Shown one piece after another: positions 1 to 57,041 of a DNA stretch of 57,041 nt. Position 1 is the first letter of the stretch; each line of letters starts with the position of its first letter. Source of the DNA: Loktanella sp. (GTDB taxonomy: Bacteria > Pseudomonadota > Alphaproteobacteria > Rhodobacterales > Rhodobacteraceae); the NCBI GenBank assembly GCA_017390475.1, contig JAFPBO010000028.1, forward strand, positions 1 to 57,041, given 5' to 3'. A program made the position numbers and the translations under genes. The notes below the pieces were generated by a model. That model did no database searches. It was not told where the DNA came from and saw only the letters and a list, made by a program, of their open reading frames with translations.

Positions 1-197
1 AGCAGAGGCGACCCCAGACCCGCCGCTTCAGCTCGTTCGTGCCAGGCGCCAAGCACTCCGGTGCTATCAGTGTCGATCAGCAGAACCCGACGCCCGGCAG
101 CCACGGCAGCGCTGATTAGGGCGCGCGAGAGCGTGGTTTTGCCACTCCCCCCTTTCCGGGCCATCGCGGCGATGACCACAAGATTGTCGTTGGGCAT
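1..197 (-). CDS. ParA/VirC1-like ATPase, N-terminal part (runs off the window)
   Basis: Reading the minus strand from the ATG at 197 gives 65 codons before the window ends. The N-terminus has the deviant Walker A motif KGGSGKTT (about residues 14-21) and the following beta strand VLLIDTD, the hallmark of the ParA/MinD/VirC1 family of small partition ATPases. These proteins bind ATP, dimerise on DNA and position plasmids or relaxosomes. A ParA beside mobC and a relaxase could be a partition protein or a VirC1-like helper that recruits the relaxosome to the VirD4 coupling protein. The second is favoured only by context. It is transcribed away from mobC, and the candidate oriT region lies between them. 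The C-terminal two thirds are outside the window, so full length and a ParB or VirC2 partner cannot be checked. Confidence 0.85.
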   Translation of the reverse strand, partial: MPNDNLVVIAAMARKGGSGKTTLSRALISAAVAAGRRVLLIDTDSTGVLGAWHERAEAAGLGSPL

Positions 198-239
198 GGT
201 GCGCGGACCTCCTGCAAAAGTAGTGTAACGCGACAAAGA

Positions 240-600
240 TGCAATAATGTCGCTAACCTCTTGGTGCATCGGCGTCAAGCGGAAGACGGGATGCATGATG
301 CGGAGGCCGCGATGCAATCGCCGCGACGCGTTTTGCGGCGACCAGACAGCGGGGCGCAGGCGACAGACGCCGCGATCCAGGTTGCGCGATGCTTTTGCCA
401 AAAGACGTGCTGCATTCGGCATCCTCCAAAGCACGTGAAGCGCGGAACGCGACGCGGGGTGCACGCAACGCCGTGCATGAAGCGCGATGCACTATGCGTG
501 CTGCAATCGACACGGCCCACTTGCCCGAAGACGCGCTGCAGCGCGCAAAAGACACGGTGCATAGGACGCGATGCACCGTGCATGGAACGCGGGACGCGTT
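240..600. repeat. Degenerate short-repeat block upstream of mobC
   Basis: This non-coding stretch is built from variants of short words: GCGATGCA (near 309, 484 and 568), GATGCATGATGC (290), GTGCATGAAGCGCGATGCA (473-491), and GGAACGCGACGCG or GGAACGCGGGACGCG (443 and 583). Several reading frames stay open across it in both strands, giving Arg/Cys/Ala-rich translations that look like artefacts of the repeats rather than proteins. The block fills the gap between the divergent ParA-like gene and mobC. Such iterated DNA is common at transfer origins and partition sites. That role is inferred from position. Confidence 0.6.
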
Positions 601-726
601 ACATTGAGCGCGTTGCGCGCTCCATTTGACAAAGGACGTCAAATCAGCCCCAAAGGCCGATTTTCTACATTGAGTACAAGCCCTTGGTGCCTTCTCCGCT
701 TGTGCGGGGAGAAGGCGGGCTTGTAC
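553..726. other. Candidate origin of transfer: four consecutive hairpins
   Basis: Four inverted repeats follow each other directly before mobC. First, CACGGTGCAT (553-562) pairs with 571-580, a perfect 10-bp stem with an 8-nt loop. Second, GAGCGCG (606-612) pairs with 616-622. Third, ATTTGAC (624-630) pairs with 638-644. Fourth, GTACAAGCCC (674-683) pairs with 717-726 around an inner CCTTCTCC/GGAGAAGG stem (690-697 with 708-715). A relaxosome accessory gene and a relaxase follow immediately, the usual layout for oriT. I see no sequence that I can identify as a known nic site, so the assignment rests on structure and position. The last hairpin could instead be a REP-like element or a regulatory site for mobC. 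Confidence 0.5.
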
Positions 727-730
727 GAAG

Positions 731-1345
731 GTGGCAAGAAATAGGAACGTTAACTTCAAAATGTCACGCAGCCGAAGACTGACCGAAACAGACCGTCTGA
801 GCATCGCCAAAGAGCGTGCGCAGGGCGTCGCCGCTGCTGATCTGGCCCAGCGGTATGGGGTCAGCCTGAAGACGATCTACAATGCTGTGAACCACGCTCT
901 GGACCGGCAAAACGCGAATGGCAGCCGGCCGATCGTCATTGGTCTGCGGGTCAGTCGACGTGAGTTGGCCGCGTTTGATGCCGCACTTGCCCGTCATGGC
1001 ATCACCAATCGCACAGATGCCTTGCGCCATTTGGTGTTGGCTGCTGATGAAATCCTGGAGCCTGATCACGCCTTGACTGAGGCCCTTTCTGCTCGGGCGG
1101 CCGACATCAGCCGTATCGGCAACAACATCAATCAGGTGGCACGGCGGCTCAACGAAGCCAGGCTAAAGGGCCAGCCTTTGTCCTACACTGCGGAAAGCCA
1201 CGGGCATATTCGCGAATTCGCAGGGCTGATCCTCGATCTGACTGATCGCTTGCAGGCGCTTCTCTTGAAGCGCCGTGCCGATCTGGCGCTCAAGGTCACA
1301 AAGGCATGGGCCCCGCTCGTCCCGGATCGGCTAAGGCGTGGGTAA
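731..1345 (+). CDS. mobC: MobC-family relaxosome accessory protein
   Basis: A 204-residue DNA-binding protein. An N-terminal helix-turn-helix resembling those of resolvases (about residues 15-50, with LAQRYGVSLKTIYNAV) is followed by a MobC-type region, where GNNINQVARRLNEARLK (about residues 127-143) is the family signature. MobC proteins bind oriT, help melt the nic region and usually repress their own operon. The stop overlaps the relaxase start, so the two are translationally coupled. The GTG at 731 lies right at the foot of a large hairpin and has no good ribosome-binding site. An in-frame ATG at 761 preceded by AGGA (743-746) is an alternative that keeps the whole helix-turn-helix. A decayed second copy of this gene lies at 29.1-29.4 kb on the other strand. 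Confidence 0.85.
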   Translation: MARNRNVNFKMSRSRRLTETDRLSIAKERAQGVAAADLAQRYGVSLKTIYNAVNHALDRQNANGSRPIVIGLRVSRRELAAFDAALARHGITNRTDALRHLVLAADEILEPDHALTEALSARAADISRIGNNINQVARRLNEARLKGQPLSYTAESHGHIREFAGLILDLTDRLQALLLKRRADLALKVTKAWAPLVPDRLRRG

Positions 1346-3680
1346 GCGCCTTGCCCACGGTATCGGGCCTGCCCTCTTCGATCGCGACTGGAGCCGGGTC
1401 TCCGGCAGCTGGCAGGGACTTGCCAGGAACGCGCAGATGGTGCGTGCGGCGCGGGGCTATTCGCCGGCCATCTTCAAGCCGATCTCGAAGGGCGGGTGCC
1501 ACACCGGCGCGCAGCTCAAGGCCCAGCTGACGTATCTTACCACCAAGTCGAGCCACATCCTCGACAGTCGTGGCACACATGATGGCAAGAAGACCCTTTC
1601 GGAGGCCGAGATCGACCGGGTCGTGCGCCGCTTTGAGAACCAGTGGGGTGAGCGGCACAGCCCCAAGCTCGGCCATACCTCGCATCTGCTGATGGCCTTT
1701 CCCGTCGGCACCAGCGGCGAAGAGGTACGCGCGATCACGGAATCCGTCTGCGACAAGTTCTTTCAAGGTGAGGGGTCGCAATTCGACTATATTGCTGCAA
1801 TACACCAAGATCGCGCGCATCCACATGCGCATATCGTTCTGAACCGCCGCAGCAAGGATGGCGAAATGTTCTTTCTCGGGAAGGATCACCACTTCAACTA
1901 CGACGCCTTCCGGGCGGCGATGGTTAACGCGGCGCAGGTCCACGGGATCCGGCTCGAGGCGACACGGCGTCTTGACCGGGGGGTGACGACCTACCGCGCC
2001 GAGATCGATGGGGTCTACAAGGCCCGTGATGAGGGGCGGCCACCGGTCGAGCGCCAGCGCACTGGCGCTGATCTCGCCGCAGCGCTCCAGACGGTGGCGC
2101 GCACCGCGCTGACCTATCGGGGTCTGGCTGCTGAGGCGTCCCGGTCGAACTTTGAAGACGTGGCCGAGGCGCTCGAGCGGGCCAGCACCATCCTTGCCAG
2201 TGGCGGTCAGATTCAATCTGACGGAGCCATCTATATGTCCCAAGACGAAACAGCGTTCGACACGCTGATCACCGAGTTTTCTCAAAACATTCGCCAGATC
2301 GAGGCTGCGATCGATCGCGCGCCTGCGTCCGAGCGGCCGGAAATCGAGCGCAAGCTTACCGATGTCCTGGCCTCGGTCGCGCATCTGAACCCGCTCGGGG
2401 ATCGTTCGGCCGCGCTGCTTGATGCGCCCTCCCCAGACGGTATTTATGCGCGCGCCAATATGCGCGAAGACCAAATGATGCGTCTCGACGACGGGGATGT
2501 GAAGGCACGGCTCACGGAGGTGCTGCAGGGCACGGGGATCGACCCCGAAGCGGTTGCCGCCCGCATGCAGGAGGGTGCTGGCAATGCAGCACTCGAACGG
2601 CAGTGGCTGGCGCAGGATCTGCGCGCCATCGCCAAGGCGGGCGATCTCGATCTGGAGAAGGGCGAGGATCGTGAGGAAGCGCTAGACCGGCTGGAAGCCG
2701 TTCATGTCCGCCTCGGCGATACTCTAACCGATGCGCGCATCCTGCGGGCGGTCGACGATGTCGATGAGGCGGAGGTCTCGCTCGCCGAGCGTCTGACGCC
2801 ACTGGGCCGCGATCTCGACGACGCGGGACCGGACGCCTTCGCCCCGTCCGAGCGGCAGGACTTCCAGCAGCTGGTTGCCCAATTCCGACGGACAGATTTC
2901 ACCTACCCGTTCTCAGACGACCCTTCCGTGCGCAGGGCCGGTGCCGTCGAAGTGGAAGAAGCCCGCGCCGCCTTCAACGCCTATGCACAGCGATCGCCCG
3001 ATCACGCCGAATTGGCCTCCATGGCATGGGACAAGATCACCGACAGCCGCAAGCCGCAGGAGTTCGCCGTCGAGGAGAAGGATCGCAGGCTCCACGCCGG
3101 CGATATGGACCTTGCTCTGCGCGATCCTTCGCAACATCTTGGTCCGATCACCGAGGATGACCGCACCCTCGCGCGCTACCGCGCGGAAATGCCCGATGAA
3201 GAGTTCGGTACCGCGGTGCAGGATGAGATCAACCGGCTGCGCGCCGCCGGGGCATCGCGCGCCTATATCAGTGAGCGTAGTTTCGACATCGAGGATCAAG
3301 AGCGACAGGACTATGCCGAGCGGCGCTTCATGGCTGAGACCGCCCCTGATGTGTTGACCTTCCTGCAGCGGGCCGAGGCCGAGGACGTGAAACCGCTCAC
3401 CGAGACGGATGGGCAGCGCCTCGTCGCCCAGATCGACCGCAACCTCACGCCGAACGCGGTGACGGCGCTGCGCGCGGGGCACGCCGATGTGCTGGAAAAG
3501 TTTACCGAGCACCCGCTGCGGCAGCTGGAACTCGCCAAGGCCTATCTGGAAAGCAGCGAGGTGACTGCCCACGGCCCCGCCATGGAGCGGGTGCTGGATG
3601 CCCTGGCCGAAGAACAGATCGAGGCGCAGTGCGCGCGTCACGCGGCGACCCATGGCGAGAAGGGGATCACCCATGGATAA
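1338..3680 (+). CDS. virD2: VirD2-like relaxase
   Basis: A 780-residue protein from GTG 1338. The N-terminal 250 residues form the relaxase: a tyrosine in QLTYLTTKS (Y66) is the likely DNA-transfer residue, and HPHAHIVLNRR supplies the three metal-binding histidines (H161, H163, H165). The rest is charged and largely helical, typical of the extension that docks with the coupling protein. The enzyme should nick oriT, stay covalently attached to the 5' end and be exported with the strand. An ATG at 1437 with AGGA eight bases upstream is an alternative start that keeps the catalytic core. The 99 bases between the two starts are conserved in the decayed copy near 29.0 kb, which supports the upstream start. 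The last codons overlap the virD4 start. Confidence 0.88.
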   Translation: MGKRLAHGIGPALFDRDWSRVSGSWQGLARNAQMVRAARGYSPAIFKPISKGGCHTGAQLKAQLTYLTTKSSHILDSRGTHDGKKTLSEAEIDRVVRRFENQWGERHSPKLGHTSHLLMAFPVGTSGEEVRAITESVCDKFFQGEGSQFDYIAAIHQDRAHPHAHIVLNRRSKDGEMFFLGKDHHFNYDAFRAAMVNAAQVHGIRLEATRRLDRGVTTYRAEIDGVYKARDEGRPPVERQRTGADLAAALQTVARTALTYRGLAAEASRSNFEDVAEALERASTILASGGQIQSDGAIYMSQDETAFDTLITEFSQNIRQIEAAIDRAPASERPEIERKLTDVLASVAHLNPLGDRSAALLDAPSPDGIYARANMREDQMMRLDDGDVKARLTEVLQGTGIDPEAVAARMQEGAGNAALERQWLAQDLRAIAKAGDLDLEKGEDREEALDRLEAVHVRLGDTLTDARILRAVDDVDEAEVSLAERLTPLGRDLDDAGPDAFAPSERQDFQQLVAQFRRTDFTYPFSDDPSVRRAGAVEVEEARAAFNAYAQRSPDHAELASMAWDKITDSRKPQEFAVEEKDRRLHAGDMDLALRDPSQHLGPITEDDRTLARYRAEMPDEEFGTAVQDEINRLRAAGASRAYISERSFDIEDQERQDYAERRFMAETAPDVLTFLQRAEAEDVKPLTETDGQRLVAQIDRNLTPNAVTALRAGHADVLEKFTEHPLRQLELAKAYLESSEVTAHGPAMERVLDALAEEQIEAQCARHAATHGEKGITHG

Positions 3681-5655
3681 GGGCAAGATCGCGGGTGGGA
3701 TCCTGAGCCTGACGCTGGTTGGCCTCGCCATCGGCTATGTCGTGGCTACTGGCTACCTCACCATCCGCTACGGGCTTCGGACGGACGCATTCGACGTCAC
3801 CTTACTCGCACGCGAGTACCGCGCGCTCGGTGTCAGCGCCCCACGGGACTTCCTCTGGGTGAACCTCATCCTTGGCGGCTTCGGCTTGGCATCGCTGATG
3901 CTGAGCGTCACGCTCCTGGGCGAGGCGCTGACCCGGTTCGGCACGACACATTGGCAGACCAAGGCCGAGATGAAGCGCAACGGCTTCTTCGCCAAACCGG
4001 GCGGTGGGTTCCTGTTGGGCAAGCTCGGTCCCCCGAAATCGAAGCGCCCTTTCCTCGTGTCCAAGACCTTCCCCCACGCGCTGATCGTGGCGCCGACGGG
4101 CCGAGGCAAGGGCGTGGGCTTCGTGATCCCGAATCTGCTCACCTACAAAGGCTCGGCTGTCGTGCTCGACGTGAAGGGGGAGAACTTTCGTGAGACCTCG
4201 CGCTTCCGCGCCAGCATGGGCGACAAGGTGTTCCGGTTCGCGCCAACAGACTGGGACCGGCCGACGCATCGCTACAACCCGCTTGCCCGCATCGCGGCCA
4301 TGACCAATCCCGACCGGCAGCAGATGGAGCTGAAGCTCACCGCAAAGCTCTTCCTGCAAACCGACAACGAAAAGCTGAGCGGGCTTCTGGCCGGGGGCAT
4401 CGATCTGTTCGTGGCGGCCGGCCTTCTGGCCTTCGAGCGCGGTGTGCCGACCATCGGCGAGATCTACCGCATCACCGCTTCGGGCGGCGACAAGCAGAAG
4501 GAATACCTCAAGCGCGCGCAGGAGGTGAAGAACAAGTCGGCCAAGCTGATCTTCGAGCGCATGGCATCGACCAACAATGACACCCTGACCTCCTACCTGT
4601 CGCTCTTGATGACCTCGGGTCTCGACACCTGGGACAACCGTGCGATCGACGCGGCCACCGCGACCTCGGATTTCTCCTTCCGGGACATCCGGCGGCGCCC
4701 GCATGCGATCTATCTCGTGGTCGAATCCGAGATGATCCGCCCACTTGCCCCGCTGATCCGCCTCTTCTTCTCCGACCTGATCGCCTCGTTACAGGCACAG
4801 GAACCTGGAGACGACGAGCCCTGGCCAGTGATGATCATGCTCGACGAATTCGACCGGCTCGGGAAGATGCCGATCGTCGCCGAAAGCATCAAGACGCTGC
4901 GCTCTTTCGGTGGCAACCTCGCCATTGTTACCCAGACCATCCCGGCATTGGACGAGATTTATGGCGAGAACACGCGCCGGTCGCTGCAGGGCGGTGCAGG
5001 CGTGAAGCTCTACCTCACCCCGTCCGAGCAGAAGACTATCGAGGAGCTGAGCCAGGCTGTAGGCAAGACTACCAAGCGCGTGGTCACCCGATCACGTGCG
5101 GTCGGGCGCAACCCCTTCGAGGGGCGCAGCGTCTCAGAGCGGACCGAGGATACGCCGCTTTTGACCGAGGACCAGGCACGGCGCATGGACCTCGACGAGG
5201 TGATCCTCGTGATCGACGCTCAAATGCCGATCCGGGCGCGGCGGATCAAATACTTTGAGGACCCGACGCTGAAGGTGCTGCATGGCGGACAGGCGGGGAG
5301 TTTCCCTTACCCAGACGAGGATGCTCTGCGGCGGGATCGGCAGATGACCGAGACGCGAGAGACGGTGGAAAAGCTAAAGCTGGAATTGCAGGAGGTGCGG
5401 GCCGCGGCAGGGGCGCAGGGGTCTAGGACTGCTGCTCTGTCGACAACGGCAGAGACACCTGCAACGGAGCCGCAGGGTCCACCGCCAGCGCTGTCAGGTC
5501 GGTCGCGAGGTAAGGCAGCACGTGCGGCGGCGGGTGGCGGTGGATTAGGCCGGCTGTCGTTCGACCTGGTGGGGCTGGGGCTCAAGGAGGCAGACAGAAC
5601 CGAGCTGGCGGCAGCCGTTCAGACAACGCAAGACATCATCGCGGAGTATGCGTGA
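3673..5655 (+). CDS. virD4: VirD4/TraG type IV coupling protein
   Basis: A 660-residue inner-membrane ATPase that links the relaxosome to the VirB channel. Two transmembrane helices are visible (about residues 6-30 and 60-83), then Walker A APTGRGKG (140-147), the LLTYKGSAVVLDVKGEN region, and Walker B MLDEFDRLG (about 388-396). The C-terminal 100 residues are low-complexity and Ala/Gly/Pro-rich. The ATG at 3673 overlaps the relaxase stop by eight bases and follows AGAAGGGG. A longer frame exists upstream but would run deep into the relaxase gene. The mobC-virD2-virD4 order is one transfer operon. The VirB genes are encoded separately on the other strand. Confidence 0.93.
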   Translation: MDKGKIAGGILSLTLVGLAIGYVVATGYLTIRYGLRTDAFDVTLLAREYRALGVSAPRDFLWVNLILGGFGLASLMLSVTLLGEALTRFGTTHWQTKAEMKRNGFFAKPGGGFLLGKLGPPKSKRPFLVSKTFPHALIVAPTGRGKGVGFVIPNLLTYKGSAVVLDVKGENFRETSRFRASMGDKVFRFAPTDWDRPTHRYNPLARIAAMTNPDRQQMELKLTAKLFLQTDNEKLSGLLAGGIDLFVAAGLLAFERGVPTIGEIYRITASGGDKQKEYLKRAQEVKNKSAKLIFERMASTNNDTLTSYLSLLMTSGLDTWDNRAIDAATATSDFSFRDIRRRPHAIYLVVESEMIRPLAPLIRLFFSDLIASLQAQEPGDDEPWPVMIMLDEFDRLGKMPIVAESIKTLRSFGGNLAIVTQTIPALDEIYGENTRRSLQGGAGVKLYLTPSEQKTIEELSQAVGKTTKRVVTRSRAVGRNPFEGRSVSERTEDTPLLTEDQARRMDLDEVILVIDAQMPIRARRIKYFEDPTLKVLHGGQAGSFPYPDEDALRRDRQMTETRETVEKLKLELQEVRAAAGAQGSRTAALSTTAETPATEPQGPPPALSGRSRGKAARAAAGGGGLGRLSFDLVGLGLKEADRTELAAAVQTTQDIIAEYA

Positions 5656-5963
5656 TCAGCTCTTGTAGGACATTGCTTCGGGTGAGGCCATTGCCGCAAA
5701 ACCGTTTGTGAAGCGCGACGTTCAGCAAGTTAATCACTGTGGTTGAGTGCGCCTTTTGCACAAAGGAACCCTGATCCACGGATATAGACCAAGTCTTCTC
5801 AAAATGAGAATTTATAATCCGGATAAAAGTCCGGCCTAAAGCGCTTACATCGGACTTTAGTTCGCTTTACGGTCCAAGTGGTTGACTTTGACCTTAGGTT
5901 GGGGTAAAGCGTATAAAAATACGGCTAAGGGTTTATAAGGCGGAATTTACTCCGATATAAAAT
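5656..5963. promoter_or_regulatory. AT-rich control region of hipBA with inverted repeats
   Basis: No gene is visible. Base composition drops to AT-rich and the stretch contains nested inverted repeats. AAAGTCCG (5826-5833) pairs with CGGACTTT (5851-5858), and TAAAGCG (5837-5843) pairs with CGCTTTA (5863-5869). A further TAAAGCG lies near 5905, and a GGATA/TATAA-rich segment runs up to the hipB start. HipB dimers bind repeated palindromes ahead of their own operon, so these are plausible autoregulatory operators. No assay or consensus match to the enterobacterial HipB operator is claimed. Confidence 0.5.
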
Positions 5964-6332
5964 ATGTCTTCGTACCAAGTTCAGACGACCCTCAAACGAC
6001 TTGGCCATGACATCCGTGTCGCCCGCAAGAAGCGGCGGATGTCTGTCGCAGATTTTTGTGAGCGATTGGGTGTGACCGACAAGACGCTCGCCAAGCTCGA
6101 GACGGGCAACGGCGGTGTGCGGCTCGAGACTCTGGCCATGGCCCTCTTGGTTCTTGGTGAGCTACACCGGCTCGGCGAAATGCTGGATCCGGCGAAAGAT
6201 GACACCGGCCTAGTCCTTGATGAAGCCCGCCTGCCGGAGCGGATCGTCAGTCGCCGCAAGCCCGTGTCCGCCAGATCAGCCAGCACGGAGGCCCGATCAG
6301 ATGACATCGATAATGAAGGGAGCGCTTTCTGA
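5964..6332 (+). CDS. hipB: HipB-type XRE antitoxin and repressor
   Basis: A 122-residue protein with an N-terminal XRE/Cro helix-turn-helix (about residues 8-62, with MSVADFCERLGVTDKTLAKLE) and a polar tail. HipB antitoxins bind operator DNA as dimers, bind the HipA kinase and neutralise it. The TGA stop overlaps the ATG of the next gene (TGATG at 6330-6334), the usual coupling in hipBA operons. The pair sits between virD4 and the end of the virB operon, a typical position for a plasmid maintenance module. Confidence 0.85.
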   Translation: MSSYQVQTTLKRLGHDIRVARKKRRMSVADFCERLGVTDKTLAKLETGNGGVRLETLAMALLVLGELHRLGEMLDPAKDDTGLVLDEARLPERIVSRRKPVSARSASTEARSDDIDNEGSAF

Positions 6333-7564
6333 TGGTTGTAGCGCGTGTTGCTCTTGGGAATGGGCTTTTTCCGGTTGGTCGCCTCATTTTTGAGACTGAC
6401 GGGCGGCGCGCGCATTCCACCTTCATCTATGACCAGGAATGGATCGACAGCCCGCGCGGTTTCGACTTATGCCCCCAGATGCCGCGAACGAGCGCGCCTA
6501 ATCACGCAAGTTCCAGCGGGCGCGACAGCAGGAAACGTGATGTCATTGCTGGGCCCTTTGCGGATACCTCTCCGGACAGCTGGGGTCGCAAGTTGATGCG
6601 CCGGGTTTTGGGCGAGGAGGCAACCGAGTTCGATTTCTTGATTACATGTGATGATACCGCACGCCAAGGAGCACTGCGCCTCCAGCAGGAAAATGGTGAG
6701 CCATTCCCGCAGATTGGAAAGGCTGTCCCGCGCCTAGCTGATATCGAGGACCTGCTCAGGATCGCGCAAAGGTTCGAACGAGACCCGGCCGGTGCAGCGC
6801 AAGATGCGCTGGATCTCGTTGGCGCCGCCGGCACACCGGGCGGTGCGAGGCCAAAGGCAAATATGAGAGATGGGGACCGACTCTGGCTTGCCAAGTTCAC
6901 CTCAATTAACGACACATGGCCGGTGGAACGTCTCGAAGTGGCAACAATGAAGCTCGCCGGGACTCTTGGTCTGCGTACACCGGAATGCCGGCTCGAGTTG
7001 CCCGGCAGCTCGCACCCAATCGGTCTCTTCAGCCGTTTTGATCGCCGGGGTGGGGGACGGGTCCCCTACATCTCCGCACGCACGGCCCTAGGCAAGGTTG
7101 GACATGCAAGCGGCTTCTATACAGATATTGCTGATATTATTCGCACTATTTCTGCCCGGCCCCGTGATGATTTGCTCCAAATCTGGCTTCGAATGGTTTT
7201 CGGGATACTCGTCAACAACACGGATGATCACCTGAAGAACCATGGTTTCATCTATGCAGGGCAGAATCTTTGGCGCCTTTCACCGCTCTTCGACGTTAAT
7301 CCGCAGCCCCGGCGGCACGCCCAGATGGAAACCGGCATAAGCCCCATTCACGGGCACGTGCCAGACATCGTCGCCGCGATCGAAGCATCTGAGTTTTTTG
7401 ATATCAGTGCGCAGGAATCCCGGAGATTGGCTCGGGATATGGCGCGTCGCATTCGTGAAAGCTGGCGAGGCGAGCTGCGTCGCCAAGGGCTCAGCGGTGT
7501 GGGACTCAACGATTGCGCTCCGGCCTTCGAACATGAGCGCATGGAAACGGCACTGGGGCTGTAG
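6332..7564 (+). CDS. hipA: HipA-type serine/threonine kinase toxin
   Basis: A 410-residue kinase of the HipA family, near the usual length of about 400-440. Visible features are the nucleotide-binding loop GGARPKAN (about residues 170-177), the catalytic loop NNTDDHLKNHGF (295-306) and the metal-binding segment SPLFDVNP (317-324) that replaces the DFG motif. Both catalytic motifs are intact, so the toxin is probably active. HipA kinases phosphorylate aminoacyl-tRNA synthetases, in E. coli GltX, and cause growth arrest; the target here is unknown. It is coupled to hipB and convergent with virB6. It likely acts as an addiction module for the conjugative element. Confidence 0.9.
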   Translation: MVVARVALGNGLFPVGRLIFETDGRRAHSTFIYDQEWIDSPRGFDLCPQMPRTSAPNHASSSGRDSRKRDVIAGPFADTSPDSWGRKLMRRVLGEEATEFDFLITCDDTARQGALRLQQENGEPFPQIGKAVPRLADIEDLLRIAQRFERDPAGAAQDALDLVGAAGTPGGARPKANMRDGDRLWLAKFTSINDTWPVERLEVATMKLAGTLGLRTPECRLELPGSSHPIGLFSRFDRRGGGRVPYISARTALGKVGHASGFYTDIADIIRTISARPRDDLLQIWLRMVFGILVNNTDDHLKNHGFIYAGQNLWRLSPLFDVNPQPRRHAQMETGISPIHGHVPDIVAAIEASEFFDISAQESRRLARDMARRIRESWRGELRRQGLSGVGLNDCAPAFEHERMETALGL

Positions 7565-7661
7565 TCGCCAAGGATTTTCGTCCCTATCAGATAGGTCGGC
7601 GGTAAAACGGCGCGGAGGCAATGTAAATCTGTCCGTCGAGCGATGAACAACCGACAACTAC

Positions 7662-8687
7662 TCATCGCCCTAATCGCTTTGCCCTTTCCGCCATCCTCAT
7701 CACCTGCGCACTTGCTGTTGTCACCGCGGTCTGCACAGCTACGGGCGCTTGTACCGTGCCACGACCAACCACCTCCCCTGTTGTCAGCGCCCCAATCCTT
7801 GCTCTGCTCTGCACCCCTGACGTATTCATCAGCCCCCGCAATACTCCTGCTGACCCGCCTACGATTGCAGGTGCCGCGGCCACCATCAGATTCCCCGATA
7901 TCCCTCGCACGATCAGGGGAGTTGCCGCGACGAAGCCTTTGGCGAGGAACACCATCACAAAGAACGGCACCAGTGAGCCGATATTGGTCGCTGAGTTCGG
8001 ATCGCCGAGCTGCGCCAGCAGCGAATTCGCCATGCCGACGACCGTCGAGAACATGGCGGCGATGACAATGGGGTAGAACGCGTAGCTGATCGTGGTCGAG
8101 ACCCATCTGTGGAAGAAATCCTTCGTCGCATCGAAGAGCGACAGCGCGATCATGAGGGGGGCAAGGCCGAGCATCAGAGTCAGCATCATCTTGGCGAAGA
8201 TGAGGACGATGCCGGTCATGAAGCCGAGCAGGCTCAACATGACAAGGCCTATCCCGCCTAGGATCGCGCCGGTCACCCAGTTCAGGTTGTTGCCGATCGC
8301 GTTCAGGTATGTGGCGAAGCGCTCGATCAAATTATCGAACTCCCCCGCAAAGTGGCTGGCACCTGCCCCTCCTCCACCGACCGACGACACCAGCGTGCCG
8401 GCCACATAGTCGAGGCCTCCGATCACGGTATTGGACACAGCGTTGAAATTGGCCCAGTTGAAGGCGAAGAGCCCTATCAGCGTCAGCTTGATAAGATACC
8501 AGAAGAAGCTGGCCCCATCCATGCTTCGGAACTGGAAGGCCATGTTGATGCAAACGCCGATCAGCGAAAGCGTAACCATCAGCAGGATGATCGTTCCGGT
8601 ATTGCTCGCCACGGCCCCAAACTGGGACTCGGCGGCATCGACAAGGAAACCGTCAGCAGTTTCGACCATCCAGCTGACGACGCTCAT
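7662..8687 (-). CDS. virB6: VirB6-like polytopic membrane protein
   Basis: A 341-residue inner-membrane protein with several hydrophobic segments, about residues 30-52, 60-78, 133-165, 168-185, 200-225 and 235-265. A glycine-rich periplasmic stretch (VSSVGGGGAGA, about residue 105) lies between the second and third, as in the central VirB6 loop. VirB6 forms part of the inner-membrane translocation channel. It is the last gene of the virB operon, displaced from the usual place between virB5 and virB8. Its ATG overlaps the stop of the preceding exported protein (TAATG), so the two are coupled. It ends convergently with hipA. Confidence 0.85.
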   Translation of the reverse strand: MSVVSWMVETADGFLVDAAESQFGAVASNTGTIILLMVTLSLIGVCINMAFQFRSMDGASFFWYLIKLTLIGLFAFNWANFNAVSNTVIGGLDYVAGTLVSSVGGGGAGASHFAGEFDNLIERFATYLNAIGNNLNWVTGAILGGIGLVMLSLLGFMTGIVLIFAKMMLTLMLGLAPLMIALSLFDATKDFFHRWVSTTISYAFYPIVIAAMFSTVVGMANSLLAQLGDPNSATNIGSLVPFFVMVFLAKGFVAATPLIVRGISGNLMVAAAPAIVGGSAGVLRGLMNTSGVQSRARIGALTTGEVVGRGTVQAPVAVQTAVTTASAQVMRMAERAKRLGR

Positions 8688-9106
8688 TACCAGTTGCCTT
8701 GTGCTTCACAGAGATCCTTTACTGCGTGGCTCAGATCATTGCGCTGCAGCCTGATGTCCCGTTGCGCTGCTGTGTGTTCCGCAACAGAGGCCATGAGGTA
8801 CCTTCGGTTGAATTCTTCCGAGGCCACGTCCCATCCCGGGAAGCGGATGTCGCAGCCGCAGTTGCCCGTGTCGACGATTTGTTCCCATGCCCGCAGCTCA
8901 TAGAGGTCCATCAGCGTCAGCGCCTTGTAGGCTTCGCGCGGGTGGACCTCGTCCATCCAGGTTGGGCGTGCGGGCCGGTCGTTGCAGATCCGGTACTGCT
9001 GGGGCGTGACGGTCACGGTGAGATCATTCGTGACCGGAGGCGAGGTCTGCGCCGCGAGGGGTGCGGCCAACAGGGTGACAGCTGCGGCGAGGGTGGTCTG
9101 ACGCAT
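8687..9106 (-). CDS. Exported protein of unknown function in the virB operon
   Basis: A 139-residue protein with a clear signal peptide (LAAAVTLLAAPLAAQ, cleavage after about residue 19). The mature part has cysteines in ICNDRP, GNCGCDI and DLCEAQ, suggesting disulfides in the periplasm. I do not recognise the family. The ATG at 9106 is preceded by AAAGGAA seven bases upstream, which favours it over a start 21 bases earlier that overlaps the virB11 stop. The gene is locked between virB11 and virB6 and coupled to virB6, which argues for a role in channel or pilus assembly; that is inference. Confidence 0.75.
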   Translation of the reverse strand: MRQTTLAAAVTLLAAPLAAQTSPPVTNDLTVTVTPQQYRICNDRPARPTWMDEVHPREAYKALTLMDLYELRAWEQIVDTGNCGCDIRFPGWDVASEEFNRRYLMASVAEHTAAQRDIRLQRNDLSHAVKDLCEAQGNW

Positions 9107-9123
9107 GGGGATTTCCTTTCGGG

Positions 9124-10158
9124 TCATTCGGCGGCGACCGCGGGGCGCTTGGTGCCCTCGGTTCCGGCCGTGTTCTGGTTTGGATGCCTTGCCTGCCCTG
9201 GCAGGAAGAACTCGGTGATGCCGCGGGCGCCATTATGACGGCCGGCCTGGATGATCACGTCGATGGAGCCTTCGATATAGTCGACCATGTCGGCATAGGT
9301 CATGGAGAGGTCAGTCTTCAGCGCGGCGATGGCGAGGCGGCGGATGGCAAGTTGCGGGGTCTCGGCATGCAGGGTTGTGAGCGAGCCGCCATGGCCGGTG
9401 TTGATCGCCTCGAGAAAGGTCATGGCCTCGCGGCCGCGGACCTCGCCTAGCACGATCCGATCGGGCCGCATCCGCAGGGTCGAGGCCAGAAGCACATCCG
9501 CGCTGCGGGCGTCGGTATCCCGGTCGGCGATCAGCGTTACGGCATTCAGCTGTTCGGGGCGCAGCTCGGCTGCCTCCTCGATGGTGATGATCCGCTCTTC
9601 TGACGGGATCAGCGAGAGGATCTTGCGCGCCGCGACCGTCTTGCCGGTCGAGGTGCCGCCTGAGACGATCATGTTGAGCTTGTTTTCGACGCAGAAGCGC
9701 AAGGCGGCGTCGATGTCGCCTGAGGCCACCACATCGCGCAGCGCGGCGTTGCGTTCATGGCGCAGGCCTTCGAGGCTGCGCTCCTTACCATAGAGAAACC
9801 CAAGCCGGATCGCCTCTAACGGCAGAGAGGAGAAGAACCGCAACGATATCGAAAACCCGCCCACGACGGCTGGCGGCTGGATCACCTGCGCCCGGATCGG
9901 GCGGTCGCGATAGAGGATCGAGACCGAGACGATGGGTTTCTTGGCACTAAGCGTTGTTGAAGCGGCTGAGGCGATCTGGTTGCCGAGGTCCTTGATCTCG
10001 GTCTGGGTCAGCGGGGTGCCGGGGCCCCGCATGAAATGATCGCCCTGGAACTCGCCCCAGACCTTCCCGTCGGGGTTGATGCAGATCTCGATCGTGTCAT
10101 CCCGTTGTACAGGCGCGCCCAGTCGGTCGAGTGAGGCTTCGAGATAGCTCGCCGCCAT
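9124..10158 (-). CDS. virB11: VirB11 traffic ATPase
   Basis: A 344-residue hexameric ATPase of the secretion-superfamily type. Walker A GGTSTGKT lies at about residues 166-173, the Asp-box-like segment IITIEEAAEL follows, then Walker B RIVLGEVRG and the His-box region TGHGGSLTTLHA. It energises pilus assembly and substrate transfer at the cytoplasmic face. The ATG at 10158 comes one base after the virB10 stop. A longer in-frame start 60 bases upstream would only read into virB10. Confidence 0.93.
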   Translation of the reverse strand: MAASYLEASLDRLGAPVQRDDTIEICINPDGKVWGEFQGDHFMRGPGTPLTQTEIKDLGNQIASAASTTLSAKKPIVSVSILYRDRPIRAQVIQPPAVVGGFSISLRFFSSLPLEAIRLGFLYGKERSLEGLRHERNAALRDVVASGDIDAALRFCVENKLNMIVSGGTSTGKTVAARKILSLIPSEERIITIEEAAELRPEQLNAVTLIADRDTDARSADVLLASTLRMRPDRIVLGEVRGREAMTFLEAINTGHGGSLTTLHAETPQLAIRRLAIAALKTDLSMTYADMVDYIEGSIDVIIQAGRHNGARGITEFFLPGQARHPNQNTAGTEGTKRPAVAAE

Positions 10159-10159
10159 G

Positions 10160-11485
10160 TCAGAAGATCTCCAGGTCGCGGTCGACCATGACCGTGATCC
10201 GCGTGCCCTGGTCGACATGGATCACGGGCTGGATCGACAGATAGTCCTGCATCGCGTCTTGCGTGCTGTCGCGCAGGTCCGTGCCCACGTCACTTGCGAT
10301 ATCGGCCGCGGCCTCATTATCGATCTGTCCGGCGGCGGCAGCTGGCAAGGCTCCGATCAGCGAGATCATCGCGGCCGAGCCGAAACGCTGCGCGAAGCGC
10401 GTGTCGACGAAACCGGTGGTTCCCGTTCTTCCCAATTCATCACCGCCGAAGGCGCTGATTTCCACGGCCTGGTTGTCGGGCAGGATGATGCGGTCCCAGG
10501 CTACCATGACCCGCGATTGCGCCAGCGCCACATCGGAGCGATAGCGCCCCACAAGTCGTGCGCCGCGCGGGATCAGGACGCGCGTGCCGTCGAAAGAATG
10601 CACGTCTTCAGAGACAATGGCCCGGATCGCGCCGGGCAGCGTGCTGTCCAGCGCCGTCTCGGTCACGGCCTGAATCATCGTGCCCTGCACGACGGTGTTG
10701 CCCGGGTTCACGATCACCTCGGCCCGCGTCACGGGTGCGGGCCTTGCCCCTACGCGCACGAAAGCTTCATCCTCATTCATGCGGGCGGCCTCAAGGTTGT
10801 TCTCTCGGTCGGTCCCTGCCCCCATCCCGGAAAACGCGATCATTGGCGAGGCGATGCGTTCGGCCCGCGCTTCCGCTTCAGCGATCCTGCGACGTTCAAG
10901 TTCCGCAAGCCTCAGCTCATCCTCGTTCGGGCCGAGGTCTGTAGGCGCAGGCGGGGTCAGCCGCGCAACTTCGAGGTCCATGCGCAGCTGGTCAAGTTCC
11001 CGGTCGCGCTCGGTCAATTGCCGCTCGAGCGCGCGTTGCGCCTCAGATGAGGCCTCTTGCAGCGCCGCGAGCTGCGCCGTGAGATCCTCGATGGCCTGTT
11101 CTGCCCCGCTGTCCGATGCCTCGACGGGCCGCGCGCGCAGGTCTTCGAGTTCCGCGCGCAGCGTTTCGAGACTATCCATCAGCGCCAATTCCGACGCGGA
11201 TGGGCCAGTCTCGGCCGGTGGCGGCGGTGCAGGTTCGGCTACGGGCATGGGTGCGAGGTCACCGAAGCCTGATCCTGCGGTCTGGAATTCTTCGGGGAAT
11301 GCGGTCGGAAGGGGCGCGTCCGGCGATGGTTGCACGGCGGCCCAGGCCAGACCGCCCACGGCCACGATCCCGGCAACGCCAAGGATGGCGGTCAACGGGG
11401 ACGGTCGAGAGGCACCGCGCGTCTTGTCGCCCGTCGCTTCAAGCGCCGCGAGGCGCGCGGCCAGGTCTTCTGTGTCCTGGCTCAT
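10160..11485 (-). CDS. virB10: VirB10 envelope-spanning scaffold protein
   Basis: A 441-residue protein. A cytoplasmic N-terminus is followed by one transmembrane helix (about residues 28-50), a Pro-rich periplasmic segment, a coiled coil (about 85-170, with LERQLTERDRELDQLRMDLE), and the C-terminal TrbI/VirB10 beta-barrel domain with RGARLVGRYRSDVA and MVAWDRIILPDN. It links the inner and outer membrane parts of the channel. The ATG overlaps the virB9 stop as ATGA. Confidence 0.93.
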   Translation of the reverse strand: MSQDTEDLAARLAALEATGDKTRGASRPSPLTAILGVAGIVAVGGLAWAAVQPSPDAPLPTAFPEEFQTAGSGFGDLAPMPVAEPAPPPPAETGPSASELALMDSLETLRAELEDLRARPVEASDSGAEQAIEDLTAQLAALQEASSEAQRALERQLTERDRELDQLRMDLEVARLTPPAPTDLGPNEDELRLAELERRRIAEAEARAERIASPMIAFSGMGAGTDRENNLEAARMNEDEAFVRVGARPAPVTRAEVIVNPGNTVVQGTMIQAVTETALDSTLPGAIRAIVSEDVHSFDGTRVLIPRGARLVGRYRSDVALAQSRVMVAWDRIILPDNQAVEISAFGGDELGRTGTTGFVDTRFAQRFGSAAMISLIGALPAAAAGQIDNEAAADIASDVGTDLRDSTQDAMQDYLSIQPVIHVDQGTRITVMVDRDLEIF

Positions 11486-12195
11486 GACGTGTGCCCACCC
11501 ATATCCTGAACACAAACCTCGTCTTCGCCGAGGCGCAGCACCCATTGCCGGTTCACGCCCGAGACGCGGATGACGCCGTCCTCGAGTGCCGTGCTGTTCA
11601 CCGCTCGCTCGCCGCCATTGGCATAGCGAAAGATCGCCGGGACCGGCGCGTTCCGCGCAAAGCGGAAATAGGTGAAGGTGCCGTCATCCCAGATGGCCGT
11701 CGGCGTGAACTCCTGCTGCGCGCTGACGGCATAGTTCGCATTCGGCGCATCGGCCGCGACAGCCCGCGCCGGCTGTGCGCGGCTCTCGGGATAACGGAAC
11801 TGCACGACGTAATGTGGCGTCTCGCGCGCCTCGACCACGTGGAAGTAGTAGGAGCGGCGGTTGGTATAGACCGTGATGTTGGTCTCGACACCTGACGCTA
11901 CGGGCTTGATGGCAAAGGCCCGGCCACCCGGCACGCCGTCAAACTGGAACCCCACAGTGTCGCCCGCGATGATCGAACGGATGGTCTCGCCCTTGCCGAA
12001 TTCGACAGTGGCCACTCGGGTCAAGTTGGTCACCACGCGGTAAACCTGCCCCTCGGTCCAGGTGGCGATCCGGACGCGGTTGTCATGGGGACCGGGGCGC
12101 GGCGTGGTCTCGGCCAGCGCTGCGGGTGCGGAGAGCGACAGCGCTCCAACTATCAAGAGGGCGTGAACGGATGTAAGAATTGGAACATAGGTCAT
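11482..12195 (-). CDS. virB9: VirB9 outer-membrane core complex protein
   Basis: A 237-residue exported protein with signal peptide IVGALSLSAPAALAE and the VirB9/CagX/TrbG pattern. The N-terminal beta domain includes FDGVPGGRAFAIKPVASG and TNITVYTNRRSYYFHV (about residues 105-120). The C-terminal domain includes PTAIWDDGTFTYFRFA (about 165-180). With VirB7 and VirB10 it builds the ring through the outer membrane. It overlaps virB8 and virB10 by four bases each. Confidence 0.93.
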   Translation of the reverse strand: MTYVPILTSVHALLIVGALSLSAPAALAETTPRPGPHDNRVRIATWTEGQVYRVVTNLTRVATVEFGKGETIRSIIAGDTVGFQFDGVPGGRAFAIKPVASGVETNITVYTNRRSYYFHVVEARETPHYVVQFRYPESRAQPARAVAADAPNANYAVSAQQEFTPTAIWDDGTFTYFRFARNAPVPAIFRYANGGERAVNSTALEDGVIRVSGVNRQWVLRLGEDEVCVQDMGGHTS

Positions 12196-12881
12196 TCGGA
12201 ACGGTCCGATCGGATGGCATATTGGGTGACGGTGAAGCCGAAGGGGTTTTGCCAGACATTGTCGATCGAGCGGGTCCTTTCGGGCTGGAAGGCAAACATC
12301 ATCGTGGCGGTGAAGGATCCGTCCTGCGCGCCTTGCGGGCTGGTCAGGCGCTTTCTGAGTCGTACCTGCGCGCGGTTGTCACCGATCAGCGTGATCGACG
12401 CGATCTCGACGGCCATCTCCGCAGCCGGGCCATAGCGCGTCGGCGGATAGCTCTCCTGACCGGAGGTCCACATGGCGCGCATGCTGGCCTCGGCCGCCCC
12501 GGTGGATTGCGCCAGCACGCGGCGCACGCGCAGATCGTTGTCGAGCTGGTTGTAGGCCTCGCGATCCAGGATGTAGCGGTAGATCTGCGCCTCGATGATG
12601 GCCGGACGTTCGGCAAGCGAGACCGTCTCGACCGTGGCGTTCGGCAGGGCCAGACCCGTCGCGGGATCATAGGGCACAACGACCGGTGGGGGCGTCTCGA
12701 CCATCAGGGCGACGGCTGCCGCCGCAAGGCAACCAAAAACGCCAAAGCCTGCCCCACCAAGGCCGATCATCCGCCAGAGCTGTTCCCGGCGCAGCGCGCC
12801 ATGGATCAGTTCCTCCTCGACCAGTTCGCGCGCGCTCATGCCCCCAGTCATTTTTGTGACCATGTCCGGTGCCTTGCTCAT
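12192..12881 (-). CDS. virB8: VirB8 inner-membrane assembly factor
   Basis: A 229-residue bitopic protein: a short cytoplasmic tail, one transmembrane helix (about residues 40-62) and the NTF2-like periplasmic VirB8 domain, with YILDREAYN (about residues 104-112) and the C-terminal FTATMMFAFQ and NPFGFTVTQY. It nucleates assembly of the channel. Four-base overlaps with virB5 and virB9 indicate one polycistronic message. Confidence 0.9.
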   Translation of the reverse strand: MSKAPDMVTKMTGGMSARELVEEELIHGALRREQLWRMIGLGGAGFGVFGCLAAAAVALMVETPPPVVVPYDPATGLALPNATVETVSLAERPAIIEAQIYRYILDREAYNQLDNDLRVRRVLAQSTGAAEASMRAMWTSGQESYPPTRYGPAAEMAVEIASITLIGDNRAQVRLRKRLTSPQGAQDGSFTATMMFAFQPERTRSIDNVWQNPFGFTVTQYAIRSDRSE

Positions 12882-13675
12882 GGCGCGAGACTCGGCAGGG
12901 TGAAGTCCATGTAGCGGCGCTCTTCCGCGACGGTGGCAGCATCCACCACGCCCGCATTGCCGGCACCAAGGGTCTGGATCGCTTCAAGCTCCCACATCCG
13001 CGTTATGGCGATGGCGAGTTCCGCTGTGACACGTGTGTTGTGGTCCATCGACGCCTTCAGGTCCTCCATCTCCGGAATCAAGGATACAAGCCGTTCGACG
13101 CGTTCCAGCGACTGGGACGCCTCGGCATGGCTATTCTGAGCTGCGGCCGACATCACGGCGCCGGTCGTCGCGCGGGTGGCAATGCCTTCCGCACCCGGAT
13201 TGCCACTGGTGGCGATTTTGCGCAGGGAGTCTTCGTCGAAGCCTGCGCTTGCTAGCGCCTGTTCCATTTGCGTGCGCATCGGGCCTGCAGTGATGCCAAC
13301 CAAATTGCTCCAGTCTCCCGTCTGAATACCACGTATCAGGCCGGGAACATCATCGAATTTGGCATCAAGGAGTCCATCGAGACCGTCCCCCATCGCCATA
13401 CCAATAATGCTGCGTGGCCCGGTGAGTGACGCATACATTTCCTCGAGCTTGTCGAACTGCTGTTGCAGCAGGTTGAGTTGCTTTAGGGCGTTTTCAAAGA
13501 TATCGGTTTGCAGACCATAATCCCGTGCCATCTGCTGCAACTGGCGGATCGCTTGGGCGACCGCACGAACATCGAACGTTGCCATGCCTTGGGATGTTGC
13601 TGGCCCAGAAACAGCAAGGACAATTGCTGCAGCTGCAACGCCTGTTTTGGCGGTCCGGATGAAGTTTTGGATCAT
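12878..13675 (-). CDS. virB5: VirB5-like minor pilus component
   Basis: A 265-residue exported protein with signal peptide AAAIVLAVSGPATSQ and a mostly helical mature part including a coiled coil (about residues 40-80, with QLNLLQQQFDKLEEMYASL). This matches VirB5/TraC proteins that cap the pilus tip and mediate contact with recipients. The mature N-terminus GMATFDVRAVAQ and C-terminus ERRYMDFTLPSL resemble the ends of the gene just upstream (GVPTFDLRLFAE and ERQFMNFTQESL), showing the two share a scaffold. It starts in the stop of that gene (ATGA). Confidence 0.85.
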   Translation of the reverse strand: MIQNFIRTAKTGVAAAAIVLAVSGPATSQGMATFDVRAVAQAIRQLQQMARDYGLQTDIFENALKQLNLLQQQFDKLEEMYASLTGPRSIIGMAMGDGLDGLLDAKFDDVPGLIRGIQTGDWSNLVGITAGPMRTQMEQALASAGFDEDSLRKIATSGNPGAEGIATRATTGAVMSAAAQNSHAEASQSLERVERLVSLIPEMEDLKASMDHNTRVTAELAIAITRMWELEAIQTLGAGNAGVVDAATVAEERRYMDFTLPSLAP

Positions 13676-14838
13676 TGCAAACTCTCCTGGGTGAAATTCA
13701 TAAACTGCCGCTCGGCGGCCTGAGCAGCGGCCATGGCGATTCGTTCCTCGCTCAGCGGCTGGGTGTGAGCGGCCTTGATCCGGGTGCGGATCGCGACCAA
13801 TCGGGCCAGCTCGGCGCGCGCATAGGTGTTGAGCGCGATGGCCTCGTGCAGGTCCTCGGTCTCGCCAATGCGGGTGATGATGTCCTGGACGCGCAAGGCG
13901 GCTGCACGAACCGAGACCAACGAATAGTCGCCATAAACACCCGCCCCATGGGCCGAGAGGCTAAAGGTCGCGTTCGCCAGAAGCACCGGGTCGATGGTGC
14001 CGAGCGCATCGATCCCGCCCATGGCGGCGAGGTAGCTGTTGTACTGCTGCGGGATCACCACGACGTAAGCTTGCGTTTCTGCAAAGGGCGGGACACCGCC
14101 GTAGTTTTGCACATTGCCCGGGCCTGCGTTGTAGGCCGCAAGCGCGTGGATGATGTTACCATCGAACATGTTCAGCATCTGCGCGAGATATCGCGCGCCA
14201 CCGGTGACCTGCAGCCAGGGGTCGTCGTAATAGGCCGGATAGATCCCGAGATCTCCTGCCGTGCCGGGCATGATCTGGGTGAGGCCAAAGGCCCCAACGG
14301 GGGAGCGGGCCCCGATCTGGAAGCGGCTTTCCTGCCAGATCAGCGCCTGCAGAAGGCAGCGCCACTGCACGAGCGACAGCTCGGCACGGCTCACGCCAGG
14401 CAGACTGTGGGTGTGGCGGGCCGCACGGATGATCAACTCCTCGATCCCTTCCCGGGCATCGCCGAACATGCCTGCTGCGGCCGGGTTGTTGTCATCGGGC
14501 GCATAGAGGCTCGCCGCCCCACTTTCGACGTCGTCAACCGCGCCCTGCCCCGCCTCGAGCCCCGCAACGGTTCCCGCGACATCGCCGGAGCCGAGGGACA
14601 TGGCATCCATCAGCCCTTCGAGCGAGGCGAGTTGCTGGCGCTCGATCTCGGCCAGTTCCTCCTCCCGGCTTAGCCGGTCCTGCTGCAGCGTCAGATCCCG
14701 ATCAGTCTGCCCGAGGATCGCCTGCCGCTCTGCGAAAAGGCGCAGATCAAAAGTGGGCACGCCTTGAGCTACCGCTGGCCCGACGGTGGAACCTGCAAGT
14801 GCAAGACTGACCATCGAGAGGGGAAGCCAGGTCCGCAT
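13672..14838 (-). CDS. VirB5-like protein with an embedded lytic transglycosylase domain
   Basis: A 388-residue exported protein with a signal peptide (about residues 1-25). The mature start GVPTFDLRLFAE and the end AAERQFMNFTQESL resemble the ends of the neighbouring VirB5, and a coiled coil (about 45-75) follows the start. In between, residues 150-270 form a complete SLT-type lytic transglycosylase: catalytic Glu170 in WQESRF, GLTQIMPGTA (185-194) and AAYNAGPGNV (234-243). It probably cuts peptidoglycan to let the channel or pilus through, while the flanks may tether it to the pilus or VirB5. The ATG at 14838 is chosen over an upstream TTG because it begins the signal peptide. A separate virB1-like transglycosylase starts the same operon. 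Confidence 0.85.
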   Translation of the reverse strand: MRTWLPLSMVSLALAGSTVGPAVAQGVPTFDLRLFAERQAILGQTDRDLTLQQDRLSREEELAEIERQQLASLEGLMDAMSLGSGDVAGTVAGLEAGQGAVDDVESGAASLYAPDDNNPAAAGMFGDAREGIEELIIRAARHTHSLPGVSRAELSLVQWRCLLQALIWQESRFQIGARSPVGAFGLTQIMPGTAGDLGIYPAYYDDPWLQVTGGARYLAQMLNMFDGNIIHALAAYNAGPGNVQNYGGVPPFAETQAYVVVIPQQYNSYLAAMGGIDALGTIDPVLLANATFSLSAHGAGVYGDYSLVSVRAAALRVQDIITRIGETEDLHEAIALNTYARAELARLVAIRTRIKAAHTQPLSEERIAMAAAQAAERQFMNFTQESLQ

Positions 14839-14842
14839 GCGA

Positions 14843-15058
14843 TTAGCCGCCCGGCCCAAGCATCACGAAATTGCACGCCGTGTCCCGCCGCGTGACCTCC
14901 GCACCTACGGTCGAGTTCGTGGTCGTGGCGGTTGCCGCCTGTGCGGACGCGTCGCGGAAGTTGAAGCAATTGGCCTCTGCGGGGTTATGCTGCGCGCAGG
15001 CTGTCAGGGTCAGGCCGAGGCCCAGCAGCATGGCGTTGCGGGTGATGGTACCGGTCAT
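14843..15058 (-). CDS. Small lipoprotein, VirB7-like
   Basis: A 71-residue protein with a lipoprotein signal peptide ending in the lipobox LTAC (Cys21) and a mature part with two more cysteines. VirB7 proteins are short outer-membrane lipoproteins that stabilise VirB9. Size, lipobox and position fit, although the sequence is too short for a firm family call. Its ATG overlaps the virB4 stop. Confidence 0.7.
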   Translation of the reverse strand: MTGTITRNAMLLGLGLTLTACAQHNPAEANCFNFRDASAQAATATTTNSTVGAEVTRRDTACNFVMLGPGG

Positions 15059-17448
15059 GTCACTCTCCAGAAATCAAGGCGGTTGCGGTAATGAGGGCCA
15101 ACCAAAGCCTCGCCCTTTTCCATGCCGCCGAGGATGCTCACGAGGGGGCCGAGCGCGCTCAGGTCGGCGTCGATCACGACGGAGCCCCGGTCATCGCGAA
15201 CGAGTGCAAGCCGCGAGGCGGAGCCGACGCCCAGAAGGACGTCGAGTTCTTTCTCGCTAAGGCCGAGCATTGCGTAATCCGCAGCCGAGGCGCGGATGTT
15301 GGGCAGAAGCACCTGGGTCGGCACGGCTTCGACGATGGTCTTGCCGGACCGGGTGCGCTCGAGCTGGCTGGCATACTGGGTCATCATCACGACGACGGCG
15401 TTTTGCTTGCGGGCGGTCACCAGCCAGTTCGAGAGCCGCTCCGCGAAATACGCGTTGTCGAGTGCCTTCCAGGCCTCGTCAATCACGATGATCGTGGGTT
15501 TGCGGTCCTCAATCACCCGCTCGACCCGGCGGAAGAGGTACGAAAGGACCGCCATGCGTTCCCGCTCGCTTTCTGAATCAAGGATGCCGGTCAAATCGAA
15601 GCCCGCTACATCACCGTCGATCTTGAAACTGTCCTCTGCATTGGCCCCGAATATCCAGCCGTAGCGGCCGTCTGCCGTCCATTCCTGCATCCGCTCGAAG
15701 AGATCGCCCTCGTCATCGGTCGAAACGAGAAGCGAGGCGAAGTCCGACCAGTTCCTGAGCCCTGCATTCCCGGCACTGGCATTTTGACGCACGACCTCCT
15801 GCAGGCGATTTGTCTGCACCGGGGTCAGGGGTCGGTCACGGCGCTCGAGGAGGCTCGCGAGCCAGTCGGCAAGCCAGGCTTGACCGCGGGCATCGATCTC
15901 CGTCTGGAGGGGATTGAGCCCCGTGGGCCGTCCAGCGCGCACGGTCGAATAGCTGCCGCCAAGCGCGCGGACGGCCATTTCCATGCCGGCGCGGTAGTCG
16001 AACACGAAGAGACGCGCGCCTGCCCGCCGGGCCATGGTCATGAGGAACGCTGCCAGCACGGATTTGCCCGAGCCGGGGCGGCCAAGGATCAGCGTGTGGC
16101 CACCCGTGGGTTCCCGATCCGGTGCGCCCTGTTCGTGGAAGTTGAAGCGGAAGCCGCTGCGCTCGGGTGTCGGAAAAAGCGTGATCGGCACGCCCCAGGG
16201 CACTTCCCTGCCGGTCTTGCCGAGTGGGTTGCGGTGAAAGGTGGCGAGATCGGCGAAGTTGTGGTTGGTGATCGCAGCCTTGCGGCTGCGCGCCCCGGTA
16301 TTTCCGGGATGCTGCGCTATGAAATGCGCCCGCGCCCCGAAGGCCTCCGAGATCAGGTTAATGCCGGAGGTGGCGGAGATATTGCGGATCTCGGCTGCGA
16401 TATCGTCGAGCGCGGCTTGGGATCGCGCATAGACAGCCACCGTCATGTGATGCTCGCCGAAGATCAGGCGTTTGGATTCCAGATCGTCCTGCGCGAGCTC
16501 CAGTTCCTGCGCGAGGCTGACCGCCCCGTCATTGGCGGCCTGCATCAGGCGCAGCTGCCGCTTGATGCGGCCCGCCATCATGTTGGCATTGATCGGCACA
16601 AAGGAGTGTGTGACCACCATGTCGACGGGCAGGTTCAGCTCGTCGAGCATCAGGCTGTCGGTCTTGGCGGGGTAGTTCTTGACCGCGAAGATCGCGCCGA
16701 GTTTGTCGCCGACGGAACCGTCGGAGAGCGCGAGGGTCGTGCCGCGGAAGGTGACCCGGGTATTGGCGACATCCTCGGCGATCACGCCCAAGCGCGACCG
16801 TGGGAAAAGCGGATGCTCTTCGCCAGTGTTGAGCGAGCCGAGGAAGCCCAGAAGCTCGCCGGTGCTGGCCGCAAGCAGGCGCGGCTTCAGTTCATCAAAG
16901 GATGACAGGAGAAACCCCACAACCTCGTCGAGTTTGCGCAGCCGCCGTGTCGTGTCGGCAGCATGCCGGGCACGCGATGCCCCTAGACCAAACGGTAGGC
17001 GACTGCCCGCCTCGGGCCGCTTCAGGACCGTCAGGGTCAGTGTCTTGTCGCGCAGGCCAGATTGACCCAGATGCGCGCGCCAGCGCTGATCGACAGCCGC
17101 AGCGAATCCCTCGCCTCGGATAGGCGGCAGGGTTACATCGACCGCTTTCGACACCTTGTGCAGGTAGAAGGAGAACTCCGTCCCAACCTGTGCGACGACG
17201 CCCGCCAGAAGCCCGCCGATCCGATCAAGATGCGCATCCTCACTCGTGATGCTGTTGACCCCTTCGAGACGGATGCATTGCATCAACTCGTTGCCGCGCG
17301 TCCGGATCGTCCGGTCGGTGACGAGGCTGACGTACGGCAGCATGGACGAAAGTCGTTTCTCCCCTTTGACCCAAACGGGCAGCGCCGTGAGCGGATCGAG
17401 CGCATTCGCCGTCTCAATAGCACCTTCATCACGGGGCATAGCTGTCAC
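15055..17448 (-). CDS. virB4: VirB4 ATPase
   Basis: A 797-residue ATPase, the largest and most conserved VirB protein. Walker A GRPGSGKSVLAAF lies at about residues 456-468, Walker B PTIIVIDEAWKAL at about 650-662, and the C-terminal domain includes VVMMTQYASQLERTRSGK. The N-terminal domain (about residues 1-400) is the VirB4/CagE interaction part. It drives pilin dislocation and channel assembly. It overlaps virB3 by 20 bases and the downstream lipoprotein by four. Confidence 0.95.
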   Translation of the reverse strand: MTAMPRDEGAIETANALDPLTALPVWVKGEKRLSSMLPYVSLVTDRTIRTRGNELMQCIRLEGVNSITSEDAHLDRIGGLLAGVVAQVGTEFSFYLHKVSKAVDVTLPPIRGEGFAAAVDQRWRAHLGQSGLRDKTLTLTVLKRPEAGSRLPFGLGASRARHAADTTRRLRKLDEVVGFLLSSFDELKPRLLAASTGELLGFLGSLNTGEEHPLFPRSRLGVIAEDVANTRVTFRGTTLALSDGSVGDKLGAIFAVKNYPAKTDSLMLDELNLPVDMVVTHSFVPINANMMAGRIKRQLRLMQAANDGAVSLAQELELAQDDLESKRLIFGEHHMTVAVYARSQAALDDIAAEIRNISATSGINLISEAFGARAHFIAQHPGNTGARSRKAAITNHNFADLATFHRNPLGKTGREVPWGVPITLFPTPERSGFRFNFHEQGAPDREPTGGHTLILGRPGSGKSVLAAFLMTMARRAGARLFVFDYRAGMEMAVRALGGSYSTVRAGRPTGLNPLQTEIDARGQAWLADWLASLLERRDRPLTPVQTNRLQEVVRQNASAGNAGLRNWSDFASLLVSTDDEGDLFERMQEWTADGRYGWIFGANAEDSFKIDGDVAGFDLTGILDSESERERMAVLSYLFRRVERVIEDRKPTIIVIDEAWKALDNAYFAERLSNWLVTARKQNAVVVMMTQYASQLERTRSGKTIVEAVPTQVLLPNIRASAADYAMLGLSEKELDVLLGVGSASRLALVRDDRGSVVIDADLSALGPLVSILGGMEKGEALVGPHYRNRLDFWRVT

Positions 17449-17707
17449 CCCCGTGCAGCTTGCGGTTCGCCGTGGGCGGGGTTTCCTGTAAAGTGGTCAC
17501 CAGCACATCGAGGAAGTTCGGATCCCAGTCCGCGGCTTTCCAAAGCGCAGGCCAGACCAGTCCTGCGCCCAAGGCCACCACCCAGCTTTGCACCCAGAGG
17601 AACAGCAGCGTTGAGCCAAAAAGCCAGACCATGGCGTACATGATTGGCAGGCCCATCAGCTTGGGCGGTCTGAGAAGGCCGATGAACACGCGGGAAGGTT
17701 CGGACAT
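17429..17707 (-). CDS. virB3: VirB3 inner-membrane protein
   Basis: A 92-residue protein with the VirB3 pattern: short N-terminus (RVFIGLLRPPKLMGLP), two closely spaced hydrophobic stretches (about residues 17-50), then a polar tail. VirB3 works with VirB4 in pilus biogenesis. It sits between virB2 and virB4 and overlaps virB4. Confidence 0.88.
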   Translation of the reverse strand: MSEPSRVFIGLLRPPKLMGLPIMYAMVWLFGSTLLFLWVQSWVVALGAGLVWPALWKAADWDPNFLDVLVTTLQETPPTANRKLHGGDSYAP

Positions 17708-17731
17708 GGGATTTCCTTCAGCAGGCTGGCG

Positions 17732-18046
17732 TCAGGTAGACCAAATGGCCGCGACGATGGTCGGGGCAGCCGCGATACCGGCAATGGCCACGACGACCCA
17801 AAGTGCTTGCCGGAAGTCGAGGATGCCGAAGAGCCAAGAGAGGAACACGCCGATCAGTGCGAGCGTGCCGATGGTGATACCGAGCGGCCCTGTGATGGCA
17901 TCGACAATGCCTTGCAAGACGTTCTGAACGGGCGAAAGGTCGATACTTTGCGCCATCGCGGGCGCCGCCACGACAGTAAGGCTGATGGCCCAAAGGATTG
18001 TCGTTTTGCCTAGGCGCGACTCGGACAGAAAAAATTTGGATGTCAC
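17732..18046 (-). CDS. virB2: VirB2 major pilin
   Basis: A 104-residue prepilin. A long signal peptide ends at AAPAMAQ (about residue 33). Two hydrophobic helices follow (about 55-75 and 80-101), separated by a short polar loop FGILDFRQ, as in VirB2/TrbC pilins. The start is GTG, overlapping the stop of the upstream transglycosylase (GTGA). Confidence 0.88.
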   Translation of the reverse strand: MTSKFFLSESRLGKTTILWAISLTVVAAPAMAQSIDLSPVQNVLQGIVDAITGPLGITIGTLALIGVFLSWLFGILDFRQALWVVVAIAGIAAAPTIVAAIWST

Positions 18047-18738
18047 GACAGATCTCCTTTCAGCCGCTGGAACACGGCTGTCACACGGGCCACATGGCCT
18101 TGGGTTTCTCGAAAAGGGGGAATGCCGCCATGGCGGGTCACCGCATGGGGACCGGCATTGTAGGCAGCGAGCGCCAGCGCAGGATCGCCGAACTGCGCGA
18201 GCATCATCAGAAGGTAACGGGCCGAGCCGTCGAGGTTCTGGGCGATGTCATGGGGGTCGACACCGAGCTCGCGGGCGGTGTCGGGCATCAGCTGCCCAAG
18301 CCCGATTGTTCCGACAGGGCTCAGAGCGCCAGGATTGTAGGCGCTCTCGACCTCGATATTAGCGCGGTAGAACAGCGCCCAATCGGTGACCGACAGACCT
18401 GCCTGACGCAGAGCGTCATGACTGCCGTAGCGCAGCGCAGTCGTCTCAATGGCGTGGATGATTTCCGGGGAGGCGCTGATCGCGCGTGGTGTCGGCGCAA
18501 ATGCCGCAACCTGTGCCAGCGGCTGGTCTGCGTCAGAGCTGCGAGGTTTTGCGAAAAGAAAGAGGCGCTGGGTCTGCGTCCCATCCGGGGAGGGATCAGA
18601 GCTTTCAAACGCCCGCAGTGACTGCGTGCCGTTTGCGATGTCGAGCAGCTGCCCATCGGTGCTGACCTCGAAGATGAAACCGTCGGCCCCCGTCTGTGCA
18701 TGAAGGGCCATGGGCGCGGAACAAGCGCCTGTACCCAA
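18043..18738 (-). CDS. virB1: VirB1-like lytic transglycosylase
   Basis: A secreted SLT-domain enzyme that opens peptidoglycan for channel assembly. Catalytic Glu lies in IEVESAYNPGAL, followed by TIGLGQLMPDTA and AAYNAGPHAV. The start is uncertain. The frame has no ATG before residue 10 of the model given here; the TTG at 18738 is a compromise that trims the hydrophobic stretch ALALVVALGTGAC. A GTG at 18840 would overlap the previous gene by about 77 bases, and an ATG at 18711 would remove the signal sequence. An AAGGA lies in the upstream stop region. The catalytic domain itself is intact. Confidence 0.82.
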   Translation of the reverse strand: MGTGACSAPMALHAQTGADGFIFEVSTDGQLLDIANGTQSLRAFESSDPSPDGTQTQRLFLFAKPRSSDADQPLAQVAAFAPTPRAISASPEIIHAIETTALRYGSHDALRQAGLSVTDWALFYRANIEVESAYNPGALSPVGTIGLGQLMPDTARELGVDPHDIAQNLDGSARYLLMMLAQFGDPALALAAYNAGPHAVTRHGGIPPFRETQGHVARVTAVFQRLKGDLS

Positions 18739-18763
18739 TGCAACGACAAGCGCAAGCGCGCGG

Positions 18764-19123
18764 TCAGTTGTCCTTGACCAAAACTGGGTCGGTTCGTGAC
18801 TCAGGCATGTGCCCAGGTGCAGCGTGGCGCTCGCGAGCACCCTCGACGAGCGGGATGCTGGCAGTTGTGCAGCCCATGTCGGCAAGGAAGCTGACAAGAC
18901 CGACGATGGTCTTGAATTCGCGCACCTTGAGGTAGCTGCGGCTTGTGACGAGCATCTTGTCCGCCCGACCGTCTTCCGCGACAGCGCGTACAACCCATGT
19001 GCCGTACCAACTGTTGTGGCGCTTCTCAGCGCCTTCCTTGCAAACCACCTCAATGAGGTAGTTCTCGACCAGCAGGCCGCGCAGTCCGTCTTCTGTAACC
19101 ACATTCGGGGCTTCTTCTATCAT
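18764..19123 (-). CDS. Unknown protein, first gene of the virB operon
   Basis: A 119-residue protein that I do not recognise. No signal peptide or membrane helix is visible. It is mixed alpha/beta in appearance, with RHNSWYGTWVVRAV (about residues 36-49) as its most distinctive stretch. The ATG at 19123 follows GGGAAGG and is preferred to an earlier in-frame start. It lies directly downstream of the CAAGACA-box region and about 25 bases before the virB1-like gene, so it could be a cytosolic regulator or chaperone of the transfer system. That is a guess from position. Confidence 0.7.
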   Translation of the reverse strand: MIEEAPNVVTEDGLRGLLVENYLIEVVCKEGAEKRHNSWYGTWVVRAVAEDGRADKMLVTSRSYLKVREFKTIVGLVSFLADMGCTTASIPLVEGARERHAAPGHMPESRTDPVLVKDN

Positions 19124-19191
19124 AGCCTTCCCTTGGTCCTTTCTCTGCTTAGGGTGCAGTATCAGGCCCACGGGTTCATAACACCGTGAGC

Positions 19192-19275
19192 GATACAAGA
19201 CAACATGTATGTATGCAAGACAATAATTATGTATTGACTAAAATCGCTTTGCATTGATACCACCGTTACAAGACA
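19192..19275. promoter_or_regulatory. Repeated CAAGACA boxes upstream of the virB operon
   Basis: Three direct copies of CAAGACA occur at 19196-19202, 19216-19222 and 19269-19275. The first two are spaced exactly 20 bp, two helical turns. The first is part of GATACAAGACAACAT (19192-19206), which recurs as its exact reverse complement at 19699-19713. The boxes lie in the AT-rich gap between the virB operon and the small exported gene at 19318. This is the pattern expected for binding sites of a regulator of transfer. The protein that binds is unknown; the winged-helix protein at 20365 is one candidate. Confidence 0.6.
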
Positions 19276-19317
19276 GTATACCAATATTAAAGGCGCAAAA
19301 GGAGTTTTGCCCTACAC

Positions 19318-19551
19318 ATGGCTTGTGCGTGTAAGGCTTTCTTTTCACTCCTATGGGGCGCTACCAGTGTGCAGGCCTTGATAGCCGCGCCATGTGTTGC
19401 CCCTGAGCGCCCATTCTTGCCGCAGGCACCCGTTGACATGCGCACCTACGCCGAACTTATCCGGTCCGATTTCGAGGCTTATATTGCTGATGCGAAGATT
19501 TACTTCCACTGCCTTGATGCCGAGCGCACGCCTGCATTTACTGGGGCGTGA
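19318..19551 (+). CDS. Small exported protein, probably truncated by a TGA
   Basis: A 77-residue protein with a signal-like N-terminus (KAFFSLLWGATSVQALIA) and the acidic/aromatic segment DMRTYAELIRSDFEAYIADA, then YFHCLDAERTPAF. An AAAAGGAG lies 13 bases before the ATG. After the TGA the same frame continues for 14 codons, with a sensible charged end beginning MVSEEYGGF, to a TAG at 19594-19596. I recall relatives in this bacterial group that carry on through an EVSEEYGRF-like tail, so the TGA is probably a recent nonsense mutation. Function unknown; it is divergent from the virB operon and shares the CAAGACA-box region. Confidence 0.6.
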   Translation: MACACKAFFSLLWGATSVQALIAAPCVAPERPFLPQAPVDMRTYAELIRSDFEAYIADAKIYFHCLDAERTPAFTGA

Positions 19552-19596
19552 ATGGTGAGCGAAGAGTACGGAGGGTTCCAGCGGGCACTACAGTAG

Positions 19597-20364
19597 TTTC
19601 CGTTATATTGAACGTCATTACGCCATAGCTTTATAGTACTGTTTCGAACTTGAGTTCTCACAAAAGCAATCAGCAAGTAACGCCTATTGAATTCATAAAT
19701 GTTGTCTTGTATCGAACATGCAATATTGTAGAGAGTCGATAGATGCTACCAATAGCCAGATCACTTCCTGCCGCCGATGTCCAAGGTGCGCTCCATCTGT
19801 TGCGAGCCGCTCGCGGCAGCTTGTTTGCGGTTGACTTCACAATCGTGCCGTACCGCAATGTTTGGTTGCCAACATGCGCGCCACGTCCTGATGCGCTCGC
19901 AGACTTTAATCGCAAAATGATCCGCTGGCGGGTTAAACCGCCCGATCAAATGAAGTGTCGTGGCATGGGGATATCGTTATTCACTACTTCCCCGGTGACA
20001 TCAAAAGAATGGATTTATTGCACTTCCTTTAGCTTTGAAATCCTTACGGCATTACCGGGCGACCCCAAAAAGTTTGTTCAACGACAACATAGCAACTGGG
20101 ATTCAAAAAAGGGTCCGCTGCTGAACACGCGCTGGCCTGCGGTCCTCAGGCCAATACCCTCACAACCCTGCACCGGAGGCCGTGCGCAGACACCCACAAA
20201 AGGAAACGACGCCAAACCGTGAAGCCTGACGCCGCGCTAGAAAAATCCGTGAACAAGATTTGTTTTAGCGCAATGTCCGAACACATTCAACCAGCAAAGT
20301 TGTTTTGCTGGCAAAAATGTTGTTTTCTCGTGCGATAGCGTCGGTTCTCTCAGGAGACCCAACC
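19597..20364. other. Gene-poor stretch with an inverted copy of the virB box
   Basis: The only notable sequence is ATGTTGTCTTGTATC at 19699-19713, the exact reverse complement of the box at 19192-19206. An open frame at 19743-20222 begins plausibly, but its translation loses any recognisable pattern after about 35 residues and I do not accept it as a gene. The last 60 bases hold the ribosome-binding site of the next gene (AGGAG at 20352-20356). Confidence 0.5.
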
Positions 20365-21207
20365 ATGCAGACGACAACCGGCCTGATCTTACGACGGATC
20401 ACACAAACAGAGCTTTCCGTATCCGCCCACAAGTTGGCCACACTCATCCTTGATGGTATCGCCTGGAAGGACGGTTACAATGGATTGTCACGCGGGACAG
20501 CCGCGTTCACGCTTTCAGCGCTCGCAGTCAAGATGTCTGTCTCGCGGCAGTATCTATCAGTTCTGCTGAACGAGTTGGAAGCATCTGATCTCCAGCTCAA
20601 ACGCGAGAAAGCAAACGGGAAGTACGCGCCTTGGCTTTTTCGCTTTGCAGCTTTTGACGAAGATAATGACAGTGACGATGTTGCGTCAGGTAGAGGCGAC
20701 ACTTCACTTTATAAAGAAAACTATAACAAAAATATATTTTCAGGACATATCAACATTATTGATGGATCGAACGTTTTCCAAACCTGTTGGGCCGACTTGA
20801 TCAAAGCCGCGAAAACGGCCCTACCCTGCTGGAATGTTGACGCCCAAGAAATTTGGGACCGCTTTGTCGCATTTAACCAAGCACGCGGCCACAAGACAGT
20901 TCCGGCAGGCTTTTTGCTGGGCTTCATGCGCCGGTGGCGGACTTCGTCAAACATCGCAACCAGCCCAGAGAAAGAACATGTGCCGCAGCCAGTCCGCGAT
21001 CTGCATAGGCTGGAGCTCTACGATCACATCAGAGCAGCTCCGAGCAAAAATCGTCAGTTTCATGCATCTGACCTATGTCGCAAGATTGGTCGTGCCGCAT
21101 ATGATGCGCGCATTCGCGACGTCGTTCGACGGTTTGGCTGCCCAAGCTTCACGGCATCACTTGCAGTGCATGGACAGGCGGTATTGGCAGGGGAGATTGC
21201 ACGGTGA
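20365..21207 (+). CDS. Winged-helix DNA-binding protein of unknown role
   Basis: A 280-residue protein. Residues about 35-90 form a helix-turn-helix/winged-helix (TLSALAVKMSVSRQYLSVLLNEL). A linker rich in Asp, Ser and Asn follows, then a C-terminal domain with WDRFVAFNQARGHKTVPAGFLLGFMRRW (shown here only to mark about residues 167-194) and QFHASDLCRKIGRAAY. The ATG at 20365 has AGGAG eight bases upstream and is preferred to a start 60 bases earlier. Similar proteins occur on plasmids of this bacterial group. It could be a replication initiator or a regulator of transfer; the sequence does not decide. Confidence 0.75.
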   Translation: MQTTTGLILRRITQTELSVSAHKLATLILDGIAWKDGYNGLSRGTAAFTLSALAVKMSVSRQYLSVLLNELEASDLQLKREKANGKYAPWLFRFAAFDEDNDSDDVASGRGDTSLYKENYNKNIFSGHINIIDGSNVFQTCWADLIKAAKTALPCWNVDAQEIWDRFVAFNQARGHKTVPAGFLLGFMRRWRTSSNIATSPEKEHVPQPVRDLHRLELYDHIRAAPSKNRQFHASDLCRKIGRAAYDARIRDVVRRFGCPSFTASLAVHGQAVLAGEIAR

Positions 21208-21290
21208 CTTGCTGAGTGCGACAGCCAGTTGCCCAAGATTGCAAACGCAGGGACCAATAAGATAGCGATCAAGGCCGCATCGGAGTATTC

Positions 21291-21647
21291 CATTTTCAGG
21301 CGATACGCAGCGGAGCCGTCTTCACGCCGCAGCTGCCTGCCACCAGTAATGTTTTCTTTGTTGTCATTGACGGAGACATTGAGGCTGGCCGCTCTGCCGA
21401 GAAGCTGGCAGCGAACATGGTCGGCTGGTCCGAACCGTCTTCTGATGGCGCAAGCACGCTTGCGCTGCGGGCGGGTCAGCACGGAGCCAGGCTGTTGCTA
21501 TATGCCGGTAAGCCGCAGGACATGCATGTGGTCGCGAAAGGGCCTTTCATTGCCGGGTCTTAAGAGGAACTTGCAAGCTATTACGCCACCTATCGACAGG
21601 GGAAGTTCCCACACGCGGGCACGTTGCGCACTATTTATCAGGCATAA
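21291..21647 (+). pseudogene. Remnant of a pirin-family protein (C-terminal half)
   Basis: In the frame through 21357 the translation reads FFVVIDGDIEAGRSAEKLA, then HGARLLLYAGKPQDMHVVAKG and PFIAG. It is interrupted by TAA at 21561-21563 and resumes as EELASYYATYRQGKFPHAGT to a TAA at 21645-21647. The pattern of LLLYAGKP, GPF and a final YRxGKFPH is that of the C-terminal cupin half of pirin-family proteins. The N-terminal half is missing: upstream is the end of the winged-helix gene. This is a truncated, nonsense-interrupted remnant with no expected function. Confidence 0.65.
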
Positions 21648-22795
21648 GACGCTCGTCACACACCCACGCAATTTGTTCTTGGTCCAAGATGACAGCTAGC
21701 GACCGCTGTTTAAGCAGGTGTGATGTCCAGTGTCGTTCTTTTAGGAAGTAGTGCGAGGTCACCTGGCCATTTGATTTCCATCGGTTGGTTGCTGGCTTTC
21801 AGTGCGATCCGCCAACAAATGTAAGCCAATGCTGCACAATGGCGTCGCCCTGCCCTGCACCATCTTCGACCCGCACCAGCAGCGCGTTACGCACGCCGCG
21901 ATTACAGACAACAAACATCTCAGTGTGGTCCTCGCCCACATCAAGGCCGAGCAGGAAAAAGGTGGCTGCCGCATCAGAGGTGCGCCCCGAAAGCGCCCAC
22001 AATGCGTACCGGAAGAATGGACGTCGCAACACGGGATGAAACGTCCTCGCAGACCGCAAGCGAAACGCGGCCCGCAAAGCCAGTCAAGGCTGCGATAACT
22101 GAGGTCTCCGCCCTGTCAGACTTTGCTCACGTCATCGCACATGGTGACGCTTCTGCTTTGCACAACCAGTGACATTTCTACTTGGTTGCGACAGTGTGGC
22201 CGGTAGATTGCCATGGTTCGCTTAGGAGCAGGCTTGGTTGTGGTCTTGTCACCTTTCTTTGCAGCCAGATGCTCCTTTTCGCAAGTCGACCTCAGCCAGT
22301 CTGATCGACACACCCTCGAAGGCCAGTGGCCGCTCATTCTCGGTCAGCTTTTCCGAACGGTTCTCATGTCGGGCATGGTTCAACCTGAACCCTGTCGAGC
22401 GCAGCTAATCACATAAAGGTAAAACAGAGTTGACGAAAGACGCTGACCTAGCGCCGGTTGCGCTTCCTACCTCGGTCCCTTAACCGCCGATCCTCACCTA
22501 AATTGCAGGAATTGAGTCAGCAGTTCATCTCTCGATCAAGGAAGAGTCCTTCAACAAAATAAGCCGATAATGAAAACCCCGAGCTGGTCGACCGCAACGA
22601 CGAAATCCCGTGCTGAGAACGGGGTCTCCACCTCGGGCCCGGCGGTGCGGCCCGCCGGGCTCAGTCCCTTTATCGGCCCCCCACGGCCGTTCGATCACCC
22701 TTCGACATACGTTCGTTTGTTCGCGCCATCGCGACGATACGCTACAGGCGGCAATAGCCAGTGCAAGCATGATGAGTGTAAACATACATCGATGT
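21648..22795. other. No convincing gene; one strong hairpin
   Basis: Short frames on both strands overlap each other and none has a recognisable motif together with a good start. The stretch looks like decayed DNA between the transfer region and the Tct module. A 9-bp perfect hairpin, GCCCGGCGG (22637-22645) with 22652-22660 and a 6-nt loop, lies about 140 bases past the tctA stop. It lacks a clear T-run on the minus strand, so it is at best a weak transcript-end or REP-like structure. Confidence 0.4.
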
Positions 22796-24286
22796 TCAGC
22801 TTGCTCCGCTTTTGCGCATGCTGCCATATAAACCCCAAAGCAGTATGGCTGCGGTAATCATGAGAACGGTTGCACTGATTGGACGTTCCAGAAACGTCAT
22901 CGGGTCGCCACGTCCCAGGAGCATCGCGCGACGGAAATGTTCCTCCATCAGTGGGCCAAGGACAAAGCCCAGGATCATCGGTGCGGCGGGAAAGGACAGG
23001 TGGCGCAATCCGTATCCCAGCGCACCGAACGCCGCGACCAGCAACACATCAAAACTGCTGTTGTTGACGCTGTATGTGCCGATGCAGACAAACATCAGGA
23101 TCACCGGAAAAAGCCATTGATAAGGAATGGTCAGCAACCTGACCCACAGGCCGATCAACGGAATGTTCAGCACCAGCAACATCAGGTTTCCGATCCAGAA
23201 ACTCATGACCAGCCCCCAGAACAATTCCGGCTGGTCGGTCATCAGTTGCGGTCCGGGCGCGATACCGTGGATCATCAGCGCGCCCAGCATCAAGGCCATG
23301 GTCGCTGAACCGGGGATGCCAAGCGCGAGCGTTGGGATGAAAGCGGTCTGGTCGGCCGCGTTATTGGCTGATTCCGGGCCCATGATCCCCTCGATCGCAC
23401 CTTTGCCGAACCGTTCGGGGTCTTTGGCGACCCGCCGTTCCAGTGCATAGGACATGAAGGCAGCAATCGACGGGCCAGTGCCGGGCAGAGTGCCGAAAAA
23501 TGACCCTACAGCCGATCCCCGGATCATGGGAAACCACGACCTGCGCACATCATCGCGGGTTGGCTTCATCGCTCTGAACCGCACGGATTCCGGGTCGATC
23601 CCCTTTGAGCTGATCTTGCCGACGCTTGCGATTACCTCGGATACACCGAATAACCCAAGCGCAAGCGCGACAAGTGCGATCCCGTCAGCAAGATCAACCA
23701 GACCAAAGGTAAAGCGGCGGGTGCCCGTGTAGATGTCCGCGCCCACCAGACCGAACAACACGCCCAGACAGACCATGATCAGCCCCTTGATCATCGCGCC
23801 ACTGGACATGCCGGATGCTGCGATAAGACCCAGCAGCATCAGCGCGAAATATTCAGTGGACGAAAATTGCAGCGCCATCTGGCTGATTGTGCCTGAAAAC
23901 CCCATCAAAAGGATGATCCCGACAGATCCGCCAAAAAACGACGCCACGGTCGTCATGAACAGCGCAACACCGGCCCGACCGGCTTGCGCCATCGGATAGC
24001 CGTCAAGCGCGGTGATCGCGCTGGACGGCGTTCCGGGCACGTTCAGCAGGATCGACGCCGTGCTGCCGCCATAGGTCGTGCCATACCAGATACCTGCGAG
24101 CATGATGAGCGCGGCAGTCGGCTCCAGCTGGAAGGTCAGCGGGAACAGCATTGAAATGGCGGCAAGAACACCAATACCGGGGATAACGCCCAGCAGCGTT
24201 CCCATGAAGACACCGACGAAACACCACATCAGGTTGTTCCATGTCATGGCGACTTCGAGGCCGAGGATTACATTATCAAAAAACAT
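22796..24286 (-). CDS. tctA: TctA-family large permease of a tripartite tricarboxylate transporter
   Basis: A 496-residue polytopic membrane protein with about 11-12 hydrophobic segments and the TctA signature near the start (GTLLGVIPGIGVLAAI, about residues 29-44), then GGSTASILLNVPGTPSSA and its counterpart GTLPGTGPSIAAF. TctA is the transport channel of these secondary carboxylate transporters. The ATG at 24286 overlaps the tctB stop (TAATG); an earlier ATG at 24301 is also in frame. It is the last gene of the operon. Confidence 0.93.
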   Translation of the reverse strand: MFFDNVILGLEVAMTWNNLMWCFVGVFMGTLLGVIPGIGVLAAISMLFPLTFQLEPTAALIMLAGIWYGTTYGGSTASILLNVPGTPSSAITALDGYPMAQAGRAGVALFMTTVASFFGGSVGIILLMGFSGTISQMALQFSSTEYFALMLLGLIAASGMSSGAMIKGLIMVCLGVLFGLVGADIYTGTRRFTFGLVDLADGIALVALALGLFGVSEVIASVGKISSKGIDPESVRFRAMKPTRDDVRRSWFPMIRGSAVGSFFGTLPGTGPSIAAFMSYALERRVAKDPERFGKGAIEGIMGPESANNAADQTAFIPTLALGIPGSATMALMLGALMIHGIAPGPQLMTDQPELFWGLVMSFWIGNLMLLVLNIPLIGLWVRLLTIPYQWLFPVILMFVCIGTYSVNNSSFDVLLVAAFGALGYGLRHLSFPAAPMILGFVLGPLMEEHFRRAMLLGRGDPMTFLERPISATVLMITAAILLWGLYGSMRKSGAS

Positions 24287-24759
24287 TATGACCAATTCCA
24301 TGCGACCAGAGAGAAATTCATCGACAGCCCGACCTTGAAGATCAGCGTCGCAAGCACTGCGGACACGACGGCGAGTTTGGCAATCGCAATCGGCGTATTG
24401 CGGTCGTCAGCAAAAGCCGAAATCCCGACCACTGCAAAGATCGCGGGGACAAGGCCAAGCGGACGCAAAAGCAGGGCAAAAGCGACCACCCCGGCAATTG
24501 TCAAAAGACCTGTCTTGATTTCAAATTTAAGACGGAATCTGTCTTCAACCGCAGTCAGGGTCAGGTTGCGCCAGCTTTTCACCGCCAGCCCCAGGCCGAG
24601 CAGCGCCAGCGTGACACCCAATCCGACGGGGAACATGCCCGGTCCCAACCGGCGCAAGGTGCCCATCGGAAACTGTGCAGCGGCGTAGATCGCTATCGCG
24701 ACACCTGCAACACCGATCAGTATTCCGGCAATCATATCTGCCCTGTCATCGTTGACCAT
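24286..24759 (-). CDS. tctB: TctB-family small membrane subunit
   Basis: A 157-residue protein with four hydrophobic helices (about residues 9-29, 40-60, 82-112 and 125-150) and the GPGMFPVGLG motif (about 38-47) seen in TctB proteins. It partners TctA. The start follows GGGAGGGAG. It lies between tctC and tctA on one transcript. Confidence 0.9.
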   Translation of the reverse strand: MVNDDRADMIAGILIGVAGVAIAIYAAAQFPMGTLRRLGPGMFPVGLGVTLALLGLGLAVKSWRNLTLTAVEDRFRLKFEIKTGLLTIAGVVAFALLLRPLGLVPAIFAVVGISAFADDRNTPIAIAKLAVVSAVLATLIFKVGLSMNFSLVAWNWS

Positions 24760-24836
24760 GGCACTCCCTCCCCCCTGTTTTCTCTACGCAGGCAGGCCAA
24801 AACAAATCCCGTTTGGCCCGCCAAGGTATTTTTGCC

Positions 24837-25799
24837 TTAACGCAGGCCGGCGGTGCTGACGACCTCTGCCCAATCTGCAACTTCTTCGGCAAGGAAGGTT
24901 GCAAATTCTTCGGCCGTGCCGCCAAGCACGACGCTTCCCTGTGCTTCCAATGCAGCGCGCAGTCCGTCATCAGCCAGCGCCGCGTTGATGGCTTCGTTCA
25001 TTGCGGCAACAGCCTCGGCAGGCATGCCGGCTGGACCAACCACTGCCTTCCAGTCAGCGGCTTGGTATCCGTCAAACCCGAAAGATGCGACAGTGGGGGT
25101 CTCGGGCACCAAAGGATGCGGTTCTTCCGACGTCACCGCAAGCAGCCGCACAGTGCCTGCCTCGACATGCGGAATGACGCTGGGCAAGGAGCCGACATAG
25201 ACATCGACGACACCGGCCATCACATCGGAAATTGCCTGTGCAATCCCGGTGTATGGCACATGTTCGAATTCCAGATCGCCCGTCGCCATCAAGCGCTCGA
25301 TGGCCATATGGGAAACCGTGCCGGAACCGGGCGTGCCATAAAGCACCGATCCGGGCTCTGCGCGCACGGCGTCAAGAACATCGCCAAAATCTGCAAATGC
25401 AGAATCGGCGTTCGTGATGATACCCATCGGCTGTGTGTTGATCAGCGCGATCGGTGTGAACGCGGTCTGTGGGTCATATTCAACCTCGGGGCTGAGTGCC
25501 GGATTTACGGCCAGGTTCGATGTCTGACCAATCCCGAGCGTCATGCCATCGCCATCTGCGCGCGACAGCTGATCCAGCCCGATTGATCCCCCCGCACCGG
25601 GTTGGTTCTGCACGACAAAATTCCAGCCGGTCTGACGCGCAATCTGATCGTTCAGTTGGCGTGCCAGAATATCTGTGCCGCCACCCGGCGGATAGGGCAC
25701 AATGTATTGAATATTGCCGCTTGGATAGGATTGGGCAAAGGCAGGGCTGCTTATGGCCAGAATAGCCGCGCCCATCAGGGCTGTCAGTTGGTGTTTCAT
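24837..25799 (-). CDS. tctC: TctC-family periplasmic solute-binding protein
   Basis: A 320-residue exported binding protein (signal peptide ending ISSPAFA, about residue 22) of the TctC/Bug family, with IVPYPPGGGTDILAR (about residues 32-46) and QPGAGGSIG (about 65-73), the loops that hold a carboxylate ligand. The tail region VVGPAGMPAEAVAAMNEAI is also typical. The ligand cannot be read from sequence. The neighbouring dehydrogenase and aldolase point to a hydroxy- or oxo-acid. Confidence 0.92.
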   Translation of the reverse strand: MKHQLTALMGAAILAISSPAFAQSYPSGNIQYIVPYPPGGGTDILARQLNDQIARQTGWNFVVQNQPGAGGSIGLDQLSRADGDGMTLGIGQTSNLAVNPALSPEVEYDPQTAFTPIALINTQPMGIITNADSAFADFGDVLDAVRAEPGSVLYGTPGSGTVSHMAIERLMATGDLEFEHVPYTGIAQAISDVMAGVVDVYVGSLPSVIPHVEAGTVRLLAVTSEEPHPLVPETPTVASFGFDGYQAADWKAVVGPAGMPAEAVAAMNEAINAALADDGLRAALEAQGSVVLGGTAEEFATFLAEEVADWAEVVSTAGLR

Positions 25800-25845
25800 G
25801 TCGTCTCCTCCGTTAAGTTGGTTGAACAGGTGATGCCTGTCCCGG

Positions 25846-26526
25846 TTATGCGTCGGGCTGCGCGCAGCCCAACCGTTTCAAGGCAGCATCGACCCAGGAC
25901 CGGTCGTTGGTCCTTTGGTTGATTTGCGCCATGAGCTTGCTTTCAGCCGCCTGTTTGGCTTCTGTCATTTTCAGGATGTCTTTAGCGTAGTCATAAGGGA
26001 CGCACAGGATCCCGTCACGATCACCGATGATCAGGTCACCGGCTTCAATGACCATACCGTCCAGCGCGATCGGCACGTTGATTTCGCCCGGTCCGTCCTT
26101 GTAGGGACCACGATGCGTAATGCCCGCAGCCCAGAGCGGCAGGTTGGCTTCGGCGATAGCGTCCGCATCGCGGATTGCCCCATTCAGAACGAACCCGGCC
26201 ACACCACGGTTGATGGCATGGGCAAGCATCAACTCGCCCATCAAGGAATTGGTCAGATCACCGCCAGCGTCAACGACGATAACGTCGCCCTTTTCGGCCA
26301 TGTCGATTGCTTTATGCAGCATCAGGTTATCGCCTGGACGGGTTTTGACCGTGATCGCTGGGCCCGCCATCGTTCCGCTGCGGTGCATCTGCGTCAGGCG
26401 CGGACCAGCGGCGGTCATGCGGTGCATCGCGTCGCTGACATTCGCAACAGGTAATGGTGCAAATTGTGCAACAAGATCAGGGGAAACAACGCGCTTGCGA
26501 TGCAAAATACGAAAACCAATGGACAT
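25846..26526 (-). CDS. RraA-like aldolase/decarboxylase
   Basis: A 226-residue protein of the RraA/HMG-aldolase fold: VANVSDAMHRM near the start, DAGGDLTNSLMGELMLA (about residues 87-103), LNGAIRDADAIAEA with the conserved Arg-Asp that binds the metal-water network, and GEINVPIALDGMVIEAGD (about 147-164). Class II relatives cleave 4-hydroxy-4-methyl-2-oxoglutarate or decarboxylate oxaloacetate. In this operon it more likely cleaves an imported hydroxy-oxo acid than regulates RNase E. Its SD lies inside the end of the dehydrogenase gene, one base away. Confidence 0.85.
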   Translation of the reverse strand: MSIGFRILHRKRVVSPDLVAQFAPLPVANVSDAMHRMTAAGPRLTQMHRSGTMAGPAITVKTRPGDNLMLHKAIDMAEKGDVIVVDAGGDLTNSLMGELMLAHAINRGVAGFVLNGAIRDADAIAEANLPLWAAGITHRGPYKDGPGEINVPIALDGMVIEAGDLIIGDRDGILCVPYDYAKDILKMTEAKQAAESKLMAQINQRTNDRSWVDAALKRLGCAQPDA

Positions 26527-26527
26527 C

Positions 26528-27529
26528 TTATGCTCCTGTTAGCTGGATAGGGTTTTTCAGAAGGTGCCGGTTCATGATCCGCGCTTCCGAAACAGCCCGC
26601 CCCTCCAGAATGTCAACGATCCCACGCACCGCTTCTGTGCCGACACGTGCATTCGCCTCGCGCGTAACGCCGCCAATATGCGGCGACACAAGAATGCGCG
26701 GTTCCGAAAAGAATGGGTGGTTGGCAGGCGGCGGTTCAACCGCGAAAGTATCAAGACCCGCGCCAGCCAACTGTCCCGAAACGACCGCGTCAAGCAACGC
26801 GGCTTCGTCAATCAGCCCTCCACGTGCGGTGTTGATGACGAAGGACTCAAAGGGCATGAGTGCGATATTGTCCGCATTCACGACTTCTCTTGTTGCATCC
26901 GTCAACGGGCAGTGCAGCGACAGGATGTCAGACGTCTGAAACAGGTCCGACAAACTTGTGCAGCGTGCGATGTGTGATTGACGGAACATGTCATCCGGCG
27001 CGAATGGGTCAAACGCCTGGACTTGCAATCCCAAACCCCGCGCCATTTCAGCCGTGGCCCGTCCAATTGCGCCCAGACCTAACAAACCAAACCGCATGCC
27101 TGCCAGTTCGCGTCCCGAATACCCCGGCTTTTCCCAGCGCCCTGCACGCAAGCCAGCGTCCAGCGGCAAAAGCCGTTTGACCGCCGCCAGCGTCAACGAG
27201 ATTGTATGTTCCGCGACAGACACAGCGTTGGCACCGACAGCGGCCAAAACCGGAATGCCACGGGCCGCGGCCGCCGTCAGATCGATATTGTCGACACCGG
27301 CGCCATGTTTGGAAATCACGCGCAAGCTCGGGGCGGCGTCCATCGCGGCGGCGTCCAGTTTGCCCATGCGGGAAATAACGGCGACCGGGTCGCTTTCGCA
27401 CAGCGAGTGTCGCAGATCTTCGGCAGAAGAATAAGGCGGCACATAGCAAAGTGCATATCCCGAAGACGCCGCAATCGCAATTGCGCTTTGGTGCAGTTCC
27501 GGCCCGGTGACCAGGATAGATTGTGTCAT
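26528..27529 (-). CDS. D-2-hydroxyacid dehydrogenase (NAD-dependent)
   Basis: A 333-residue enzyme of the D-isomer-specific 2-hydroxyacid dehydrogenase family. The nucleotide-binding motif GLLGLGAIGRA lies at about residues 146-156. Catalytic residues fall in NTARGGLID (Arg), DTFAVEPPP (Glu) and SPHIGGVT (His). SerA, glyoxylate reductase and hydroxypyruvate reductase belong here. The ATG at 27529 has AAGGAA just upstream and fits the family N-terminus; a start 66 bases earlier is open but adds nothing conserved. First gene of an operon with rraA-like and tctCBA, divergent from a LysR gene. Confidence 0.9.
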   Translation of the reverse strand: MTQSILVTGPELHQSAIAIAASSGYALCYVPPYSSAEDLRHSLCESDPVAVISRMGKLDAAAMDAAPSLRVISKHGAGVDNIDLTAAAARGIPVLAAVGANAVSVAEHTISLTLAAVKRLLPLDAGLRAGRWEKPGYSGRELAGMRFGLLGLGAIGRATAEMARGLGLQVQAFDPFAPDDMFRQSHIARCTSLSDLFQTSDILSLHCPLTDATREVVNADNIALMPFESFVINTARGGLIDEAALLDAVVSGQLAGAGLDTFAVEPPPANHPFFSEPRILVSPHIGGVTREANARVGTEAVRGIVDILEGRAVSEARIMNRHLLKNPIQLTGA

Positions 27530-27639
27530 TGCGTTCCTTGCGCGCATGGCTTTCCATGCGCCGTGGTTTACTGTTGATGTGATATGGTTCTGCATCCTCT
27601 CCCAAAGATGCGAACAAGCTCCTCGCGGCAGAGATAACG

Positions 27640-27690
27640 CAAAGTTAAGCTTTACAAAAACGCGAATTTACGTACTTTAAGTTAAGCAAA
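27640..27690. promoter_or_regulatory. Direct repeats in the LysR/dehydrogenase intergenic region
   Basis: The divergent intergenic region is AT-rich and contains AAGTTAAGC twice, at 27642-27650 and 27679-27687, 37 bp apart. LysR regulators commonly bind two nearby sites between their own gene and a divergent target, so these are candidate sites for the LysR protein at 27702. No match to a defined operator is claimed. Confidence 0.4.
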
Positions 27691-27701
27691 AATGGTTTTA
27701 A

Positions 27702-28601
27702 ATGGATACCCGCCAGCTACGCACGCTTATCGCAATCGTTCAGCATGGCGGGTTTGCGAGGGCAGCCCAGGCTGTTCACATTACGCCCTCTGCTGTCAGC
27801 CAGCAAATTCAAGCCATTGAGAAGGAACTCGGGACAACGCTGTTTGAACGCAGTAGTCGACCACCTGCCCTCACGCCGGAAGGCATGCAAGTAGTGGAAA
27901 TGGCAAATGATATTCTACAACGGATTGACGAAACCCGGAGAGCACTTTCCGGCGACCAAGTTACTGGAACGCTATTAATTGGGTCTGTGCGATCTAGCGC
28001 GTTAAGCGTTCTGCCGCGCGCTATCATGAAAATGCACGCCCTTTACCCAGAGCTCAAGGTCAATCTTCGAATTTCCAATTCAACCAATTTGATCGCCGAG
28101 GTTGCGGCAGGGAGGTTGGATGCTGCAGTTGTCGCGGAAAACTTCAGCATCCCTCAACTGATCCGATGGAGCCCGTTTTTGCGGGAGCCGCTTTGGGTCA
28201 TCGCCCCCAAAAGTATGGCTTACAGTGATCCCGTAGCAATGCTCAGGACGCTACCCTTCGTAAGATTCCAAAGCCCCGTTCCACTTGCAGGACTGATCGA
28301 TACAGAATTAGCCCGCCTGCAGGTAACAACTCTGGACGTAGCTGGCATGGACTCGATCGCATCGATTATTAACTGTGTTGTTGAAGGTATGGGAATTTCT
28401 ATCGTGCCAGATATCGCACTCCGGGCTCCGGAAGCTGTTGATTTGGCGCATCTTCCCTTCGGTGAGCCACAGGTTTTTCGCCAGATCGGCCTGATCGAAC
28501 GTATCAGTTCCACCCGAGCTGTCGTTATCGACCATTTTCACGGTATGCTAGCGGAGACTTGCGGCGAACACGGTGTTAAGCGTAGTGATCTGCTGATCTG
28601 A
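27702..28601 (+). CDS. LysR-family regulator of the Tct/aldolase operon
   Basis: A 299-residue LysR protein: winged helix-turn-helix at residues 1-60 (FARAAQAVHITPSAVSQQI) and the periplasmic-binding-like effector domain from about residue 90. It is divergent from the dehydrogenase operon and shares its promoter region, the standard arrangement for a LysR regulator and its target. The effector is presumably the substrate taken up by TctABC or a product of it. No clear ribosome-binding site precedes the ATG. Confidence 0.9.
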   Translation: MDTRQLRTLIAIVQHGGFARAAQAVHITPSAVSQQIQAIEKELGTTLFERSSRPPALTPEGMQVVEMANDILQRIDETRRALSGDQVTGTLLIGSVRSSALSVLPRAIMKMHALYPELKVNLRISNSTNLIAEVAAGRLDAAVVAENFSIPQLIRWSPFLREPLWVIAPKSMAYSDPVAMLRTLPFVRFQSPVPLAGLIDTELARLQVTTLDVAGMDSIASIINCVVEGMGISIVPDIALRAPEAVDLAHLPFGEPQVFRQIGLIERISSTRAVVIDHFHGMLAETCGEHGVKRSDLLI

Positions 28602-28602
28602 C

Positions 28603-28620
28603 AGCCGCCGAAGCGGTTTT
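28603..28620 (+). terminator. Short terminator after the LysR gene
   Basis: CCGC-CGAA-GCGG (28605-28616), extended by one A-T pair and a G-T wobble, is followed by TTTT and lies two bases past the LysR stop. A stable CGAA tetraloop and the T-run fit a small intrinsic terminator, though the stem is short. Confidence 0.4.
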
Positions 28621-28949
28621 CACTCTTAGCGTAGCGAAGGTCCGCATCCGCCCCCTTTGAGGTGGGCCGCCTGATCGCTCAAACCGGCCTTTAGTCGCAA
28701 CATCAATGCCGCGCGCCAGCTTTTGAATTTCGGTCAGTCGTTTATTTCGTATAAATATCCCAGTTTGGGCAATTGGCTTTCGAACACAATTGACGTGTGA
28801 TCGGGAGCGGTCATGACCGACGGGGAGCATGCCACGACGCAAATGACTGTTTAAGACATACGACCCATTCTACGGCCGACGTATGAACAGGGTCTCTCGG
28901 TGGGCGCAGGCAAAGGATTCAGGGCCTGCGCTAAGGGCGCAAGTTCCAT

Positions 28950-29446
28950 CTGGCCCTGAAGATGGCTGAAGAATGGCCGCGCGTACCATCTGCGCGCTCT
29001 TCGCAAGTCACTGCCAGCGGCCGGAGACCCGTCTCCAGTCGCGATCGAAAAGGGCGGGCCAGGCACCACGCGCGCTATCACCTCTTGTCATCGAGTGGCC
29101 TATTATGCTCAGCGGCAGCAGGCAGCAGTTGAGCGAGCGCCTTCGTCACCTCCATATCAAGGTTGGCAAGCCTTACCCGAAACATCTCGTGGATCGGTTC
29201 GGTGATCTCCGTGATCACGTGGGCGAGTTCGCGCAAATGCACATGGCTTTCCGCGGAATAACAAAACGGCGCTTTTCGCAGCTTCGCCTCATTCATGCGA
29301 CGCGCCAACTGATTGACCTTGGTACCAGCGCAGTTGATGCGCGCATTCATTTCACCCAGCTCGTCTGCCGTCCGGTGATCCGGTTTCAGGACTTTTTCCG
29401 CAGCCGACATCAGCGCACGTAGTGCTTTAGTTCGTTACGCTGGCAA
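28950..29446 (-). pseudogene. Decayed second mobC and relaxase 5' end
   Basis: On the minus strand, 29410-29078 encodes VNQLARRMNEAKLRKAPF, then YSAESHVHLRELAHVI. This matches the MobC at 731-1345 (INQVARRLNEARLKGQPL, YTAESHGHIREFAGLI) almost position for position, after a preceding ALRALMSAAEKVLKPDH in another segment of the same frame. The helix-turn-helix half is missing. The next 120 bases match the 5' end of the relaxase gene at DNA level, including TTCGATCGCGACTGGAG, but carry an in-frame TAG or TGA and then diverge. An AUG-less, truncated, frame-broken remnant of a second transfer locus. Confidence 0.85.
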
Positions 29447-29637
29447 CCCTCGCAAGAGACGGAAAACACACGCTCCCCTTGGTTGCACCGCCAGCATGCG
29501 AAGGGTTAAATACCGGTGCCAATCTAGTTTTTCTTAAAGGGTGCCGTGGCGCTCCGGTTGGCGGGATTCGCATTGGTCGTGACCACGGACCGACACATTC
29601 TGGTCCGTGCACGTTGAGTTAAGATAGCATAGAATGC
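29447..29637. other. Gene-free spacer downstream of ThuA
   Basis: No frame with a recognisable motif. The stretch contains a CACGGACC / GGTCCGTG inverted repeat near 29583-29610 (ACCACGGACCG...CTGGTCCGTGC), which could end the minus-strand ThuA transcript, although it lacks a T-run. Confidence 0.3.
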
Positions 29638-30285
29638 CTAAGCAGCGCGCGCCGCCCAGGACAGACCGCGACGCAGGATTAGCTTCATCTGCGGCACTTC
29701 AAATTCGCTGGCCACATGGCCAAGCGCAGAAAAGAACACCCGACCTGCGCCATATCGCCGTTTCCAGACGACGGGCATCACCGTGCCGTCGATCCATTCG
29801 GCATGTTCGCCGGTGAAGGTGGTGGTCGCCAGCACCTCGTTCGAGGGATCAACATGCATGTAATATTGCTCCGAACTGTACTCAAAGCTATCGATCCCTG
29901 CCATGACAGGGTCGTCAGAGCGTATGACATCAACCTTGTAGTCTATGATATTCCCAGGGTGGGCCACCCATTGACCACCGGTCATGAACTGATACTCCGG
30001 CACATCGCGAAAAGCATCGCACATGCCCCCGTGAAAACCACCAAGGCCAACACCCCCCTTGATCGCAGCGGTCAGCATGTTGACCTCTTCCTTCTCGATC
30101 TTGGACATGCTCGCAATTGGAACGATCAGGCTCATTTCTTTGATACCCTCATCGGCAAAGGCTTCGGTCGTGTCATGGACGTGAACCTTGAAACCATCCT
30201 CCTCCAGAATGGTCCGGACCACATTCGCACAGGCCTCAGGCTCATGACCGGCCCAGCCACCCCATACAATAAGTGCTTCGCGCAT
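29638..30285 (-). CDS. ThuA-domain protein
   Basis: A 215-residue protein of the ThuA family (class I glutamine-amidotransferase-like fold): LIVWGGWAGHEPEAC (about residues 5-19), GGVGLGGFHGGMCDAF (about 77-92) and the C-terminal RRYGAGRVFFSALGH. ThuA-like proteins recur beside Gfo/Idh oxidoreductases and sugar ABC transporters and are linked to trehalose or related sugar use, but the reaction is not established. Start follows GGGAGAGAAATT. Last gene of the ROK-Gfo/Idh-ThuA operon. Confidence 0.9.
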   Translation of the reverse strand: MREALIVWGGWAGHEPEACANVVRTILEEDGFKVHVHDTTEAFADEGIKEMSLIVPIASMSKIEKEEVNMLTAAIKGGVGLGGFHGGMCDAFRDVPEYQFMTGGQWVAHPGNIIDYKVDVIRSDDPVMAGIDSFEYSSEQYYMHVDPSNEVLATTTFTGEHAEWIDGTVMPVVWKRRYGAGRVFFSALGHVASEFEVPQMKLILRRGLSWAARAA

Positions 30286-30303
30286 AATTTCTCTCCCTAG
30301 ATA

Positions 30304-31413
30304 TCAATGTGCCAAAATAGTGTTGACGATGTTGTCCCCAAGCGGTGCAGGCCGATCCGGTTGCGTCGCTATCTCGATCCGCTGCCCAGTCCGGGCGGAG
30401 TCTTCAACCGCCGCCATCACCTCAAGCGCATGCAACGCAAGCGCGCCGCTGGCTCTGTGTGGGCGTTTCGACCGTATCGCATGTGCCATATCGGCCAGGC
30501 CAAGTGACCGGAAATTCCCGTCCCAATAGGGCATGGTCGTCGGCACATCGACCCAATCTGCGTTCTTGGCGCGGGTTTCAACCTGACCACCAAAATGGTT
30601 GGGGTCGGGCACCAAAAGCGTTGCATCGGTGCCGTAAATCTCGATCGGGGTATGACGGTGGCCAGCGACGTCAAAGCTCATGACGATCTGCACGATCGCG
30701 CCGGATGCGAACGCCAGCGAGCCTGAAACATGGGTGAAAACCTCGACCTCAATCATTTCACCGTTGCGCGGCTCGCTGGTGATAGGCCGAGTCTTGCGCA
30801 ACATCGACGCCATGCCGGTGACCGAGGCGACCGGCCCCAGCAGATTGACAAGCTGTGTGATGTAGTAAGGCCCCATGTCCAACATAGGGCCACCCCCGGA
30901 TTTGTAGTAAAAGTCCGGGTTGGGATGCCAGCGTTCGTGGCCCGGACACATGAAAAAGGCCGTACCACCCACAACCTGCCCCAAAGCGCCGCTGTCAACG
31001 ATATCGCGACATGTCTGATGCGCACCGCCAAGGAACGTATCCGGCGCACATCCGACCCGCAAACCCAACCGTTCACCTTCCGCGATCAATTTCCTACCTT
31101 CGCTCACAGTCACCGCCAGCGGCTTTTCGGAATAGACATGTTTACCTGCAGCAAGCGCCGCCATCCCGACCTCGACGTGGGCTTGCGGGATGGTCAGGTT
31201 CAGCACAATATCGATATCATCAGCGGCTAGCAGATCAGCGACGGACCGGACCGGCACGCCAAATGCCTCACCCTGCAAGACAGCTGTGGGGTGATGTCGA
31301 TCCGCAACCGCGCGGATGTCTAGGATGGGAAAATCCTTCGCCGCCTTCAGATAGGTGCCTGAAATATTGCCACACCCGATGATACCGATCCCGACTGGCT
31401 TTTTATCCGACAT
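30304..31413 (-). CDS. Gfo/Idh/MocA-family oxidoreductase
   Basis: A 369-residue NAD(P)-dependent dehydrogenase. The N-terminal Rossmann fold has GIGIIGCGNISGTYL (about residues 7-21). EKPLAVTVSEG (about 95-105) carries the family's EKP motif, and the C-terminal alpha/beta domain includes GGGPMLDMGPYYI. These enzymes oxidise hydroxyls of sugars, cyclitols or their derivatives. Paired with ThuA and a MalEFGK-type importer it probably acts on an imported sugar. Overlaps the ROK gene by 11 bases and has a good GGAGGGAG site. Confidence 0.92.
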   Translation of the reverse strand: MSDKKPVGIGIIGCGNISGTYLKAAKDFPILDIRAVADRHHPTAVLQGEAFGVPVRSVADLLAADDIDIVLNLTIPQAHVEVGMAALAAGKHVYSEKPLAVTVSEGRKLIAEGERLGLRVGCAPDTFLGGAHQTCRDIVDSGALGQVVGGTAFFMCPGHERWHPNPDFYYKSGGGPMLDMGPYYITQLVNLLGPVASVTGMASMLRKTRPITSEPRNGEMIEVEVFTHVSGSLAFASGAIVQIVMSFDVAGHRHTPIEIYGTDATLLVPDPNHFGGQVETRAKNADWVDVPTTMPYWDGNFRSLGLADMAHAIRSKRPHRASGALALHALEVMAAVEDSARTGQRIEIATQPDRPAPLGDNIVNTILAH

Positions 31414-32650
31414 TTTTTACTCCCTCCAAATCCTCTTTCATCCCGGGCTGTCTGGCCTGCATGGCCCCCCAGGGTGAGCCGTAAAGTTCACGCAATGCCA
31501 AGGCAGCAGCCCCGCGCGCCCAAAGGCCGTCGTCAGCCTGATGCGCATCCACCTCACCCAGCCCGGCCAGCGTTTGCGGCACAGCCTCCACCATCACGCG
31601 GCGCAGCGGTTCTAGCAGATGATCGCCAAGCCCAAGCACAGACCCCACAAGCAAAATTCGCGGCGGTGCCAACAGCGTGACGATATTGGCCAGCGCCGTG
31701 CCCAATGCCGCACCAGCTCGTTCGGCGCGCGCTATCATATCCGCATCACCCGGCGCGACGCATAGGTTGGCCTTGCCTGGCAAAGCGTTACGGGCTTTTT
31801 CGCGCAGGCGGTCCGCCTCGGCATGGCCTGCGATGATGGCGCTTTGTTCAGCCAGTTCCGAAAGGCGGGTCAGCACCGGCGCGTCAGGTGCGCTGATCAC
31901 CAGATCACCCAGATTAGGCGACAGGCCGGTCGCGCCCCGGAACAACTGGCCGCGGTTCATGATGGCAAAGCCGATGGAATGTTCCAGCGACACAAGCACG
32001 AAATCGTCAAGATCCCGCGCTGTGCCAAACCAACGTTCCCCCTGCGCGATTGCATCTGCATCGCTTTCTAAGAACGTCTGGATCCCCAGCCGGTTCTGCA
32101 ACGCCGCGGCCAGCGGTGCGTTCGCTTGGGCCAGCAGCGGGCTTTCGCGGACCGATCCCGTCGCATGTTCGATGACCCCCGGCATGGCAATCGTCAGACT
32201 GTCGATCTGCGTCGGTGCCCGCCCGGTTTCAGCAAGACACGACCGCACACCATCGGCGATCAGATAGGCCAGGACATCAACAGGTTCGCGCGCCAGACGC
32301 ACCGGCACGCCGAACTCGGACAAAACATCACCTTGAAAGTCGGTCAGCACGAAATGCATCCGATAGGGCGACACCTTGACGCCGATCACACAGGCGGCGT
32401 CCGCCTTCAGTTGCAGCATGACACGTGGACGACCACGACCGCCATTACCGCTGTTGCGCAAATCTCCGATGCTGACAGGCTCAATCAGCCCGCTTTCAAT
32501 CAGCGAACCGGTGATGGCAGAAATCGTCGTTGGCGACAATTCGGTCCGTTCGCATATCGCAACGCGCGCCAAAGGGCCATGCCGACGGATCGTGTCGAGA
32601 ACATGAAAGCGATTGATAGCGCGCATCAATTCGGGATCGGCTGTCTTCAT
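31403..32650 (-). CDS. ROK-family transcriptional regulator
   Basis: A 415-residue regulator with an N-terminal winged helix (about residues 15-70, with RVAICERTELSPTTISAITGSLIESGL) and a sugar-kinase-like ROK domain. Within it, the ATP-binding region and the zinc/ExGH motif seen in active ROK kinases are weak, so it is a regulator rather than a kinase (NagC/XylR type). It is divergent from the sugar ABC operon and probably represses both operons until it binds a sugar or sugar phosphate. Confidence 0.9.
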   Translation of the reverse strand: MKTADPELMRAINRFHVLDTIRRHGPLARVAICERTELSPTTISAITGSLIESGLIEPVSIGDLRNSGNGGRGRPRVMLQLKADAACVIGVKVSPYRMHFVLTDFQGDVLSEFGVPVRLAREPVDVLAYLIADGVRSCLAETGRAPTQIDSLTIAMPGVIEHATGSVRESPLLAQANAPLAAALQNRLGIQTFLESDADAIAQGERWFGTARDLDDFVLVSLEHSIGFAIMNRGQLFRGATGLSPNLGDLVISAPDAPVLTRLSELAEQSAIIAGHAEADRLREKARNALPGKANLCVAPGDADMIARAERAGAALGTALANIVTLLAPPRILLVGSVLGLGDHLLEPLRRVMVEAVPQTLAGLGEVDAHQADDGLWARGAAALALRELYGSPWGAMQARQPGMKEDLEGVKNVG

Positions 32651-32734
32651 AGGTTGGCACGGTCCATTTTATGCTGGATACAAATTTACTCCGCCATTCG
32701 TGACCGACAGAATGCCGAAAAGCAAGTCAAAACG

Positions 32735-32795
32735 GCCCTATTTCGCACCATACAGGAGAATCTCTTGACAGATTAAGCGACAACTGCCCTATTTA
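32735..32795. promoter_or_regulatory. Divergent ROK/ABC promoter region with direct repeat
   Basis: GCCCTATTT occurs at 32735-32743 and 32786-32794, 51 bp apart (about five helical turns), on the plus strand. TTGACA at 32765-32770 lies between them and TATTTA at 32790-32795 follows at a 19-bp spacing, a plausible promoter for the ABC operon. The second repeat overlaps that -10, as expected for a repressor site of the ROK protein. Confidence 0.45.
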
Positions 32796-32855
32796 ATACG
32801 CGACATGTAAAATATCCTCCGGGAGGGGAGGATGTGGCAAATCAGGGAGGATCAA

Positions 32856-34139
32856 ATGAAATTCCAAAGATCAACGATCATGGGGGCCACGCTATTAGCG
32901 ACGGGCGTCCTGGGCGCGACAATGGCTGTGGCACAGACAGAGGTGCGCTGGCTGCATATTGAACAAAACCCCGCTTATCTGTCCGTCTGGGAAGACATCG
33001 CCGCGTCCTTTAACGCCCAAAACCCCGACGTGAACGTTACCATGCAATTCCTTGAAAACGAGGCGTTCAAGGCGCGCTTGCCCACGCTGCTGCAGTCAAG
33101 TTCAGCACCCCATATGTTTTATTCATGGGGCGGCGGCGTATTGCGTGCCCAGGCAGAGAACGGCGTTCTGATGAACCTGAACGAAGCCATGGCAGAACAA
33201 CGCGATGGCCAGCCATGGGGGGACAGCTTCAACCCCGCTGCCGTGGACGGTCTTAGCTTCGATGGCGAGACCTGGGCCGTCCCATTCCGCATGGGCACCG
33301 TCAGTTTTTTTTACAACAAGGAATTATTCGAGCAGGCCGGCATCGATTCCGCTGATCTGACGGACTGGTCGGCTTTTCTTAACGCGATTGAAACCCTGAA
33401 AGAGGCAGGTCTCACCCCTATAGCCGTAGGTGGGGGTGAACGCTGGCCTGTCCATTTCTACTGGAGCTACCTTGCCATGCGGATCGGCGGACAAGAGGTT
33501 GTCGATAACGCCAAGATCGGCGCAGGCGAAGGCTTCGGTCACGAAGCCTTTGTCAGCGCGGGCGAGGAATTGCGCCGCTTGGGGGAACTTGACCCGTTCC
33601 AGCCCGGCTATCTGGGGGCCACATGGCCGCAGACCCTTGGTGCCTTCGGTGATGGCAACGCCGCGATGATCCTGTCATTTGAAAACACCGTCGGCACCCA
33701 GCGCAACAATTCAGCTGACGGTGTCGGTCTGGACCCGGACAATATCGGGAGGTTCCCCTTCCCCATGGTCGAAGGTGGCAATAGCCAGATCACGGATACA
33801 CTGGGTGGGTTGAACGGATGGGCAGTGTCAGTCAATGCGCCGCCAGAAACACTCGACTTTCTGGCCTATTTCACGAACCAGGAAAACCAGCGCAAGATGG
33901 CAGCAGCTGAAATGCTGATCCCCGTCACGACCGGCGCCGAAGACGCCATCGAAGGCGTGCATCTGCGCGACGCGGCGGATCAGCTTGCCGCATCCACTTG
34001 GCACCAGAATTACTTCGATCAAGACTTTGGCCCGTCGCTTGGCCGGGTGATCAACGATATTTCGGTCGAACTGGTCACCGGCAACATGTCTCCCAGCGAG
34101 GCGGTCTCGATGCTGCAGAACGAATTCGCGCTGCAGTGA
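32856..34139 (+). CDS. Sugar ABC transporter substrate-binding protein
   Basis: A 427-residue family 1 solute-binding protein (MalE/UgpB type). The signal peptide ends at GATMAVAQ (about residue 27). The mature part has the EVRWLHIEQNPAY start, YSWGGGVLRAQAENGVL (about residues 85-101) and GETWAVPFRMGTVSFFYNKELFEQ pattern (marking about 137-160) typical of oligosaccharide and polyol binders. The ATG at 32856 follows AGGGAGG by five bases; an upstream ATG is just in the leader. It delivers sugar to the MalFG-like permeases that follow. Confidence 0.92.
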   Translation: MKFQRSTIMGATLLATGVLGATMAVAQTEVRWLHIEQNPAYLSVWEDIAASFNAQNPDVNVTMQFLENEAFKARLPTLLQSSSAPHMFYSWGGGVLRAQAENGVLMNLNEAMAEQRDGQPWGDSFNPAAVDGLSFDGETWAVPFRMGTVSFFYNKELFEQAGIDSADLTDWSAFLNAIETLKEAGLTPIAVGGGERWPVHFYWSYLAMRIGGQEVVDNAKIGAGEGFGHEAFVSAGEELRRLGELDPFQPGYLGATWPQTLGAFGDGNAAMILSFENTVGTQRNNSADGVGLDPDNIGRFPFPMVEGGNSQITDTLGGLNGWAVSVNAPPETLDFLAYFTNQENQRKMAAAEMLIPVTTGAEDAIEGVHLRDAADQLAASTWHQNYFDQDFGPSLGRVINDISVELVTGNMSPSEAVSMLQNEFALQ

Positions 34140-34158
34140 CGTAACGCTTCAGAAAGCG

Positions 34159-34188
34159 GCCCGCCGCCGGTCTGGATCGGCGGCGGGC
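34159..34188. other. Strong hairpin between binding protein and permease genes
   Basis: GCCCGCCGCCG (34159-34169) is perfectly complementary to CGGCGGCGGGC (34178-34188) with an 8-nt loop. It lies 20 bases past the binding-protein stop and before the permease SD, without a T-run. Intercistronic hairpins at this place in sugar ABC operons stabilise the upstream message and lower permease expression, giving excess binding protein. Confidence 0.65.
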
Positions 34189-34212
34189 AACCTGCCAAGA
34201 GGAGTATGACAC

Positions 34213-35160
34213 GTGACATCGGTAAGTGGCGGACTGCTGGCAAAAGCCCGCAGGGCAATCCGTGAAAATGCACGCCCGATCAGGCGTGAAAAGGTTATCG
34301 GACCCAGCCGCCTGCCCGTCTTGCTGCTGTTTCTGCCGCCTGCGCTGTTACTCTTTACAGTTTTTGTTATGCTGCCGATGGGAGAAGCTGCCTGGTATAG
34401 CCTTTACAATTGGTCCGGCTATGGTCGCCCGACCCAATTCGTCGGCCTGCGTAATTTCGAAGTCTTGTTCCAGAACCGCGCCTTTCATCAGGCGCTCACC
34501 AATACCGGACTGATCATGGTTGTTTCAATCGTGATTCAGGTGCCTCTAGCGCTGTGGCTGGCGATGCTGTTGGCTGAACGGTTTCCCGGCGTCGTTGCTT
34601 TCCGGCTGATCTTTTTTCTGCCTTACGTTCTGGCCGATGTCGCAGCCGGCTTGATCTGGCGCTTCGTATACGACGGCGATTACGGGCTTTTCGCTGCAAT
34701 CTTCGGCTTTTTCGGCATGTCCGCCCCCTATGTGCTGGCTGACCGTGATCTGGCAATCTATGCCGTTTTGGCCGTCGTCGTATGGAAATATTTCGGCTTT
34801 CACATGATGCTGTTCATCGCCGGACTGCAAGCCATCGACCGCAATCTGCTAGAGGCCGCTGATATGGATGGTGCCAGCCGCTGGCAGAGGTTCCGTTATG
34901 TTACCTTGCCAATGCTGGCACCAACATTGCGGTTGTCGGTATTCTTTGCCGTCATCGGGTCACTGCAATTGTTCGACGTGGTGATGCCACTGACTGGTGG
35001 CGGGCCGTTGAACAGCACTGAAACCCTTGTGACGTTCCTTTACAGCTATGGCGTCATGCGCACACAGATCGGATTTGGCAGCGCCGCCGGCGTGGTCTTG
35101 TTCTTGCTTTGTGTTGTTCTGGCGTTCACCTACAAGCGGGCTTTGATGCGCAATGACTGA
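34213..35160 (+). CDS. Sugar ABC transporter permease (MalF/UgpA type)
   Basis: A 315-residue permease with six hydrophobic helices and the EAA loop EAADMDGASRWQRFRYVTLP (about residues 215-234) that contacts the ATPase. The start is GTG at 34213, nine bases after GAGGAG; an ATG at 34205 is out of frame. Overlaps the next permease by eight bases. Confidence 0.92.
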   Translation: MTSVSGGLLAKARRAIRENARPIRREKVIGPSRLPVLLLFLPPALLLFTVFVMLPMGEAAWYSLYNWSGYGRPTQFVGLRNFEVLFQNRAFHQALTNTGLIMVVSIVIQVPLALWLAMLLAERFPGVVAFRLIFFLPYVLADVAAGLIWRFVYDGDYGLFAAIFGFFGMSAPYVLADRDLAIYAVLAVVVWKYFGFHMMLFIAGLQAIDRNLLEAADMDGASRWQRFRYVTLPMLAPTLRLSVFFAVIGSLQLFDVVMPLTGGGPLNSTETLVTFLYSYGVMRTQIGFGSAAGVVLFLLCVVLAFTYKRALMRND

Positions 35161-36034
35161 TGTCACCTCTACCATTCAGCCCACGGCAGGGCAGACTTCA
35201 CGTAAACCCGGCGTCACTTTTGTGCGGCTTCTGTATGTCTATGCGGTCCTTTTTATCGTGGCGAGCATTGTGCTTATCCCGCTTATCACGACAGCACTTG
35301 GTGGCTTCAAGACACTGGGCGATCTGCGGACCAACCCGTTCGGCCTGCCGGATATGTGGCAATGGCAGAACTATGGCGACATCCTGTTTTCCGAACGCTA
35401 CTGGCGGATGCTGTGGAATTCACTGTTCATTTCAGCGTTCACGGTCTTCCTAACATTGGCCGTAGCAGGCATGGCAGCATTTACATTGGCCCACATTCGT
35501 TTTTTTGGGTCGGGTTACTTGCTCAACTACTTCTTGCTCGGTCTGATGTTTCCGGTCGCCACCGCAATCCTCCCGCTTTTCATCCGCATTAGGGATCTTG
35601 GTCTTCTGGACAGCCCTTGGGGAGTTATCCTCCCGCAGGTTGCCTTTGGCCTTGGCATGAGCATCCTCTTGATGCGCAACTTCTTTCGCAATGTTCCGCA
35701 GGAATTGTTCGACGCCGCCTTTGTGGATGGATGCAGTTACGTCCGGTTTTTCTGGTCTGTAACCCTGCCTTTGTCGCGGCCTATCATTGCAACGGTGGGG
35801 ATCGTTGCTTTCGTGCAAAGTTGGAACAACTACATCATCCCCCTTATCCTGCTGACATCGGAAGAAAACTATCCCTGGCCGCTAGGTATCATGTCTTACC
35901 GGGGCGAATACGGTACGGACTGGCAATTGATCTTGGCCTTCATCACCCTGACCATTCTGCCAACAATCATCGTATTTTTTGCAGCACAAAAACACATCAT
36001 CGCAGGCCTGACGGCAGGCGCTGTCAAAGGCTGA
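35153..36034 (+). CDS. Sugar ABC transporter permease (MalG/UgpE type)
   Basis: A 293-residue permease with six hydrophobic helices and the EAA-type loop DAAFVDGCSYVRFFWSVTLP (about residues 186-205). It completes the membrane channel with the upstream permease and starts eight bases before that gene ends. Confidence 0.92.
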   Translation: MTDVTSTIQPTAGQTSRKPGVTFVRLLYVYAVLFIVASIVLIPLITTALGGFKTLGDLRTNPFGLPDMWQWQNYGDILFSERYWRMLWNSLFISAFTVFLTLAVAGMAAFTLAHIRFFGSGYLLNYFLLGLMFPVATAILPLFIRIRDLGLLDSPWGVILPQVAFGLGMSILLMRNFFRNVPQELFDAAFVDGCSYVRFFWSVTLPLSRPIIATVGIVAFVQSWNNYIIPLILLTSEENYPWPLGIMSYRGEYGTDWQLILAFITLTILPTIIVFFAAQKHIIAGLTAGAVKG

Positions 36035-36091
36035 CACTCTCTTTCTCTCTGCAGGGAAACGACACCACTGTTCCACTAGAAAGGCGCCACA

Positions 36092-37159
36092 ATGGCAAAA
36101 GTCTCAATCAACAATGTCCGAAAATTCTATGGGGCGCTGGAGGTTATCCATGGCGTTTCGGTCGAAATTGAAGACGGCGAATTTGTCGTGCTTGTGGGCC
36201 CTTCCGGTTGCGGCAAATCCACCTTGTTGCGTATGATCGCGGGGCTGGAAGCGATTTCAGACGGGACAATTTCCGTGGACGGTCAGGTGGTCAACGATGT
36301 CGCACCCAAAGAACGCGATATCGCCATGGTGTTCCAGAACTACGCGCTTTACCCGCATATGACAGTCCGCGAAAACATGGGATTTTCGCTTAAACTTCGG
36401 GGTATATCCAAGGCCGAAATCAATTCCGCGGTGGAAAAAGCTGCGGCGATTCTGGGGCTGGGTCCGCTCTTGGAACGGGTGCCGCGCGACCTTTCGGGCG
36501 GGCAGCGCCAGCGCGTCGCCATGGGGCGCGCCATCGTTCGTGATCCCAAGGTGTTTTTATTCGACGAACCCTTATCAAACCTTGACGCAAAACTGCGAGT
36601 ACAGATGCGGACAGAGGTCAAGGATCTGCATCAACGCCTCAATTCAACGACCGTCTATGTCACCCATGACCAGATTGAGGCGATGACGATGGCGGACAAG
36701 ATTGTCGTCATGCACGACGGCATCGTCGAACAGGTCGGCGCACCATTGGAACTGTATGATAGACCAAAAAACATTTTTGTTGCGGGGTTTCTTGGCTCTC
36801 CGGCAATGAATTTCATTCACGGCACTTATCGGGCGGGCGACAGGCCGATGCTTGAACTGGCCGATAGCCAGCGTGTGCCGATCAAACCACAATCAAGCGT
36901 CGCCGATGGCTCACCCGTTGTGTTGGGTATCAGGCCAGAAGATGTCGTGATCGACCCGCAGGACGGGCTTTCGGTACGCGTCAGCGTTATCGAACCAACA
37001 GGCGCGGAAACCTATCTGGTCGCGCGCTACGGCGAAGCCGAGATTGTTTGCGTGCTTCGCGAACGGGTGGTTCTTAACCCCGGCGACACCATCCGGCTAT
37101 CGGTCGCCAGTCCTTCGGCACATCTGTTTGATGTGGAGACGCAGATGCGAATGACGTGA
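36092..37159 (+). CDS. Sugar ABC transporter ATPase (MalK/UgpC type)
   Basis: A 355-residue ATPase with Walker A GPSGCGKST (about residues 37-45), signature LSGGQRQRVAMGRA (about 134-147), Walker B VFLFDEPLSNLDAKLR and the switch His in VTHDQIEAMTMADK. The C-terminal 110 residues are the regulatory OB-fold domain of the MalK class, with GIRPEDVVIDP. It is the last gene of the operon. A CTAGAAAGG site precedes the ATG. Confidence 0.95.
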   Translation: MAKVSINNVRKFYGALEVIHGVSVEIEDGEFVVLVGPSGCGKSTLLRMIAGLEAISDGTISVDGQVVNDVAPKERDIAMVFQNYALYPHMTVRENMGFSLKLRGISKAEINSAVEKAAAILGLGPLLERVPRDLSGGQRQRVAMGRAIVRDPKVFLFDEPLSNLDAKLRVQMRTEVKDLHQRLNSTTVYVTHDQIEAMTMADKIVVMHDGIVEQVGAPLELYDRPKNIFVAGFLGSPAMNFIHGTYRAGDRPMLELADSQRVPIKPQSSVADGSPVVLGIRPEDVVIDPQDGLSVRVSVIEPTGAETYLVARYGEAEIVCVLRERVVLNPGDTIRLSVASPSAHLFDVETQMRMT

Positions 37160-37194
37160 CGCGGGATACCACGACCACTGGCCACTGAGCTACT

Positions 37195-37350
37195 CCCCGA
37201 TCCTTGGACAGATTTCCGGTTGAGTTAAGCTACTGCCTGCACCTGCTGATCGGTTTCAATGTGGTTGAAGTAGCCCACGGCGGGCGGCTGTCCGCCATGG
37301 GCTGTGTGTAGGCGATGGTGGTTGTAGAAGGTGATCCAGCGGCCGGGCTG
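37195..37350 (-). mobile_element. IS3-family transposase C-terminal remnant
   Basis: On the minus strand, the last codons of a frame ending at 37225 read FYNHHRLHTAHGGQPPAVGY followed by FNHIETDQQVQAV, the C-terminal signature of IS3-family orfB integrases (FYN..RPH.ALGG.PPA.AY...). Downstream DNA (37195-37224) resembles an IS end containing GGACAGATTTCCGG. The catalytic DDE core is absent, and upstream the sequence turns into a repeat-like segment near 37470. The insertion is truncated and inactive. Confidence 0.75.
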
Positions 37351-37469
37351 TACGATCGCCGGATCGCCACGTCCGACAAGGGCCATGGCGTCCGAGAAAC
37401 CTGCATCATAGCTGCCATGCCGCGGTGCAGAAGCATCGGGCCAGACCGGACTTTCCGATCTTGGTTTGA

Positions 37470-37525
37470 AGCAGCATCGCAGCGTCACCGAACCGGTCAT
37501 TCATGCATCATGAAGCATTTCATCA
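37470..37525 (+). repeat. Weak copy of the dispersed repeat, next to the IS3 remnant
   Basis: GCAGCATCGCAGCGTCACCG followed by AACCGGTCATTCATGCATCA and TGAAGCATTT resembles the core of the repeat at 39665-39759 (GCGCTGCGATGCAGCTTCAG, ACCGGCCATTCGTGCATCAT, GCAGCATTTT), with scattered differences. It lies between the IS3 remnant and a LysR gene. Confidence 0.4.
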
Positions 37526-37579
37526 TCATAGATCACTGCAGCACGGGCAAAGCACGGTTGAGCCATGCTGACCCACGCC

Positions 37580-38485
37580 TTAATCGCCCCGTTGCACGAA
37601 ACCGCGCAGGTGATCGACCAAGGCGGTCAGCGCGGCCGATTTCTGGCGGCGGCTCGGGTAGTAGATATGATAGCCCGCCCATGTCGGGCAAAACGGCGCA
37701 AGGCATGCGATCAGACGCCCGGCTGCCAGATCGTCACGCACCAGCGGCTCGATCACCATTGCAAGGCCGATTCCCTCACGTGCCGCATCGATCAATGTTG
37801 CGCCGTCATTGGTGATGACAGGACCAGAAACGTCGACATCAAGCGATTTTGTCCCGCGCCTCAGCCCCCACCGGTAAAGGTCGCCATGGCTTGCCGTGCG
37901 GTAATTGAGACAGGCATGCCGGGAAAGATCGGCAGGGTCTTCAGGCACGCCATGCCGGGCAAAATAATCCAGCGATGCGACAATCACTGTGCTTATGTCC
38001 GGCCCCAGCGGCACTGCGACCATGTCCTGTTCGAGATGGCGGCCAAAGCGGATACCGGCGTCAAAGCCCCCTGCAACGATATCGGTCAGGCGGTCACTGA
38101 CGTCCAGATCGACAGTGACCGCCGGATATTTGTCCAGAAACTCCCTTAGCGCCGGAAGGACAATCGCCCGTGCCGGATGCGCCATCACGGTCAGCCGCAC
38201 ATGGCCCGCAACCTCGGCACGGCCTTGCCGGATGCCGCTCAATTCCGCGTCGATTGCCAGCAAGGCGGGTGCTACGACATCAAGCAGCCTCTGGCCGGAC
38301 TCCGTTAACCGGACGCTGCGTGTGCTGCGGCGGAACAAGGCGCTGCCGAGCCGTTCCTCTAGGCCGCTCACTGCTTGACTGACGCCGGATTGCGCACGTC
38401 CCAGTCGCGCGGCTGCGCGGGTAAAGCTGCCTTCTTCCGCAACCGCAGCAAAAGCTTGCAAATCCACCAGATCGCTCCGATCCAT
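37580..38485 (-). CDS. LysR-family regulator, divergent from a hydrolase
   Basis: A 301-residue LysR protein: helix-turn-helix at residues 3-60 (FTRAAARLGRAQSGVSQAV), effector domain from about residue 90 with ISTVIVASLDYFARHG, and the GYHIYYPSRRQKSAAL end typical of the CrgA/PA-type group. Only about 100 bp separate it from the exported hydrolase on the other strand, which is its likely target. Confidence 0.9.
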   Translation of the reverse strand: MDRSDLVDLQAFAAVAEEGSFTRAAARLGRAQSGVSQAVSGLEERLGSALFRRSTRSVRLTESGQRLLDVVAPALLAIDAELSGIRQGRAEVAGHVRLTVMAHPARAIVLPALREFLDKYPAVTVDLDVSDRLTDIVAGGFDAGIRFGRHLEQDMVAVPLGPDISTVIVASLDYFARHGVPEDPADLSRHACLNYRTASHGDLYRWGLRRGTKSLDVDVSGPVITNDGATLIDAAREGIGLAMVIEPLVRDDLAAGRLIACLAPFCPTWAGYHIYYPSRRQKSAALTALVDHLRGFVQRGD

Positions 38486-38585
38486 TCATCACCTATTTGA
38501 TAGACCTATTCACATTTAACAGCATAGTGATTTGAGAGCGCTGGGTCTATCTCTGCCAGACATTCACAATCTTATGGAGTTTCCC

Positions 38586-39350
38586 ATGCCTGTCTCGCAT
38601 TCGATTTATCGCGCAGCCCTCGTCGCGCTCGCCCTGACTTCAACACTGCCAACCCTGGCGCAAGCGGAAGTCGATCATATCGTGCTCGTCCACGGCATGG
38701 GCATGGATGGCAACTCCTGGCGACCCGTCTATGAACGGCTCACGGGAAATGGACAGGATGTGTGGGTTGCGCAACTGCCCCAGACCTCCGCCGAGGCGGA
38801 CATAGCAGCACTCCGGCGGCTTATGGACAATCTGGACGGCGACATTCTTCTGGTCGGCCATTCCTATGGCGGCATGGTCATCACAGAAGTGGGCATCGCT
38901 CCGGACGTGGTGGGGCTCGTCTACGTTGCCGCGTTCCAGCCGGACGCGGGTGAAACCATGGCGGAACTGTCGGCGACGGTGCCGTCGGAGCTACCGCAGG
39001 ACGGCGTTTTGATAACGGATGACGGCTATATCACGTTGAAACCCGATGTCGTCGCCGATGTCGTTGCATTCGATCTGCCAGCCGAAGAAGCCCGCTATAT
39101 TGCGCATGCGCAAAAGGCGGCGAGCGGTGCGATCATGGGCCGAGTTACCAGCGATGTCGCCTGGACCACCAAGCCAGCATGGTCGATCATCGCCACACAG
39201 GACGGGGTCATCGCCCCGGCGCAGCAAGAAGAGATGTCGGCCCGCTCTGGGGCCACAGTCACCCGGATCGAGGGCGGCCACCTCCTGCCACTTGCGCATC
39301 CTGATGCCGTCGCGGACGTTATCGAAGAGGCGGCACGCAGCTTGCAGTGA
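38586..39350 (+). CDS. Exported alpha/beta hydrolase
   Basis: A 254-residue hydrolase with a signal peptide ending LPTLAQA (about residue 27). The oxyanion segment VLVHGMGMDG (34-43), nucleophile Ser93 in LVGHSYGGM, an acid in ATQDGVIAP and the final His in EGGHLLPLAHP complete the triad. It is likely an esterase or lactonase acting in the periplasm on a small ester; substrate unknown. The ATG at 38586 follows GGAG by six bases. A large hairpin follows the stop. Confidence 0.88.
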   Translation: MPVSHSIYRAALVALALTSTLPTLAQAEVDHIVLVHGMGMDGNSWRPVYERLTGNGQDVWVAQLPQTSAEADIAALRRLMDNLDGDILLVGHSYGGMVITEVGIAPDVVGLVYVAAFQPDAGETMAELSATVPSELPQDGVLITDDGYITLKPDVVADVVAFDLPAEEARYIAHAQKAASGAIMGRVTSDVAWTTKPAWSIIATQDGVIAPAQQEEMSARSGATVTRIEGGHLLPLAHPDAVADVIEEAARSLQ

Positions 39351-39362
39351 AGCAACGACCGG

Positions 39363-39412
39363 CGCGGTGGTTTGCAGAACCCGGGCTTTTGGTCCCGGCG
39401 CGAACCACCGCG
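39363..39412 (+). terminator. Nested hairpin after the hydrolase gene
   Basis: CGCGGTGGTT (39363-39372) pairs perfectly with 39403-39412, and inside it CCGGG (39381-39385) pairs with CCCGG (39394-39398) around a CTTTTGGT loop. It begins 13 bases past the hydrolase stop. There is no T-run after it, so it may be a factor-dependent end or part of the decayed dioxygenase segment it overlaps. Confidence 0.35.
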
Positions 39413-39545
39413 TCATGGAACCATGCCACGCTATTGCTCAGCCGTCTTTGATGCCGAGCATGGAATTCAATCTACAACTGGCGACATCCCCGGTCGAAGT
39501 CATCATCCCGAAGGCATGCCGATTGATGATTTGGATTGGAGCTTC
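39392..39545 (+). pseudogene. Decayed 3' end of a second PhyH-type dioxygenase gene
   Basis: One frame reads IAQPSLMPSMEFNLQLATSP followed by VEVIIPKACRLMI. The intact dioxygenase at 39971-40762 ends with MAQPPLMPSMEFDPKLTPSP and VQIAIRKACGLMV. DNA matches are also strong. Only about 45 codons of the C-terminus remain, fused to unrelated upstream DNA. A copy of the dispersed repeat follows about 120 bases later, as it does after the intact gene. Confidence 0.75.
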
Positions 39546-39664
39546 ACTACAAATGCCTTGGGCTGGCTCACTGCCGACTTAGGATGAGGCGCGGAATCTG
39601 CTTGATCAAGATCCGACCAGCGCGGCGAGTAGCGGCCCATTGCGGCCGCCCGGCAAAGTGATCG

Positions 39665-39759
39665 GCGCTGCGATGCAGCTTCAGCAGACCGGCCATTCGT
39701 GCATCATGCAGCATTTTCGGAGGGTGAAGGTAGGCAGACGGGACTGAGTGGACATTCGG
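39665..39759 (+). repeat. Dispersed repeat, copy A
   Basis: Core words in order: GCGCTGCGATGCAGCTTCAG, ACCGGCCATTCGTGCATCAT, GCAGCATTTT, GGGTGAAGGTAGGCAGACGG, and GTGGACATTCGG. The same order recurs at 40919, 51661 and 52424. It lies between the decayed and the intact dioxygenase copies. No protein frame is shared between copies, so it is not simply a gene fragment that I can name. Confidence 0.75.
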
Positions 39760-39970
39760 GTTGGTCATTAGGGTGCCCGGTCTTGCTTGGCCTCGCGGTA
39801 GTATCGGGATCGCCGAACTTGACCTGAACGAGGAGCCGCGATAGCCAAAGGACTGTGATGTTTTCTTCGACTTTCTTCCCGCGATTCTGAGCGACCCCCG
39901 TCGCAGGCGCTCCGGCGCTTATTGAATCATGGCGGCTTCGCATCGCGAATGCCGATAAGGAGAATGTGAA
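39760..39970. other. Spacer before the dioxygenase gene
   Basis: No gene is supported. The last bases hold AAGGAG (39956-39961), the ribosome-binding site of the dioxygenase. A minus-strand frame here has no recognisable motif. Confidence 0.4.
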
Positions 39971-40762
39971 ATGTCAATTCCCAAAGAAACTGGCTTGACC
40001 TCGGATCAGGTCCAAAGCTTCATAAACAACGGCTTCGTAAGGGTCGATGATGCCTTCAGTCGCGACCTCGCGCAAGACTGCCGAAATGATTTGTGGGCCG
40101 ACATCGGCCTCTCCTTGGACCGGCCCGAGACGTGGACAGAACCGGTCGTTCGTATTGGCTCGAAAACATCGCCACCCTTCGTGGCGGCTGCCAATACGCC
40201 GCGCCTTCATGCCGCCTATGACACTCTCGTCGGTGAAGGTCGGTGGCTGGCCCCCCAGGGGCTCGGAACCTTCCCGATCCGCTTTCCGTCACAGGACAGC
40301 GCTGGGGATGATGGCTGGCATGTGGACATGAGCTTCGGAACCGGCGATCCCGACTTCATGGAATGGCGGGCCAACGTCATGAGCAGCGGAAGGGCGCTGC
40401 TCATGCTCTTTCTGTTCTCGGATGTCGGACCTGGCGACGCTCCCACACGGATACGGAAGGGGTCGCATGCCACCATAGCCCGCGAGCTTCTGCCCCACGG
40501 CAAGGCCGGCGACACACTCCGGAATCTTTCGGCTGAGAGCTACGCCTCCACGCAAGACTGCGAGATCGCTCTTGCCACCGGAGCAGCTGGGACGGTTTAC
40601 CTTTGTCATCCCTTCGTGGTTCATGCCGCGCAGCCGCATCATGGGACCGAGCCGCGCTTCATGGCTCAGCCACCTCTGATGCCCAGCATGGAATTCGATC
40701 CGAAGTTGACACCGTCGCCAGTTCAGATCGCCATCCGGAAGGCCTGCGGTTTGATGGTATAA
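39971..40762 (+). CDS. Phytanoyl-CoA dioxygenase-like (PhyH) protein
   Basis: A 263-residue protein of the Fe(II)/2-oxoglutarate-dependent PhyH family. The iron ligands appear as H117-x-D119 in WHVDMSF and a later His in CHPFVVHAAQ (H218, with H213 nearby). R229 in GTEPRFMAQPPL is the expected 2-oxoglutarate-binding arginine. The N-terminal helix LTSDQVQSFINNGFVRVDD is typical. Substrates range from acyl-CoAs to small metabolites and antibiotics; this one is unknown. It is bracketed by two repeat copies and preceded by a decayed copy of its own 3' end. A good SD is nine bases upstream. Confidence 0.88.
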   Translation: MSIPKETGLTSDQVQSFINNGFVRVDDAFSRDLAQDCRNDLWADIGLSLDRPETWTEPVVRIGSKTSPPFVAAANTPRLHAAYDTLVGEGRWLAPQGLGTFPIRFPSQDSAGDDGWHVDMSFGTGDPDFMEWRANVMSSGRALLMLFLFSDVGPGDAPTRIRKGSHATIARELLPHGKAGDTLRNLSAESYASTQDCEIALATGAAGTVYLCHPFVVHAAQPHHGTEPRFMAQPPLMPSMEFDPKLTPSPVQIAIRKACGLMV

Positions 40763-40918
40763 AACGAAGGAGTTCCGGGATCGAAGTGCGGTTCCGGAAC
40801 CTTGCCGCAAATGTCGTGGAGGGCTCAAACCGGCCTTGCGGTGTTAGGGCGTCCTAGGCGCAGTATAAGACAGATGGCCGTTGTTTCCGGCCCACACCCG
40901 CCGTTCGCTTCGTGGCCG

Positions 40919-41003
40919 AGCGCTGCGGTGCAGCTTCAACGAACCGGCCATTCGCGCAGGGTGCAGCATATTTTGACGGTGAAGGTTGGCAGAGCAGACG
41001 AAG
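40919..41003 (+). repeat. Dispersed repeat, copy B
   Basis: GCGCTGCGGTGCAGCTTCAA, ACCGGCCATTCGCGCAGGGT, GCAGCATATTTT and GGTGAAGGTTGGCAGAGC appear in the same order as copy A. It lies about 157 bases after the dioxygenase stop and just before the convergent end of the NTF2-like gene. Confidence 0.75.
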
Positions 41004-41018
41004 CTGCCGCTTGCTTGA

Positions 41019-41387
41019 TCAGCTATAGCTTTTGACAACTGAAATGCAGTTTGCCTTGGTATTTGTAAACTCAAACACGTGACAGAAGCGTCGAGTATGC
41101 CCGTTCGCCAAGGTCACTTCTCCGTTCGCAGAACCGACTTTACCGTGCGAAATGGCGTGCAGAACTGTAATTGAGGCGGGTTTCGGCCGAGACCCAAGGT
41201 ACTCAAGAAGCGCATTCTTTCCTGACATAAGCTGTGTTGCTGTTTGCTCCCAAGTCACCTCCTCGCTGAATGCCTCCGGCATAGCTTCGCCACATTCCAT
41301 TGCGACAGACACATCCTGAACAAATTGGTTCTTCGGGGAATTGCCACAGTCCTTGCTGCCTTGAATTTGGGTCAACCTTACCTCCAC
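41019..41387 (-). CDS. NTF2/SnoaL-like small protein
   Basis: A 122-residue protein with the cone-shaped NTF2-like pattern: GSKDCGNSPKNQFVQDVSVA helix at the start, an EEVTWEQTATQLMSGKNALLE middle (marking about residues 42-62) and three strands ending VTLANGHTRRFCHVFEF and SVVKSY. Members are small enzymes or binding proteins; the function here is unknown. The start is GTG at 41387. It is flanked by copy B of the repeat and by a repeat of the other type at 41435. Confidence 0.8.
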   Translation of the reverse strand: MEVRLTQIQGSKDCGNSPKNQFVQDVSVAMECGEAMPEAFSEEVTWEQTATQLMSGKNALLEYLGSRPKPASITVLHAISHGKVGSANGEVTLANGHTRRFCHVFEFTNTKANCISVVKSYS

Positions 41388-41434
41388 TTTCTGCTCGATG
41401 TCAGCATACGACCGACTTTCTGGCGGTCAACAAG

Positions 41435-41515
41435 GGCTCGAAAGCTGTCATGCGGGAGTGCGGCAGGACTTGCCTTCAATGAACACGGCAGTCCATCGCT
41501 GACGGCCCAAAGCCG
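41435..41515 (+). repeat. Second dispersed repeat type (matches the left half of copy D)
   Basis: GGCTCGAAAGCTGTCATGCG, GGAGTGCGGCAGGACTTGCC, TTCAATGAACACGGCAGTCC and ATCGCTGACGGCCCAAA recur at 52323-52403 with few changes. At 52 kb this sequence is joined directly to an A-type repeat; here it is separate. It lies upstream of the NTF2-like gene. Confidence 0.75.
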
Positions 41516-41553
41516 CGGCTGGTCGAGCCTGCCCAACTTTGCGGTGCGGCCTG

Positions 41554-41724
41554 TCAAAGCGGAAATTGCCGACACTGCCATGACCTGAACAGGCTCATGG
41601 CGTGGGATTCCCGGACTTCCCTCCTGACCGACATGCCGAGCGTCGGAACTATGTCCGTCACCTCAGCAAAGAAAACCAAAATCCAAAATATGGCAAACCA
41701 GACATAGTTGTCAGAGTTAATCAT
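41554..41724 (-). CDS. Small membrane protein coupled to the LysR gene
   Basis: A 56-residue frame whose ATG overlaps the LysR stop as ATGA (41721-41724). Residues 8-28 (YVWFAIFWILVFFAEVTDIV) form one hydrophobic helix; the tail is Arg-rich and enters repeat DNA. It could be a real translationally coupled small protein or the 5' stump of a larger membrane gene cut by the repeat. I do not recognise it. Confidence 0.35.
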   Translation of the reverse strand: MINSDNYVWFAIFWILVFFAEVTDIVPTLGMSVRREVRESHAMSLFRSWQCRQFPL

Positions 41725-42653
41725 GTATCTGTCACCTGCCACCTGCCAGCAGCCAGTCTTCGTATCATGATGGCGATGGCCGATACTGCGATGTCTGTAC
41801 CGCTGCCGTTGTCAGGATATATCAGGCCATACCCCCCCATGCTTGAGGGCAGATCAACCGGAAGCACCTTTAAAAGCCGGTGGCGGGCGCAGTAATCAGC
41901 AATACTTGCGGGAAGCACCGCCAGAAGGCGGTCATTTTCCAATAGAACCGTTGTGGCGAGGGTCGATGATGTCTCGACCCGGTGGCGTGGTGGCGGCAAG
42001 CCTTCACGCGAGAACGCGAGATCAATGGAGGCACGCATTGGGCTGGGGCGCGGTTGCAGAATCCATTCCATTTCGGTCAGGTCCTGAAGGTGAAGGTTTT
42101 TGGTTGTCGTCAGTTGATGTCCAGGGGCTGCGACAATGGCTAGATCTTCCGTAAGCAGCGGTTCAAACCTGATGCCAGCCATATTGGCGATATCGACAGG
42201 TCGCCCAATACCAAGATCAAGCGCACCCTCGACCAGTCCTTCTACCAGCAGGTCTGATGTGACAACGCGTAGATCAAGGGTCAGGGCTGGCGCTTCTGCC
42301 ATGATATTCTCGACAAGGTCGACAATCAAATTTGGCACTGCTGCCATGATCGCCCCTAGCCTGACAGCACCGCTTGTGCCGCTTTGCACGGCCAATGCTG
42401 TGTCGCGCATTCGGATCGCATTCGACAGGATCAACCGTGCAGAACGCACGACCTCTTCGCCTGCGCGGGTTGGGATCATGCCACGTGGGAGGCGATCAAA
42501 TAATAATACACCCAGTGTGGATTCCAATTCCTTGAGCATTTTGGTCGCACCGGGCTGCGACAGGCTGACCTCGCGGGCGGCAGCGTGAAGGTTGCTGGTC
42601 TCGCTGAGCGCGATGACTAGCGCAAGCTGCCGGAACCGCAGCCGCGATAACAT
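41721..42653 (-). CDS. LysR-family regulator beside the TRAP operon
   Basis: A 310-residue LysR protein with helix-turn-helix at about residues 5-62 (LHAAAREVSLSQPGATKML) and an effector domain; RPSPMRASIDLAFSREGL is typical of the GbpR/CbbR-like subgroup that controls sugar or sugar-acid use. It lies about 120 bp downstream of dctM on the same strand, so it probably has its own promoter. It may control the TRAP genes, alongside the GntR protein at 48084. An upstream TTG in frame is less likely than the ATG at 42653. Confidence 0.88.
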   Translation of the reverse strand: MLSRLRFRQLALVIALSETSNLHAAAREVSLSQPGATKMLKELESTLGVLLFDRLPRGMIPTRAGEEVVRSARLILSNAIRMRDTALAVQSGTSGAVRLGAIMAAVPNLIVDLVENIMAEAPALTLDLRVVTSDLLVEGLVEGALDLGIGRPVDIANMAGIRFEPLLTEDLAIVAAPGHQLTTTKNLHLQDLTEMEWILQPRPSPMRASIDLAFSREGLPPPRHRVETSSTLATTVLLENDRLLAVLPASIADYCARHRLLKVLPVDLPSSMGGYGLIYPDNGSGTDIAVSAIAIMIRRLAAGRWQVTDT

Positions 42654-42772
42654 GGAAAAATCGAGACCCGAGGCCAAAGCTACCCACCTTTTCAGTCACT
42701 ACATGGAAAAAAGAGTGGCAGATCGCTCTGCCACTCTTCCAGACCTATCGCCCTGACAACGTCAAGTCGAGC

Positions 42773-44056
42773 CTAGCGCAACCATTCGACCAGCCCAAGG
42801 CTGACGCCCGGCACATACGTCACCAACATCAGGATGAAGAACAGCACGCCGATATATGGTATATTGGTGCGCGTCGTTTCCCATATCCCTGCCTTGGCAA
42901 TCGAACAGGCGGTGATCAGAACGCTTGCCACGGGTGGGGTCTGCTGACCCAAGGCCAGGTTGAGGGTCACGATGATGCCAAAGTGAACCGGGTCGATCCC
43001 GACGGCATTCACCAATGGCATGACGATAGGAACAACAAGAATGATCGCCGCCGCACCATGCAGGAACATGCCGAGCACCAGCAAAAGGACGTTCAACAGC
43101 GCAAGAACCACCAACGGGTTGTCACTAAATGCTGTGATCGCTTGGGCTAGCTGTTGCGGCACCTGTGCCTGCGTCAAGAATAAGCCCAGAGCCGCCGAAG
43201 TCGCGACAAGCAGCATCACGACGCCGGTTTGGCTGACACCATCCAGCAAAGCGCGGTGCATCTTGCGCAGATCAACCTCACGGTAGCCGACAAACCCGAC
43301 AAGCAGCGCCGCAGCGACAGCTAGCCCTGCCGCCTCTGTTGCCGTGACGATGCCAGTCAGAATGCCACCCAGGATGATGACTGGCAGGGTCAGTGCCCAG
43401 AACGCTTCTTTAAACGTTGTCCAGACATGACAAAGATCAAACCCTTCAGCGCGTGGCAGATTGTAGCGAATGGCAAGCACGTAAGTCACCAGCATCAACA
43501 GAAATCCACCCAGAAACCCTGGTACAACACCCGCGATGAACAATGAGAGAACTGACGTCTCGGCGATGGCGCCGTAAAGGATCATTGGGATGGACGGCGG
43601 AATGATGATGGCCAGTGATGCCGACGATGACGTAATCGCGGCCGCCAATGTCCGCGAATAGCCGCGTTTTTTCATCTCCGGGATCAAAACGGTCCCGGTT
43701 GCGGCTACGTCAGCAACAGCGGAGCCTGAGATCTCGGCGAAGACCATCGACACGCCGATGTTGACCATCCCTAGCCCGCCGCGGATGAAGCCGATCAGTG
43801 CAGAAATAAAATTGATCAACCGTTGCGAGATGCCCGAACTGTTCATCAGGCTTCCGGCAAGGATGAACAACGGGATGGATATCAGCGGGAAGGATGTCGC
43901 ACCCGAATACATCGCGATCGAGACGTCATACATTCTGTCCCAGTTGCCGCCAGTCAGCAGGATACCACCCACGGCCACAACACCAATTGCAGCAGCAATA
44001 GGAACGTTCAGCAAGATCAGACCGATCAGCGAAAAAGCAGTGGCAAGCAGGATCAT
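42773..44056 (-). CDS. dctM: TRAP transporter large permease (DctM)
   Basis: A 427-residue protein with about 12 hydrophobic segments and DctM hallmarks: SLMNSSGISQRLINF near residue 70, AEISGSAVADVAATGTVLIP (about 109-128), SSSASLAIIIPPSIPMILYG (about 142-161) and GQQTPPVASVL. It is the ion-coupled transport subunit of the TRAP importer. Overlaps dctQ by four bases. Confidence 0.95.
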   Translation of the reverse strand: MILLATAFSLIGLILLNVPIAAAIGVVAVGGILLTGGNWDRMYDVSIAMYSGATSFPLISIPLFILAGSLMNSSGISQRLINFISALIGFIRGGLGMVNIGVSMVFAEISGSAVADVAATGTVLIPEMKKRGYSRTLAAAITSSSASLAIIIPPSIPMILYGAIAETSVLSLFIAGVVPGFLGGFLLMLVTYVLAIRYNLPRAEGFDLCHVWTTFKEAFWALTLPVIILGGILTGIVTATEAAGLAVAAALLVGFVGYREVDLRKMHRALLDGVSQTGVVMLLVATSAALGLFLTQAQVPQQLAQAITAFSDNPLVVLALLNVLLLVLGMFLHGAAAIILVVPIVMPLVNAVGIDPVHFGIIVTLNLALGQQTPPVASVLITACSIAKAGIWETTRTNIPYIGVLFFILMLVTYVPGVSLGLVEWLR

Positions 44057-44607
44057 GTCCGTGTCTCCGGTGTGTTTTCAGCTTCAGCTTCGGCGATAGC
44101 TGCCGCGATGCTTTCATGTTCTTTGTCTATACCTTGCAGCATGTTGGTTAACTCGCGCGGCAGGTTCATTAACGTAGCTAGAATGATCAGACCGGATGTC
44201 ACCGGAATTACGGATTGGACCACCGACATGGGGACCCAGCGCAACGACAACAGCGCATCAAAGGTCAGAAAATTCAGCAGTTTCCAGCCATACCACCCGA
44301 CAATGGCGAAGAAGATGATCAACAGCGCCTCGCCCAGAAGAAAGACGATAATACGGGGCGCCACCGGCATTGCCAAAACGATCCCGGAAAACCGCATGTG
44401 CTGCCCCAAAAGAGCTGCGTAGACAGCGGCAAAATAGGTCATCCAAGCCAACATGACCTGTGCGATTTCATCATACCAACTGGGTGATGCGCCAAGCCAA
44501 CGCATCGTTGAAGCGTAAATGACGATTGAGGCCAGCGAGACAAGGATTGTGATGCAGATCGCCTCGATCACATGCACAATCGCGGTGCGAAATAGTTTCG
44601 GAAACAT
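44053..44607 (-). CDS. dctQ: TRAP transporter small permease (DctQ)
   Basis: A 184-residue protein with four hydrophobic helices and the DctQ pattern WYDEIAQVMLAWMTYFAA (about residues 42-59) and HMRFSGIVLA. It forms the membrane unit with DctM. Its start codon follows dctP by about 70 bp. Confidence 0.92.
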   Translation of the reverse strand: MFPKLFRTAIVHVIEAICITILVSLASIVIYASTMRWLGASPSWYDEIAQVMLAWMTYFAAVYAALLGQHMRFSGIVLAMPVAPRIIVFLLGEALLIIFFAIVGWYGWKLLNFLTFDALLSLRWVPMSVVQSVIPVTSGLIILATLMNLPRELTNMLQGIDKEHESIAAAIAEAEAENTPETRT

Positions 44608-44679
44608 GGGATATCCTGTGTGCTAGCGGCCACCCGTCACCTGACGTGCAGCCGCGCGATCTATTGTAAACCGTTCAGG

Positions 44680-45666
44680 CTATTCCGAAGCAAGCGCGAG
44701 CGCCGCGTCAATCATATCTGCAGCACCTTCGACGCGCTCGGAAAACATCGTGTAGACGGGCACCGAAGCTTCGACGAAGGCGTCACGATCAACATTGTTG
44801 ACTTCCATCCCCGCCGCTTCAAACTTTTCTAGCAGCGCGATATCTGCTGCCTCCCCTTCGGCCAGCGACCATTCCTGAACCATGGCGGCTACCTCGGTCA
44901 CGGCAAGCTGAACATCCTCTGGCATGTTGTTCCAGATACGGACACCCGAAGTGAGATAAGTTGGCGAATAGACGTGATTTGACAGAGAAAGGTATCTCTG
45001 GACTTCGGAAAGGCCGGCGCCATCGATATTGGTCAACGGATTTTCCTGCCCATCCATCGTGCCGGTCTGAAGCGCAACGAACAATTCCGAAAACGCCATC
45101 GACGTCGCATTTGCACCGTATTCATTGAACATCGCGACACGCCATTCCGAAGGCGGTGTGCGCAGTTTCATACCGTTCAGGTCAGACGGCAATGTGACCG
45201 GGCGGAGATTGTTGGTGATGTGACGAAACCCGTTTTCCCATGTGGAAATCAGTTCCAGTCCCGCGTCAGAGGCCAGAGGGGCAAGATCGGTCATCACCAG
45301 GTTTTCATGCAGCCGCAGAACGTGGTCGCGGTCCGCAACAAGAAACGGAAGGTCAAACACCGCAAATTCATCCGCCACCGTCGTCATCACGGATGACAGC
45401 AGGGTGAATTGCACCGTGCCGGTGCGCAGCTTCTGCATCAATTCGCGCTCGTCGCCCAATTGGCCGTCAGCGTAGAATTCGACAGTGTGCGCATCACCCA
45501 GACGGGACTGAAGCTCGGTCGCGAACATCTCGGCGCTGCGGCCTTGCAGGCTGTTACTTGCTGCCCCGACAGCGACGATAAAGGTATCGGCAGCAGCTGG
45601 CAGCGATACAACGGCCAATGTCGCAGCAAGCGTTACGTGCCGGACGCGGTTCAACGAAGTGATCAT
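44680..45666 (-). CDS. dctP: TRAP transporter solute-binding protein (DctP)
   Basis: A 328-residue exported binding protein with signal peptide ending SLPAAA (about residue 26). DctP hallmarks: FDLPFLVADRDHVLRL, LNGMKLRTPPSEWRVAMFNE (carrying the Arg that grips the substrate carboxylate, about residue 168), FSELFVALQTGTMDGQENPL (about 191-210). Substrates of this family are organic and sugar acids. Divergent from the sugar-acid catabolic operon. Confidence 0.95.
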   Translation of the reverse strand: MITSLNRVRHVTLAATLAVVSLPAAADTFIVAVGAASNSLQGRSAEMFATELQSRLGDAHTVEFYADGQLGDERELMQKLRTGTVQFTLLSSVMTTVADEFAVFDLPFLVADRDHVLRLHENLVMTDLAPLASDAGLELISTWENGFRHITNNLRPVTLPSDLNGMKLRTPPSEWRVAMFNEYGANATSMAFSELFVALQTGTMDGQENPLTNIDGAGLSEVQRYLSLSNHVYSPTYLTSGVRIWNNMPEDVQLAVTEVAAMVQEWSLAEGEAADIALLEKFEAAGMEVNNVDRDAFVEASVPVYTMFSERVEGAADMIDAALALASE

Positions 45667-45854
45667 GGTTTTCCTCCCTCAGGTTTCATGACGCATAGAT
45701 GACACTTTGTCTCAGCATGGCGCAACTACGTAAAATGAAATTTGCAGATCGATTGATAGCAAATAGTTATCGAAAAGCCGATATAAAGGCGATAGATAGG
45801 AAAAATTACTCATATATTTCGACATTTAATACCTTAAATGTATTGGAATATGGA

Positions 45855-45870
45855 ATTTGGCATACCAAAT
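45855..45870. promoter_or_regulatory. Perfect palindrome fitting a GntR/FCD operator
   Basis: ATTTGGCATACCAAAT is an inverted repeat with perfect six-base arms around CATA. It resembles the TTGGTATACCAA-type sites bound by FCD-subfamily GntR regulators of sugar-acid genes. It lies in the AT-rich region between dctPQM and the dehydratase operon, four bases ahead of a TTGACA (45874-45879). The GntR gene in the operon (48084) is the likely binder. Confidence 0.65.
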
Positions 45871-46003
45871 CAATTGACAAGACCTGCGATGCGAGGCAAT
45901 GCTTTATCCGTCAGCGGTGCCGAAGAGGCGCATGCCCGGCGCACCTGCGCCAGACTAGACCAACATTGCGGCGCTGCCCGCTACTCGCCTGAGGAGACAT
46001 TCG

Positions 46004-47179
46004 ATGACCAAGATCAAGTCAGTTCGCACCCGTGTGTGGAACTGGACCGGCCCTACGGTTCCGCCACAGGGCAATTTCTGCACCAATGCCTCTGACTCGC
46101 TTTACGAAAAAGGCGACGCGATGCATTCCTTCCGGTTCCACCAATGGCTGACCTGCGAAGTTGAAACAGATGATGGCACCATCGGGATCGGCAATGCAGC
46201 ATTGGCGCCGACGGTCGTCAAAAAGGCAATTGATGATTGGTTTGCGCCCTTGGTGATCGGGGAAGATCCGTTCGACTATGCCTATATTTGGGAACGAATG
46301 TACCGGCGTAGCCATGCCTGGGGACGCAAGGGTATCGGCATGACAGCGATATCCGCCATCGACATCGCAATCTGGGATCTGATGGGCAAGCTGGTGGATA
46401 AGCCCGTTTTCAAACTGCTGGGCGGTCGCACAAAGGAAAAGATCCCCGCCTATTATTCCAAGCTTTATGCCGGGGCGATCCCCGACATGCAGGCAGAGGC
46501 CGAAGAGGCGGCTAAACATGGCTACCTCGGATTTAAGACGCGTTTTGGCTATGGTCCCAAAGATGGCGCCCCGGGGATGCGCGAGAACATAAAACGTGTT
46601 GCCGCGCTGCGCGAGGTGCTGGGGTATGACGTCGATCTGATGCTTGAGTGCTACATGGGCTGGAATCTCGACTACGCGAAGCGGATGCTGCCAAAGCTTG
46701 CTGAGTTTGAACCCCGCTGGCTGGAAGAACCCGTTATCGCCGACGATGTGAATGGCTATGCCGAACTGAACGCGATGGGGATCATCCCGATTTCAGGCGG
46801 CGAGCATGAATTTTCGATCATGGGCTGCCAGCAATTGTTAGAAAAAAAGGCCGTGTCGGTCCTGCAGTATGATACCAATCGCGTCGGCGGCATCACCGCT
46901 GCCCAGAAGATTAACGCGATTGCGGAGGCCTATCAGATCCCTGTCATTCCGCATGCCGGACAAATGCATAACTACCATCTCACCATGGCCAATGCGAATT
47001 GCCCAATCAGCGAATACTTCCCAGTCTTTGACGTCGAGGTCGGCAATGAGCTGTTCTACTACATATTCGAAGGCGACCCGGAGGCAGTGGATGGTTTCCT
47101 GCAACTTGATGACAATAAGCCTGGCCTTGGCATCACTATCACTGACAAGCACCTGCACAATTTCGAGATTATAGAATGA
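46004..47179 (+). CDS. Enolase-superfamily sugar-acid dehydratase (RhmD-like)
   Basis: A 391-residue member of the mandelate racemase/enolase superfamily. The capping domain is N-terminal. The barrel shows [16 protein letters not shown] (KxR in place of the general-base KxK, about residues 182-197), metal ligands in LECYMG, WLEEPVI and SGGEHEF, and a catalytic His in [12 protein letters not shown]. The closest family I recognise is L-rhamnonate dehydratase, whose relatives include L-lyxonate dehydratases. It should convert an aldonic acid into a 2-keto-3-deoxy acid. First gene of the operon; overlaps the next as ATGA. Confidence 0.88.
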
Positions 47180-48087
47180 CCCTTTATTCCGGCATCTGGC
47201 CTGTTGCGCCCAGCATTTTTCACCCCGACGGATCGCTTGATTTGCCTGGCCAGCGCCGCGCGTTGGACTGCCTGATTGATCAAGGCGTGGACGGTATTTG
47301 CATCCTTGCCAATTATTCCGAACAGTTTCTGTTGTCCGATGATGAACGCGAAATATTGACGCGGGAGTGTTTAGAGCATGTTGCAGGACGTGTCCCTGTC
47401 ATCGTGACGATCAGCCATTTCGCGACACCGATCGCCGTCGCCCGCGCCCGGTTGGCACGCGAGTGCGGCGCGGCGATGGTGATGATCATGCCCCCCTATC
47501 ACGGAGCGACGATGCGCGGCACGCCGGAACAAGTAATCGCACAGTTCCGCGCGGTGGGTGACATTGGCCTGCCGATCATGGTGCAGGATGCACCGCTGTC
47601 GGGTGTCGATCTGCCGGTGTCCTTGCTGGTGCGGATGGCGCAAGAAATTGAGATGGTCAAACTCTTCAAAATCGAATGTGTCGGCGCGGCAGCCAAGCTT
47701 CGCGCGCTGATTGCCGCGGGCGGGCCCGCCATCGAGGGACCTTTTGACGGCGAGGAAGGCATCACCCTTTTGGCTGATCTGGATGCGGGGGCGACTGGCA
47801 CAATGACAAGCGCCATGATCGCAGACCAGATCAAACCGGTGTTGGATCATTGGGCCGCAGGTGACCGTGCTCTGGCAACGGCAGCTTATGCGCGTGTGCT
47901 GCCAGCGGTGAACCATGAAAACCGTCAATGTGGCTTTCGCGCGACGAAGGCGGCGATGTTGGCGGGGGGGGTGATCGCATCAGATTTTTGCCGTCATCCG
48001 ACGCCGGAGCTTCCCCCAGAAACGCGCGCCATGCTGCTCGAACTGATCACGCCGCTCGACCCCGTCGTTTTGCGGTGGGGGAAATGA
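47176..48087 (+). CDS. DHDPS/NAL-family aldolase or dehydratase
   Basis: A 303-residue (beta/alpha)8 enzyme of the dihydrodipicolinate synthase family. K165 in VKLFKIE is the predicted Schiff-base lysine. The usual catalytic tyrosine of the YN motif is replaced: [14 protein letters not shown] has Gln-Asp. Family members split or dehydrate 2-keto-3-deoxy sugar acids. Behind a sugar-acid dehydratase and before an aldehyde dehydrogenase, a dehydratase giving 2-oxoglutarate semialdehyde is likely. It overlaps the genes on both sides. Confidence 0.85.
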
Positions 48088-48803
48088 TGGACAATTCAGG
48101 CAACCTGCGTGACGCCTTCGGAACGGTGCCGCATATCGCGCCCAGACGCAGCCTTGCCGATGAAGCGGCCAACCGTCTGCGTGATTTGATTCTGTTGGAG
48201 CGGTTGGCACCCGGCACGCCGGTGTCCGAACGCGAACTGGCGGATGTGCTCGGCATAAGCCGTACACCGCTGAAAGACGCCTTGCGCATTCTGGAGGCTG
48301 AGGGGCTGGTCGACTACGGCCCGACGCGCCGCCCGCGCGTCGCCGACCCCTCAATTGATGAATTGCGTGACTACATCACCGTGCTTGGCGCGCTAGAAGC
48401 ATTGGCGGGTGAAATCGCTTGTTCTGAAGCCACCGCAGAAGAGCTGGAGGTGATCGAACGGATGGCCGCGCAGATGGACACGGGGCCAGATGACCCGTTA
48501 GCGTTTTTCCACCTCGACATGGCGTTCCACGGTGCCATCGTTGCAGCGGCGCATAACGCGCCCTTGGCTGAAACACATCGCCAATATAATGCGCGGCTTT
48601 GGCGTGCGCGTTTTCTATCGTCACGGCAAGTGGATCGCCGGGCCAACACATTGTCCGAACACGGCCGGATTGTTGCCGCATTGAACGCGCGTGACGCTGC
48701 TCAAACCTCTGCTGCGCTGCGGGATCATTTGCGTAGTGCGGTCGATAATGTGGCGCGAATCCGGATGGCTGCGCATAAAACCAAATCAAAGGGAAAGACA
48801 TGA
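48084..48803 (+). CDS. GntR-family (FCD) regulator
   Basis: A 239-residue regulator: winged helix at about residues 22-80 (SERELADVLGISRTPLKDAL) and an all-helical FCD ligand domain with metal-binding-type residues in FHLDMAFH and the final HLRSAV. It lies inside the catabolic operon it probably controls, through the palindrome at 45855. Two adjacent ATGs (48084 and 48087) are possible starts; the first overlaps the preceding stop, the second has better spacing to GGTGGGG. Confidence 0.9.
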   Translation: MMDNSGNLRDAFGTVPHIAPRRSLADEAANRLRDLILLERLAPGTPVSERELADVLGISRTPLKDALRILEAEGLVDYGPTRRPRVADPSIDELRDYITVLGALEALAGEIACSEATAEELEVIERMAAQMDTGPDDPLAFFHLDMAFHGAIVAAAHNAPLAETHRQYNARLWRARFLSSRQVDRRANTLSEHGRIVAALNARDAAQTSAALRDHLRSAVDNVARIRMAAHKTKSKGKT

Positions 48804-49819
48804 ATAAACCGCGCATAGGAATCATCCCCGGAGATCCTGCTGGCATCGGCCCCGAACTTATCGCGCGTCTGCTGGCCTCCGAAGACGTGGCAAAGGCGGC
48901 TGATATCCTGCTGATCGGCGATGCGCATGTCTTCGAGGCCGGCGCAGAGATTGCGGCCTTGCCGTTTGACATGGTGCCGGTGGATCCATCACAAGAGTGG
49001 GTGGTGGCTGAATCGGGTGCTTTTGCCCACGATGCAATGGACACGATTGCGCCTGATCAAGTCACGCTGGCGGCAGTGTCCGAACCTTGTGGCACGTCGG
49101 TGCTGCGTACTCTGGATCGCGCACTGGCTTTGGCGCAGGCAGGGCAAATCGACGCCATCGTCTTCGGGCCGTTTAACAAGGCGGCAATGCATCTGGCGGG
49201 CCTTGGGCACGAGGATGAATTGCACTATATGGCTGAAAAACTGGGCGTGACCGGTTACGTGTCAGAACTTAATACGCTGGACGGGATGTGGACAAGTCGG
49301 GTCACCAGCCACATCGCCCTGCGCGATGTCGCGGATACGATCACCGGTTCCAGGGTCGAAGATGCCGTGCATCTGATTGATCGGACACTGCGACGCTCGG
49401 GGCTTGCCCGGCCAAGGATCGCGGTCGCCGCATTGAATCCACATGCCGGAGACGGCGGTAATTTCGGCCGCGAAGAGATCGAGACGCTGACGCCGGTCGT
49501 CGAAAAACTGGCCGCGCGCCAGATGGCACTTACCGGCCCCTGGCCCTCTGACACTGTCTTTCTCAAGGCGGTGCGCGGTGACATTGATGCGGTTGTCACG
49601 ATGTATCACGATCAGGGCCAGATCGCGTTGAAACTGCTGGGCTTTGATCGCGGCGTGACAGTGCAAGGTGGTTTGCCCGTGCCGGTTACGACACCGGCAC
49701 ATGGCACTGCATTTGATATCGCAGGCACCGGTCGCGCAGATGTCGGCGCTATCCGCGCCGCGTTCGACATCGCTTGCAAGATGGTCACGCATTGGAACAC
49801 CGACACAGGAGCCACGTGA
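48800..49819 (+). CDS. PdxA-family NAD-dependent dehydrogenase
   Basis: A 339-residue protein of the PdxA family: GIIPGDPAGIGPEL at the start, metal-ligand histidines in VTSHIALRD, ALNPHAGDGG (about residue 213), MYHDQGQIALK and PAHGTAFDIAGTGRAD. PdxA oxidises 4-phosphohydroxythreonine; PdxA2-type relatives act in four-carbon acid catabolism after a DUF1537 kinase. No kinase is present here, so it may oxidise an unphosphorylated hydroxy acid in the sugar-acid route. It is coupled to both neighbours, which argues for a shared pathway rather than vitamin B6 synthesis. Confidence 0.9.
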   Translation: MNKPRIGIIPGDPAGIGPELIARLLASEDVAKAADILLIGDAHVFEAGAEIAALPFDMVPVDPSQEWVVAESGAFAHDAMDTIAPDQVTLAAVSEPCGTSVLRTLDRALALAQAGQIDAIVFGPFNKAAMHLAGLGHEDELHYMAEKLGVTGYVSELNTLDGMWTSRVTSHIALRDVADTITGSRVEDAVHLIDRTLRRSGLARPRIAVAALNPHAGDGGNFGREEIETLTPVVEKLAARQMALTGPWPSDTVFLKAVRGDIDAVVTMYHDQGQIALKLLGFDRGVTVQGGLPVPVTTPAHGTAFDIAGTGRADVGAIRAAFDIACKMVTHWNTDTGAT

Positions 49820-51351
49820 TGGGCTGGATACCGACAGGTAAGCATTTGATTGCTGGAAACTGGGTAGAGGGCGACGTGGCTTTTTCGTCCTCACCTGCCA
49901 GAGGCCCCGCTCATCGCTTCACCGAAGCGACGACACAAATGGTGGAGCAAGCCTGCGCTGCCGCCGAGACTGCATCATGGGACTATGGTGCCTTGCCTCG
50001 CGCCCGGCGTGCGGAGTTTCTGCGCGCCATTGCAGATGAAATTGAAGCCCGCGGTGCGGATATCACCGAAATCGGCACGCAGGAAACCGGCCTGCCCACC
50101 GCCAGGCTGGAAGGAGAGCGGGGGCGCACCACTGGGCAGTTGCGACTTTTCGCATCGCATATCGAGAAGGATGAATTTCTGGATATCCGACATGATGCTG
50201 CCTTGCCAGACCGCACGCCGCTGCCGCGCCCTGACCTGCGCCTGATCCAGCGCCCGATCGGGGCAGTGGCGGTTTTTGGTGCATCGAACTTCCCACTGGC
50301 GTTTTCAGTGCTGGGCGGGGATACAGCATCAGCACTTGCGGCAGGCTGTCCGGTGGTTGTGCGCGGCCACCCCGCCCACCCGGGTACGGGCGAGATCATG
50401 GCGCAGGCGCTAGATACGGCGCGTGTCAAACTGGGAATACCAAGCGGTGTTTTCAGCCTGTTGCAGGGTGCAGACCGCACAGTCGGCGCAGCGCTTGTCC
50501 AGCATCCTGATATCCGGGCGGTCGGTTTTACCGGTAGTCTTGGCGGCGGTCGCAGTTTGTTCGATCTCTGCGCCCAAAGGAATGAACCGATCCCCTTCTT
50601 TGGTGAATTGGGCAGCGTCAACCCCATGTTTTTGTTGCCTGCCGCAATGGTCACACGTGGCACTGCGATTGCGCAAGGCTGGGCAGCGAGCCTGACGATG
50701 GGCGCCGGCCAGTTTTGCACGAACCCAGGGATCGCCTTCATCCGCGCTGATCAGGCTGCGACTTTTGCAGAGGAAACGGCAATAGCACTGGGCGAGATTC
50801 CAGCGCAGGTCATGTTGAGCGACGGGATCGCTGCTGCATACCGCAATGGTGTGGCGCTGGTCTTCAGTGCGGCGGGTGTGCAGACCAAGGTTATGGGACA
50901 AGCTGACGGGCGCAATGCGACCAGCCCCGGCCTTTTTATTGTTTCCGCGAATGACTTTCTAAAGACACCCAGCCTTTCGCATGAAGTTTTCGGGCCATTG
51001 GGAATTGTTGTCACGGTCAACGATGATGATCAGATGGTAGCACTGGCGCGCAGTTTGACTGGCCAATTGACCGCGACCTTGCAGATGGACAAAGAAGATA
51101 CCAACCTCGCCCTCCGCCTTGTGCCTGTCTTGGAACGTAAAGCGGGTCGTGTTCTGGCCAACGGTTTCCCCACCGGAGTCGAGGTATCCGATGCAATGGT
51201 CCATGGCGGCCCATACCCGGCTAGCACAAATTTCGGGGCGACCAGCGTCGGAACTTTGTCAATCCGGCGCTGGATGCGCCCAGTCTGCTATCAGGACCTG
51301 CCACACGAAGTTCTGCCAAATGATTTGACGCGACAGAGCGTTGAAAGTTGA
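49819..51351 (+). CDS. 2,5-dioxovalerate-type aldehyde dehydrogenase
   Basis: A 510-residue aldehyde dehydrogenase. Catalytic Cys300 in GAGQFCTNPG and Glu263 in FFGELGSVNP are present, as is the cofactor-binding GFTGSLGGG. The length and the motifs match 2-oxoglutarate semialdehyde (2,5-dioxovalerate) dehydrogenases, which end the Weimberg-type pentose, glucarate/galactarate and hydroxyproline routes by giving 2-oxoglutarate. AGGAG precedes the ATG, which overlaps the PdxA stop. It is the last gene of the operon. Confidence 0.9.
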   Translation: MGWIPTGKHLIAGNWVEGDVAFSSSPARGPAHRFTEATTQMVEQACAAAETASWDYGALPRARRAEFLRAIADEIEARGADITEIGTQETGLPTARLEGERGRTTGQLRLFASHIEKDEFLDIRHDAALPDRTPLPRPDLRLIQRPIGAVAVFGASNFPLAFSVLGGDTASALAAGCPVVVRGHPAHPGTGEIMAQALDTARVKLGIPSGVFSLLQGADRTVGAALVQHPDIRAVGFTGSLGGGRSLFDLCAQRNEPIPFFGELGSVNPMFLLPAAMVTRGTAIAQGWAASLTMGAGQFCTNPGIAFIRADQAATFAEETAIALGEIPAQVMLSDGIAAAYRNGVALVFSAAGVQTKVMGQADGRNATSPGLFIVSANDFLKTPSLSHEVFGPLGIVVTVNDDDQMVALARSLTGQLTATLQMDKEDTNLALRLVPVLERKAGRVLANGFPTGVEVSDAMVHGGPYPASTNFGATSVGTLSIRRWMRPVCYQDLPHEVLPNDLTRQSVES

Positions 51352-51660
51352 TGAAAAGACCTGTGGGCGATGGGCTGCTGGGTCTATGTCAGACGAACCA
51401 GATTTCTGTCACGGCTGATAAGCTGTACCCAGTTGCCGTAGCACAAACGTTTTAGAAGCTTGGGCTTTTCGGGGTTTGCTTCTCTTTCATTGTCGACTTT
51501 GATTTCCGACTGGGGCTTGATAAAATCGGGCTAGCGAATGCCTGCCCGTCCCACGGCTACCGCTTCAGCTGCAGAATGGCATTCGGGTAAGGATACCCGT
51601 CCAAGTCAGCCATCGGCACGATCGGCCCTTTGCTGCCGTTCGTTAGTCATTCAGGATGCT
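51352..51660. other. Gene-free stretch after the aldehyde dehydrogenase
   Basis: No gene is supported. It contains GGGTAAGGATACCCG near 51585-51600, a short inverted repeat (GGGTA/TACCC), and otherwise no recognisable structure until the dispersed repeat starts at 51661. Confidence 0.4.
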
Positions 51661-51750
51661 GCGTCGCGGCCCGTAGAAGCGGCCATTCGTTTTTCATGCA
51701 GCATTTTCAGTCGGCTAATGTCGGCAGAGCGGGATGGAGCGGACAGTCAT
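51661..51750 (+). repeat. Dispersed repeat, copy C
   Basis: GCGGCCATTCG, TCATGCAGCATTTTCAG, TCGGCAGAGCGGGATGGAGC and GGACAGTCAT follow the order of copy A. It lies about 105 bases before the SUKH-like gene, which has copy D on its other side. Confidence 0.7.
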
Positions 51751-51854
51751 CAGGCCGATGCTCGAAAAAACTTTCAGGCATGATTGCCAAGTATATCAAT
51801 TCGGTGAGACTATATCAGAAATGCCAGTGGCCGCACCCGTCGTAATGGAACGTA

Positions 51855-52301
51855 ATGCACCTAGTGTTCGAAAAATTTCGTGACTTATGCGAAAATGGTA
51901 TCGTCGCCGGCCCAGCGTCAGATACGCAAATTAAAGACGCCGAAACTGCTTTGCGGGTCGTTTTTCCGGACCAGTATCGCACTTTCCTACGAGGCTACGG
52001 CGCACTTGTGGCTCAAGGCATTGAGATTTATGGAATAATCTATCCAGTTAAGAACGATCCCCCAATGTGGCAGCAAGTTGTCGAAACGACTCTACAGCTA
52101 CGATCGTGGAAACAAGCAGGTTCTGAAAACAGTGGTATGATTCCAATTTCTCAGGATGGTGCAGGAAACTATTTCTATCTCGAGGCTGCGTCAGAAACAC
52201 AAGCCAGAGTCTGGGCCATCGGGCCAGGCATCGAATTAGTTGTAGCGTCCAGCCTACACGAATTTGCGACTGAATATGCTTCAGGGAGGTTGGTAATTTA
52301 G
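51855..52301 (+). CDS. SUKH/SMI1-family immunity-like protein
   Basis: A 148-residue protein with the SMI1/KNR4 (SUKH) pattern: PASDTQIKDAETALRVVFPD, QYRTFLRGYGAL, GIEIYGI, then MIPISQDGAGNYFYLEA and a C-terminal helix LHEFATEYA. SUKH proteins are often immunity proteins against contact-dependent or polymorphic toxins. No toxin gene adjoins it here, so it is an orphan immunity-like gene. It is bracketed by repeat copies C and D. Confidence 0.8.
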   Translation: MHLVFEKFRDLCENGIVAGPASDTQIKDAETALRVVFPDQYRTFLRGYGALVAQGIEIYGIIYPVKNDPPMWQQVVETTLQLRSWKQAGSENSGMIPISQDGAGNYFYLEAASETQARVWAIGPGIELVVASSLHEFATEYASGRLVI

Positions 52302-52322
52302 ACTCTTAGGTCTGGTAGCTCT

Positions 52323-52505
52323 GGGCTCGAAGCTGTCATGCGGCAGTGCGGCAAGACTCGCCTTCAATGAACACTGCAATCCAGCGCTGACGCGCCCAAA
52401 TCGGCCATTGACTTGATCGTCAAGCGCTGCGGTGCAGCTTCACGCGACCGGACATTCATACATAGCGCAGCATTTTTCGAGGGTGAGGGTCGGCAGAGTG
52501 GGAAT
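52323..52505 (+). repeat. Composite dispersed repeat, copy D
   Basis: The left part (52323-52403: GGCTCGAAGCTGTCATGCGG onward) matches 41435-41515, and the right part (52424-52505: GCGCTGCGGTGCAGCTTCAC, GGACATTCATACATAGCGCA, GCATTTTTCGAGGGTGAGGG) matches the core of copies A, B and C. This is the only copy in the window in which both types are joined, so it may show the complete element, about 180 bp. Confidence 0.75.
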
Positions 52506-52841
52506 GGTCCCTGATCCGGGAATGTAGACGGATGGGGCAGTCCGGCCAAGTTAGGGTTGACAGGTTTGAAACAGAGGCCGCCGCCAAGGATGCACGCTTC
52601 GGTAACCAGATGCAGAAAACAAAGCGTGGGTATGAGTAGGCCCGACCTCAAGTAGGTTGCGGCGGTGATTGCAGGCAACGTGTTTTAAGGCGGCATGCCA
52701 CTAAGGGTTGCGACTTGAGGACTCGACCAGTGGACCGGGATGTCTTGCAAGAGCGGATCACGCTTGCCGGAACTGTTGCAAGCTTCTATCAACCTGAAGG
52801 GTTGTATCCGTTCCCGCTGTTCAACAAGACGAAAGACCGCC
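52506..52841. other. Gene-free stretch before the Hsp70 gene
   Basis: No gene supported. No clear heat-shock (sigma-32) or housekeeping promoter could be identified by eye. The Hsp70 start at 52842 follows GAAAGACCGCC, a weak ribosome-binding site. Confidence 0.4.
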
Positions 52842-54542
52842 ATGTCCTATATCGGTATCGACCTTGGCACGACAAATTCGCTTGTTGCGGTGTTTAACGA
52901 TGCAGGCCCACGTATCATTCCAAATGCCTTGGGTGAACGGCTGACGCCGTCGGTCGTGGGCTTGGCTGATGATCGGAAATCCTTGCTTGTGGGGCGTGCC
53001 GCGCGGATGCGATTGGTGCGGCATCCTGATTTGACTGTCGCCCGGTTCAAGCGTTTGATGGGGACGGATCGCAAATTGTGGCTGGGGCGGACGGAATACA
53101 CCGCGACAGAATTGTCGGCCATGGTGCTGCGCAGTCTCAAGCAGGATGCAGAGGCGTATCTGGGCCATGCGGTAGATACTGCGGTCATCACGGTGCCTGC
53201 CTATTTCAACGGCATCCAGAGGCAGGCCACCAAGGATGCTGCCGAAATCGCCGGTTTGCGGGTGGACCGACTAATCAATGACCCGACGGCTGCGGCGCTG
53301 GCTGCGGGTGTGCGCGACAGGGATGATGAAAGCCGCTTTGTCGTGCTGGATCTTGGCGGCGGCACCTTTGATGTGTCGATCCTGGAAATGTTCGATGGTG
53401 TGATGGAAGTGCGCGCTAGTTCCGGCGATGCCCGTCTGGGGGGCGAGGATTTTACCGAGGCCATCGCGCGCGATCTTGCACAGACGGCTGGGCTGAAATG
53501 GGACGGCCTGAACGATCATAACCGCGCCATGATCCTAGCTGTTGCGGATGAAATCAAACACAAGCTGGCAAGCGCCGATCAGGCCAGTGTGACGGCGATG
53601 GTGGCGGGGCAGCAGCTGGATTTCGTGCTGGATCAGCCACGCGTTGCGGCAATGACTGCGCATCTGATGACACGGCTGCGCCGCCCGATTGATACCTGCC
53701 TGAACGACAGCAACACCGCGATCGAGGATATCGACCGTGTGATCCTTGTGGGTGGGGCGACACGGATGCCGGAGATCCGGTCGCTTGCCGCCAAGCTGTT
53801 CCGGCGACTGCCAGACCGCAGCGTTGACCCGGACGAAGCCATCGCATTGGGTGCGGCGGTGCAGGCCGGTCTGATTGCCCGGCACGAGGCGCTGGATGAT
53901 GTGGTCATGACGGATGTGGCGCCGTTTTCGCTGGGAATTGATACATCGACCGAAATCAAGGGGCGGCAGATCCCCAACCGGTTCAGCCCGATCATTGAAC
54001 GCAATACGATCCTGCCTGCCAGCCGCAGCCAGTATTTCAACACCGTCAGCGATCAGCAGACCGAAATCAGGATTGTGATCTGTCAGGGTGAATCGCCCTT
54101 TTCGTCAGAAAACATCAAGCTGGCCGAGATCAAGGTGCCAGTTCCGCGTGGCCCCAAGGGCAAAGAAATGATCGAGGTGCGGTTCAGTTATGATGTCAGC
54201 GGCCTGCTGGCCGTGGCTGTCACGATCTTGTCGACGAAAGAGGTGATACAGGATGTGGTGGAAAACCTTGCATCGGCCATGACGCCTGCGGAAAAGGCGC
54301 GGCGGCTGAAGGCGCTGGATGCGATCGCCCTGCATCCGCGGGATCAGGCGGAAAATCAGGCGTTGATCGAAACGCTGCGGCATCAGTTTGAAATGCACCT
54401 TGGCGACGATCGACAGTATATCCAGACCCTGCTGAGCGAATTCGAACTGGTGCTGGCCAGTCAGGACCCAAAGGCGATTGCTGCCACACGGGACAGGATT
54501 GCAAAGATCATGGACCAGATCGCGGCCAGCTATGCCCGCTGA
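52842..54542 (+). CDS. hscC: HscC-like Hsp70 chaperone
   Basis: A 566-residue Hsp70 of the HscC class. The ATPase domain has GIDLGTTNSLVAVFND (5-20), LINDPTAAALAAG (144-156), LDLGGGTFDVSIL (169-181) and LVGGATRMPEIR. The substrate domain is short, beginning near APFSLGIDTSTEIKGRQIP, and lacks a DnaK-type acidic lid end. HscC works with dedicated J-proteins rather than DnaJ. The next gene overlaps it and is such a J-like protein. Length matches E. coli HscC (about 556). A longer upstream frame is not supported by homology. Confidence 0.9.
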   Translation: MSYIGIDLGTTNSLVAVFNDAGPRIIPNALGERLTPSVVGLADDRKSLLVGRAARMRLVRHPDLTVARFKRLMGTDRKLWLGRTEYTATELSAMVLRSLKQDAEAYLGHAVDTAVITVPAYFNGIQRQATKDAAEIAGLRVDRLINDPTAAALAAGVRDRDDESRFVVLDLGGGTFDVSILEMFDGVMEVRASSGDARLGGEDFTEAIARDLAQTAGLKWDGLNDHNRAMILAVADEIKHKLASADQASVTAMVAGQQLDFVLDQPRVAAMTAHLMTRLRRPIDTCLNDSNTAIEDIDRVILVGGATRMPEIRSLAAKLFRRLPDRSVDPDEAIALGAAVQAGLIARHEALDDVVMTDVAPFSLGIDTSTEIKGRQIPNRFSPIIERNTILPASRSQYFNTVSDQQTEIRIVICQGESPFSSENIKLAEIKVPVPRGPKGKEMIEVRFSYDVSGLLAVAVTILSTKEVIQDVVENLASAMTPAEKARRLKALDAIALHPRDQAENQALIETLRHQFEMHLGDDRQYIQTLLSEFELVLASQDPKAIAATRDRIAKIMDQIAASYAR

Positions 54543-56673
54543 CGTGCTTGGCTGGCCGTGGGACCAATTGGGGCTGGATGCGCCAACGCAAGATGCGAAG
54601 GTGATCCGCCGCGCCTATGCCCGCGTGTTGAAATCTCTGCCGCCCGATGATGCTGAACGGTTTCAACAATTGCGCGGCGCTTATGACTTTGCGCTCTCGC
54701 GCAGCGATGGCGCGCGGCGTGCCCCGCAAAGCCGCGTGGCACAAGCCACTCACGACACGCCCAAGCCTGCAGAGCCACAGTGCCCTGCACCATCTGCACC
54801 GCCCCCGGCCTCGCCTTGGCAAGAGGCCGTGCGCCCCAAAAAGCGGTTGGTCGATCAGGTGGCCACGATGCTGGCGGCGCGGATGTATCAGCTCAGCGAT
54901 TGGGAACCCGTCTTTCGCGCGATGCAACAAGCAGAGCCGGATGCGTTTCGCAGTCTCGAACGGCAGATCATCATAGCTATCGGCAGAAACGACGGACGTC
55001 CGCCGACCGCATGGATCGTGCGGGCGGATGACATCTTTGGCTGGCGCGATGACGGCGTGGGGTTCTTGCGCCGTTTCCCGGATCAGCAAGTGCTTTTTGA
55101 ACTGATCCTGAAGGCCCGTCCTGCCACCGCTCCGGCGATCGACACCAAAGAAAAAGGTGAAGATCCGTTCTGGTCATGGGTTGCGCCGCCGCTGGTGCTG
55201 GGCGTCCTGACTTTTCTTCTGGGCCTTGTGATGCAGGCGCGCGGCGATTGGACGGATGAGAATGCGGCCAATGCCATCAGCGGCGCGGTTGGCGCTGGAT
55301 TGATCTATCTGCTGATTTACACGATCTGGCGTGCGGCTCTGCTGCCGTTGGTGCGAATGGTCACGCGCCTGCATCACAAGCTGGCGCGCCGTTTCTGGGG
55401 GTTGGAACAGTTTCTGACGCGGCCGATCCGGCGGATCCGTCCGGCTTTGGCCTTGCGTCTTGGTTTTATCTTGTGGCTGGGGTTCATCGTGGTTGAGCCG
55501 AGCCGTGACCGGCAGGTCTATATCTCTGCTGCACAGGTACGTTCGGCGTCGGAATGGCTGAACCGGGTCTTGCAGTTGACGCTGGATGCGCAGACAGCCA
55601 CAACAACCGCGCAGATGGCGATACCCAGTCTGTTCATCCTGCGCGATTTTCCTATGACCGGGGACCTTTCCGCCGATCAGCTCACGCTGGCGAACCTGAC
55701 TTTCCCCAGCGAAATGATCCGCTGTGAACGTAGCCCGGCCTTACCGTTGCGATGTGTTCTGGCGATCCGCAATGGCGGCACTGTGTTGCGCGCTGTCGAG
55801 ATTGCGCCCGGTCATCCGATGGAAGGATGGCACGTTGCGGAATTCGGCGATGCCGTTTTGCACATCAGCCAAGGCGCCAACCAGCTCGGTACGCAGGTCA
55901 GCGCGCATTTGCAGGAAACTTATCCGCGGATCGAAAGCGTCCGTTCACCGGATCAGGCGCGGCTGGTGCAGGTGCGCTTCAATGATTACCGGCTATTTGC
56001 TCCAGAGCTCTTGGCGGATAACTTGCTGCTGTCGCACCGGGATGCCGCTGTTACATCGCCCGAGACGCAGCTGGCATTATCCCTTGCCTGGCCGGAGATG
56101 CCGCTTGCCCTCGAGAATTCGGCGCAATGCCTTGCCCCGATCGATGCGCAGAACCCCGGCGCGCTGCGCAATTTGCCGGCGTCAGATTGTGATCTGGCGG
56201 ATGACCAGATCTTGCGGCGGTTGACCATCTATTGCGATCAGGAGAGGGAGTATGGCTGCAAGGACCAGATGACAGCGATGATCACCGGACAGGAACAGCC
56301 TGATGCATCGGTGCTGACGGATAGGACGCCTTGGCAGATCACGCTGTCGGACCCGTCGCATATTCTGATGCGCCAACTGGCACATCGGTTGGTGACACCG
56401 GGGGATCATCCTGCCTTGCCTGACAGCGCCGATCTGCGGTTGATCCGGGATCAGGTGATCTGGCAATACGCCGTGGTCCTAAACCAGCCAGCAAAAGGTG
56501 ACACCCTGCGCAATCGCGATACCCTGCGGCTTGCCCTGCGCTACCAGCCACAACTGCAAAGCGTGCAGACCGCACCGGTCGAAAGGCAGGTCGAAATCTG
56601 GCAGGCGATGATCGCCGAAATGACCCGTATCGGTTTCGATATGCGCGCTGTGAATGGGTCAGTGGCGCGGTAA
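54532..56673 (+). CDS. Membrane-anchored J-domain-like partner of HscC
   Basis: A 713-residue protein. Residues about 5-58 form a J-domain-like fold (DAKVIRRAYARVLKSLPPDD then AERFQQLRGAYDFAL) in which the HPD tripeptide reads PPD (37-39). A Pro-rich linker follows, then three hydrophobic segments (about residues 214-230, 250-272 and 302-322), and a long C-terminal part expected outside the cytoplasm. E. coli hscC is similarly next to djlC, a membrane J-like gene. The ATG overlaps the HscC stop by 11 bases. It likely recruits HscC to a membrane client. Confidence 0.8.
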   Translation: MPADVLGWPWDQLGLDAPTQDAKVIRRAYARVLKSLPPDDAERFQQLRGAYDFALSRSDGARRAPQSRVAQATHDTPKPAEPQCPAPSAPPPASPWQEAVRPKKRLVDQVATMLAARMYQLSDWEPVFRAMQQAEPDAFRSLERQIIIAIGRNDGRPPTAWIVRADDIFGWRDDGVGFLRRFPDQQVLFELILKARPATAPAIDTKEKGEDPFWSWVAPPLVLGVLTFLLGLVMQARGDWTDENAANAISGAVGAGLIYLLIYTIWRAALLPLVRMVTRLHHKLARRFWGLEQFLTRPIRRIRPALALRLGFILWLGFIVVEPSRDRQVYISAAQVRSASEWLNRVLQLTLDAQTATTTAQMAIPSLFILRDFPMTGDLSADQLTLANLTFPSEMIRCERSPALPLRCVLAIRNGGTVLRAVEIAPGHPMEGWHVAEFGDAVLHISQGANQLGTQVSAHLQETYPRIESVRSPDQARLVQVRFNDYRLFAPELLADNLLLSHRDAAVTSPETQLALSLAWPEMPLALENSAQCLAPIDAQNPGALRNLPASDCDLADDQILRRLTIYCDQEREYGCKDQMTAMITGQEQPDASVLTDRTPWQITLSDPSHILMRQLAHRLVTPGDHPALPDSADLRLIRDQVIWQYAVVLNQPAKGDTLRNRDTLRLALRYQPQLQSVQTAPVERQVEIWQAMIAEMTRIGFDMRAVNGSVAR

Positions 56674-57041
56674 GCGATCACACCTGCGACATAAAGCGTT
56701 GGCCTTGAACTCGGGCGCATGCTGCTTTCGTTTCGGCGTCTTTGATCTCCTTCATAGTGAAGATCAGCAGACAGCAAATCCAAGCTTACGTCATTGTCCA
56801 GTTTTCGGTGACCACCTCAGGTTTCGTCAAATGCGCTGCGCATGAATGTCCGCTTGAGCGGTTGCGCGTCAATAGATTTGCTCCCGCAGCGAAAGTCCGC
56901 TTCCCTGAAGGTTTTTCGATGTGGGCCGCAGCACGACGTTGCCGGCCATGAGATGGCGGCCCACGTTGACAAACCTCGGAAGGAGGAAGCCGCGGGGGTC
57001 TTGGACCATCCTATGGGGAAAGTGCCCAGACGTTTGAGATA
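56674..57041. other. Right end of the window, no gene seen
   Basis: Only short overlapping frames without motifs. A GAATGTCCGCTT near 56835 is the reverse complement of the GCGGACATTC word of the dispersed repeat, a possible weak copy in the opposite orientation. Nothing else is recognisable. Confidence 0.4.

Follow-up and report, generated by a model that had tools for sequence, protein, structure and literature searches.

The window, a 57,041-nt stretch of a Loktanella sp. genome (contig JAFPBO010000028.1, forward strand), contains six co-oriented sites that separate accessory genes. Five repeat copies at 37494, 39690, 40945, 51680 and 52449 lie in register on the + strand. Over 49 nt they share 63-82% identity with the reference copy, and an iterated profile that was built partly from these five copies recovered them with E-values of 3e-20 to 3e-36. 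The dispersed repeats noted in an earlier inspection of this DNA (the sequence-only reading) were therefore real, and a sixth copy was found at 41423-41568 (profile E 2.7e-11). The inspection had also listed a separate "second-type repeat". This repeat exists, but it is part of the sixth site, which is of the same kind as the others: a 70-nt block at 41442-41511 and 52330-52399, 87% identical, is the left half-site common to the sixth copy (E) and copy D.

The conserved element extends over approximately 190-300 nt. Each candidate recombination site is a core CGGCCC(A) between two half-sites. The cassette before the core ends in the left half-site (about 75-110 nt), and the one after it begins with the right half-site (about 110 nt). 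The features of the window are as follows.

37409..37567, +, site A0: core variant CGGGCC at 37437-37442, profile E 3.1e-20
37437..39632, +, cassette 1, between cores: LysR regulator 37580-38485 (-), alpha/beta hydrolase 38586-39350 (+)
39542..39785, +, site A: core CGGCCC at 39633-39638, profile E 2.5e-36
39633..40887, +, cassette 2, between cores: PhyH-family gene 39971-40762 (+)
40803..41060, +, site B: core CGGCCC at 40888-40893, profile E 1.5e-33
40888..41502, +, cassette 3, between cores: SnoaL/NTF2-like gene 41019-41387 (-)
41423..41568, +, site E ("second-type repeat"): core CGGCCC at 41503-41508, profile E 2.7e-11
41503..51622, +, interval 4, tentative large cassette: between cores, 10.1 kb
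51610..51766, +, site C: core CGGCCC at 51623-51628, profile E 3.3e-24
51623..52391, +, cassette 5, between cores: SUKH-family gene 51855-52301 (+)
52311..52503, +, site D: degenerate core GCGCCCA at 52392-52398, profile E 1.7e-30

The cores of sites D and A0 deviate from CGGCCC. The genes that had been named between the repeats were recognised by Pfam as LysR (129.9 bits), alpha/beta hydrolase (83 bits), PhyH (PF05721, 23.5 bits, cut-off 22) and SUKH (SUKH_5, 58.9 bits), and the NTF2-like protein matched weakly (SnoaL_2 23.8, below the cut-off of 27). The open reading frames of interval 4 were named by eye as LysR, TRAP transporter, enolase-type, DHDPS-type, GntR, PdxA-type and aldehyde dehydrogenase-type; inner sites of this interval may have been lost.

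A conserved secondary structure, which the earlier inspection had advised looking for, was not found. Rfam gave no match in the window at the gathering score, and the 11 own copies showed no covariation, with compensatory changes in 0 of 10 pairs. Folding both strands of six copies with RNA parameters gave z-scores between -0.8 and +1.4 in 11 of the 12 folds; the sole outlier was one strand of copy C (z -3.6). A structured RNA was rejected on these grounds. Covarying terminal inverted repeats, hinted at by one copy, were not general across the copies.

Distribution and orientation of the sites

A model made from the own copies was run over the genome and its relatives, as the sequence-only reading had proposed. 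It matched 21 sites at E<=1e-4 in the own genome, and within the genus 47 of the 55 other genomes had related sites. Taking genus and family together, 50 of 59 genomes had matches, whereas none were found in 40 genomes from other families of the class. When individual copies were used as DNA queries against PLSDB, they returned 19 and 6 records; a search with the recombinase protein was more productive. Uniform intergenic repeats without a link to variable genes, the pattern that had been named as speaking against cassettes, are not what was found: the sites were clustered, and each of ten chosen genomes had between 8 and 53 matches.

Several regions had been picked for holding clusters, some of them after co-oriented clusters had been seen. 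For this reason, the orientation statistic was drawn from the match list of the ten chosen genomes (150 of 188 matches listed). Neighbours less than 5 kb apart had the same orientation in 53 cases and the opposite orientation in 2 (p 4e-14), and beyond 20 kb there was no coherence (18 same, 13 opposite). Opposed orientation occurred in 3 of 85 neighbour pairs within 8 kb. Replication-strand bias was rejected as the cause of co-orientation because the orientation flips between clusters on one contig (G012:C12, G047:C9).

The median cassette length was 2.4 kb. Among 309 called genes, 165 run along the site direction and 144 against it. By Pfam, the cargo is a mixture of regulators, enzymes, transport and some defence genes in both orientations, as tallied for 118 cassette proteins from 175 candidates plus the SUKH and SnoaL proteins of the window.

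Cassettes shared between species and reordered between plasmids

Two cassettes were found core-to-core in different species. The cassette common to G028 and G012 measures 2212 bp (96.3% identity) and that common to G047 and G033 5948 bp (91.3%), both with their edges at cores. In G012, the 5.9-kb cassette has its right end at a core; at the left end, the similar sequence begins 27 nt further in, and CGGCCC is missing.

The 12 best PLSDB matches were all Phaeobacter, and 8 of these records were examined. Seven plasmids carry cassettes R and T, each at least 99.3% identical among them, in the order R-T (four), T-R (two) or with R alone (one). Among the 20 junctions listed, all are at CGGCCC. The cassette-like shuffling suggested from the window is thus seen in its relatives.

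A search of 295 family genomes found none of the window's own cassettes in another context; it gave only gene matches at 64-70% and half-sites. The window itself therefore shows only half-site reassortment, between D and E and between A and a site on own contig C35. A synteny test with the Hsp70-like neighbour found no close syntenic relative.

A small tyrosine recombinase adjoins the core

An exact CGGCCC lies 22-24 nt after the stop codon of a 210-aa tyrosine recombinase in 69 of 78 genes; since the named-genome scan kept the best 80 of at least 558 relatives, this count speaks for the closest relatives. By eye, seven of the nine others have a one-base variant at this place. These loci occur in at least 25 named genera. 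The site profile follows the gene in 69 of 74 loci with enough sequence, an inverted repeat GGGCCG...CGGCCC lies between stop and core, and the gene sits at the right end of some cassettes. R61, K89, H158, R161, H184 and Y193 are invariant across 13 recombinase sequences.

A second junction, GGGCTC/GAGCCC, is linked to a related recombinase and complicates the site anatomy. After the type B recombinase, GAGCYC was found 74-77 nt from the stop in 13 of 29 loci and was absent in 16. Across the phylum, 57 of 398 genomes contain relatives of the recombinase at E<=1e-40. Thirteen further loci, 10 from the same family and 3 from outside, were checked for an inverted repeat just after the stop. At most 4 of 60 shuffles were as good in L338, L342, L343, L345, L319 and L320, and also in L346 for a repeat further off; in the other six loci, one of them incomplete, more shuffles than this were as good. 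Outside the family, the repeat directly followed the gene in 2 of 3 loci, which suggests that the system may extend further through the Pseudomonadota.

Alternatively, the host XerC/XerD or another integrase could act on the same cassettes, with the small recombinase as a passenger cassette. Many site-bearing genomes do lack the recombinase; in the own genome as assembled, with its 21 sites and with arrays on contigs C22, C31 and C35, only the last 36 residues were found, before a core at the end of contig C22. Further integrase genes also lie near some arrays. However, a passenger does not fit well with a gene end 22-24 nt from the core and a conserved inverted repeat between them, nor with the higher number of sites where the recombinase is intact or nearly intact: 8.5 (n=11) against 4.2 (n=43) sites, p 0.0017, with fragments counted as absent and the own genome among the 43 (p 0.0009 without it). 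We consider this explanation unlikely. The unnamed mobilising activity that the sequence-only reading had allowed for is most likely the small recombinase.

Half-sites reassort at or near the core

For the comparison of half-sites, 155 of 174 elements were kept; those near region ends or with fewer than 5 of 7 matching core letters were dropped. In 25 pairs one half was shared at >85%, and of these 22 shared one half only and 3 both. Ten of the 22 pairs came from a single genome, G005. Relative to the core, 18 of the 22 breakpoints fell between -7 and +19 by a gap-free fit; the remaining four lay at +5 to +21 according to BLAST.

The window sites behave similarly. Sites E and D have left halves that are 90% alike and right halves that are not, and site A resembles the site on contig C35 from the core on (right half 86%, left half 7%). 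The right half of site A has six matches elsewhere, including that on C35; two start at the core and four 32-34 nt past it. For the right half of site B, all five matches in other genera start at 40884-40888 of the window. The array G005:C10 reads u1|B2-genes-B1|B2-genes-B1|B2-genes-B1|B2-genes-B1|v2, the order that would be expected if cassettes with the ends B2 and B1 had entered a site u1|v2.

The earlier inspection had also proposed that the shuffling is due to homologous recombination, the dispersed repeats then being mere stretches of homology. This would account for direct repeats with variable gene content between them, and a circle carrying one copy would likewise yield direct repeats. 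Against it, sites that have recombined have little in common outside the core: the shared sequence stops at or near it, pairs with a common right half have left halves only 1-40% alike, and pairs with a common left half have right halves 26-64% alike, compared with 48% for all pairs. In addition, the three large copies of the window are 70-74% alike across 105 nt, and a dedicated recombinase is located at the site. Homologous recombination is therefore not supported and is very improbable.

A non-autonomous transposable element (MITE- or REP-like) that prefers to insert between convergent genes would agree with 148 of 151 cores being intergenic and with several identical copies in a single array, but it is extremely improbable, as complementary ends are not a common feature (the best score averages 7.8, and 7.6 with the ends of other copies; scores >=9 in 15 of 84 against 51 of 416), adjoining copies are co-oriented, and the moving unit is the DNA between the repeats with its edges at the core.

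A model for cassette movement

Core-delimited cassettes, arrays of one orientation, transfer between species, reordering and presence or absence among strains, and a tight link of recombinase and site are all apparent in the compared genomes. We conclude that the repeats are very probably sites at which gene cassettes are moved by site-specific recombination, with the 210-aa tyrosine recombinase as the most likely enzyme.

We infer that this recombinase acts on the sites and that the intermediate is circular. Recombination between two direct cores would release the cassette between them as a circle, which could insert at any other core. Insertion would leave two hybrid sites and preserve the single site orientation, whereas the genes within a cassette may point in either direction. 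The recombinase would be supplied by those cassettes that carry its gene at their right end, and cassettes lacking the gene would be mobilised in trans.

On balance, we favour the view that this is an undescribed cassette platform parallel to integrons. It would use tyrosine recombinases that are nearly catalytic-domain-only, with a short core of its own for each subfamily (CGGCCC; GAGCCC) and both cores in one composite repeat. Long, sequence-conserved sites would be recombined as double strands, some cassettes would carry the recombinase gene, and operon-sized cassettes would be shuttled across many roseobacter genera. The literature searched, in which coverage of subscription papers and preprints is thin, gave no description of this system, and we know of no role for this widespread small integrase family.

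If the model is correct, roseobacters, which are abundant marine bacteria, possess a functional equivalent of the integron that uses another enzyme and other sites, and the system moves whole regulated operons beyond promoterless single genes. It would also explain both a dispersed intergenic repeat family and the small integrase family. Cassette edges would be predictable from sequence alone, which would make it possible to follow accessory genes, for example catabolic operons and defence genes, as they pass between plasmids and chromosomes.

Comparison with known systems

The Xer (pdif) modules of Acinetobacter likewise consist of genes flanked by tyrosine-recombinase sites, and the pdif sites are proposed to spread the flanked genes. 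There, the sites are described as mostly opposite in orientation, as XerC/D sites without accessory sequence and as using the host XerCD (PMC7399989). In contrast, the sites described here are direct, approximately 190-300 nt long and have a linked recombinase.

The rAID arrays resemble our system in the predicted tyrosine recombinase, the gene array, the conserved intergenic motif and possible SUKH-type immunity cargo. They are arrays of co-oriented short immunity genes (PMC12247911). The cargo here is mixed, with genes in both orientations relative to the site.

Tandemly accreting genomic islands of the CIME/SCC type stack at one attB and share hybrid att ends. Common to both would be elements with and without a recombinase that stack at att sites with hybrid ends; the difference lies in the many small cassettes at dispersed sites instead of one attB.

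Close parallels exist with integrons (IntI, attI, attC; e.g. the Vibrio superintegron). Both have a tyrosine recombinase, cassette arrays between co-oriented sites and exchange of cassettes between species, and in both cassettes are gained, lost and reordered at the core, as seen here in the Phaeobacter plasmids and the cross-species cassettes. The recombinase, however, is not IntI: it scores 22.9 and 24.0 bits with TIGR02249 (cut-off 265), and the IntI4 structure in the PDB matches residues 125-196 only (2.5e-5). The attC boxes are R'' = RYYYAAC and R' = GTTRRRY. This motif pair occurs in 2 of 154 elements, compared with a shuffled mean of 3.06, in agreement with the earlier statement that the locus is not a classical integron. 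The integron attI adjoins the 5' end of a divergent intI, whereas the core here lies on the 3' side of the recombinase gene. The cassettes are long and can carry the recombinase. According to PMC2727003, attC recombines as a folded bottom strand; the sites here had no conserved fold with RNA parameters. Taken together, with no attC signature, no IntI, the site after the recombinase gene and no conserved fold, the system would work like an integron without being one.

Repeats and cassettes within the window

The window spans contig C16 of its genome completely. The direct repeats that a sequence-only reading had described were present where it had placed them, every one on the + strand, when sequences within the window were compared. 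Its second-type repeat was also recovered as a repeat, but it is not a separate type, since an iterated nucleotide profile placed it inside a sixth copy at 41423-41568. With this profile, the element is about 190-300 nt long and its best-conserved word is CGGCCCA. Cassette limits were drawn by taking this word, the core, as the boundary, so that the left half-site is the right end of the preceding cassette and the right half-site the left end of the next. The sites are named A0, A, B, E, C and D from left to right.

37437, + strand: core of the first site (A0), variant CGGGCC
37437 to 39633, between cores: cassette with LysR and hydrolase genes
39633 to 40888, between cores: PhyH cassette
40888 to 41503, between cores: SnoaL/NTF2-like cassette
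41503 to 51623, between cores: 10.1-kb stretch
51623 to 52392, between cores: SUKH cassette
52392, + strand: core of the last site (D), degenerate

The left halves of D and E match at 90% over 79 nt and their right halves are not alike. The right half of A is common to A and a site on contig C35 of the same genome, and the left halves of that pair differ. When the right half of B was matched in other genera, all five matches started at the core (at most 4 nt off). For the right half of A, two of six matches, one being the C35 copy, started at the core and four started 32-34 nt past it. A search of 295 family genomes found none of the window's own cassettes in another context.

Several other features were observed. 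An ORF at 37225-37500 (- strand), which by eye resembles the C-terminal portion of a transposase of the IS3 type, overlaps the left edge of A0. A 96-nt repeat (39433-39528 and 40661-40756, 72% alike) shows that the end of the PhyH gene recurs as a relic before A; the first cassette may therefore have the remnant of a PhyH cassette at its end. An inverted repeat pair of 92 nt, 86% complementary, lies at 1359-1450 and 28976-29067, 27.5 kb apart. At 52740-54542 there is an Hsp70-like gene; in 53 other genomes of the genus its closest relatives by identity, short pieces aside, were two adjoining pieces in one genome, G017 (49-53%). It is followed at 54868-56673 by a 601-aa protein with no Pfam match; the start of a longer ORF from 54478 is J-domain-like by eye.

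Reassortment of half-sites at the core

The halves of 155 elements from 46 regions (1.02 Mb) of 13 genomes, including that of the window, were aligned separately. Identity above 85% over one half was found in 25 element pairs. Three of these, all from one array, were alike in both halves, and 22 in one half only, 10 of them within the genome G005. A gap-free two-level fit placed the switch from like to unlike sequence at -7 to +19 of the core in 18 of the 22 pairs; the four that it left unplaced switched at +5 to +21 by BLAST. In the array on contig C10 of G005, four successive sites have one right half-site in common, four sites have one left half-site in common, and the outermost halves alone are different. 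The pattern looks as if cassettes with the same end halves had entered one older site.

Cassettes common to different species and strains

Between the genomes G028 and G012, which are of different species, a 2.2-kb cassette carrying two divergent genes is 96.3% identical; the match opens with the first base of one core and closes with the sixth base of the following core. In the 6 kb on each side, the sole other match between them is 39 nt long and lies between different sites. For a 5.9-kb cassette in G047 and G033 (91.3%), the match begins at the core and extends to 12 nt beyond where the next core starts. G012 also has this cassette (93.3%), and its right edge there is at a core; on the left, the match sets in 27 nt into the cassette, and CGGCCC was not seen.

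PLSDB contained relatives of the recombinase described below in 424 records, and 8 of the 12 best, all Phaeobacter, were compared. Cassette R (hydrolase and recombinase, 1775 bp) was present in seven of the 8 plasmids and cassette T (metallophosphoesterase, ABC transporter and LysR, 6642 bp) in six, the copies of each being at least 99.3% identical. The order was R-T in four (P92 pP92_a, P54 pP54_a, M635 and P. piscinae P18) and T-R in two (P92 pP92_b and M643); M623 had R without T. The P54 and M623 backbones are 97-99% alike on both sides of the array. CGGCCC was found at all 20 junctions listed for the plasmids with R or T. In the eighth plasmid, P30 pP30_b, the recombinase is 82% alike at the DNA level and neither R nor T was present in the 40 kb examined. 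R-T and T-R are circular permutations, as would be expected if a circle of two cassettes had been opened at one or the other site.

Distribution and orientation of the sites

A sequence-only site model from 11 own copies gave, at E<=1e-4, 21 matches in the genome of the window (4.13 Mb) and matches in 50 of 99 genomes overall. These were 50 of the 59 genus and family genomes, including 47 of the 55 other genomes of the genus; none of 40 genomes from other families of the class matched. A 61-copy model found 8 to 53 matches per genome in 10 chosen genomes.

The copies are clustered. Orientation, counted on 150 of 188 matches listed, was the same in 53 of 55 neighbour pairs less than 5 kb apart (p = 4e-14), in 23 of 27 at 5-20 kb and in 18 of 31 beyond 20 kb. 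Replication strand does not explain the shared orientation, because it flips between clusters of one contig. Nearly all cores (148/151) were intergenic.

Cargo of the cassettes

The 92 intervals between neighbouring co-oriented cores had a median of 2.4 kb (10-90%, 0.86-8.1 kb). With a simple purpose-made gene caller, one to three genes were called in 53 of them and none in 10. Of 309 cargo genes, 165 run along the site direction and 144 against it. The last gene runs towards the right-hand core in 55 of 82 intervals and the first gene in the opposite sense in 59, so the cores are mostly at 3' ends. Among 118 cassette proteins, the commonest families were LysR regulators (8) and short-chain dehydrogenases (6), followed by TetR regulators (4), AraC regulators, ABC transporters and acetyltransferases (3 each); a few matched PADLOC defence models, including mad3 (3), PD-Lambda-1 (1) and AriA (1).

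The recombinase and its link to the core

Some cassettes encode, at their right end, a tyrosine recombinase of 210 aa (Phage_integrase, 59 bits). R61, K89, H158, R161, H184 and Y193, the residues expected of an active tyrosine recombinase, were invariant in 13 sequences. XerC was rejected as its identity (46.6 bits against an NCBIfam cut-off of 335). In a classification of tyrosine recombinases, the simple ones usually combine a catalytic domain with a core-binding domain (PMC8138268). Pfam matched only a catalytic-type domain here, at residues 44-195, and a core-binding domain therefore seems to be either absent or very short.

In a scan of named genomes, of which the best 80 of at least 558 matches (78 loci) were used, the recombinase was found in at least 25 genera by record titles, some titles giving only Alphaproteobacteria. 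We take these genera to be Rhodobacteraceae or Roseobacteraceae. In 69 of these 78 genes, an exact CGGCCC follows the stop codon by 22, 23 or 24 nt, the consensus from stop to core being tGGGCCGtCtTCacGGgCGGCCCa; seven of the other nine have, by eye, a one-base core variant at the same place. Genomes with an intact or nearly intact recombinase had 8.5 sites (11 genomes), as against 4.2 in the 43 without (p = 0.002, own genome included). Many site-bearing genomes lack an intact gene, including that of the window as assembled, where only the last 36 residues are seen, at the end of contig C22, with the core at +22. Position, conservation and co-occurrence link the recombinase to these sites and suggest that it acts with them.

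More distant relatives were also seen. The genome of the window has two (42-43%; locus L206:265-888 and contig C13:1769-2389), with no CGGCCC site behind them. Recombinases of about 61% identity occur in Thauera pTX1 (a betaproteobacterium) and Methylomonas pLM6 (a gammaproteobacterium), and in both a strong inverted repeat follows the stop at 9-11 nt.

A possible second, interleaved system

Type B recombinases share about 67% identity with the first type and have another inverted repeat after the gene, TTGGCGAACGGC...GCCGTTCGCCAA (loci L196, L219, L230 and others). In 13 of 29 type B loci, GAGCYC occurs 74-77 nt downstream of the stop; it is absent in the other 16. Three loci are 95-97% alike before it and 19-40% after it, and the probable type B core is GAGCCC, about 76 nt downstream of the stop. 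The reverse of this word, GGGCTC, bounds the recurrent left half-site on its left in the C10 array of G005. As a lead, the long composite repeat may thus contain two cores, each for a different enzyme.

Comparison with known systems

The whole case for the cassette system, which we propose to be site-specific exchange by a small tyrosine recombinase, is comparative. A literature search did not find a description of it, which does not prove novelty. To our knowledge, the nearest described systems are integrons, Acinetobacter Xer modules and Bacteroidales rAID arrays. The sequence-only reading had judged that this is not a classical integron, and we agree: the proposed system would work like an integron, yet it does not qualify as one; its recombinase, for example, scores 22.9 bits against the NCBIfam cut-off of 265 for the integron integrase.
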